From the NCBI GenBank assembly GCA_029232285.1, contig JAOXFI010000033.1, positions 1 through 39,456 of the forward strand: DNA of 39,456 nt, read 5' to 3'. The first letter of the stretch is position 1, and each line of letters opens with the position of its first letter. This document shows positions 1 through 39,456 of the stretch, piece after piece. The position numbers and the translations under genes are program-made. This stretch comes from Agmasoma carcini (nom. nud.) (taxonomy: Eukaryota; Microsporidia; Thelohaniidae). The notes below the pieces were generated by a model. That model made no database searches, had not been told where the DNA came from, and saw only the letters and a list, made by a program, of their open reading frames with translations.

Positions 1-221
1 TATACAAATATAAGTATAAAATTATAGTAGTATATAAATATAAGTATAATAATATAATATAAGTATAATAATATAAATATATAAGTATATAATTTTTTCA
101 ATATAATTGATCAATTCATAATAAATTACCTTCCTTAGCTTGAATATGATTAAATTTATTTATATCTTGAAATATTTTTTAATCATTTGAATTGTCTAAT
201 TTTGTTTATTTTTTTTCCTCA
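1..221. other. AT-rich stretch without a gene
   Basis: The first 110 bases are low-complexity TATAAG/ATAATA-type sequence. The rest is A+T-rich and ends in a T-rich run directly before the SGT1 start codon. I see no gene here. Confidence 0.7.
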
Positions 222-791
222 ATGGTCAAAGTAAATTTTGCAGAGACAGAAGAATATATAATGGTAGAAATTCCATATAACTCTTTTAAAACAAAGCCTG
301 TACCACAACTAAGCACTCCAACCACTATTAAAGTTCAAGATTTGGATATAGAACTCTTTAAACCAGTAAAAGACATAAAATATATGAAAATAAATCTTCT
401 ATTATCAATTTCAGCTACAAAAATTGAAAAAATTCATTGGGGAACTGTAAATGGTACAATTGATCTTCCTATAGAAGAAAGATCACTTTATATTGAAGAA
501 AAGGAAGAATTTGGTGATGATTTGGTTTCTCTTCTTAAAAAAGTATATAAAGAGGGTGATCTTGATACTAGGAAAGCTATGGACAAGAGTTTTACTGAAA
601 GTAAAGGAACAGTCTTAAGCACTGATATTAATTACATTCCTAAGAGTGATGATGAGCCAAGAGGTAAAGAAAAGGTATTAAGCACTAATATTAGCAACCA
701 TAAGTGTAATGATGAGCCAAGGTGTAAGGAAAAGGTATTAAACACTGATATTAACAATCATAAGTGTAATGATGAATCAAAAAAGTGTTAA
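222..791 (+). CDS. SGT1: SGT1-like co-chaperone (CS + SGS domains)
   Basis: SGT1 is an HSP90 co-chaperone needed in fungi for kinetochore assembly and for SCF ubiquitin ligase function. The 189-residue reading begins at the first ATG; an upstream TTG in frame is unlikely as a start. Residues about 10-90 fit a CS (p23-like) fold, with a KINLLL strand and a KIEKIHW segment. Residues about 108-140 match the SGS domain well: a VYKEGDLDTRKAMDKSF core followed by TESKGTVLSTD. The TPR domain of yeast and plant SGT1 is absent, giving a short form. The tail carries three degenerate copies of a 20-residue unit containing KVLSTxI and HKCNDE, apparently duplicated from the end of the SGS motif. The next gene starts 53 bases downstream on the same strand. 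The SGS match is strong; the CS match is weaker. Confidence 0.8.
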   Translation: MVKVNFAETEEYIMVEIPYNSFKTKPVPQLSTPTTIKVQDLDIELFKPVKDIKYMKINLLLSISATKIEKIHWGTVNGTIDLPIEERSLYIEEKEEFGDDLVSLLKKVYKEGDLDTRKAMDKSFTESKGTVLSTDINYIPKSDDEPRGKEKVLSTNISNHKCNDEPRCKEKVLNTDINNHKCNDESKKC

Positions 792-844
792 ATAAATTCA
801 AATGTTTCAAAATAATTTTTTAAAAAAAATATTAAAAATTTTCC

Positions 845-3520
845 ATGCCTTCAAAAATAAGAGATAGTGACAAAATATTTGATATGGTGCTTTATAAAGG
901 TCAAATTGTTATTTCTAAAGGTGAAAGACTTGAATTTGGTATTAATAAGTCTAGAATTGATGCTTTTACAGGTCAAAAACGTATATGTGATAATTTTGAC
1001 TTCTCTAGTGATCAAAAACTTGATATTGATAAGTCTAAAAATAATGTTTTTACTGATCAAAGGCTTGAAAAGTCTAATATTAATACTTCAAATGATCAAA
1101 ATCTTAATTTTAACGATGATAATTATAAAAATAATATTTTTAGTGATCAAAAGCTTAAATCTGATGATTTTAACAATGATAAGTCTAAAAACAATGCTTA
1201 TATTGATAAAAACAATGATTATAATAACTTTAACACCCCTTTTGGTTCTGATAACACAAATTTTATTGTTTCTGTACCACTTTTTGTCAAAAAAATGGTT
1301 GTATATGAAAAAAGACTGATTTTGATGAATGAAAAAGAATATTGCTTTTATAATGATAAAGAACTTAAAATTTTATATTTTGAGATTCCATTTATTGATA
1401 TTAAAAAGGTTTTGAATGTTAAATCCATGATTTTTATGATTGATGTAAATAAATTGAAAAGAGTTGCAATCAAAACGAAAATCTTAGAACTTATTCCATC
1501 ACGAGATTCGAACTTTTACAAATATAATTCTTTAATAGCTTATGAAGATAAAATCTTAACAATAGCCAAGTCTTTTAGTCAAACCTATTTGGTGTCTCTT
1601 AAGTTGACATACATTGATCGTATTGATAGAAGAAAGAAGGGATTGAGTGTTAGCCATGAAGTATCATTTTCTAAGAAAGATATTCCATTTGGTTGTTATT
1701 TATTTACGTTTAAAGATAAAATTCATGTTCTTGATGATTCTTTAATGTTTGTTTTAGGTGAAAAATCTAAAAAAAATATTTTTGGAAATTTCAAAATTCA
1801 TAATTTTTTTGAATTTAAAGAATTTGTATTATTATTTGCTGAGGATGGTGAAGTTATTTATTATCATTATGGTGAGAATAAAATTGTGCCAATTTATCAA
1901 TTTGATGTACTTAGATGTGTTGAATTTGATGGAACTAATTTTTATTTAAGTAGTGAGACTGAATTTGTTATATTTAAGTTTGATATTAATATTGAAAAAT
2001 ATAAAATTGATATTTTATTAAGAGAAACGATAGTATCAGAGTTTAAAGATGTGGTATTGAAGGGTAATAGTGTGTCTTGGTGTTATAATAAGTGTCATTA
2101 TGTGTTAGATCAAGTATATAAGACAGAGGTGTTAAGTATTAAGGGTGATGGTAATGAAGAAAGTTATTTTATAGGTTATAATATTGAAATATTAACATAT
2201 GATGATAATTCAAAGGTTAATGGAAAGAGTTTTGAAAAAATTATTGATTTTTATACTTTTAATAAAAATTCAATATTTTATTCAAATACTAAACTTTATA
2301 TGTTTGATGGTGATAAAGTTAGTTATTTGAGTATGAAAGTTTATAAAATGGTGTGTTTAGGTTTGAATTGCATAATTTTTAGTGATAAGCCATTTTATTT
2401 TGATATTTTAAATAAGAAATATTATGAAATTGATTTTGAAATACATACTGCATATGTTGAAGATGATGTTTTGTATGGTGTTGATATAAAGAATAGAAGA
2501 AAGAGAATTATATTAGAGAATGGTATTGATATTGTTAATATTGATACATTATCAGATGTCAAACAATCATCTATCAGTCAAATGGATCAATCATATATCA
2601 GTCAAATGAATCAATCATATGTCAATCAAATGAATCAATCATATGTCAATCAAATAGATCAATCATATAATTATTATTATTTAAGCAATAATTTTTATAT
2701 TAATGATTCTAAATATGAATGTAAATCTTACATTATAAACGTTTATCCTTTAAAAGATAGTTTTATAATAATTTGTATTGACAAATGCTATTATTTAAAT
2801 AATTCTTGTTTATATGAAATTGATATAAAATTTAAAAATATTTTTGTTTATCAAAATTTAATTTATGCAACAACTAACTTTGTTACATGTCATAAATTAG
2901 ATAAATTATTATTTATTGAAAATAAATCAATGCATAAAAACAAAATTATTTATTTCAATAAAAATTCAAAAATTTATTTATTGGAAAATCAATGCATAAA
3001 AATAATAAATTCTAAAAAACAAGTTACTTACATAAAAGAAAATGGTTTTAAAATTCTTAAATGTTTAAGAATGATAAATAATTATTTAATTATAATATTT
3101 ACAGATTATAAATCTAAAACTATAATTTATCATATTAAGCCTAATTCAAGATCAAATTCAGCTATTAAAGCTAGAAAAGTGTTTGATTCTGTTGTTGTAT
3201 GTGCTGATGGCTTTTATACAAATGTAGTATTGGTATTTCCTGATAAATTTACCTTATTACATGTACATGATACCACTATTAAGCCTATTAATGTTGTTAA
3301 TCATAATTTTCACTTCTGTAGAGATGTAAAGTTTGAAAATAAAAATTTTATTTATTTTATAAATAAAAAATTTGAAATTTGTGAAGAATTTGAAATATCA
3401 ACACAAAGCTTTACTATGAATTATGATAAGAAAAAATTAATTAATGAAGAGATAAATGATGTTATTGATTGTAAACATCCTTATTTATTTACTAAAGATG
3501 GTCAAATTTATAAAATTTAA
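845..3520 (+). CDS. large protein of unknown function, repeat-containing
   Basis: This 891-residue protein is not recognised. The ATG follows an AAAATTTTCC box and there is no earlier in-frame ATG. The first 120 residues are Asn/Asp/Lys-rich, with degenerate repeats built on N-x-F-(T/S)-D-Q-(K/R)-L. Much of the remainder alternates short hydrophobic, aromatic-rich strands with turns (KILTIAKSF, FVLLFAEDGEVIYYHY, NLIYATTNFVTCHKL), as expected of a beta-propeller-like fold. At about residues 577-608 there are four 8-residue tandem repeats of the type QSYxxQMN (24 bases each). No signal peptide or membrane segment is evident. A divergent nucleoporin or trafficking scaffold would look like this, but nothing diagnostic supports that. 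Confidence 0.7.
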   Translation: MPSKIRDSDKIFDMVLYKGQIVISKGERLEFGINKSRIDAFTGQKRICDNFDFSSDQKLDIDKSKNNVFTDQRLEKSNINTSNDQNLNFNDDNYKNNIFSDQKLKSDDFNNDKSKNNAYIDKNNDYNNFNTPFGSDNTNFIVSVPLFVKKMVVYEKRLILMNEKEYCFYNDKELKILYFEIPFIDIKKVLNVKSMIFMIDVNKLKRVAIKTKILELIPSRDSNFYKYNSLIAYEDKILTIAKSFSQTYLVSLKLTYIDRIDRRKKGLSVSHEVSFSKKDIPFGCYLFTFKDKIHVLDDSLMFVLGEKSKKNIFGNFKIHNFFEFKEFVLLFAEDGEVIYYHYGENKIVPIYQFDVLRCVEFDGTNFYLSSETEFVIFKFDINIEKYKIDILLRETIVSEFKDVVLKGNSVSWCYNKCHYVLDQVYKTEVLSIKGDGNEESYFIGYNIEILTYDDNSKVNGKSFEKIIDFYTFNKNSIFYSNTKLYMFDGDKVSYLSMKVYKMVCLGLNCIIFSDKPFYFDILNKKYYEIDFEIHTAYVEDDVLYGVDIKNRRKRIILENGIDIVNIDTLSDVKQSSISQMDQSYISQMNQSYVNQMNQSYVNQIDQSYNYYYLSNNFYINDSKYECKSYIINVYPLKDSFIIICIDKCYYLNNSCLYEIDIKFKNIFVYQNLIYATTNFVTCHKLDKLLFIENKSMHKNKIIYFNKNSKIYLLENQCIKIINSKKQVTYIKENGFKILKCLRMINNYLIIIFTDYKSKTIIYHIKPNSRSNSAIKARKVFDSVVVCADGFYTNVVLVFPDKFTLLHVHDTTIKPINVVNHNFHFCRDVKFENKNFIYFINKKFEICEEFEISTQSFTMNYDKKKLINEEINDVIDCKHPYLFTKDGQIYKI

Positions 3521-3599
3521 GTTATTTTATTTTGATAAGTAAAAATTATGAATAAAAATATTTTATATAAAATTTTATATTTATGATAATGTTGGCTAG

Positions 3600-3980
3600 T
3601 CTTGAATATGGGCCGTTATTTTTAACATATCTGGTATGATTACTTGGTTATTTGACTTACCTGACCATGACTATGACCTGACTATGACTAGGATTGACTA
3701 TGACTAGGATTGACTATGACCATTGCTGATCGCGACTAGGACTGACATGACTATTACCGACTAGGACTGACATGACTATTACCGACTAGGACTGACATGA
3801 CTATTACCGACTAGGACTGACATGACAATGATCACGACTAGGACTGACATGACAATGATTGGCATGACTATAACCGACTATGACTGACTATGACCACACT
3901 AACCATGACTATGACCGACATGATCACTACCGACCATCACTAACCATGACTAAGACTGACATGACCACCATCACTAACAA
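3600..3980. repeat. TGAC-rich minisatellite between convergent genes
   Basis: The array is built on GACTATGAC/GACATGAC cores. From about 3735 to 3860 the unit is about 25 bases (CGACTAGGACTGACATGACTATTAC), in about four copies with late variants. The flanks are more degenerate. It fills the space between the 3' ends of the 891-residue gene and RLP24. The reading frame through it is repeat translation, not a gene. Confidence 0.9.
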
Positions 3981-4013
3981 AAATAACATAAATAAATACG
4001 AATTTAATAATTT

Positions 4014-4499
4014 TCAATTATATTCAACCTGTCGCTCCTTCTTCTTATTAATAACTGAAACACCATCAGTGCTTTCTTCAATCTTGTAATGTCTATCAAT
4101 AAGTCTTTTATGTGTTTTAATGATGTTAATATCATTTTCTTTACATTTCTCTTGTCCACTTAATATTCTATTCTTAACAAATGTATCTTCTTGCATAGAC
4201 TTAACTTCATTGATCTTTGGTATTAAATTAGTTACTTTATCAACGATTTCTTGATTTAATGCAGTAATTTCATTCTTTCTCTTTTCAAAATTGAATATTT
4301 TACCATTGTTAAGCATTTTACCTCTAACCAGTCTAGAAATTCTAGTCCATCTAAGCTTTCTAGGATCAAGTCTTCTTTTATATAATCTTATGCATTTAGA
4401 TCTACAGAATCTAAATGTAGTTGAATCAGTTCTTACGTAAGTTGTACCAAAGCCAGGATAAATATTGCCAGAGCACATGTAACATTTTTCTATTCTCAT
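4014..4499 (-). CDS. RLP24: ribosome biogenesis protein RLP24
   Basis: RLP24 is the pre-60S placeholder for ribosomal protein eL24; in yeast it recruits the AAA-ATPase Drg1 and is exchanged for eL24 in the cytoplasm. The 161 residues start with the typical MRI-x-x-C-x-x-C zinc-ribbon half (Cys6, Cys9), then IYPGFGTTYVR, and the second half FRFCRSKC (Cys32, Cys36), then DPRKLRWT. The FEKRKNE segment and the following helical region with FVKNRIL match the RLP24-specific extension and distinguish it from eL24, which has FQFLxxKC and lacks this extension. The minus-strand start is preceded by CCCAAG, a CCC-type microsporidian initiation motif. It is convergent with the 891-residue gene and upstream of it lies an A+T-rich spacer. 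Confidence 0.9.
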   Translation of the reverse strand: MRIEKCYMCSGNIYPGFGTTYVRTDSTTFRFCRSKCIRLYKRRLDPRKLRWTRISRLVRGKMLNNGKIFNFEKRKNEITALNQEIVDKVTNLIPKINEVKSMQEDTFVKNRILSGQEKCKENDINIIKTHKRLIDRHYKIEESTDGVSVINKKKERQVEYN

Positions 4500-4502
4500 C
4501 TT

Positions 4503-4505
4503 GGG
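4503..4505 (-). promoter_or_regulatory. CCC motif before RLP24 start
   Basis: On the minus strand the sequence reads TATCCCAAGATG, placing a CCC triplet three bases before the start codon. CCC-like motifs immediately upstream of start codons are a described feature of microsporidian genes. This supports the chosen start. Confidence 0.55.
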
Positions 4506-4711
4506 ATAATTTTTAAGAAAAAATTTTATATAAAAAATATTATAAAAAGATATTAATAATGCATAAATATTATGTAAAATATTACTAATGCATAAACATT
4601 ACTATTGCATAAATATTATAAAAAATTATTACTATTGCATAAATATTATATTTCTCTATATCTGTTTATATTTGTTAATATTTCTCTATATTTCTCTATT
4701 TTTAAAATTTT

Positions 4712-5191
4712 TTAAAATTCTTTTAATTCATTTAAACTGTCACATAATTTTCCTAAAATAGTCCCTCCATGTAAAATATTCATAACTAATCTAATATCAG
4801 ATGGAAATATTGTTGCTCTCTTAGCATGTCTAGTACATAAAAGTGCAAGCTCAAATAAAGTTACAATCATCTGTTCTAGGCATTCATGCAAAATACTAAC
4901 CACACTCTTTGACATCCTAAGAGGTGTTCCTACTGACACCAATTCAACTAATATTTTTCTTAATATTCTCACAATTGATGCTCTTGCTACAACCAAAATT
5001 GTATTATTTTTTTGGAAGAATTTTACCTCTTTAAGTGCAATACTAGCATTTTTAGTCTTCTTAAGTACTGTTTTACCTTGTTTTATGGCTGGAACCTTCA
5101 CTACTTTACTTTTACCGACTGGCTCAGCTGTTTCTAGACTCTTTTTCTTTCTTAAAGCTATTTTTCTTGCTGTGTGTGCAGATCTAGCCAT
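4712..5191 (-). CDS. divergent histone H3, possibly centromeric (CenH3-like)
   Basis: The 159-residue protein has an H3-type histone fold in its second half. Recognisable blocks are IALKEVKFFQK (alphaN), the alpha1 region ending RILRKI, an alpha2 with SILHECLEQMIVTLFE, then CTRHAKRATIFPSDIRLVMNI, which matches the H3 loop-2/alpha3 signature. The alpha1-loop1 region is about four residues longer than in canonical H3, a trend shared with CENP-A. The tail begins MAR and keeps TARK (Lys9 equivalent), but the Lys4 position is Ala and the Ser10 position is Ile. The rest of the tail is Lys-rich and not alignable. About 15 residues extend past alpha3. Microsporidian H3 is itself divergent, so canonical H3 remains possible. 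The start is supported by a CCCA motif directly before the ATG. Confidence 0.75.
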   Translation of the reverse strand: MARSAHTARKIALRKKKSLETAEPVGKSKVVKVPAIKQGKTVLKKTKNASIALKEVKFFQKNNTILVVARASIVRILRKILVELVSVGTPLRMSKSVVSILHECLEQMIVTLFELALLCTRHAKRATIFPSDIRLVMNILHGGTILGKLCDSLNELKEF

Positions 5192-5192
5192 T

Positions 5193-5210
5193 GGGATAAA
5201 ATTTGGAGGG
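5193..5210 (-). promoter_or_regulatory. CCCTCC / AAATTTTAT / CCC block before histone gene
   Basis: Reading the minus strand, CCCTCC is followed by AAATTTTAT and then CCCA immediately before the ATG. The Argonaute gene has a similar CCCTCC plus AAAATTTTT arrangement, but further from its start. CCC and AAATTT elements are known microsporidian promoter signals. Confidence 0.5.
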
Positions 5211-5279
5211 AGTAAATTGGAAATTTTGATATAGAATTTAAAAAGTTAATTATGTTGAAATAATTAATAAACTTTGTTA

Positions 5280-5465
5280 GATCGGGTCAGGCATAATCAC
5301 ATAATCAGGCATAATCACACATAATCATATAATCACATAATCAGACATAATCACATGGTCACATAATCAGACATAGTCACATGGTTACACTATCATAGTC
5401 ACACCATCATAGTCACACCATCAGACATGGTCACACGGTCATAGTCACACTATCATGGTCACATT
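5280..5465. repeat. TCACAT/GTCACA-type minisatellite
   Basis: The sequence consists of short units such as ATAATCACAT, AATCAGACAT and ATCATAGTCACACC, grading from A+T-rich copies to GTCACAC copies. It lies between the 5' side of the histone gene and the 3' end of the first small array gene. No reading frame of interest is seen. Confidence 0.85.
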
Positions 5466-5511
5466 GTCAAGATAATAAAATTTAGTATAATAATATAAAA
5501 ATAACTATAAT

Positions 5512-5688
5512 TTAATCTAATAATACACAATCCTCCATATTTGTGTATCCAGGCTTACTTCCATTGACTCCAACACCTTCAAGATGAGAATGTGGTTGTA
5601 TATCAATATTAGAATCAATATTAGTGTAAACCCCAGGTGATGCATAAAGTAAATTTGTAAAGTAATCCTTGAAACTAGAAAAATTCAT
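5512..5688 (-). CDS. small array protein 1, unknown (58 aa)
   Basis: This is the most 3' member of a run of nine short minus-strand genes. The ATG at 5688 is preferred; an upstream TTG in frame would add seven residues. It is the least hydrophobic of the set at the N terminus (MNFSSFKDYFTNLLYA), and the remainder is polar and Gly/Pro-containing with one Cys near the C terminus. There is no recognised family. Existence as a gene rests on its position in the same-strand array and its bounded open frame between minisatellites. Confidence 0.45.
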   Translation of the reverse strand: MNFSSFKDYFTNLLYASPGVYTNIDSNIDIQPHSHLEGVGVNGSKPGYTNMEDCVLLD

Positions 5689-5817
5689 GTTGTTTTTGTT
5701 TATGTTCAATATTTAAATTTTTAATATGAAACAAAATCACAAAATTGTTTTACTTTTGATAAATTTAATATAAAATGAGAATTGAATTTGATGATTTATT
5801 ATAAATATAACATTTTT

Positions 5818-6126
5818 ATATACTAACCTGACTAACTAACTTGACTAACTAACCTGACTAACTAACTTGACTAACTAACCTGACTAACTAACTTGACTAA
5901 CTAACCTGACTAACTAACCTAACTAACTAACCTGACTAACTAACCTGACTAACTAACCTGACTAACTAACCATGACTAACTAACTTGACTAACTAACTTG
6001 ACTAACTAACCTGACTAACTAACCTGACTAACTAACCATGACTAACTAACCTGACTAACTAACCTGACTAACTAACCTGACTAGCTAACATAACTAACTA
6101 ACCTGACTAACTAACATAACTAACTA
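5818..6126. repeat. 13-bp TGACTAACTAACC minisatellite
   Basis: More than 20 copies of the 13-base unit TGACTAACTAAC(C/T) run almost without interruption, with occasional CATGACTAACTAAC variants. It separates the first and second small array genes and ends only about 12 bases from the stop codon of the second. Confidence 0.95.
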
Positions 6127-6137
6127 AAATTACTTTA

Positions 6138-6326
6138 TTAAAAATATTCATCATCATCTATTTCATCTGGAAAAAAATTTAAATTAGGAGAATCATCAAT
6201 ATGATGTCCATCGTACATACTTTCAATGTTATAACTAGGCCATTCTCTTAATCCTGGTTTAGTTGGAGATTCTTCACCTTTATAATCAATATAATTTGCA
6301 TAAATAAAATTAATAAATATTTGCAT
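6138..6326 (-). CDS. small array protein 2, putatively secreted (62 aa)
   Basis: The protein starts MQIFINFIYA, a ten-residue hydrophobic leader with a small residue at a plausible cleavage point, followed by a polar, acidic, Pro-rich body that ends in a DEIDDDEYF-type acidic tail. There are no Cys residues. The family is not recognised. The ATG lies in the TTTTTTATGC context shared by several array members. Secretion is inferred from the leader only; it is much shorter than a normal eukaryotic signal peptide. Confidence 0.5.
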   Translation of the reverse strand: MQIFINFIYANYIDYKGEESPTKPGLREWPSYNIESMYDGHHIDDSPNLNFFPDEIDDDEYF

Positions 6327-6419
6327 AAAAAAATATAAATCAATATATTTATAATATGAAACAATCGTATTAGCTGTAATGTAAATGATAGAAATTTAAT
6401 AAATAAAATAAGTAACGTT

Positions 6420-6595
6420 ATGACTCTCTGACTAATCTTTTACTGTCTGATTAATCTTTTACTATTTAACCATCTGATCATCTGACGTGACTGACCATGT
6501 CTAACCACCACTGACCATGATTGACCTAATCTAACTTAATCTGAGCATGTCTAACCATCACTGATCTGATCTAACCTAACCAATATTAACTAATA
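6420..6595. repeat. degenerate TGAC/CTAACC repeat tract
   Basis: Imperfect units of CTGACTAATCTTTTACTGT type pass into ACCATGTCTAACCACCACTG and CTAATCTAACTTAATCTGA. This resembles a decayed version of the neighbouring TGACTAAC arrays, placed between array genes 2 and 3. Confidence 0.7.
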
Positions 6596-6601
6596 ATTTA
6601 T

Positions 6602-6823
6602 TTAAAATCTAAAATCTCTTACATATGTTGAATTCATCAACTTATATGGATTATAGTCATATATTATATCATTTATATCATTGTTATACCTTCTTAAACG
6701 TTTTATTTCAGCTTCCTTCATCAATTCTTCTCTTTCTAATATTTCACCTCTTTCCAACTCATCCCTAACCAAGTCATACATAAGATTGTAACTATGAATT
6801 TTTAATAAATTCAAAATGAACAT
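6602..6823 (-). CDS. small array protein 3, putatively secreted (73 aa)
   Basis: The leader MFILNLLKIHS is hydrophobic for about nine residues. It is followed by a strongly charged helical stretch (RDELERGEILEREELMKEAEIKR) and then RLRR and a Tyr/Asn-rich C-terminal segment with YNPYK. Array protein 9 has the same order: acidic/charged helix, RLRR, then a Tyr-rich tail with a P-x-YK-like motif. They may therefore be distant paralogues. The family is unknown. The ATG is the first in frame. Confidence 0.5.
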   Translation of the reverse strand: MFILNLLKIHSYNLMYDLVRDELERGEILEREELMKEAEIKRLRRYNNDINDIIYDYNPYKLMNSTYVRDFRF

Positions 6824-6944
6824 TGAATTGTTAGATTATTTGAATTTAAATTTATGTATGAGATATGTATCAGAATTTGATTGATTGGTAGATAAAACTA
6901 TGATCATGATTGATAAAAATTATGAAACTAAATGATGAAAAATT

Positions 6945-7245
6945 AATGCATAAATATTTATGCAAAAATACTATATAATAAAAAATAATATGCATAAATA
7001 TAATAAAAATATTATAAATGGAGACTAGTCATCTCTATAATACAAATACTATGCATAAAAAATACTATGCATAAAAATATTATATACACAATAATCATTT
7101 AATAAAAATATTATACACATAATAATATCATCTCTATAATACTATGCATTAAAAATATTAAATACATAAATAATCAATTCTATAATAATATGCATAAAAA
7201 TATTATACACATAATAATCATTTCTATATTATATTTAATAATTAT
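6945..7245. repeat. TATGCATAAA-containing interspersed repeats
   Basis: The motif (A)TGCATAAA(A/T)ATA recurs about seven times with variable spacers, several of them ACACATAATAATCATCTCTATAATA-like. The same core appears near 4560-4650 and 8700-8890. Read on the minus strand it is TTTATGCAT, which resembles the start context of several array genes. No open frame is seen. Confidence 0.7.
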
Positions 7246-7258
7246 TTAACATAAATAT

Positions 7259-7663
7259 TTATTTTCCTAAATAATGCTCAAATTCCTTTTCAAAATTATT
7301 TTCTGATAAATTTCCTTCTTTTTTACTTAAAACTGGTAATTTAAATCTTCCTTCTTCATCATAATCATCATTAATTGTTTTTGGTTTTTCATCAAATAAA
7401 ATATTTTTGATTTGATTAAAAATACTTTTAATCAGTAAAAAATTCTGATTATTAAAATCATTAATAATTTTCTTTTTCTCATCATCACTTATGTGTCTTG
7501 TACAGTTGCATTGAAGTAAAGGAAGATCAAAGCACTTATCATTTACATTGCCTTTACAATATTCTTTACAACAATTATTTTCTTCTTTACTCATTATTAA
7601 ATTTAAATCATCAACTATGTAAAAATCTGAAGGTATTGAAAATATTTTTAATATAAAATGCAT
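7259..7663 (-). CDS. small array protein 4, Cys-rich, putatively secreted (134 aa)
   Basis: The N terminus MHFILKIFSIPSDF is hydrophobic. Residues about 30-56 hold a cluster of seven Cys with spacing CC-x3-C-x7-C-x8-C-x-C, ending CNCTRH, which suggests a small disulfide-bonded or metal-binding module. The second half is a Lys/Glu/Asn-rich, probably helical region. No family is recognised. The Cys cluster and leader together suggest an extracellular or host-exposed protein; this is inference. The start context is AAATTTATGC. Confidence 0.6.
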   Translation of the reverse strand: MHFILKIFSIPSDFYIVDDLNLIMSKEENNCCKEYCKGNVNDKCFDLPLLQCNCTRHISDDEKKKIINDFNNQNFLLIKSIFNQIKNILFDEKPKTINDDYDEEGRFKLPVLSKKEGNLSENNFEKEFEHYLGK

Positions 7664-7739
7664 AAATTTTATATTTTAGAAATTTTTATATTGAGAAATA
7701 AATTTAAAACATAAGAATTAGAAGTCAGAATTATATGAT

Positions 7740-8030
7740 AGGAAATTAATGCAATTTAATTATATAATTTTTATATAATAATATTTTATATATATGTTTT
7801 TATATATAATTTCTATATAGTGTACTATATATATAATTTCTATATAATATATTTTATATATAATTTCTATATATATAATTTTCTATAATTTCTATATAAT
7901 ATTTTATATATATAATTTTCTATATAATATTTTATATATTATTTTACATATAATTTTCTATAATTTCTATATAATATTTTATATATATAATTTCTATAAT
8001 ATTTATATATTAAATATATATAATTTTATT
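7740..8030. repeat. TATATAATTTCTATATAATATT low-complexity tract
   Basis: Almost pure A+T made of TATATAATTT(T)CTATATAATATTTTA units of about 30-40 bases, repeated roughly seven times. It lies between array genes 4 and 5 and has no coding potential. Confidence 0.9.
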
Positions 8031-8032
8031 TA

Positions 8033-8191
8033 TTAAAATAATATCTGTGATCTATTAGGTAAATCACAATAACATATTCTAGTGTTATTATTAGGTGTGG
8101 TTGTAAATATTGGACTAGGATTAGCTGTAAGAAAAGTTTCTATATTTGAAATACAACAATCATTGCTTTTGATTAAATTAAGAAATAGCAT
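8033..8191 (-). CDS. small array protein 5, putatively secreted (52 aa)
   Basis: A 53-codon frame from ATG at 8191 to TAA. The leader MLFLNLIKS resembles those of array proteins 3 and 8 (MFILNLLKI, MLFNFLIKT). The body is Thr/Asn/Pro-rich with four Cys: a CC pair near residue 12 and a CYC motif near residue 44, giving an even number for two disulfides. The start context is TTTTTATGC. At 52 residues it falls under usual gene-calling limits; its support comes from the leader similarity and array position. Confidence 0.5.
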   Translation of the reverse strand: MLFLNLIKSNDCCISNIETFLTANPSPIFTTTPNNNTRICYCDLPNRSQILF

Positions 8192-8389
8192 AAAAATTAT
8201 AAAGTTAATTTTTTTATAATGAAATGTTTTAAATTGATTTAGTATTGATCAAATTTAAAATTATGTTTCAATATTTAACTTATGTTGGAATCTAATTCAT
8301 TCATATTATTTGTTCTGTAACCAGTGGGTATAATATTATAGAAATCATACCTGTCAATATATCAAACATCTCTTAATACAAACAATAAT

Positions 8390-8539
8390 TTATTCACATA
8401 AACTTTTTAAATCTTCAACTTCACATCTCCACCTTCTAAAATTTTTTATTGGATCATTTTGTTCATTACGATAATTATGTTGTCTGTATCTAAAGCTTGT
8501 ACTATATTTATAACATAAAATATTTATTAAATGTAACAT
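8390..8539 (-). CDS. small array protein 6, putatively secreted (49 aa)
   Basis: A 50-codon frame from ATG at 8539 to TAA. The leader is MLHLINILC, followed by a basic/aromatic segment (SFRYRQHNYR) and a C-terminal part with RRWRCEVEDL. It contains three Cys. An alternative ATG two bases upstream in another frame closes after 12 codons and is rejected. No family is recognised; support is leader similarity, strand and position in the array. Confidence 0.4.
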   Translation of the reverse strand: MLHLINILCYKYSTSFRYRQHNYRNEQNDPIKNFRRWRCEVEDLKSLCE

Positions 8540-8624
8540 GCATAATAAAATTTATATTTTTTTATGCAATCAGTTTGACTTTAGAAACTATTTATAATTG
8601 TTTTAAAATTTAATATAATAAGTT

Positions 8625-8885
8625 ATAGAAATACATAATAATTTGTATCTTTTACTGAGAAATACATGATAATTTATATATTTTACTGATAAATACATGA
8701 TAATTTGTATATTTTAATGCATTTGCATAAATATAATAAGTTAGATTCTTATATATAAAAAATAAATTATATAAATACATGATAATTTATATATTTTAAT
8801 GCATTTGCATAAATAATAATTTGTATCTTTTAATGATAAATACATGATAATTTATATATTTTAATGCATTTGCATAAATAATATT
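8625..8885. repeat. AATACATGATAATTTATATATTTTAATGCATTTGCATAAAT repeats
   Basis: About five imperfect copies of a unit containing AAATACATGATAATTTGTATATTTTA, several extended by ATGCATTTGCATAAATA. No open frame is seen. It separates array genes 6 and 7. Confidence 0.8.
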
Positions 8886-8933
8886 TTATATATTATATTA
8901 CATCAAAATTATTCAATTTATATTAAATTTAAT

Positions 8934-9074
8934 TCACATATTTGGTACTATCATCTTATCTTTGTCATATTTTTCCACATTATCAATCTTAGATCCAGGA
9001 TACAACAAATTATTAGGTGTTACTTCAACATCATCACTTTCTTCTGCACGCATAAATATTAACATCCAAAGCAT
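8934..9074 (-). CDS. small array protein 7, putatively secreted (46 aa)
   Basis: A 47-codon frame from ATG at 9074 to TGA. The leader MLWMLIFMRA ends in Ala and is followed at once by a very acidic EESDD segment, the sharpest leader/mature boundary in the array. The rest is polar with Asn/Asp/Lys and no Cys. The start context is ATTTTTATGC. It starts only 38 bases from the stop of array gene 8, the closest spacing in the array. Confidence 0.5.
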   Translation of the reverse strand: MLWMLIFMRAEESDDVEVTPNNLLYPGSKIDNVEKYDKDKMIVPNM

Positions 9075-9112
9075 AAAAATCTAAAACAAAAATATTTAAA
9101 TCTGTTTCAAAT

Positions 9113-9523
9113 TTAATTGTTTAAGAGTTCCCATCTATCAGGATGAACCTCAATCACTTGATCATGTTTCGTTGATGGAAACATTGACACTCTTCTTTCA
9201 CCATCTTCATTTTTATAAACTTTTTCAACCGTTTCTTTGATTGTTGTGTAAAATGCTCCATTTTTTTTAGCTTTCAAAGGTTTTGAATTTAATCTTACTT
9301 GCTTTGAATTAATAACATTAAATTTATCATCATCAGTAATTTTGTTGTTATTTAAAATATTTTCATAATCCTTAAATAAAAATTTATGCTCTTTTTCATG
9401 TTGAGTTTGTTCTTGATTTTGAATATCCATTTTATAGCAATCCATGCATGAATTGTTGCAATCATCATTTAAATATTCTAAAATGCTTTCAGCTTGTGTT
9501 TTTATAAGAAAATTAAATAACAT
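9113..9523 (-). CDS. small array protein 8, putatively secreted (136 aa)
   Basis: The leader MLFNFLIKTQA is followed by an acidic helix and three Cys in NDDCNNSCMDCYK. The remaining 100 residues are hydrophilic, Lys/Asn/Glu-rich, ending in a segment with HPDRWELLNN. No membrane segment follows the leader. It is the longest member of the array and has a clear single frame. Function unknown; export is inferred from the leader. Confidence 0.6.
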   Translation of the reverse strand: MLFNFLIKTQAESILEYLNDDCNNSCMDCYKMDIQNQEQTQHEKEHKFLFKDYENILNNNKITDDDKFNVINSKQVRLNSKPLKAKKNGAFYTTIKETVEKVYKNEDGERRVSMFPSTKHDQVIEVHPDRWELLNN

Positions 9524-9654
9524 GATTTTTTTTCAGATGTTTTTTTAAAAATGAAACTAAAGGTGTTTTGAAAGTGATTGAATATGAAACAAAGTTTGTT
9601 ATTCTAAAATTGTAAGTTTTAATAATGGTTAATATAATATATTTTTTATATAAT

Positions 9655-9815
9655 AGGTTAGTTAGTCTACTATTATATGTTAGACCACTGTTATAATTCC
9701 AATATTGTTAGACCATGGTTATCAGTCCAATATTGTTAGTCTAGTCCAGTTTAGTCTATTTTAGTTCAGTTTAGTTCAGTTTAGTCCAGTCTAGTCCAGT
9801 CTAGTCTAATATATT
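9655..9815. repeat. TTAGTCTAGTCCAGT-type repeat
   Basis: Short units such as GTTAGACCA, CAATATTGTTAGTC and AGTCCAGTTTAGTC/TAGTTCAG lie just 3' of array gene 9. On the minus strand this reads as ACTAAACTGGACTAGACTAAC, related to the CTAAC-type arrays elsewhere but in opposite orientation. Confidence 0.8.
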
Positions 9816-9844
9816 TTAATAAATTTTTTTTTCAATTTTTTTAT

Positions 9845-10063
9845 TTAATAAAGCCTCCTAGGTTTGTACAAAGGTGGTTCATTCGCATACAATTCCCTGT
9901 ATATTCTTGCTCTTCTCAAACGATCAATATTCCTATCTCTAGCATCCATATACGTATCTAAAGGTTCCATCTCAGAATAAGGATTAGATAAATCTAAATT
10001 TACTAATTCACCACGTGAACTTTTTACAATAACACATCTTAAAATACTAAGAAATGAAAACAT
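9845..10063 (-). CDS. small array protein 9, putatively secreted (72 aa)
   Basis: This is the first (5'-most) gene of the array. The leader is MFSFLSILRCVIV, followed by a body with acidic and Arg-rich stretches: DARDRNIDRLRRARIYREL, then a Pro/Tyr-rich end (YKPRRLY). The RLRR and Tyr/Pro tail recall array protein 3. There is no family match that I recognise. The ATG is the first in frame after A+T-rich sequence. Confidence 0.5.
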   Translation of the reverse strand: MFSFLSILRCVIVKSSRGELVNLDLSNPYSEMEPLDTYMDARDRNIDRLRRARIYRELYANEPPLYKPRRLY

Positions 10064-10339
10064 AATTTAATTTTTTTATTTATTTTTATAGTAATTTTGT
10101 AAAAAATGGATCAATAAAAAAAATTATAAAATATTTAAAATGTGTTATATTTACAATAAAAATAGTAAAATTATGTATTTTATGTTATGATAAAGATGTA
10201 ACAATGATATTATTGTTATAACTGTCATTCTATCATGTTTAATTGATTTAGATTAGAAAATAATTAGTTAAAAATAATATATTTTAAGTATGAAATTTTA
10301 ATCATAATTTATTGAAATAAAATAAATGTTAATAATACC

Positions 10340-10620
10340 TACTAATGGATATTTATGCTACTTAACGGATACATAACACATTTATCACCTTTTAATACCT
10401 TATAATGGATACTTAACACTTTTAATATCTCTTTGTCACTTGTTAATGGATACTTAACACTTTTAATATCTCTTTGTTACTTGTTAATGGATAATTAATA
10501 CTTTTTAATATCTCTTTGTCACTTGTTAATGGATAATTAACACTATTTATCACATTTTAATACCTTTTTATCACCTCTTTATCACCTACTAACAAATCTT
10601 AATACCTATTTATCGACACT
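10340..10620. repeat. 41-bp tandem repeat (TTAATGGATACTTAACACTT...)
   Basis: About four good copies of a 41-base unit beginning TTAATGGATACTTAACACTT lie at about 10395-10555, flanked by degraded copies with TATCACCT and AATACC. The preceding 10064-10340 is A+T-rich without a gene. Confidence 0.85.
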
Positions 10621-10693
10621 GTCATCCAAAAACTAATTTATCATTTTTTTAATATTTTTTACTATTATAAATTATTTAGTAAATTTTTTTATA

Positions 10694-10969
10694 ATGACAT
10701 CCTCTAAGAAAATAAAATTTCTTGAATATCTAAAAGAGAATGACTATTATTACAATGATGGCATTAAATATGGTTTAGATTACTTAGTTTACACAGACCA
10801 TCCATCTAAAGTACATTCTAAATATGGTGTAGTGATCTATAATTCAAATTTAACTTATTCTCAACTAATTTTGTATCAAAGAGTTTGTAATTCAAACAAT
10901 AAGACATTTTTATTGGCTGATGTTAAGGATGGTGATATTTATTTTTGGTCAATAAAAAGATTTATTTGA
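10694..10969 (+). CDS. tRNA-splicing endonuclease catalytic subunit (SEN2/SEN34 type), minimal
   Basis: The 91-residue protein corresponds to just the C-terminal catalytic domain of tRNA-intron endonucleases, which cut pre-tRNA introns at the two splice sites. DGIKYGLDYLVY gives the conserved Tyr33, KVHSKYGVVI gives His41, and RVCNSNNKTFLLADV gives Lys70, so the Tyr-His-Lys triad is complete. A C-terminal beta segment (DIYFWSIKRF) fits the family. There is no N-terminal domain, so it is shorter than yeast Sen34 or Sen2; whether it is the Sen2 or Sen34 orthologue cannot be decided by eye. The ATG follows an AAATTTTTTTATA box. It is convergent with the membrane protein across a minisatellite. 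Confidence 0.8.
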   Translation: MTSSKKIKFLEYLKENDYYYNDGIKYGLDYLVYTDHPSKVHSKYGVVIYNSNLTYSQLILYQRVCNSNNKTFLLADVKDGDIYFWSIKRFI

Positions 10970-10984
10970 ATTTATGTTAAAGTT

Positions 10985-11245
10985 CATAGTCGGTCAATTG
11001 TTGTCATAGTCGGTCGTGTCGGTCATAGTTGGTCAGTTGTTGTCATAATCGGTCAGTTGTCATTGTCGGTCGTGTTGGTCATGTTGGTCATGTCGGTCGT
11101 GTTGGTCATGTCGGTCAGTTGTTGTCATCGTCGGTCATGTCGGTCATGTCGGTCATGTCGGTCAGTTGTTGTCATCATAGTCGGTCAGTTGTTGTCATCA
11201 TAGTCGGTTAGTTGTCGTCACACTATCATCGTCACACTATCATAG
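10985..11245. repeat. GGTCATGTC 9-bp minisatellite
   Basis: Units of GGTCATGTC/GGTCGTGTT and longer AGTCGGTCAGTTGTTGTCATC alternate. On the minus strand the core is GACATGACC, so this is the inverse orientation of the 3.6-kb array. It fills the space between two convergent genes. The long frame through it is repeat translation. Confidence 0.9.
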
Positions 11246-11293
11246 TCATAATATAAACATTTGTACATAAATATATTTACAATAATCTTACAT

Positions 11294-11965
11294 TTATTCT
11301 TCTTCTTCTGCATTCGTATACTTATCAACCTTCTCCTGAACCTTTTTGTTCATAAATGCTAATCCAAAGAAAAGTACCAACAATAATGGCACAACAATAG
11401 TCAATACAGTTGCAAAGCTAGTTGGTTCATCAGTTATTAAAGTGCTAAGTGGTGTTCTAATAATCAAATTGATACCTGCCATAAGCAACAATGGCTGTGT
11501 AAATCCTTTAACTACAACAAAGTGCAACTCTTCATTCGTTATACCTATAAACATAATAATAGCTCCTATTATAAGATTCGTAAATATAAAATTTAAATAT
11601 CCTCCTGATTTAAAAATCATAAAAAATTCAAGTGATGCTGCAAATCCTGCTGTAAAACTTGATAACTTTCTTCTAATATTCGGTTCAGCACATATAACAG
11701 CAGTAACACCAGTCAATACCAAATCAATGATAGGAAGTGAACTTATTATCAAATATGAGAAGCCATAGCCAACCAATACTGATGTCATAATTGTTAGTTG
11801 ATAATCCTTATATTTTTCATAAGGAGCCATTGAAAAAACAAGGGCAGCAAGTGGAATTATACAAAATAATTTACCAAAAAACGTATTTGACTCTGCAAAG
11901 TATGGTTTTGGAATGTTAACAGCTGATGCACTGGTTGCAGATGCTTCACTAAGGTACAAGAACAT
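11294..11965 (-). CDS. polytopic membrane protein, unknown
   Basis: A 223-residue protein with about six or seven hydrophobic segments, at roughly residues 29-48, 58-78, 80-95, 123-143, 150-170 and 184-206, and possibly one at 105-118. It ends with a short charged tail finishing EEEE. The N terminus MFLYLSEASATSASAV is a short leader-like stretch similar in style to the lectin leaders. No transporter or enzyme signature is recognised, so an ER or vesicle membrane role is only a guess. The upstream region on the minus strand carries CCCC, TATAAAA and an A+T-rich AATTTTT directly before the ATG. Confidence 0.7.
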   Translation of the reverse strand: MFLYLSEASATSASAVNIPKPYFAESNTFFGKLFCIIPLAALVFSMAPYEKYKDYQLTIMTSVLVGYGFSYLIISSLPIIDLVLTGVTAVICAEPNIRRKLSSFTAGFAASLEFFMIFKSGGYLNFIFTNLIIGAIIMFIGITNEELHFVVVKGFTQPLLLMAGINLIIRTPLSTLITDEPTSFATVLTIVVPLLLVLFFGLAFMNKKVQEKVDKYTNAEEEE

Positions 11966-12211
11966 AAAAATTAAATAATTTTCTTTTTTATACCTTTAAA
12001 GGGGAAAGGAGAATTTTTTATTATTTTTGTAATTAGATCAAATAAATAAATTATTTTATATTTTATTTATATATAACTAAAGTAGAACCTTCTCCTTTAT
12101 ATCTTAGTATGAAGTATCAATGATATTTATTTGATTTGATAAGGGGAATACCATCAAATGATATAATTAGTTATATAATAGTAAATAGTAGAAGTAAAGA
12201 CTACAAATATA
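11966..12211. other. intergenic region with short inverted repeat
   Basis: An A+T-rich spacer containing AAAGGAGAA near 12005 and its reverse complement TTCTCCTTT near 12090. It probably includes the promoter of the membrane protein. No gene is seen. Confidence 0.5.
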
Positions 12212-12655
12212 TCTAACCTGACTGACTGACTAACTAACTAACTAACTTGACTAACTAACTTGAATGACTAACTTGACTAACTAACTTGACTAACTAACTT
12301 GAATGACTAACTTGACTAACTAACTTGAATGACTAACTTGACTAACTAACTTGAATGACTAACTTGGCTAACTAACTTGAATGACTAACTTGGCTAACTA
12401 ACTTGACTAACTAACTTGACTAACTTGAATGACTAAATTGACTAACTAACTTGAATGACTAACTTGACTAACTAACTTGAATGACTAACTTGAATGACTA
12501 ACTTGACTAACTGACTTGACTGACTAACTAACTTGACTAACTGACTTGACTAACTAACTTGACTGACTAACTAACTTGACTAACTAACTAGACTAACTGA
12601 CTAACTAACTTGACTAACTAACTTGACTGACTAACTAATTTGACTAACTAACCCT
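12212..12655. repeat. CTAACTTGACTAACTAACTTGAATGA minisatellite
   Basis: More than 400 bases of nested 13-base (TTGACTAACTAAC) and about 26-base (CTAACTAACTTGAATGACTAACTTGA) units. It is related to the 5.8-kb array but includes GAATGAC variants. It sits between two divergent genes, about 150 bases before the 538-residue gene. Confidence 0.95.
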
Positions 12656-12807
12656 ACCATAAATAATAATACTATATTATATTATTATTACTAATCCTAT
12701 TATAAATAAACCTGCTATACATTCTTAGCATATATAATCTTGCCATAACTAAAACAAATCTCTTTCAAAATTATATAGAAATTTTATAAAAATTTTTAAG
12801 CTAAAGA

Positions 12808-14424
12808 ATGATAACTTTCGGTAGCAAAAGAACTTACTTATATGGCATATTAGACAGAAATAAGTTCATCACTCCTACATTCACTTATCAATACCCAAAT
12901 AAATTCAAGAGTAGTTACATCATAGCTAGATTTACTACTAAATTAGAAATCTTCTATAATGCTCCAATATTCAACAGTTATTTACTAGAATCTCAAAATA
13001 AAATTAGCATATTATTTAGTACTGATAATAAAAGAACAATATTTAAAGGAGACCTTGAAAATGATAAAATTTATACTTTTAAAGTCATAAATGAACAAAA
13101 GGAACATAGAGAAGTAGTCATTTATGAATTTAATGATGTTTTCGTGGGTTATGTTACTGATTTTGGTTCAGATATTGATTATAAGCAAAAATTATTGACT
13201 TCCGAATACTATACACGTGACATAATGACTTATGATAAGATTATGACACCATCTCAAAGCACCAACATTGATAGATTTCAGACTTACTTTGATAAAAGTG
13301 AATCTGATGATTCTGATGATATTTCTACATCAAATATCAACATAAATACCAAATATACATCATCATCTCCATACATACCCTATGATAACTATGATAACTT
13401 CTATACTTTCTCTCTTATGAACCCTTCGTCACCTGATCCCATAATTGAAACCTTAAATAATTTAAAAAATATTCAATTTCAATATTCTTATGAAAATAAA
13501 GATAATAATATCATATTAAGAACTTCAAATGATGAAAATTCAAATTATTTACTTTATAAAATAGAAAATGATAGATTTTACTTTATGGAACTAGGAAAGC
13601 CTATTTCTACCAATGTAATTGCTATTAAAAGCTTTGATAAGTACAGCATAGTAAGAAATGAGTGTGTTAATGGTTTTTATAAGGGTTTTGACGAAGATTC
13701 TATCCCTGTACGATCAATATCACAAAGGATGGGTAAATATTATTTTAAATATAATAAAATCAAGGCAAAAGATGAATCAACTGTCAACTATCAGAATCCT
13801 ATATTCAATGACTTCCTTAAGTCGTTTAAGGAAAGGCTAGATTCACCTAATATTTATCCTTTTTTTAAAAAAATGGCACTTTTATCAAAATATGATGAAC
13901 AGGTCATTGTTCATATACTAAGGTATCTTTATTATAAGGGTAGACTTACTAAGGATGTTCTTAAGGAGTATCTGATGAGGTGCAAAGGTCTTTATAAGGT
14001 TTTGTCGAATGCTGATTCATTTTTATATTTCAAAATTATTGATCTTGAATTATTAGAATTTATATCAAGAAGAAAGTTTAAAAATGGATATAAAGAAATA
14101 TTTTTAATTTTAGAAAACAAAAATAATTTTGAAGTTAAGGAAAGTCGATTTTTTTCAGATATTGAAATATTTATGAGTGATGATGTAAAAAATGAGATTA
14201 TAAGGAAAAATTTAGAAAATAATTTAAATATTTACAACTTTTTAAGTGAAAATCCGTCAGCTTGTGATGCTTGTCTTGAATTAATAGGAAAGAGGAGTGA
14301 TAGAGAAAAGTTTATTGATTATTTTTGTTCAAATAAGCAAAAATCATGGAATCAATTTATAAATTTTTTTAGTGGTGATCAAAAAGAAAAAGCTTTAGAA
14401 AAATCTAAGAAATACGCAAAATAA
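12808..14424 (+). CDS. protein of unknown function (538 aa)
   Basis: This protein is not recognised. The first ATG in frame follows AAATTTTTAAG. The first 130 residues look beta-rich (RTYLYGIL, SSYIIARFTTKLEIFY, REVVIYEFNDVFVGYVT). A Ser/Asp/Tyr-rich disordered linker at about 150-210 follows, and the last 200 residues are probably alpha-helical, with an Asn/Lys-rich repeat-like character (PFFKKMALLSKYDEQVIVHILRYLYYKGRL). A beta domain plus helical solenoid occurs in nucleoporins and coat proteins, but no diagnostic motif is visible. It is convergent with RPB3 across a 36-base tandem repeat. Confidence 0.7.
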   Translation: MITFGSKRTYLYGILDRNKFITPTFTYQYPNKFKSSYIIARFTTKLEIFYNAPIFNSYLLESQNKISILFSTDNKRTIFKGDLENDKIYTFKVINEQKEHREVVIYEFNDVFVGYVTDFGSDIDYKQKLLTSEYYTRDIMTYDKIMTPSQSTNIDRFQTYFDKSESDDSDDISTSNININTKYTSSSPYIPYDNYDNFYTFSLMNPSSPDPIIETLNNLKNIQFQYSYENKDNNIILRTSNDENSNYLLYKIENDRFYFMELGKPISTNVIAIKSFDKYSIVRNECVNGFYKGFDEDSIPVRSISQRMGKYYFKYNKIKAKDESTVNYQNPIFNDFLKSFKERLDSPNIYPFFKKMALLSKYDEQVIVHILRYLYYKGRLTKDVLKEYLMRCKGLYKVLSNADSFLYFKIIDLELLEFISRRKFKNGYKEIFLILENKNNFEVKESRFFSDIEIFMSDDVKNEIIRKNLENNLNIYNFLSENPSACDACLELIGKRSDREKFIDYFCSNKQKSWNQFINFFSGDQKEKALEKSKKYAK

Positions 14425-14469
14425 AATAATTATCGTAAAAAAATAAGGAAATGTTACATTTATGTATTT

Positions 14470-14625
14470 ATAATATATATAAATATTGATATTTTCATTA
14501 AAATCATTATATATAGAAATATTGATATTTTTATTAAAATCATTATATATAGAAATATTGATATTTTTATTAAAATCATTATATATAGAAATATTGATAT
14601 TTTCATTAAAATCATTATATTGATA
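14470..14625. repeat. 36-bp tandem repeat
   Basis: Just over four copies of a 36-base unit ATATATAGAAATATTGATAT plus TTTTATTAAAATCATT follow each other at an exact 36-base period (phase points 14485, 14521, 14557, 14593). It lies between the 3' ends of the 538-residue gene and RPB3. Confidence 0.9.
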
Positions 14626-14695
14626 TTTTTTATTAAAATTATTATTATATATAGAAATATTAAATTGTATTGATAAATTTAATCAATTTTTTTTA

Positions 14696-15415
14696 TTAAA
14701 TATTTTCAATACAAAATTCAAGATCTTGTAACTTTTCTTTAAATATCTCCAATGCTGATTTTAAAACCTCTTTTGGTTCTGCTTTTCCACTAACAACCTC
14801 AACATTCATTTCAACCTCTTCAGGTTCTCCAAATTCTTGTTCTTCTTGAATTATATCAGGCCACTCAGTATTGGGGTTTTTCTCATACCACAAATCAGTC
14901 TCTCTATATTTATTATTTTGATCATATTTCAATCCTACAACAGTCACAGGGCAAAACTTAGCATGTACTTTACCTGTTCCTACTCTAGCAACAGCCTTAA
15001 GATCAAGTTCTTGACCAGCTACCATTTTCACTATTAAACTGTTTTTTACATTTACATCTTGATTAGAACAAGCTAAGTCATTACCAGTAATGGTTGTGGT
15101 ACCATCCCCAATATTAGGCTTAAGAGTGAATGTCAATGAACATAAATCACAGATTGTGGTGCAAATGCAATCATCCTTTGCATTTAACCTTCTTTTAGAA
15201 GATATTGGTATAAGAGAGAGTCTATTTGCTAACATTTCATCAGAAAGAACTGTTGAATTATGGGAAATCTCTATTAAATCAATAGCAATTGATGGAACAT
15301 CTGATAATAAGATTCTTCTTATTGAATTACTAAAGGATACGTTGGATTGCAGCTTAAATCGTACATTATCAATTGTATGTTCAATAAATTCAATTTTTAT
15401 TTTTGGGTAGTCCAT
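14696..15415 (-). CDS. RPB3: RNA polymerase II subunit RPB3
   Basis: RPB3 forms the alpha-like heterodimer with RPB11 that nucleates RNA polymerase II assembly. The 239 residues contain the D-subunit signature NSIRRILLSDVPSIAID, the VLSDEMLANRLSLIPI block, a zinc-binding loop CICTTICDLC (Cys83, 85, 89, 92, with the same CxCx3CxxC spacing as yeast RPB3), and ETDLWYEKNPNTEWP, which matches the conserved YWYE...EWP of RPB3 rather than the RNA polymerase I/III subunit AC40. It is shorter than yeast RPB3 because the C-terminal tail is missing; the protein ends in the dimerisation helix. The start codon is the only plausible ATG at this end of the conserved domain. Confidence 0.92.
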   Translation of the reverse strand: MDYPKIKIEFIEHTIDNVRFKLQSNVSFSNSIRRILLSDVPSIAIDLIEISHNSTVLSDEMLANRLSLIPISSKRRLNAKDDCICTTICDLCSLTFTLKPNIGDGTTTITGNDLACSNQDVNVKNSLIVKMVAGQELDLKAVARVGTGKVHAKFCPVTVVGLKYDQNNKYRETDLWYEKNPNTEWPDIIQEEQEFGEPEEVEMNVEVVSGKAEPKEVLKSALEIFKEKLQDLEFCIENI

Positions 15416-16930
15416 GTGGAAAATTTTTACAAAAATAATTTTATAATATGAAGTTGTATTTATTAAATGGTATATGAATAAGTTGTAATGATTAAATTTA
15501 TATTTATAGTAAAATATTGATAAAGTTAAGGTTTATATGTTTGATATAGTTCTGATTTTATTTTACGTGACTTATTTATTATCATAAGGAAATTTATATT
15601 TATTAAATATACTTGATTAGGTAAAAATAGTATCGATTGAATGCCTTTTGATTTATTTTGTCATTTCCTATGGCTAGGCGTAAATTTGATGATTCTCGCT
15701 GAATTGATGTATATTTCCAAGCCAATGATAAAACTACATAAATAGACCATATTTAATCAATTTCTAAGCATATATGGGCTGTTCCTCATTCGCTGGGAGA
15801 GTTGAGTTAGTTTAGAATAAACTTTTCAAGAATTTTTTATTTTTATGTTATCTGGTGATTTAAGATTCAATCAAGGTCAGAGTAAAATGTAACATTGATT
15901 TTTAATTTTTGATTTTTGATCGATAAACATTTAATAGGTGTGAATGGTCAAACAAAATGAAATTGTAGGAATGGAAATCGTTGATCATGTTTAATAATTC
16001 AAAATGATGAAATTATATTAAGGCACTTGAACTGAAATCAGAACTCAAAATAAGTGCCAAATAATCATCAGACATTGTCAGTTCTTTTAAGTGTTTCTGA
16101 TGATATATACGATTTCTTATCAATGCATAATTTGGTATCAAGATTAGAAGCTGTGCCTGATTCTCTTTCCACAACTCTTGAAATACCAGAGTCTATATGT
16201 TATAATCTTAAGGGTGAAATATTCTTTCTAAATGGTTCAAGAATATTCAATAAGACAAATTTTATATATTTTGTACAAATTTTCAAAAAACGTTACTTAG
16301 CGAAAATGATTCATGTTGGTCAATTGACAGAATATTTAAAAGTGTACCATCTCATTATAACAATTGAGATTGAGTATATTATATTTTTATAATAGAATGT
16401 TTATTAAAACAAGAGAATTTATTAATCGTTCACCTAAGTATATTATTAAAGATTTTAGAAGAATCTTTTAATCAATCATGGGTTTATGGTTACAATTTTC
16501 ATTTTGGGCAATTAATCTAGAGAAACATTCAAAATCACGGTTTGTAACGATTTATAAGCTATAAACATAGCAAAAGACTATTTTAAGAAGATATTTTGGA
16601 ATTATAAAGGACTATTGAAAAAAATTTGATTTTTTATAACTAAATTTTAAAAATTTATTTTATGTTTGAATATAAAATATAAAATTTTGATTTTTTACAT
16701 TTTTACATTTTTACATTTTAAACGGGAAAAACTATAGAATATTAATATGAAAGTTTCAAATACTCTTTATTTATGATAAACCATGGTAAAAACAAGAAAC
16801 GATTATAAATCCATCATCGGTGATATTTTTTGATGAAATATTGAATTTTAAATTATATGAAGATTTTTTATATTCAAGATTAGGTAATGTTTGAGAATGA
16901 ATTAAAATCAGGGCTCAATCGTGATTAATT
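15416..16930. other. gene desert, A+T-rich with decayed coding-like fragments
   Basis: No intact gene. Scattered higher-complexity islands (about 15660-15800 and 16030-16390) have broken frames and look like old mobile or pseudogene DNA. No tandem arrays stand out. Confidence 0.6.
16054..16392 (+). pseudogene. decayed reading frame of unknown origin
   Basis: A 112-codon open stretch without an ATG at its beginning; the first in-frame ATG is about 23 codons in. It has non-repetitive, protein-like composition (EIPESICYNLKGEIFFLNGSRIF) and is followed by in-frame stops. I do not recognise it. It may be a fragment of a mobile element or of a dead gene. Confidence 0.3.
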
Positions 16931-17600
16931 AAAAACATCATGAACTATTCAATGTGCGAAACATTCCTGGTCTTAATTAATGACAACAATAATGTTGAAA
17001 AGTGTGTTTGGAAGTTTCATAAAAAGGTAAGTATAAAAATAAAGCCATTTTTTGAAGCAAGATTAATCTTCAAATATTATTGAAAACTATTTATAGAATC
17101 AGCTTCGATATACTTCAGATAGACACACAATCACAACTAAATATCAACAGAAAGACAATATAATTATGGCAAGAGGTGTGTAGAGATGGTATGATACACT
17201 TTCTTTTAACAAAAAAAGATATAGACGAGAATTTACTTTTTAAAAGAAAATATTGGGTAGTAAGCGTTATTGAAAAGGAACAAAGAATGCTTTGTTGAAG
17301 TTTGAACAATAGAAACAAATCAACAATGTAAAGTATTATTATAAAAGAAGATAGCATTATAATAACAGATGAATAGGGTGCTTATGAAATAAATGATAGA
17401 TATGAACATAAGACCATAAATCATTGATATAATTTTAAAAACCCTCATGATACAAGTGTACACACTCAAATTATTGATAGATATGAACATAAGACCATAA
17501 ATCATTAATATAATTTTATTAACCCTCATGATACAAGTGTACACACTCAAATTATTGAATGTATAAAAAATGATGATTTATTTTGCGCCCTATTGAATTT
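16930..17600 (+). pseudogene. broken ISXO2/Merlin-type DDE transposase, copy 1
   Basis: Read through several frames, the region shows the family landmarks in order. A VWKFHKK...SIK...FFEA segment resembles the VW(R/K)C..C....SIRKG(S/T)FFE block. A QID site follows near 17120, then SIIITDE-stop-GAY (normally TDEWxAY) near 17360. Finally comes HKTINH-x-YNFxNPHDTSVHTQIIE, the conserved NHS-x-NFVNP...HTQ-x-IE block. Multiple stop codons and frameshifts show it is dead, and the zinc-ribbon Cys residues are partly lost. The NH..HTQ block is duplicated in tandem (81 bases). Merlin elements have been described in microsporidia. Confidence 0.7.
17395..17557 (+). repeat. 81-bp tandem duplication inside transposase remnant
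   Basis: Two copies of an 81-base unit, with GATAGATATGAACATAAGAC at 17395 and again at 17476. The copies differ at a few bases. The length is a multiple of three, so the duplicated block reads in the same frame. Confidence 0.9.
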
Positions 17601-18728
17601 TTATTTAAAAAGCAACAATAATTTCGTACCGTTACATCTTTTAATATATAGTAAAATTTATTTATTTATAAAAATTTTCCAGGGGTTTGAAGAATTTTCA
17701 AAAGACCCTTGAAACGGACACGAGCAATGTTACATAATTCGTCATATCAAACCTCCAAGATAATATATTTTTAATATCTCAAGAGTTTAATAATTGTGAG
17801 ACTCTCAGCCATGTTATTGTTATGATCATCAAGTATAAACTGATGATTTATTGTGTAGAAATAATATTAGCTGATAAATATTAATTATATTCCTCAATTT
17901 AATATAGAACAATATCTCAAGATATATAAGGAATATTCAAAGATTTTTACCCTTAGTTCGATGGACGCAAGTTAAATAAACACTTTGGTCTTAGTTATGA
18001 CAACATTTATAAGATTGATTTAATAAATCATCAATCAATATAAACATCATAATAATTTAAGATGTCAAATATATTTCATACCTTACATTATATAACTAAA
18101 GTTTATAAACGTAAATATAAGCTGTTAATCATGTCTTAAGACAATAATTTAGTCTCTTTATATTCAAAATATCAAAAATTTAATAAATAATAATTATTTT
18201 AATAAAGTAACATCCTTTTTTAATATATTTTTGAAGGACTTATAATAAATAGGTTTAACCTTAATAAATTTAACGTGTTATTACTGATTTCTATATTTTA
18301 AATTTTTGTTTGTTGTTAATTTATTTTGAAATTTTTTTATATTAAATACATGTTATGACATGGGTGAGATTATCACAATTTATTAATAGATTAAAATATA
18401 AACAATTATTATCTTGATACATTGATATATCATTCTTATACAATAATATATTATTGATTAAGCTTAAATGAAAGCTAATACATAATAAATAGTTTAATAA
18501 AGTATAATTAATCGTTATCATCTATCTTAAGATATATACTTAAAGCTGTCCTTTTTAATAATTTATTAACATAAAACCTTGATATACATCTAAATATGCA
18601 ATATTAATCATTTTATCAACATATACGTCTTTATATCAATACATGTTGTATTATAATCAATATATACATATTTATTCATATTCTATCATTGTTTTAAAAC
18701 AATAACATTTTAAATTTTACGAAACATT
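17601..18728. other. gene desert upstream of Argonaute
   Basis: A+T-rich sequence, with a slightly GC-richer island at 17690-17760. Below 18720 it is dominated by ATTAAT/TTATCA-type sequence. I see no gene, tandem array or RNA gene. Confidence 0.6.
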
Positions 18729-18767
18729 CCCTCCGAAAATTTTTAAATAAAAAATTATTCTCAATCC
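18729..18767 (+). promoter_or_regulatory. CCCTCC plus AAAATTTTT upstream of Argonaute
   Basis: CCCTCC at 18729-18734 and AAAATTTTTAAATAAA immediately after it precede the ATG by about 20-40 bases; the ATG itself is in the context CAATCCATG. The same CCCTCC-AAATTTT pair precedes the histone gene. Confidence 0.5.
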
Positions 18768-21083
18768 ATGAACTCCAGGATGACTACAGTTGAGAGTAAC
18801 CTTTTTAAGTTCACAGGCAAGTCTGGAATCCTACACCACTATCAGGTAACCTTCAATCCTGAAATATTAAAGAAAAACATGTTCTCCAAGTTTATGGAGG
18901 TCGCTTCCTCAGAACAAAACAACTTTAATGTCGCTTTTTGCTATGATGGTTTTAACATGCTAGTTAGCTATGAAAAGTTCGAAAACGTGTTGCTTAAGTT
19001 CCCAATGAGAAATGAAGAGCTCCAAATATCAATTGAATATAAAAACAGCTACGATATGTCAGACAAAAAACAAGATCCTACAATATTGATCCAACTCGTT
19101 GATACCATCCTTAAATTCTACCAAAAACAACTTTTTTGGGTTGACAGGAAAAAAATGATATCTAAAGATAACAATCCTTTTTCACTCGGTCCTGGCTTAG
19201 AATTACAAATCGGATTGACTACTACCTTCAAGGTAACCCGTGCAAGCTACTACTTGAATATTGATCCTTGTTTTGTACCTTTCTACAAAGAAAAGGAGGT
19301 CGTCGAATTAGTTAAGGAACTGGCCAAAGATAACAACATTTATGATATTTTTAAATTACCAACAACCTCACCATTTTTTGAAAAGGTTTCATCTTTTATT
19401 ACAAACTTGAGAATCGAAACAGTTCACAGAGAAAAGAACTGCAGCTTTAAAGCTATCGGTCTCGAAATGAGCACAGCCGATGAAATCTTCTTTACGGTTA
19501 AGGATGATGAAAAGGTCAGTGTAGCTGATTACTTTGCCAAAGTTTATGGTCCTTTGAAGTATCCAAGCCTTCCACTTATTAAGGTGATGAAGAAGAAAGT
19601 CCTTTTACATATTCCTATGGAAGTCACTAAGATTTGTGGTATGCAGAAATATATGAAGAAGTTAAATGAGGAGCAGACTAGTAAGATGATGACTGCTGCT
19701 GGAAAACCACCCTCGGAAAGATTTGATATGATCATGTCTAAGACTAAACAACTAAAAGCGTTGTCTAATCCTAATCTAGCTAGGTTTGATTTTACTTTTG
19801 ATGGTAAATTTGAAAACTTGAATGCCTTTGAATTGTCTTCACCTGTCGTTCTTTTTGCTGATAGGCAAACCAAGAGACCAGAAAAAGGTAAATTTAATCT
19901 TATCAGCGTTAAAGCCATAAAAGGTAATGATATTAATGATTGGACTGTTTTTACATTCAGAAATGATGATTATAACACTGTTTCTAGGCCTGGTTTCTTT
20001 GATACCTTTTTATTAACTGGACAGAGGTATGGTATGAATTTCAACCCAAATCCAAAGATTGTCAATGTCAATTCGATTGAAGAGTATAAGACAGCTGAGA
20101 AGAGTGAATTTAACATGATTGTCCTTAAAGTTAAGAATTCTATATTCTATGAAGAAATTAAGGCTCTAAGTGAGACTATGGCAGGTGTTTATACCCAGTG
20201 TATATGTAACGCAAATCTCGGTAAGCTTAATAAGCCTGCTTTCTGTTCAAATGTTCTTTTAAAGATAAATGCTAAATTGGGTGGAACTAACTTCGCTCTA
20301 GCTGAATATCCTAAATGTATTTCATCTGGTGATACTATGATTATGGGTATAGACGTATCTCATCCTGCTGTTGGGTCTCATGAGAATGCACCTACTATTG
20401 TTTCAGTGGTGGCTACGGTGGATAAATATTTCACAAAGTACAGGACCGAACTTGCTGTTCAAGAGCGTAAGGAAGAGATAGTTAGCGATTTGGCTTCGAT
20501 CACTACAAATATGTGCCTTGACTTCTTTTTAAAGATGGGTCAGAAGAAACCTAGTAAGATTATTGTGTTTAGGGATGGAGTAAATGAGAGTTTATTCTCT
20601 ACTATAAGTGAAGAGGAAGTTGCTAAGATTAGAGAAGGTTGTAACAAGCTTAATCAAGATGGTGATTTTAATCCTAAGATTACTTACATTGTAGCTCAGA
20701 AGAAGCAGTCAGTTAGATTCATGCAAAGAGGATTTAATGTTGCGCCAGGTACGGTTGTTGATTCAATAGGTCATCCTACTTTAGATGATTTTTATATGTG
20801 CTCACATGATGCAATCAAGGGTACTTTGAAGCCTTGCAGATATGTTAAGACAATTGATGAAAATAATTTTACTTCTCAAGAGGTATATGAGATCTGCTAT
20901 TCTTTGTGCTTCCTCTATTCAAGGGCAACTAAGTCTGTATCGTTTGTTACTCCTGTTTATTATGCCAAGCTTGCTTCTGCACGTGGTAAGGCTTATCTTG
21001 AAGAGTCTGATGATGGAAAGTCTTTTGAATTGAGACCTGTTCACTCTAAGTTTGAAGATATTAATTCTTTGTTCTTTATCTGA
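18768..21083 (+). CDS. AGO: Argonaute protein, predicted slicer-deficient
   Basis: A full-length 771-residue eukaryotic Argonaute, the guide-RNA-binding effector of RNA silencing. The N domain and linker occupy about 1-200. PAZ lies at about 205-330 (GLEMSTADE, SVADYFAKVYG, LKYPSLPLI, IPMEVTKI). The MID domain has an intact 5'-phosphate pocket: Tyr461, Lys465, Gln477, Lys499 and Lys503. PIWI runs from about 524. The catalytic tetrad is Asp529 (MGIDVSHP), Glu570 (KEEIVSDL) and Asp603 (FRDGVNE), but the fourth position, normally His in YYAHL, is Lys734 in YYAKL. Human AGO1 has Arg there and is a poor slicer. A second ATG at codon 5 is also possible as start. Codons are richer in G/C than in neighbouring genes, especially in the first 900 bases. 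No Dicer or RNA-dependent RNA polymerase is in the window. Confidence 0.95.
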   Translation: MNSRMTTVESNLFKFTGKSGILHHYQVTFNPEILKKNMFSKFMEVASSEQNNFNVAFCYDGFNMLVSYEKFENVLLKFPMRNEELQISIEYKNSYDMSDKKQDPTILIQLVDTILKFYQKQLFWVDRKKMISKDNNPFSLGPGLELQIGLTTTFKVTRASYYLNIDPCFVPFYKEKEVVELVKELAKDNNIYDIFKLPTTSPFFEKVSSFITNLRIETVHREKNCSFKAIGLEMSTADEIFFTVKDDEKVSVADYFAKVYGPLKYPSLPLIKVMKKKVLLHIPMEVTKICGMQKYMKKLNEEQTSKMMTAAGKPPSERFDMIMSKTKQLKALSNPNLARFDFTFDGKFENLNAFELSSPVVLFADRQTKRPEKGKFNLISVKAIKGNDINDWTVFTFRNDDYNTVSRPGFFDTFLLTGQRYGMNFNPNPKIVNVNSIEEYKTAEKSEFNMIVLKVKNSIFYEEIKALSETMAGVYTQCICNANLGKLNKPAFCSNVLLKINAKLGGTNFALAEYPKCISSGDTMIMGIDVSHPAVGSHENAPTIVSVVATVDKYFTKYRTELAVQERKEEIVSDLASITTNMCLDFFLKMGQKKPSKIIVFRDGVNESLFSTISEEEVAKIREGCNKLNQDGDFNPKITYIVAQKKQSVRFMQRGFNVAPGTVVDSIGHPTLDDFYMCSHDAIKGTLKPCRYVKTIDENNFTSQEVYEICYSLCFLYSRATKSVSFVTPVYYAKLASARGKAYLEESDDGKSFELRPVHSKFEDINSLFFI

Positions 21084-21289
21084 ATGAAATATTTTGTTCT
21101 TTTTATTTATTTTATAAAATATTATTGATGTAATGTAAGTAACTATAGTTTTGATAATGATGGGTGTGTTAGGTGGGTTTTATATATTTACATATTAGAA
21201 GGGTTGTGTGTTGTTTTTTATATAAACATCAAAATTTTAATTAATTGGGAATGATGTATGGAGGGAAGGTTGTGAAATGAATAACAGAA

Positions 21290-21740
21290 TGGAAGGTATT
21301 AATAGAAACCGTCTAGCTAATTACAAGGATGTAGAAACATTTCTATAAAAGGGTAAGCCTAGACACTCTAAAAGACTTTTGAAAACATGTTTAATTGAAT
21401 TAACAAAAGCGAGGGGTGTATGGTCGGTGTGAAGCAACAAGATTTATTGTAAGATTGCTGATTTTGTACACGCGTGTTTTGTATGGTCGGTGTGAAGCAA
21501 CAAGATTTATTGTAAGATTGCTGATTTTGTACACGCGTGTTTTTTTCAAGCCTGTAGAAGCACGTGGCTTAAATAATTTATTTTTTACCAAAGCACAATA
21601 AGTGTATGATCAGCATTCCTTCGCTATATATCTTTTCTTTATTTATTGTTTGATTTTATGAATTTTTATTTTCTAGCTTGATCGATATTTAAGATTATTT
21701 TTAGAAAACGTGAATATAATCAGAAAAGTTTCCAATCGAA
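21290..21740. mobile_element. dispersed element copy A (possible solo LTR or SINE-like)
   Basis: The last 140 bases (ACCAAAGCACAATAAGTGTA to ATTTAAGATTATTTTTAGAAA) align with the ends of copies B (25.4 kb) and C (29.4 kb): AAAGCAC...AAGTGTATG, TTTGATTTTAT...TTTT, CTAG.TTGA...TATTTAAGATT.TTTGTAGAAA. The first half is less similar and carries a 63-base duplication. No coding frame. Confidence 0.5.
21418..21543. repeat. 63-bp perfect tandem duplication with palindrome
   Basis: Two identical copies of a 63-base unit (21418-21480 and 21481-21543) that begins GTATGGTCGGTGTGAAGCAA and contains the perfect palindrome ACACGCGTGT. It is GC-richer than its surroundings. Open frames on both strands through it are accidental. 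Confidence 0.95.
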
Positions 21741-22079
21741 GCCACTCTGGAATGTTTATCTAAGAATATATATTTCTAATTTTATAAATATTCAAAAAGC
21801 AAATAATTTACATTTTTAAGTTTTTTTTGTTACTATATGTGTTATTTTTATATATTTTGAAATATTTTATACATGCACCTTATTAAGTAATATTTATAAT
21901 TTTACATATTTAAAATTTAACAGTTGATAGAATTTATATGTTGTAATTGTATTTGATAAAAATATTACTTTAAACATAGGGTAAATGTATACAGGTTAAT
22001 ATTGGTCACAAAAGACACTTTAATATATAAAAAGTATACAATTGGTTATAAAAGGAATTATAATTAATCTTGACATGGC
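21741..22079. other. A+T-rich spacer
   Basis: Low-complexity A+T-rich sequence with no gene or clear repeat. Confidence 0.6.
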
Positions 22080-22290
22080 TACCTTTGGCTTCGCTAGCCT
22101 GACTAACTGACCATGACTGATCATGACAGTATGACCATGACTAACCATGACAGTATGACCATGACTAACCATGATTAACCATGACTAATCATTACTGACC
22201 ACGACTAACCATGACTAATCATTACTGACAACGATTAACCACAACTGATCATGACTGACCACAACTGACCACGACTGATCATGACTAACT
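22080..22290. repeat. CCATGACTAA minisatellite
   Basis: Irregular units of CCATGACTAA, CATGACAGTATGA, TCATTACTGA and ACCACAACTGA type, in the same orientation as the 3.6-kb and 30.2-kb arrays. It lies about 100 bases before the first lectin-like gene. Confidence 0.9.
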
Positions 22291-22390
22291 AACTTTGCTT
22301 GCCTTTATAATCTTAAAAAATCACTAAAAAAATTGATATGAAACATTTGTGTTAAATTTTTTATATAAAAAAATCCAGGTTCTTCAATTT

Positions 22391-22915
22391 ATGTTTCTAC
22401 TAAACGCTGTATCAGCTGTTAATATAATTAGTTATAGCAGAAATGGTGATAAAAATTACCTTGCCATGGATGATACTAAAACCACAGATAATTTTTTTTT
22501 ATCTAGTCAACTTGAAAAGGCAGTCTCTGTAACTGCTCTTGAGAAAGGTAAAGATATTCAAGACTTACAAGTTCAATTTGGCACTAATACTATGAAGTTT
22601 GTTGATAATAATAAAATACAAATGACCAAAGTAGCAACTGATTCTAATGTTGAGAAAGATGAAAAGACGATTGTTAATGTGTTATTAACACACGATAGTG
22701 GTGAGTTTATAATGAAACATGGAGATCATTGTGTAAATGTTGGTAACGCCAGCAAACTTGTTCTTGGTAGTTGTGATGATCAAGAGATATTCAGATTTAA
22801 GTTTTTAGAAGATCCTATTGCAAAGGATATTAAAGAACAAGTCAAAGCAAATGGCAGTTTTGTTCCTACAAACCCAAATGAATTTAATCCAAAGAATGGT
22901 GAACATATTTATTAA
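22391..22915 (+). CDS. secreted beta-trefoil (ricin-B-type) lectin-like protein 1
   Basis: A 174-residue protein starting at ATG 22391; upstream in-frame codons lack an ATG. The leader MFLLNAVSA ends in a good Ala-x-Ala-like cleavage site after only nine residues. The body fits a degenerate ricin-B/beta-trefoil module: VNIISYSRNGDKNYLAM as first strand pair, and a last repeat with HCVNVG, Cys after 13 residues (LGSC), then EIFRFKF. The usual Q-x-W motif is reduced to F-x-F. There is no catalytic toxin chain. Small ricin-B-type proteins are a known expanded secreted group in microsporidia, but sugar binding is untested. An AAATTTTTTATATAAAAAAA box precedes the start by about 25 bases. Confidence 0.65.
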   Translation: MFLLNAVSAVNIISYSRNGDKNYLAMDDTKTTDNFFLSSQLEKAVSVTALEKGKDIQDLQVQFGTNTMKFVDNNKIQMTKVATDSNVEKDEKTIVNVLLTHDSGEFIMKHGDHCVNVGNASKLVLGSCDDQEIFRFKFLEDPIAKDIKEQVKANGSFVPTNPNEFNPKNGEHIY

Positions 22916-22989
22916 ATTTTTATTTTTAAAAATATTTTTTTGTTTTATAGATAAATGGATATTAATAATTGGTTATGATGGTTTGTTTG

Positions 22990-23220
22990 TAAACTGTTTT
23001 GTATGAGGATATTGTTATGTCTGATAATTTTATAGAATATTGTTATATCTGATAATTTTATAGAATATTGTTATATCTGATATTATTATAGAATATTATT
23101 ATATCTGATATTGTTATTGTAAAATATTGATATTATTATTATAAATTATTATAGAATTATTATAAATTATTATAGAATATTATTATATCTGATATTGTTA
23201 TAGAATATTATAATAAATTA
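22990..23220. repeat. 28-bp ATTGTTATATCTGATAATTTTATAGAAT repeats
   Basis: At least three consecutive copies of a 28-base unit (starting ATTGTTATATCTGATAATTT) followed by shorter TATTATAGAATATT derivatives. It separates the first and second lectin-like genes; no coding. Confidence 0.85.
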
Positions 23221-23283
23221 TTCTTAAAACAATGTTTTATATCAGTAAAACAAAATTTTATAAAGAAATTTTTTTTACAAAAT

Positions 23284-23736
23284 ATGTATTTTGTTAATTT
23301 AATTCAAGCTTTCAACATTAGAATATATGATTCTAATCAATACATAACACTTAAAGATAAAAGCATAGGCATTTCTAATCAATTTGACAAGGCCAATTTT
23401 ACAAGCATCTTTGATGGCTATTCAGGTCAGCTAAAAGTGAAAAACTTAGAAATTGTTGCTCATAATAATTCGTTAGAGCTTAAAAAATCAAATGAAAACA
23501 ATACAAAGTTTAAATTAACACCAGAAGGTAACTTTTTAATATTCACCAATGGTAAATGTTGGATTATTGATCGCAATACAAAAACTGTATCTCTTGATGG
23601 GTGCAGTAAAAGATCAACACGCTTTACACTTGAGAACGATTATATGTTTAGTGAATCATATAAGATTGATTTAAGTCCTAAAACTAACTATTATACTGAT
23701 TTAAGATTATTTGAACCAATCTATGAAAGAAAATAA
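23284..23736 (+). CDS. secreted beta-trefoil (ricin-B-type) lectin-like protein 2
   Basis: A 150-residue protein. The leader MYFVNLIQA is nine residues and is followed directly by FNIRIYDSNQYITL, a typical first trefoil strand pair. A late repeat has KCWIIDRNTKTVSLDGC followed by TRFTL, giving the Cys-x14-Cys pair seen at the same place in the other three lectin-like proteins. It is one compact trefoil domain with a short polar tail. A TATAAAG and an AAATTTTTTTT run precede the ATG. Same strand and same order as protein 1, 368 bases downstream, suggesting tandem duplication and divergence. Confidence 0.65.
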   Translation: MYFVNLIQAFNIRIYDSNQYITLKDKSIGISNQFDKANFTSIFDGYSGQLKVKNLEIVAHNNSLELKKSNENNTKFKLTPEGNFLIFTNGKCWIIDRNTKTVSLDGCSKRSTRFTLENDYMFSESYKIDLSPKTNYYTDLRLFEPIYERK

Positions 23737-23744
23737 AATAATTT

Positions 23745-24170
23745 TATATTTAATAATATGATAGTATTATATTGTTATATGATAGTACGTGATAGTATTA
23801 TATTGTTATATGATAGTACATGATAGTATTATATTGTATATGTTAATATATGATGATATTATATTGTTATATGATGGTAAATGTTAATATATGATGGTAT
23901 TTGATGGTATATTGTTATATGATAGTACATGTTAATATATGATGGTAAATGTTGTTATATTATGGTATATGTTGTTATATTATGATATATGTTGTTATAT
24001 TATGATATATGTTGTTATATTATGGTATTATATTGTATTTTTTACCATTTGCTATATTATATTGTTATATTATGGTATATGTTGTTATATTATGGTATAT
24101 GTTGTTATATTATGATATATATTGTTAATTATAGTATTATGTTGTATATAGTAGTATATATTCATAATAT
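23745..24170. repeat. TGTTATATTATGGTATA-type repeat tract
   Basis: Low-complexity units of about 20 bases (TATATGTTGTTATATTATGG) and ATGATAGTATTATATTGTTAT run through most of the space between lectin-like genes 2 and 3. No coding. Confidence 0.85.
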
Positions 24171-24284
24171 TACTTAATTTAGATTTATTGATTATCATTA
24201 ATAGTTAAAACATTGATGTGACTTCATAAATAATTTTTAGATTTTGATCAATATTTTTTATTAAAAAAATTGTATAATAATTTA

Positions 24285-24887
24285 TTATAATGAAAAAACA
24301 CTGAACTTTTCTAATACAAAGTTGGTCAAATCTTCTTCTACTTCAGGTAATCTTTTCTTAAATGGAAGTAACATTTTATCAAATTCAGAATTTGAAGTGT
24401 CTCTTTCAGCTCCACCAGCTAAAGGATCTAAATCAGCATTTGAACTAATACCAGTTCCAAATTTAAAGGCTTCGTGTGATTTTACAATATCAGAATCAGT
24501 CTTGATAAGGTCGAAATGTGTAGCATCAGAGTTACAGTCAACACCCAACATCTCAGATCTATCATCAGAACCAACATTTAAACATAAATTGGTGGAGTTA
24601 TGGAGTATGCTGAATGATGCATCTTCTGGATTAAGAAGAATCATGAAATCATAATTTTTGTTATTATTTGTGCTTACTTTGGCCTTCTTGGACTGTAAAA
24701 ATAAATATTCGTTATTATCAGTTAAAATTAATAGATTTTGTACTTTACTTGCACTGCTTTGTATTTTAAAGTTAGAGGCAGCCTCTAAAGTATCAGTGCC
24801 TATGAAAGAGCCGTTTTCGGTGGTTACATATTTTTTAGTATCTCTATTATATAAGTTGAATGTAAATACAGTTGAAAAGAAAAACAT
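24285..24887 (-). CDS. secreted beta-trefoil (ricin-B-type) lectin-like protein 3
   Basis: A 200-residue protein on the opposite strand. The ATG at 24887 is used; an upstream TTG would add 22 residues without improving the leader. MFFFSTVFT is again nine residues, followed by FNLYNRDTKKYVTTENG. Three trefoil repeats can be traced: SFIGTDTLEAASNFKI, then a SKVQNLLILTDNNEYLFL block, then LCLNVG with Cys after 15 residues (GVDC) and THFDLI. A Ser/Asp/Glu-rich tail of about 60 residues follows. Convergent with protein 2. Family known as secreted in microsporidia; carbohydrate binding inferred only. Confidence 0.7.
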   Translation of the reverse strand: MFFFSTVFTFNLYNRDTKKYVTTENGSFIGTDTLEAASNFKIQSSASKVQNLLILTDNNEYLFLQSKKAKVSTNNNKNYDFMILLNPEDASFSILHNSTNLCLNVGSDDRSEMLGVDCNSDATHFDLIKTDSDIVKSHEAFKFGTGISSNADLDPLAGGAERDTSNSEFDKMLLPFKKRLPEVEEDLTNFVLEKFSVFSL

Positions 24888-25029
24888 GAGATTATTAAAA
24901 TAAATCTTTTTATATTGTAGATGTTTCACTTGTGATAATGTTACACCAATCAATTTATTAATAAAATTGTTTCATTTTTGATTTCAATTGACATATCAAT
25001 ATTAAATATAGAGAGAATGTATTGGTTTT

Positions 25030-25295
25030 AATATTATATTATAGATTTATATTATTGTGTTATTGTGTTATTTTGTTATTGTGTTATTATATTTATATAT
25101 TTATATATTTATATATTTATATAGTATATACTTATATATTGTAGATTTATATTATTGTATTATAGATTTATATTATTGTATTATTATATTTATATACTTA
25201 TATACTTATAGTATATGCTATTGTATTATATATTATATTGTATTGTATTATTATAATTATATACTTATATACTTATATATCATTATCTAAATAGA
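25030..25295. repeat. TATATTTATAT/TATTGTGTTAT low-complexity tract
   Basis: Nearly pure A+T with a few G, made of TTATATTATTGTATTATAGA and TATACTTATA units. Frames through it are low-complexity Tyr/Ile/Leu strings, not genes. Confidence 0.85.
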
Positions 25296-25399
25296 ATGAT
25301 GAAATTTAAGCTATAGAATTCTTAAAAAATAATAAATTATTTAATAATGTTGAAAATGAAAAATAAATTAGCTCTGAGGATCAAAAATGAAGAAAGAAT

Positions 25400-25730
25400 C
25401 ATGAAATACACATGGTAAAGAGTGATAACATTGTAAACAAAGTCTAATTGAACTATAACAGGTTTTTAGGAGATACACGTAACCTTGTTAACTCTGGGAA
25501 ATTGGTTTTCGGTTGATAAACAGACCCCCCCTTCTTAAAGATATAAGTTAGGATGTACATTATAACACTAAGCTACAATATATTATGATGTTTGTAAAGT
25601 TTTATTTTACTAAAGCACGTAAGTGTATGTTTATTTATCTTTTTGATTTTATAATTTTTACTTACCTTTATAGGTTAACTCATATTTAAGATTCTTTGTA
25701 GAAATAAAAGGAAACGTTTCCGATTGATTT
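25400..25730. mobile_element. dispersed element copy B
   Basis: It aligns along its length with copy C: ACATGG..AGAGTGATAA, TTGAACTATAACAG, TACACGTAACCTTGTTAACT, CTGGGAAATTGGTTT, AAAGATATAA, GCTACAATATATTATG, AAAGCACGTAAGTGTATG, ATAGGTTAACTCATATTTAAG, TTTGTAGAAA. No coding frame. Solo LTR, SINE-like element or other non-autonomous repeat are all possible. Confidence 0.6.
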
Positions 25731-27945
25731 AATTTGTGTATTTTTAATAATAATCAAACCTATTATTATAGGATGAGGTTGTTTTGTCTTTGAATGTTAA
25801 AACATAACATTTCAAAATTATTATTATATTTAAATATTTTACTTATAAATTGTAATAGAGTAGCTTATATGTTGAAATAAATGTTACAAGACTATTTGTA
25901 AAATATTTAGAGGTGATTTAGTTATTTTATAAAGGCTTTTATTATATGGAGATGTATCATTATAACATAATGATATTCAGAGGTGATTGTAGATATTTTA
26001 TATTAAAAAAAGGCAGATCAATACAACAAAGTTGCTAAATTTTGTTCATACTCAAAAATAGGAAATTTTAGAAAAATAATTTAAGTCAAATTTGGATTTT
26101 TTATTATAAGACTAGAATTGTGTTATTATTGTATTAATTAAATATCATATATAAAGGGTGTGTATATCTAGTGAGCAATGGGTAACGAGCATTTAATTAA
26201 TATAAATAAATGATATATGTTGGTAGAATTTTTTTTATACTAAAAATAAAAATGTGATATTATACCCATTTTTGTCTATAATTGAATAATATAAAGCATT
26301 TTGATCATATAATTAAAAAACATCGTTGTAAATAAGTCGAATGCAAGAATTTATAATTATTTCATTATTTAAAAGTCATAAAACAAAACATTTAATTATA
26401 AGTGTTTTGTGCTAAAATTTTTTATCATATTTTTTTTTGTATTTTACGTAAAAATAAAGTGAAAATTATAAATAAAACATTATATAAATCTCAGGATATG
26501 ATCAGTGTGAGAAGAATCTCAAATTCTTATAAAACCAATTATTTTCAATATTAATTAAGGAAATTAAATCATATCCTTGTTTATAATCAAAAACATATAA
26601 ACAAGTGATAAAAATGTTGCTGGTATTGATAAAGTCAAATACAAACTATTTTGGGCATGAAAAACAACAGTTTGATAGAATATTTTTTGATGAATGCAAG
26701 TAAAGACTTCACATGTTAAATTATTAAGAGAGTTATGTATGAAAATTATAAATATTTTCTTTCTTTTGTAAATCATAATATTTGTCAAAATTATAAAAAA
26801 GATTGACGAAAATTGTTTTTGTTGATAACATAATATATACAGCTGTACATAAACTAACATAAGCCCATAAATTAAAAAATCAGTGAATGTGATAAGACTC
26901 TTTTTCTAATACAGCACCAAAAAAAATCTGACACCCCAAAAAGTTTGTTTAAAAACTGATAACATTTAAATAGAAAAATAATATGAGCTTAATAGTATAA
27001 GTATATCTATAATGATTTTTAATTTTTTAATCGTGCATTTTATATAAACTGCTTTAAAATTTTTAATTAAAACAAAATTAAAAACCGGTCATCTAGACAA
27101 TATCATATAAATTTCTCTTATATAACTGTAAACAAAAATGTCCTAATGGGTAAACATGTTTCTGAATTCGACAAAAATTAAATTTTTCGTATATTTTCTA
27201 TGAGGGGCTCAATACGAAATCAGTGTAAAACCCGATTTAAAAAGATCTACAATACAACATCGTGTTATAAAATACAGGAATGATGAGGAAGATAAAAAAT
27301 TGGAAGTGACAAGAAGAAATTAATTAATATCAACATTATAAAATTAATAAAAACCCTTAATCCAAATGCAAAAATATCAAAAAAGATTGAAGATAGAATG
27401 ACCTTCGCAGAGCCTAGCTATAGAATATTTATGGTTTTATTTAAAGCAAAAACTAAGAAATGTTTTTTTTGGAAACGAGGCGCATTTATTATCAAAAATT
27501 AATGAAATGTGATATGATATCGTTACCTTCTATTGTAGAACATTAGTAGATTCTATGAGTAACAGAATTTAAGAAGTTATAGTGGCAAAAGGTGTTCAAA
27601 CATCATATTAAATAAAAGTGTCTGATTTTTTATTAAACTTTAATAAAAAAAATATCAAAAGGGTTTATTTAAAATGCGCGATCTGAAAAATAAAATAGAT
27701 ATACTTATATAATTACGCTCTAATTATCCTTTTATTTAATATTTTTTTAATAGTACTGTAATATTAACCTCCATTTTAATATATAAATATATTAAATTGT
27801 TAATCAATTGCGAATTTATTATTATTATTGGATTTAATTATTCATTCAACACAATCTAATAAAAATTATTAGTTGATTGGAATATCTCAATTAATAAGTT
27901 AACATTGATATATTATAGTTTATTGGTTAATTGGAATATAATATA
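25731..27945. other. gene desert between lectin-like genes 3 and 4
   Basis: About 2.2 kb of A+T-rich, mostly unique sequence with no supported gene. Short coding-like snatches near 27400-27620 are interrupted by stops in every frame, consistent with old decayed insertions. Confidence 0.6.
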
Positions 27946-28044
27946 TTCAACAATATTGACTAACTAATAATTTCCATATTCAACAATATTGACTAACTAA
28001 TAATTTCCATATTCAACAATATTGAATAACTAATAATTTCCATA
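27946..28044. repeat. 33-bp tandem repeat, three copies
   Basis: Three successive copies of a 33-base unit TTCAACAATATTGACTAACT plus AATAATTTCCATA at exact 33-base spacing (27946, 27979, 28012); the third has GAATAAC for GACTAAC. Confidence 0.95.
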
Positions 28045-28380
28045 ATAATCAACACCTGTCATATTTATCAATATTCACTAACTAACCAATAATTCTCATA
28101 TATATCACAACCTGACAAAATAATGACGAAATATGAATCAACATTGATACATTATCAAATATATGATTTTTATATCAATTCTTAGTCTTTAAATGTTATT
28201 ATCAAACATATTAAATTCATATATTAATTATATAATATAAAGGCTATAACATCCTTTTATCAACATAAATAACTAATCTAAACTTACATTTATTGATTAA
28301 ACCAAAACAAATAAATCATATTTTAATCAATGTTTTAATTTTGAAACACTATTTTATAAAGATGAAATATTCTACAGAAT

Positions 28381-29316
28381 ATGCTCTTAATAAATACCAT
28401 CAAAACGTTTTATCTGAAGTTAAGTGCCGAAGATAAATTCTTAGGTAGTAGTGGAAGATACATTACAATAGTTGAACCAAATAATGCTTTGAACTTCCAC
28501 ATTGAACAGGAAGACAGGAATGATGGAGTAGGATACTTAATAACAGATCACCGATACTTAGGACAATATGGTTTTCGTTTAAGAAAAACACGTCTATATA
28601 AAAGAAAAAGAAAATATGGAAGCAGACAACTTTATTCAATGGTGATATATAAAACAGGAGAAGTAATAATTAAAAATAATTCAAAATGTTTAACAAGAAC
28701 AAGCAGAGGTGTTGAAAGAAGAAATTGTGACAATCCATTGATTTTTCAAGTTTGTGATGATCGTAGGTGTTATCATAGACGTCATTGGACACATGAGCAC
28801 AATCCATACAGATTCTACATTGGTCCTAATGTTACATCAATGAAACAAACTTGTAGAGGCAAGGATTGTAATTCAAGACACTCAAGACACTCAAGACACT
28901 CAAGAAGGTCAAGAGGTTCAATAGGGTCAAGAGGATCAAGAGGGTCAAATGGCTCAGATGGCTCAAGTGATTCAAATGGGTCAAGTGATTCAAATGATTC
29001 AGATTCTAATAATGATAATTCCTCATCAAGTTCTAATAGTGATTATTCAAGAGGAAATAATAACAAACCATGGAATGGATATTGGGATAATACACCAGGA
29101 TGGAAAAATCCTAAAAATAGCAATAATGGTGGCCATTATGGTTGGAACAATAACACTTCGGGATGGAATAGCAAGAATTCTGATGGTGGTAACTCAAATA
29201 ATGAAGGTTCTAAATATGGATTTAATATACCTAATAATGATGATGACTCATATATTGAAATCTCAGATAACAATCCTTTATCAAGTGTTCTTACCAATAG
29301 CATTTTTGGATGTTAA
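28381..29316 (+). CDS. secreted beta-trefoil lectin-like protein 4 with long low-complexity tail
   Basis: A 311-residue protein. MLLINTIKTF is the leader, then YLKLSAEDKFLGSSGRYITI begins a trefoil domain that ends at about residue 135 with KCLTRTSRGVERRNC (Cys-x12-Cys) and LIFQV. The domain is unusually basic, with RKTRLYKRKRKYG. A tail of about 150 residues follows: three to four RHS repeats, then Arg-Gly-Ser, Asp-Ser-Asn and finally Asn/Gly/Trp-rich segments (GWKNPKN, GHYGWNNN). This has the look of an extracellular matrix or wall-associated tail, which is inference. It is about 3.5 kb from the other three lectin-like genes. Confidence 0.65.
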   Translation: MLLINTIKTFYLKLSAEDKFLGSSGRYITIVEPNNALNFHIEQEDRNDGVGYLITDHRYLGQYGFRLRKTRLYKRKRKYGSRQLYSMVIYKTGEVIIKNNSKCLTRTSRGVERRNCDNPLIFQVCDDRRCYHRRHWTHEHNPYRFYIGPNVTSMKQTCRGKDCNSRHSRHSRHSRRSRGSIGSRGSRGSNGSDGSSDSNGSSDSNDSDSNNDNSSSSSNSDYSRGNNNKPWNGYWDNTPGWKNPKNSNNGGHYGWNNNTSGWNSKNSDGGNSNNEGSKYGFNIPNNDDDSYIEISDNNPLSSVLTNSIFGC

Positions 29317-29404
29317 TCAATAAATTTGTAAATATTAAATTCTTAAGATTTATAAATAAGATAATTAATATATGAATATTATTATTGATCTACAATAGTT
29401 CAAT

Positions 29405-29790
29405 AATCCACATGGGGTAGAGTGATAAAGATGGTAAAAATGGCTGATTTGACTATAACAGATCAATATTAGGGCTAAAACAGGGCTTTGAAGAATACGG
29501 ATAACCTTGTTCACTTTGGGAAACTAGTTTATGATAATAGAATAGACACATCAGTATCCCTAAGATATAAACCTTGGTGTGCGTAATAGCATTAAACTTA
29601 GCTACAATATAGTATGGCTTCTTTAAAGTCTTTTATCAAACATGATGTGTGTATGATTGCTATCCCACGCTCTCCATCCCTTCTACATTCCACTTTGACT
29701 ATTGTTGTTTGATTTTAGGTATTTTATTTGCTATTTTGTTCTCTAGGTTGACACTTAAGATTATTTGTAGAAACGAATAATAAGAGTTGA
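29405..29790. mobile_element. dispersed element copy C
   Basis: The longest copy. It shares ordered blocks with copy B from ACATGGGGTAGAGTGATAA to ACTTAAGATTATTTGTAGAAA, and its 3' half with copy A. It has a GC-richer insert CCCACGCTCTCCATCCCTTC near 29665. It starts about 90 bases after the stop of lectin-like gene 4. Confidence 0.6.
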
Positions 29791-30149
29791 GAGTTTTTAA
29801 TTGATAATACTCTGTGTCATTTTGAATATTTCTATTTGACAAGCATATTGGATAACTAACTCTATTATTTAACATTATAAGAAGCTATAAATGCTTATTC
29901 ATGTTCTATGTTTTGTATGTTAAATATTTTATTATGATTTTATTTCTAAAAATGTTGAATTTTGTTAGTTGATAAGTTCATTTTACATAATATCACTATT
30001 TATATCTTAATTTATTTGTGATGACAATAGTTAACGGTTAATACCACATCATATCTATGTAAAATTATTTATACCTTGTTTAATATCAAAATATATTTTT
30101 AAAACCTAAAATATTCCAACATATTTATATCTTATTAAATATCACAGTA
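29791..30149. other. A+T-rich spacer
   Basis: Unique A+T-rich sequence; no gene or RNA seen. Confidence 0.6.
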
Positions 30150-30370
30150 TGTTTCTAACCATGACTAAACATGATTGACCTTAACTAATCATGACTAGCG
30201 TTGAACAATCTTGATTAACCATGACTATAACCTTAAATATAACCATTACTAGCCTTGACTAACCATGACTAACCATGACTAACTAATTAACCATTACTAA
30301 CCCTGACTAACTAATCAACCTTGACTATAATCATTACTAGCCTTGACTTACATGATTAACCATGTCGAAT
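30150..30370. repeat. ACCATGACTAA minisatellite
   Basis: Irregular copies of AACCATGACTAA, CCTTGACTAA and ACCATTACTAGCCTTGACT. The same family and orientation as the arrays near 3.6 and 22.1 kb. Confidence 0.9.
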
Positions 30371-30614
30371 CAAGTTTTATTCTTCTTTATAATTAATAAA
30401 AACTTTGATTTATATATTTTTTACATTTAGCAAAAAAATAAACAAATAAAAATTTTAAAAAAAATACAGCTTTTCTTATGGAAACCATCAATAATAAATC
30501 AACAACCCTCAATAAACATCATTTTATTATGATTCAACCTCATAACAATGACAATTTATATTTTACTTTTAATAATTCCATTTTACTTTCGTAATCAAAA
30601 ATTTACCATTCCAG

Positions 30615-31037
30615 ATGCCTAGAAGAAAAGCAATGACTTTCAAAACTCCTAAGAGGACTGGGACAACTCCAACCCTCAAAAAAGTATCAAACTCATTAGA
30701 ATCCATAGAAAATGAACTAATATCTTCATATAGAGATGAAAACCAACTCTTAAGAAACATAAAACAGGACGCTCTCCTTTACAAAAATTTACTTGGAATT
30801 TCAATAGAAGATTTTGATACTTACAAAACAATTACAATCGAAAGGGAATCTAACAACGTCAAAATATATCTGAAATTTAACATACGTGACTACAAGGGAA
30901 AGTATGAGTTCAAACTTGTGGATCATGGAAATTGCGACCTCCCCGAGTACATGACAGATGTCCTTGAGTTTGAAAAGGCAGAACTCGGTAAATTATTTTA
31001 CAAAGGATTCCAAGCTGTATATGAAAAAGTTGGATAA
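30615..31037 (+). CDS. small protein resembling the Csm1/Pcs1 (monopolin) C-terminal domain
   Basis: A 140-residue protein. The first 25 residues are basic and Thr/Pro-rich (MPRRKAMTFKTPKRTGTTP), followed by a short helical, possibly coiled-coil segment at about 26-65, then an RWD-like alpha/beta domain: ISIEDFDTYKTITIE, VKIYLKFNIRDYKGKYEFKLV, and DLPEYMTDVLEFEKAELGKLFYK. The last block resembles the LP-x-YL...I-F...L..FY signature at the end of Csm1/Pcs1, a kinetochore-clamping subunit of monopolin in yeasts. The coiled coil is much shorter than in yeast Csm1. Other RWD-type kinetochore proteins (Spc24/25, CENP-O/P) are alternatives. Its stop lies 14 bases from the stop of the PH-domain gene. 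Confidence 0.5.
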   Translation: MPRRKAMTFKTPKRTGTTPTLKKVSNSLESIENELISSYRDENQLLRNIKQDALLYKNLLGISIEDFDTYKTITIERESNNVKIYLKFNIRDYKGKYEFKLVDHGNCDLPEYMTDVLEFEKAELGKLFYKGFQAVYEKVG

Positions 31038-31051
31038 TAAATATTTGAAAT

Positions 31052-33139
31052 TTAAATAAAATCTTTATTTTTGTGGATGGTGTGGATACATTTTCTATAC
31101 CAGTAGTCTCTGTTCTGCTCGTGATCAAATGCTAATACTACACCATTCCCTTCATATCTAAAACATATTCTAAAGGGGTGTGACCTTTCTTCGAAGTCAT
31201 ATTTGTCGAAGTTTAGAGCTGCATGCAAATTCCAATTACCCTTGGCATATTTTGAACCATCATACTTGTGATATAGAAGAACACCACTTTTTAATAAAAC
31301 AAAGTACTTTTGGTGCCAAAAACATGAGAAAATTCTTCTCTTCTTTAAAATATGACCTTCAGCTATGATTTCATCCTTTTCTCTATATTTTAGAACATCT
31401 GATTCAGATTGAAGTCTTGTTAATACAGGAGGCACATATTGTGGCTCTTCAATTGTGAAAGTTTCATTGTTTGATTCATCAAATACAACTTTCTTTTCGT
31501 TGTTACTTTTTTGTGATTCACTTTCATTTATTGAAATATCCTTCATTTTATTAGTAACGATATCATCCTCTTTCCTTTTTGATGAAATATCAGGGGATTC
31601 ACTAATCGAGGGTTTATTTTCAACATGATGTATTTCATTTTTATGATGTTGGTTTTCGGCATGCTGTTTATCGTCTGCTTGAGTACCAACCTCAGCATGA
31701 TGGCCCTCTTCTTCGTGATGATGGTTTTCAGCATGCTTCTCATCCTCTGCTTGAGTACCAACCATAACATGATGACCCTCTTCTTCGTGATGATGGTTTT
31801 CAGCATGCTTCTCATCCTCTGCTTGAGTACCAACCATAACATGATGACTCTCTTCTTCGTGATGTTGCTTATCTTCTATATGCTTCTCATCAATTTGATG
31901 ATTGTCTTTTTTATTTTCTATTATACACTCATCAATAGATTTTTCATTTTCTTTATCTCTAGTAACTTCAGTCTCTGGTTCAAGTTTATGAGGGTTCTTA
32001 ACTGCATTTATATGCTTTTTATCTTCATTTGTAGGTTCTTCATCATCAATTGATCCATTGCTGCTCTCACTTAAACTTATTTTATATGTTTCCTCTTCTT
32101 TTCCTAGTTCTTCTATGTGATCTTCAATAATATCATTATCTTGATCTTTTATAAAATCAGCCTCTTCTTTTGTATCTTTAGCATCAACCTTAGCTATATT
32201 AAGGCTCGATTGCTCTAAACTCGATCCTTTTACTTTCTTAGGCTTTTTATATTCGAAATTTTTATTTTTCTTCTTATTTGACGAAACAACTACTGTTTTG
32301 TTTTTCTTTGTTTTAATAACCCTAGCAGAGCTATTGACATTAGCTGAAATGAAACTTGGTCTTTTATTATTATTTGCTGGTTGCTTTTCTATAAAAGGAT
32401 CCAATTCATCAGCACCTAAGACTTGCGGTTCAGGACTATCGGCTATGTTTTTATTTGTTATAGTTGATGTTGCATCAGAAGAAATTGGTGTAAGACTTTC
32501 AGTATTACTTGATACGTTATCTGATTTGACTTTCTCTCTCTTCTCTCTAACTGATCTCCGACTTGATAGTATTTCAGAATCTGTTCTTGATAAGGAATAC
32601 ATGCTAGTTCTGGCATCTCTACCAAGTTTAACATCTTCATCCTTGTTTACTTGTTCAGTTTCGACAGGCTTAACAGTTTCTTTATTGTTTTCTGCTTCAT
32701 CTTTAGACATTACTCCTTTATTTTTTTGAGAATTTAAATATTTTTCTGATTGATCAATAACGTTGATAGGGGGAATTTCAGGCAATTTGTCAGAATCAGT
32801 TTGATATAAATCAATGGAATCAGTTTTTGGTTGGTTAGGAATGTTAATAAGGGGCATACCAAATGATGTATCTAATCTATAATTGTCTTCTGATTGGTCA
32901 GGAGAGTTGATGAGAGGTGTTCCTAGTAATAAGTTTGATTTAGATGAATTTGAGTTTTTGTAAAGATTTTTTTTGATTCTTCTACTGGTTAAAGTATTTT
33001 TAAATATTTTTTTAGAAGATTTAGTCTCTATAGGAAGACTATGTACTTTTATGTGAATATTTTCAGCGCTTCCTTCATAAATATTGGTTTTGTTTCCATC
33101 TTTGTCAACTTTATATATTTTTTTAATCTTTCTTGACAT
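31052..33139 (-). CDS. PH-domain protein with disordered, His/Glu-repeat region
   Basis: A 695-residue protein. Residues about 590-692 form a pleckstrin-homology domain: EGHILKKRR, FWHQKYFVLLKSGVLLYHKY, FRICFR, and the signature C-terminal Trp in RDYWYRKC. PH domains bind phosphoinositides or protein partners and target proteins to membranes. The first 580 residues are low-complexity, Ser/Lys/Glu/Asp-rich and probably disordered, with basic patches such as KTKKNKTVVV. Residues about 425-500 contain three to four copies of a 24-residue His/Glu/Ala repeat (HHEEEGHHVMVGTQAEDEKH). It is reminiscent of yeast polarity or cortical PH proteins, but orthology cannot be stated. An A+T-rich TATATAAAATT precedes the ATG. 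Confidence 0.8.
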   Translation of the reverse strand: MSRKIKKIYKVDKDGNKTNIYEGSAENIHIKVHSLPIETKSSKKIFKNTLTSRRIKKNLYKNSNSSKSNLLLGTPLINSPDQSEDNYRLDTSFGMPLINIPNQPKTDSIDLYQTDSDKLPEIPPINVIDQSEKYLNSQKNKGVMSKDEAENNKETVKPVETEQVNKDEDVKLGRDARTSMYSLSRTDSEILSSRRSVREKREKVKSDNVSSNTESLTPISSDATSTITNKNIADSPEPQVLGADELDPFIEKQPANNNKRPSFISANVNSSARVIKTKKNKTVVVSSNKKKNKNFEYKKPKKVKGSSLEQSSLNIAKVDAKDTKEEADFIKDQDNDIIEDHIEELGKEEETYKISLSESSNGSIDDEEPTNEDKKHINAVKNPHKLEPETEVTRDKENEKSIDECIIENKKDNHQIDEKHIEDKQHHEEESHHVMVGTQAEDEKHAENHHHEEEGHHVMVGTQAEDEKHAENHHHEEEGHHAEVGTQADDKQHAENQHHKNEIHHVENKPSISESPDISSKRKEDDIVTNKMKDISINESESQKSNNEKKVVFDESNNETFTIEEPQYVPPVLTRLQSESDVLKYREKDEIIAEGHILKKRRIFSCFWHQKYFVLLKSGVLLYHKYDGSKYAKGNWNLHAALNFDKYDFEERSHPFRICFRYEGNGVVLAFDHEQNRDYWYRKCIHTIHKNKDFI
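31640..31875 (-). repeat. 72-bp in-frame coding repeat in PH-domain gene
   Basis: Three near-identical 72-base units (phase points TTCTTCG at 31709, 31781, 31853) plus a degenerate flanking unit encode the 24-residue His/Glu repeats. Units are highly similar, so recent expansion is likely. Confidence 0.9.
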
Positions 33140-33680
33140 AATTTTATATATTTTTTTCTTTTTATGTTAAGGGATACTCCTATTTAGTAATGTGTATTGG
33201 TTGCTAAGTTAAGATGAATGATAATGAACTAAGTTTGCTTTCTTTGACAAATAAACTATATTGGAAATGGTGTATGGTCAAATAGATCATATTTGTTTAT
33301 GATCAAATTTAGACTTTAGATATAATTACAATACTAAAATATAAAATATATTGTTTGTAGATGTGGAGTTAGTATGTTGATTTTTATTCTTTAATATTAT
33401 TTCTTTTTTAAAATTTACAATACGATATAAATTAAAATATTATTAGAATTATAGTTATAAACATGCGATATTTTTGTAAAGGTACTTAACCTACCTGGTT
33501 AAAAAATTGAAATTATTGCTTATTTGATATATATGACTAATAAACATATATAATCATGTTTTATAGTGCAAATTCTATATTATACAATTCATTTGATCAT
33601 TATATATTAATAAGTATATCAAAACTTTGATTTTTATGAATTTCAATAGATCAATCCCTAATAAATTTAAAATATTTTGA
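33140..33680. other. intergenic region without a recognised feature
   Basis: A+T-rich spacer between two minus-strand genes. I see no gene or repeat array; it presumably includes the promoter of the PH-domain gene at its left end. Confidence 0.6.
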
Positions 33681-35303
33681 TCAAATAACATTTTTATTTA
33701 TCAAATAGCCCTCTAATACATGTTTTACATTCAACTTAAAAGATGTAGTGCATCTTTTTAGCTTATTCATCTCTTCAACATAATCTTTTTTATGAAATTG
33801 ATCTGAATATTTCTTTTTTATTATTTCTAAAATTCTAAAGTTTATTTTTTTTACAAAAATGAAGTCTTTTTTTGTCAAGGAAAATATTTTGTTAAGTTTT
33901 CTTATTTTCTTCGTTTTAGTTTCAATTTTAAACAATGAATGAAGTTCTTCTAAGTAAATATTCGATAATAATTCATTGTTTAACTCTTTAAGTATAAATT
34001 TTGTTTCCTGTAGAATAAAAAAGTTATTTTCGCTAGCTTTAAAGTTTTTATCACAAATATGATCAATCGTACTGCATTCTATATTGTTATACTGTATATC
34101 ATCAATAAATGGCTGCACTTTAGATTGTTGATCTGGTTTTTTGATATAACTGATTAGTTTATCAGTGAATATGTTATTATTTATGTTTTTACCACTTTGC
34201 TTCTTAGAAATATCAATAGCTTCCCCTTCCGTGTCAAATCGAAGATCAAAAGTCCTCTCTTCTCTCTTTAAATCAACACCATAGTAACCCTTGATCGCCT
34301 TATCCTTAATATAATTACTATTATTCATATTTTCACATCCTTTGTCACAACAATCACTAGGTAGTGTATAGTTTTTAAATAGCTTATTTATGAAGTCTCT
34401 AAACTCCTTAATGTTTAAATTTAAGCTTATATTGTAATTTCTACAAAAAATCAAGTTTTTAAACATGGATTTGCTTTCTATGAAGCTTTTTCTTATGAAA
34501 TTATCTTGAAAATCAAGAAATTTATATTTTTTTAAAAAATTATTAAAACTTGTAAAATTCGTAAAATTTGGTTTGATTTTATGTTCTAATTTTTTATAAT
34601 AGCTTAAAAATTTGTTAGTCTTTATCATATAAAGCTTACTGTCTTGATCTATTGGTTTCATTTCAATATCAAAGGTTCTAATATTGTAGAAAAGTAGTGT
34701 TTCCACTAGAAATATGATATCTTTGCTCCCTTGACCATCTATTAACAGGTCTGTCAAGTATTCTAACAAATTAGAATAGTCATAATCCCTATAATAGTTA
34801 ATATCAATAGTTAAATCTTCTATTGTTACTTCTTTGTTATAAAATTGTAAAATCTTGTAATCCATAAAGCATTTCTTACTTATTTTTAGGTAAATCAATA
34901 TATTTTCTAAGTTTCTTAGTGGTATATGGCATGTAAGAGTACAAAATAGATCATTATTTGTGTAATATATCCTTTTATAATGTATATCACTTATACCTCC
35001 TTCTATACCAACATTCTTAAGGTCTAAATAATATTTTTTAACTACATTGAACTTTATATTCTTTTTATCAGAAATAAATTCCAAACTAATTTCCTTATCA
35101 TCTACAAATATTTTTTGGTCGTCATAAAAAATTTCTCCTATAAAATTTCTCTCAATTTCGAAATCGATTTGATGAGGTTCCCAATATTCTATGTTATAGA
35201 TGTTAGATACTCTTTTATAAATATATTGTCTTGTATTCTTTGAAGAGGGACACAATAGATCATTAATTATTTGCTGTGAGCAGAACTTGTTGATTATTTT
35301 CAT
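33681..35303 (-). CDS. unrecognised 540-aa protein, possibly gamma-tubulin-complex-like
   Basis: No certain family. The ATG is the first in frame, preceded on the minus strand by an AAAATTTTCC box as in the 891-residue gene. Residues 10-30 (QQIINDLLCPSSKNTRQYIYK) and about 140-205 (FMDYKILQFYNKEVTIEDL then LLEYLTDLLIDGQGSKDIIFLVETLL) follow the pattern of the N-terminal helical region of GCP/Spc97-Spc98 proteins: a Y..L...E/N...T...L segment and then a kG..il..L helix. The last 110 residues are helical and Lys-rich. A Lys/Asn/Asp-rich variable insertion lies around 330-410. This is weak pattern resemblance only; a profile search is needed to accept or drop it. Confidence 0.65.
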   Translation of the reverse strand: MKIINKFCSQQIINDLLCPSSKNTRQYIYKRVSNIYNIEYWEPHQIDFEIERNFIGEIFYDDQKIFVDDKEISLEFISDKKNIKFNVVKKYYLDLKNVGIEGGISDIHYKRIYYTNNDLFCTLTCHIPLRNLENILIYLKISKKCFMDYKILQFYNKEVTIEDLTIDINYYRDYDYSNLLEYLTDLLIDGQGSKDIIFLVETLLFYNIRTFDIEMKPIDQDSKLYMIKTNKFLSYYKKLEHKIKPNFTNFTSFNNFLKKYKFLDFQDNFIRKSFIESKSMFKNLIFCRNYNISLNLNIKEFRDFINKLFKNYTLPSDCCDKGCENMNNSNYIKDKAIKGYYGVDLKREERTFDLRFDTEGEAIDISKKQSGKNINNNIFTDKLISYIKKPDQQSKVQPFIDDIQYNNIECSTIDHICDKNFKASENNFFILQETKFILKELNNELLSNIYLEELHSLFKIETKTKKIRKLNKIFSLTKKDFIFVKKINFRILEIIKKKYSDQFHKKDYVEEMNKLKRCTTSFKLNVKHVLEGYLINKNVI

Positions 35304-37439
35304 AACAGGAAGATTTTTTTTTCTAAAAAAGGAAAATTTTAGAAAAGGAGTTGCTATTAGAATAAAGGGAGAACCGAAAATGACATTGATATATTTATTT
35401 ATAATTTGTTTATTTATTATAAACTATGTTGATAGGTATATTGATTTATTGAATATGAGAATGTTGATATACTCATATATGTGGTATTTTCAGTGCTTGT
35501 TTTATTATAGTAAGGTATGATAATTAGTAATATGAGTATAAGTTTAAATATTTATGGTATTTATTTAAATAGAAGGGTGATTTATAGTTTATAAACTGTT
35601 GATAATAGAATATAGCAGATTTGTCTATGATGACCATTTAAATAATATAAATAGATTAATTTGTGATAAAGATTAAAAATAGTACAATTATGTTACAAGG
35701 TTCTTGATAATAGTAATATGTGTATACTTGGTTAAGTATGGGTGTGTTCTACAAAGAATTTATACTCCTAAGGGACATAATAATAGTAATATGTGGATAC
35801 TTGGTTAAGTATGATGTATTCTACAAAGAATTTATACTCTTAAGGGACAGAATGAGAACATTTTGATTGGTTGAACTATAACAGTTGTAGAACCTTTAAA
35901 ACTAATCATGAATAAGTTTATTAGCGGGTATAATTACCCAAGAAAAATAATAGTTGTTAGAAACATTCTTACCTTTTTCAAATTTCCTAAAAGTTTATAT
36001 ATAAAAACTGAAAAAATTAGAAAACATCAACAGTAAGATTTAAAGAGAAAAAACGAGTGGGCATTCATACACTCACCATGCTTTGTTAAAAGGCAGTAGA
36101 GACAAAACGTTATATAATCTTAGATGGTGATGGTAAGATTTTGAAGACAACGTACATCACTGAAGGAAAAGACAGTCACCCTTAAGATGATTGATTTTTG
36201 GTGATCCGTATAAATATAAATATAAGTATTGTTATAATTATAGTTATTACCGTATACTATTATAAATATTTTGGTGACCTGATTAAGTACCAAATGGATA
36301 ATTTTCGACTATAAAAGATTTAATAAAAGATTTACTTATTGGGTTTTAGTGAGCGGAATGGTAAATCTTTGGGTGGTTATGTTAACCACTATAATAGTAA
36401 CAAGATGAATAAATTGTCTTTTAATAAAGTTTTATTTACTTCATAGATGAGTCCTTCTGTGTACAGCATCAATATCATAAACATTATTGCAATTATGAGC
36501 TGTCATTAATCTTTAGGTTTTATTTTAAATTTAATGAAACAAATTCTAAAATGAGACTATTGAAATGAAGTATCACTGAGGATATAGCTTGAGTGACCCT
36601 GGGTTGTCAATATTAATATTTTTTAATAATTTTATTATATCAATAAATATTATAAGAATATAACAGATACATTTCTAAAAAAGGCTGAACCTAGATCATC
36701 TGTGCAAGATATTTTACAAAAATATCAAAAAATATTAATTTTACGTTCACGGGGTTGACAAAAACTAATTTAAATGTGATTACAACAACTATAAAACGAA
36801 TTGAATAATATTAATAAAGGAATTAAAGGCAATAAAACTTTTCTGAGTAATTTACACAAATAAACTTGTTTAACACATGTTTTAAAAATATTAATAGGAT
36901 AAGATAATATAGTACTTTTCAAAAAGTTTAAAGATTTTATCAAAACGTTATATTTTTTTTCAAAAATATATATAACCCTTATATATCCAATAATATGACA
37001 AAAAATAATAATTATAAACATTTATTTTCAAAATTTTGGAAATTTTTATATATTGAACGGTTCAGATTTAAGCTAAATGAGAAGTTCAAGAGATGATTCA
37101 AATAATAATCCGTTGGGTATGCGCATGTCAAATAAAATATTTAGAAATTAAGGGTTAGTAAATATAGGTTTGATTTAATTTGACTATACTGATCTCTTAG
37201 TACATAATTTACATCTTTTATCACAATCAATGTCCTTATGTTAGTTTACCTTTCAATAATACAATTCCAATTTTTCAGTAATAATGTTATATATTAATCT
37301 GCTCAATCGAAATATTTTTGATTAATGACATTTTTTAATAAAAAGGTTAAAAACTAAATTATTTTAATAATGAAAGATTAAAATTATGATACCAGATAAT
37401 TTGATAAAAATTGATATATAGAATATGTAAAACAGTTCT
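35304..37439. other. gene desert with decayed sequence
   Basis: More than 2 kb without a supported gene. It contains a 72-base direct repeat (listed separately) and islands near 36040-36180 and 36300-36420 of higher complexity but with broken frames. A TTGAACTATAACAG match to dispersed elements B and C lies near 35873. Confidence 0.6.
35709..35852. repeat. 72-bp direct repeat
   Basis: Two copies of a unit starting AATAGTAATATGTG, containing ATACTTGGTTAAGTAT (itself a near-palindrome) and CTACAAAGAATTTATACTC, and ending AAGGGACA, at a spacing of about 72 bases. A few substitutions separate the copies. Confidence 0.85.
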
Positions 37440-38260
37440 CAAAATAAAATGTGGATCAAGGGCAAATTTTTCTTTTTTTTAATACAATGTTACTTATTTA
37501 TTTTAAAAAATATTGGATCATTATTAAATAGTAATGATGGATTAATCACATTTCTACAAGATTTGGGTGTATTAAAAAGGGACTATTCTTTTCCCTTGTA
37601 TAATATCAAATTATTTAAGAAACGTAGATAAGAAAGTTTTTTGGGGTTTTTATAAACCCTGTACCAATTTTTAAAATATTTCACAATTCGTAATAATGGT
37701 TTTTTGATGAGTTTAATTAAATAATACAACAGTTATTAAAGTTGTTAATTTAACTGGAATATCCAAGAAAACGATAATTAAAATTTATGAGAAGTTAAAT
37801 TCAAGGTATATGGATTATGATGATGGGTGGAACGGGTGTTGTTTGTCAGGTTGATGAAAGTCAATTCAAGCACAAAATAAAAAATCATGAAGGTAGGTGT
37901 TAGAATAATTATATATGGGTGTTCAGTATCGCTGATACTTTATCAATACCTTTCAAAGTATACATGAAACATGTTACTGATAGAAGTACACTGAGTTTAT
38001 TACCTATTATCAGACGCGTCTGTAGAGAAGGTATAGTCATCCATTCTAGCGATCATATTCTAGAATATACTTCTTGATTCATCACACAGTTAATCATAGT
38101 GTTAACTTTGTTGATCATTTAACCTCCACTCATACTCAGAATATTAAATCATATTGGAGAAATGTCAAGAAACACGTATAAAAACAAGAGAGGGATTACA
38201 AACTACTAGATTTTTTTCTAGTCGAAATAATGGCAAGAGACAGCATTATTAGAGGTGATT
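37440..38260 (+). pseudogene. broken ISXO2/Merlin-type DDE transposase, copy 2
   Basis: The landmarks are clearer than in copy 1. An N-terminal ITFLQDLGVLKRDYSFP comes at about 37535, then a helix-turn-helix NLTGISKKTIIKIYEKL at about 37750. The first catalytic Asp is in CQVDESQF (37845), followed by YIWVFSIADTLSIPF, DRSTLSLLPIIRRVC, HSSDHILEY (second Asp), and NHSVNFVDHLTSTHTQ with WRNVKKHV and LLDFFLVEIMAR at the end. It is interrupted by in-frame stops (near 37901, 38074 and 38178) and at least two frameshifts, and the Glu of the HTQ-x-IE block reads Lys. No terminal inverted repeats were identified by eye. Confidence 0.85.
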
Positions 38261-38890
38261 TTTAAAAATTGATTTTATTTTTTAATATTTTTGTATTTAG
38301 GAAGGAAATTTTTACCCTTGATCCCAAATAGTGATTAAATGAAAAAAATTATAATGTTATGGGGTTTTCAGTGCAATTTACAAAATACAAATATAATAAT
38401 ATACAATACTTACTAATATTTTACACGAAATACCAAAATTTATTTTTTTTTGCTATATTTGAGTTATTTTAAAATGATATAACATACTATAAAGGCAAGT
38501 TGTCTATTTATCGATCTTAAACCAGATTCTTTATCTTTTAACCTGCTATAGCCCAAATAAATGTTATTTTATCGTGATTCAACAAACATCATATATTGAT
38601 CTTTACCTATTGTAGGTATTAAAAATATTTGATAGTTTAAGTAAGAATTGTATAGAGAGTGACTCAAGATTTTCAAATTTAGATCAGGAATGTATTTGAA
38701 AATGAAAAATATGAACCATTCTATGATCTTATCTCATGAATGAGTCTATAATGGCAGTGTATACATCAATATTTACTTAAATGTTGTTATAAGGGTATTG
38801 GTTTGATATTTCTATACATATTTCATAAATCACCTTTTTATATTTAATGTGTCATTATTTAATCGTGTAAGCTTAAGGACTATGATTAAT
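38261..38890. other. A+T-rich spacer without a gene
   Basis: Continuous with the preceding desert in composition; no gene, repeat or RNA is evident. Confidence 0.6.

Positions 38891-39456
<566 letters not shown>

Follow-up and report, generated by a model that had tools for sequence, protein, structure and literature searches.

In the genome of a microsporidian parasite, a compact array of very small genes on the minus strand at 5512-10063 of the window (the whole stretch of DNA analysed, 39,456 nt) raises the question of whether the frames are real, what kind of protein they encode and what unites them. The earlier note had taken the hydrophobic starts of their products as the mark of a rapidly evolving family of effectors exposed to the host. 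Taken as a whole, our analysis makes it probable that the nine genes of the cluster are small orphans, that all but one of them code for secreted proteins with ultra-short signal peptides, and that their promoter layout suggests co-regulation.

All nine small ORFs were present on the minus strand, head to tail, with positions and lengths identical to those first noted: gene 1 (5512..5688, 58 aa), gene 2 (6138..6326, 62 aa), gene 3 (6602..6823, 73 aa), gene 4 (7259..7663, 134 aa), gene 5 (8033..8191, 52 aa), gene 6 (8390..8539, 49 aa), gene 7 (8934..9074, 46 aa), gene 8 (9113..9523, 136 aa) and gene 9 (9845..10063, 72 aa). At a threshold of 46 aa, the minus strand of 5512-10063 contains just these nine ORFs (682 aa in total), whereas 300 dinucleotide shuffles gave 0.76 on average and never more than 3. 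A coding score based on codon usage trained on 31 other ORFs placed seven of the nine orphan bodies, including gene 1, above all 55 'shadow' ORFs, while genes 5 and 6 scored weakly. With stop codons in the competing frames disregarded, the own frame scored best in eight bodies, gene 6 failing; all nine bodies did so only when those stops were penalised. Given the excess of ORFs over the shuffles and the preference for the own frame in 8/9, the genes look real; their coding frames are intact across all nine, two being weak.

Eight of the nine open, by inspection, with a hydrophobic leader of 8-11 residues, as had been described: MQIFINFIYA (gene 2), MFILNLLKI (gene 3), MHFILKIFS (gene 4), MLFLNLIKS (gene 5), MLHLINIL (gene 6), MLWMLIFMRA (gene 7), MLFNFLIKT (gene 8) and MFSFLSIL (gene 9), gene 1 having no clear leader. 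The bodies of genes 1, 2 and 7 are acidic, and six and four cysteines are found in genes 4 and 5, respectively. Hydropathy falls by at least 1.9 from leader to body in 7/9 orphans. A fall of this size is seen in about 6% of the other ORFs that reach 150 aa (n = 35), 7% of the shadow ORFs (n = 55), 11% of the other small ORFs (n = 81) and 4% of internal Met positions (n = 201). A leader rule, which we devised after the genes had been seen, was passed by 7/9 orphans, three of four comparison genes in the window, 0/26 other window ORFs and 3/99 ORFs outside the window, and was failed by two orphans, one comparison gene and the ER HSP70. Reading by eye, Ala, Ser, Thr or Cys stands at position 9 or 10 in seven of the eight leaders, MFILNLLKI being the exception.

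The four comparison genes are 22391..22915 (+, 174 aa, MFLLNAVSA) and 23284..23736 (+, 150 aa, MYFVNLIQA), both related to 24285..24887 (-, 200 aa, MFFFSTVFT), and 28381..29316 (+, 311 aa, MLLINTIKT), whose kinship with the other three is unsupported. Similar leaders were also found on two enzymes, a subtilisin beginning with MLIFNIISA and a chitin deacetylase with MLLFQFVLA. Only 11 residues precede the conserved prodomain Tyr of this subtilisin, which lies at the bottom of an already short microsporidian range, as evidenced in six other named microsporidia (11-18 residues) and two Nematocida entries (24 and 18), compared with 40-46 in named Coemansia, Pochonia and Ophiocordyceps. Two paralogues on contig C13 carry the leaders MFYFLKFIQC and MFYLLKFIQC; each has a TATA at -28 relative to the Met of its leader, and one copy has no earlier in-frame Met. 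In a PDI-like gene, by contrast, counting from the first Met does not give a fitting 9-residue leader. The genome also encodes export machinery, namely a signal-peptidase-like protein and two SRP54-type GTPases. The leaders are therefore best read as putative ultra-short signal peptides, and eight of the nine products are likely to be secreted, judging from sequence.

Behind these similar leaders the bodies are mutually unrelated, in agreement with the earlier note. Genes 4 and 8, the two searched as proteins, are single copy in the genome, and a protein-database search gave no relative for gene 8 or for the comparison gene 22391-22915. Pfam scanning of the nine orphans gave nothing over cut-off (two matches, both sub-threshold), including no ricin B or beta-trefoil domain at the sequence level, and no match for the four comparison genes. 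A lectin fold is not claimed for either set, the structure models being unusable: mean pLDDT was 53.9 for gene 4 and 38.9 for the comparison gene 23284-23736, the latter modelled from a four-row alignment. In a DNA search of the region against its own genome, matches other than the region itself trace to repeat-rich segments of the query. The proposed alternation of genes with minisatellites is borne out in seven of the eight intergenic gaps of the cluster, where Tandem Repeats Finder detected an array (two with 2.0-2.2 copies only), and breaks down in the 38-bp gap 9075-9112, which has no such array. Comparable arrays also lie between ordinary genes throughout the window, and a 13-bp array recurred on many contigs in the same DNA search, indicating that this array is not peculiar to the cluster.

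What sets the cluster apart from most neighbouring genes is its promoter layout, which is the new observation here. With a set of TATA-like hexamers picked after the upstream sequences had been viewed, a box was found at -29 to -25 in 8/9 orphans and 6/8 other leader genes, compared with 10/35 other large ORFs and 7/81 other small ORFs, and none of 3000 shuffles gave eight boxes in register. TATAAA lies at -27 on the minus strand upstream of genes 2 (6348..6353), 4 (7685..7690), 5 (8213..8218) and 9 (10085..10090), and TTTAAA upstream of genes 1 (5712..5717, at -29), 3 (6845..6850, at -27) and 7 (9095..9100, at -26), also on the minus strand. Gene 8 has a TATA-like box at 9544..9549 (-, at -26), and gene 6 has none in this register. 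A CC within 14 nt of the ATG is present in 0/9 orphans and 0/8 other leader genes versus 22/35 other large ORFs. The two signals are not mutually exclusive in these 35 ORFs, as six have TATA and CC, 16 CC only, six TATA only and seven neither (p 0.29). The CC motif is also present in two short-leader genes, those for chitin deacetylase and ER HSP70, so that secretion and promoter type overlap only in part.

The string TGAAACA, which emerged from exploratory 7-mer ranking after TTTCA/GAAACA strings had been noticed by eye, occurs upstream of 5/9 orphans versus 3/35 other ORFs. These sites (TGAAACA/TGTTTCA, minus strand) precede genes 1 (5727..5733), 2 (6357..6363), 5 (8264..8270), 7 (9103..9109) and 8 (9585..9591). 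Both TGAAACA and TATA precede the comparison genes 22391-22915, 24285-24887 and 28381-29316, and TATA without TGAAACA precedes 23284-23736. The eight other leader genes include relatives and are not independent of one another, and the set omits five short-leader genes (chitin deacetylase, ER HSP70, L034:8, L033:7690 and L024:1014), from all of which TGAAACA is absent; with these added, it occurs in 7/13 non-orphan short-leader genes versus 3/32 of the rest. Outside the window, the sampled loci contain 81 TGAAACA sites, many of which precede ordinary frames or none. A genome-wide search with TGTTTCAN{2,16}TATAWAAA, covering the TGTTTCA..TATA orientation only, was not enriched (20 matches versus 23 for the reversed control). 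The layout of TATA, no CC at the start site and often TGAAACA is common to the cluster and to several other putatively secreted genes, including subtilisin, which suggests co-regulation.

In fungi, the Ste12/TGAAACA circuit serves mating and invasive growth, TGAAACA being the Ste12 site of yeast, known as the pheromone response element. A Ste12 protein is encoded in this genome by a 327-aa frame (STE domain, E 1.7e-53, positions 2-109 of 109), and its own gene carries both TGAAACA and, at -30, a TATA box. By title, the open-access literature contained nothing on a microsporidian Ste12 regulon and nothing relevant on TGAAACA in microsporidia. Ste12 is a candidate regulator of the cluster genes. 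A broader proposal, tentative and in our estimate rather improbable, is that microsporidia kept this circuit as a switch for lineage-specific secreted proteins. Genes with signal peptides of 8-11 residues would be driven by TGAAACA together with a TATA at about -27, their transcription beginning at the ATG; Ste12 would regulate its own gene, and most other genes would use the CC promoter.

Under the preferred reading, every small gene would have its own promoter, with transcription starting at the ATG or a few bases from it. The hydrophobic leader of 8-11 residues would be a complete ultra-short signal peptide bound by SRP and Sec61, and signal peptidase would cleave after a small residue around position 9 or 10, leaving a mature body of about 36-127 residues. 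This body, which is polar, frequently acidic and in some cases contains cysteine, would enter the secretory pathway and most likely arrive at the parasite surface or in the host cell; both this destination and an effector role are inferred. The leaders would then resemble one another through a common export route, not common descent.

Common descent is the core of the family proposal, in which one secreted ancestor was duplicated, its leader kept and the bodies diverged under host pressure. The tandem layout on one strand, the likeness of the leaders and the lack of a protein-database relative for gene 8, the sole orphan searched, would all suit it, as does the richness of Nematocida host-exposed proteins in clade-specific proteins with targeting signals, going by part of that report (PMC5423893). 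The leader is nevertheless no mark of an effector family, because the bodies are unrelated, the two genes searched (4 and 8) are single copy and such leaders also stand on subtilisin and chitin deacetylase. The nine genes do not behave as homologous members of one large host-exposed family (LGF type), and we consider this descent distinctly unlikely. Of the earlier reading, secretion is thus retained as likely, and the effector family is not.

Somewhat less remote, though still rather improbable, is a structural role, in which the products would serve as small components of the spore wall or polar tube instead of acting on the host. Short acidic, cysteine-containing bodies could fit, and pulldowns with V. 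necatrix polar tube protein 3 recovered functionally uncharacterised proteins, some of which have signal peptides, according to the accessible portion of PMC10931468; on the other side, we found no sequence-specific tie to known wall or tube proteins, and the Pfam scan gave nothing over cut-off. That the frames are chance ORFs or decayed-gene debris in AT-rich repeat DNA is very improbable. The sampled sequence is indeed AT-rich, gene-sparse and full of small ORFs, and the weak scores of genes 5 and 6, with gene 6 not best in its own frame, point the same way, but the nine frames against the shuffle mean, the own-frame preference in 8/9 and the TATA-like box in register in 8/9 all argue against it.

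The secreted orphan genes that we favour matter for annotation. Such genes are likely to escape gene finders that apply length limits, as well as signal-peptide predictors, which are mostly trained on longer peptides, so that the size of microsporidian secretomes may be underestimated. If a promoter layout tracks secreted orphans, it would offer a homology-independent annotation signal for candidate host-facing proteins, and the layout seen here may point to a shared switch for some of the secreted proteins. The Ste12 link, if true, would open the control of these proteins to experiment in organisms in which genetic manipulation is difficult.

Among known systems, the clade-specific host-exposed proteins of Nematocida, many of which belong to paralogous families of at least 10 members (Reinke et al. 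2017, PMC5423893, in the part available), are likewise orphans with predicted secretion signals and are often domainless, whereas the bodies here are unrelated and genes 4 and 8, the two searched, are single copy. In the ricin B lectin-like (RBL) proteins of Nosema bombycis, the signal peptides are 12-24 aa long and their motif ends in [IL]IK[ASC], as far as the excerpt of PMC9224602 goes. That ending is close to MLFLNLIKS, MLFNFLIKT and MLLINTIKT, and the RBL genes are also clustered; in contrast, the leaders here have 8-11 residues, and the orphans and four comparison genes match no lectin model. Small microsporidian genes are also known from Encephalitozoon, where CDSs of 25-84 aa missed by annotation have RACE-PCR support (Belkorchia et al. 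2015, PMC4589312). In the available text, these are mostly conserved among microsporidia, with a predicted signal peptide in one, whereas here a leader is found in 8/9 and gene 8, the one orphan searched, is without a relative. In the microsporidian CCC/AAATTT promoters, regulatory signals crowd the ATG (Peyretaillade et al. 2009, PMC2803860, in the portion accessible to us). Signals are similarly packed at the ATG here, with CC near the start in 22/35 other large ORFs, but the C motif is missing from the cluster, where a TATA-like box stands at about -27 and is often accompanied by TGAAACA. The fungal Ste12 regulon includes effector-like genes (PMC10662756, from the part available). The likeness to that system lies in TGAAACA preceding some putatively secreted genes, in the presence of a Ste12 homologue and in the element at its own gene. 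In contrast to that system, the sites here are candidates, the exact TGAAACA is found in five of nine genes and the genome-wide pattern is not enriched.

All nine minus-strand frames reported in the earlier note between 5512 and 10063 are present at the claimed lengths. Their number is far above chance: the 4.55 kb holds nine, whereas 300 dinucleotide shuffles yielded 0.76 on average and never more than 3. With a codon-usage score trained on 31 other ORFs, seven of the nine orphan bodies scored above all 55 overlapping 'shadow' ORFs used as controls, and the frame's own reading was top-scoring in eight of nine (stops in other frames ignored); scores were weak for 8033-8191 and 8390-8539. The proposed alternation with minisatellites holds only in part: arrays occupy seven of the eight gaps, but they also lie between ordinary genes and elsewhere in the genome.

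The genome comprises 4.26 Mb in 69 contigs, of which the window is one complete contig of 39,456 bases, and the 140 kb sampled outside it is AT-rich with few genes. Other frames in the window encode an L24e-domain protein (4014-4499), which among solved structures best matches the biogenesis factor RLP24 and not ribosomal eL24, and a 159-aa histone-fold protein (4712-5191) that on visual inspection resembles H3 and has a long N-terminal region. There is also a 91-aa frame (10694-10969) that is nearly all tRNA intron endonuclease catalytic domain. In a PH-domain protein (31052-33139), His/Glu-rich units are encoded by a tandem repeat of 72 bp. An Argonaute-like gene (18768-21083) carries Piwi and PAZ domains, and a component of RNA interference is therefore present. 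Near four short-leader genes used for comparison, a repeat of ~75 bp occurs at 21638-21707, 25630-25704 and 29702-29773, the first copy being 78% and 74% identical to the other two, a pattern that would fit duplication of a segment together with these genes.

The short hydrophobic leader claimed for eight of the orphans was indeed found in eight, 5512-5688 being without one. A leader-to-body hydropathy drop of at least 1.9 was observed in 7/9 orphans versus 4-11% across four control sets, and 7/9 satisfied a leader rule versus 3/99 ORFs outside the window. Exceptions among leaders are a PDI-like gene, with a longer opening stretch, and ER HSP70, with a partly charged leader. The genome also encodes export machinery, namely a signal-peptidase-like protein and two SRP54-type GTPases.

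Upstream, 8/9 orphans have a TATA-like hexamer beginning between -29 and -25, as do 6/8 other leader genes, 10/35 other ORFs of 150 aa or more and 7/81 other small ORFs; none of 3000 shuffles reached eight in register, and three alternative registers gave 0/9, 0/9 and 1/9, the hexamer set having been picked after inspection of upstream sequence. A CC no more than 14 nt from the ATG, which relaxes the CCC motif that Peyretaillade et al. (PMC2803860) described for microsporidia, precedes 0/9 orphans, 0/8 other leader genes and 22/35 other ORFs. Among these 35 (register -30 to -25), six have both elements, 16 CC only, six TATA only and seven neither, and both precede the genes for SRP54, the signal-peptidase-like protein, cytosolic HSP70 and ER HSP70. 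Because the elements co-occur in other genes, the cluster's mark is TATA without CC, not TATA alone.

TGAAACA, in yeast the pheromone response element for Ste12, ranked top among 7-mers in the 8 other leader genes (7/8 versus 3/35 controls), although related strings had been spotted by eye beforehand and the eight include relatives; with five further short-leader genes it occurs in 7/13. It precedes 5/9 orphans and is top-ranked for them among 210 composition-matched 7-mers. The genome has a single STE-domain match (E 1.7e-53, 327-aa frame); this gene lacks CC and has TGAAACA at -63 and a TATA box at -30 that falls one base beyond the -29 to -25 register. A table of Edhazardia aedis ESTs names an E. 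cuniculi STE12 factor (PMC2474625), and the Ste12 regulon of a nematode-trapping fungus includes effector-like genes (PMC10662756). Against a simple TGAAACA regulon count the combined TGAAACA and TATA pattern, not enriched genome-wide in the one orientation searched (20 versus 23 in the reversed control), the many sites before ordinary frames or no frame, and the four orphans without the exact element. Two short-leader paralogues in L024, a locus outside the window (1014-1967 and 7832-8557), have TATA at -28 and a common CTGTCA at -42 replacing TGAAACA, perhaps a second distal element.

Secretion of the orphan products is the best-supported reading; we infer their destination, their function and Ste12 control of their genes. 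Residues preceding a conserved Tyr were counted in an alignment of this genome's subtilisin, whose best relatives in a protein database search include named microsporidian sequences from Tubulinosema, Vittaforma, Anncaliia, Pseudoloma, Encephalitozoon and Vairimorpha (top match 45% identical); on this basis we regard the genome as microsporidian. There are 11 here and in Pseudoloma, where Gln replaces Tyr, 13 in Tubulinosema and Anncaliia, 15 in Vairimorpha necatrix, 17 in Vittaforma, 18 in E. romaleae, 24 and 18 in two Nematocida entries, and 40-46 in named Coemansia, Pochonia and Ophiocordyceps. Remaining named fungal rows have at least 31, save three apparently truncated ones at 25 and another three, with 7 or fewer, which are fragments or misaligned; a row labelled Arctopsyche begins within the domain. 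Because of these lengths, short signal peptides are predicted throughout the named microsporidia aligned, with this genome at the low end. Signal peptides of Nosema bombycis RBLs have 12-24 residues and a motif ending [IL]IK[ASC] (PMC9224602), to which several leaders here are close. In kind the cluster is a known one, microsporidian orphan genes for small secreted proteins; the shortness of the leader and the accompanying promoter are unusual.
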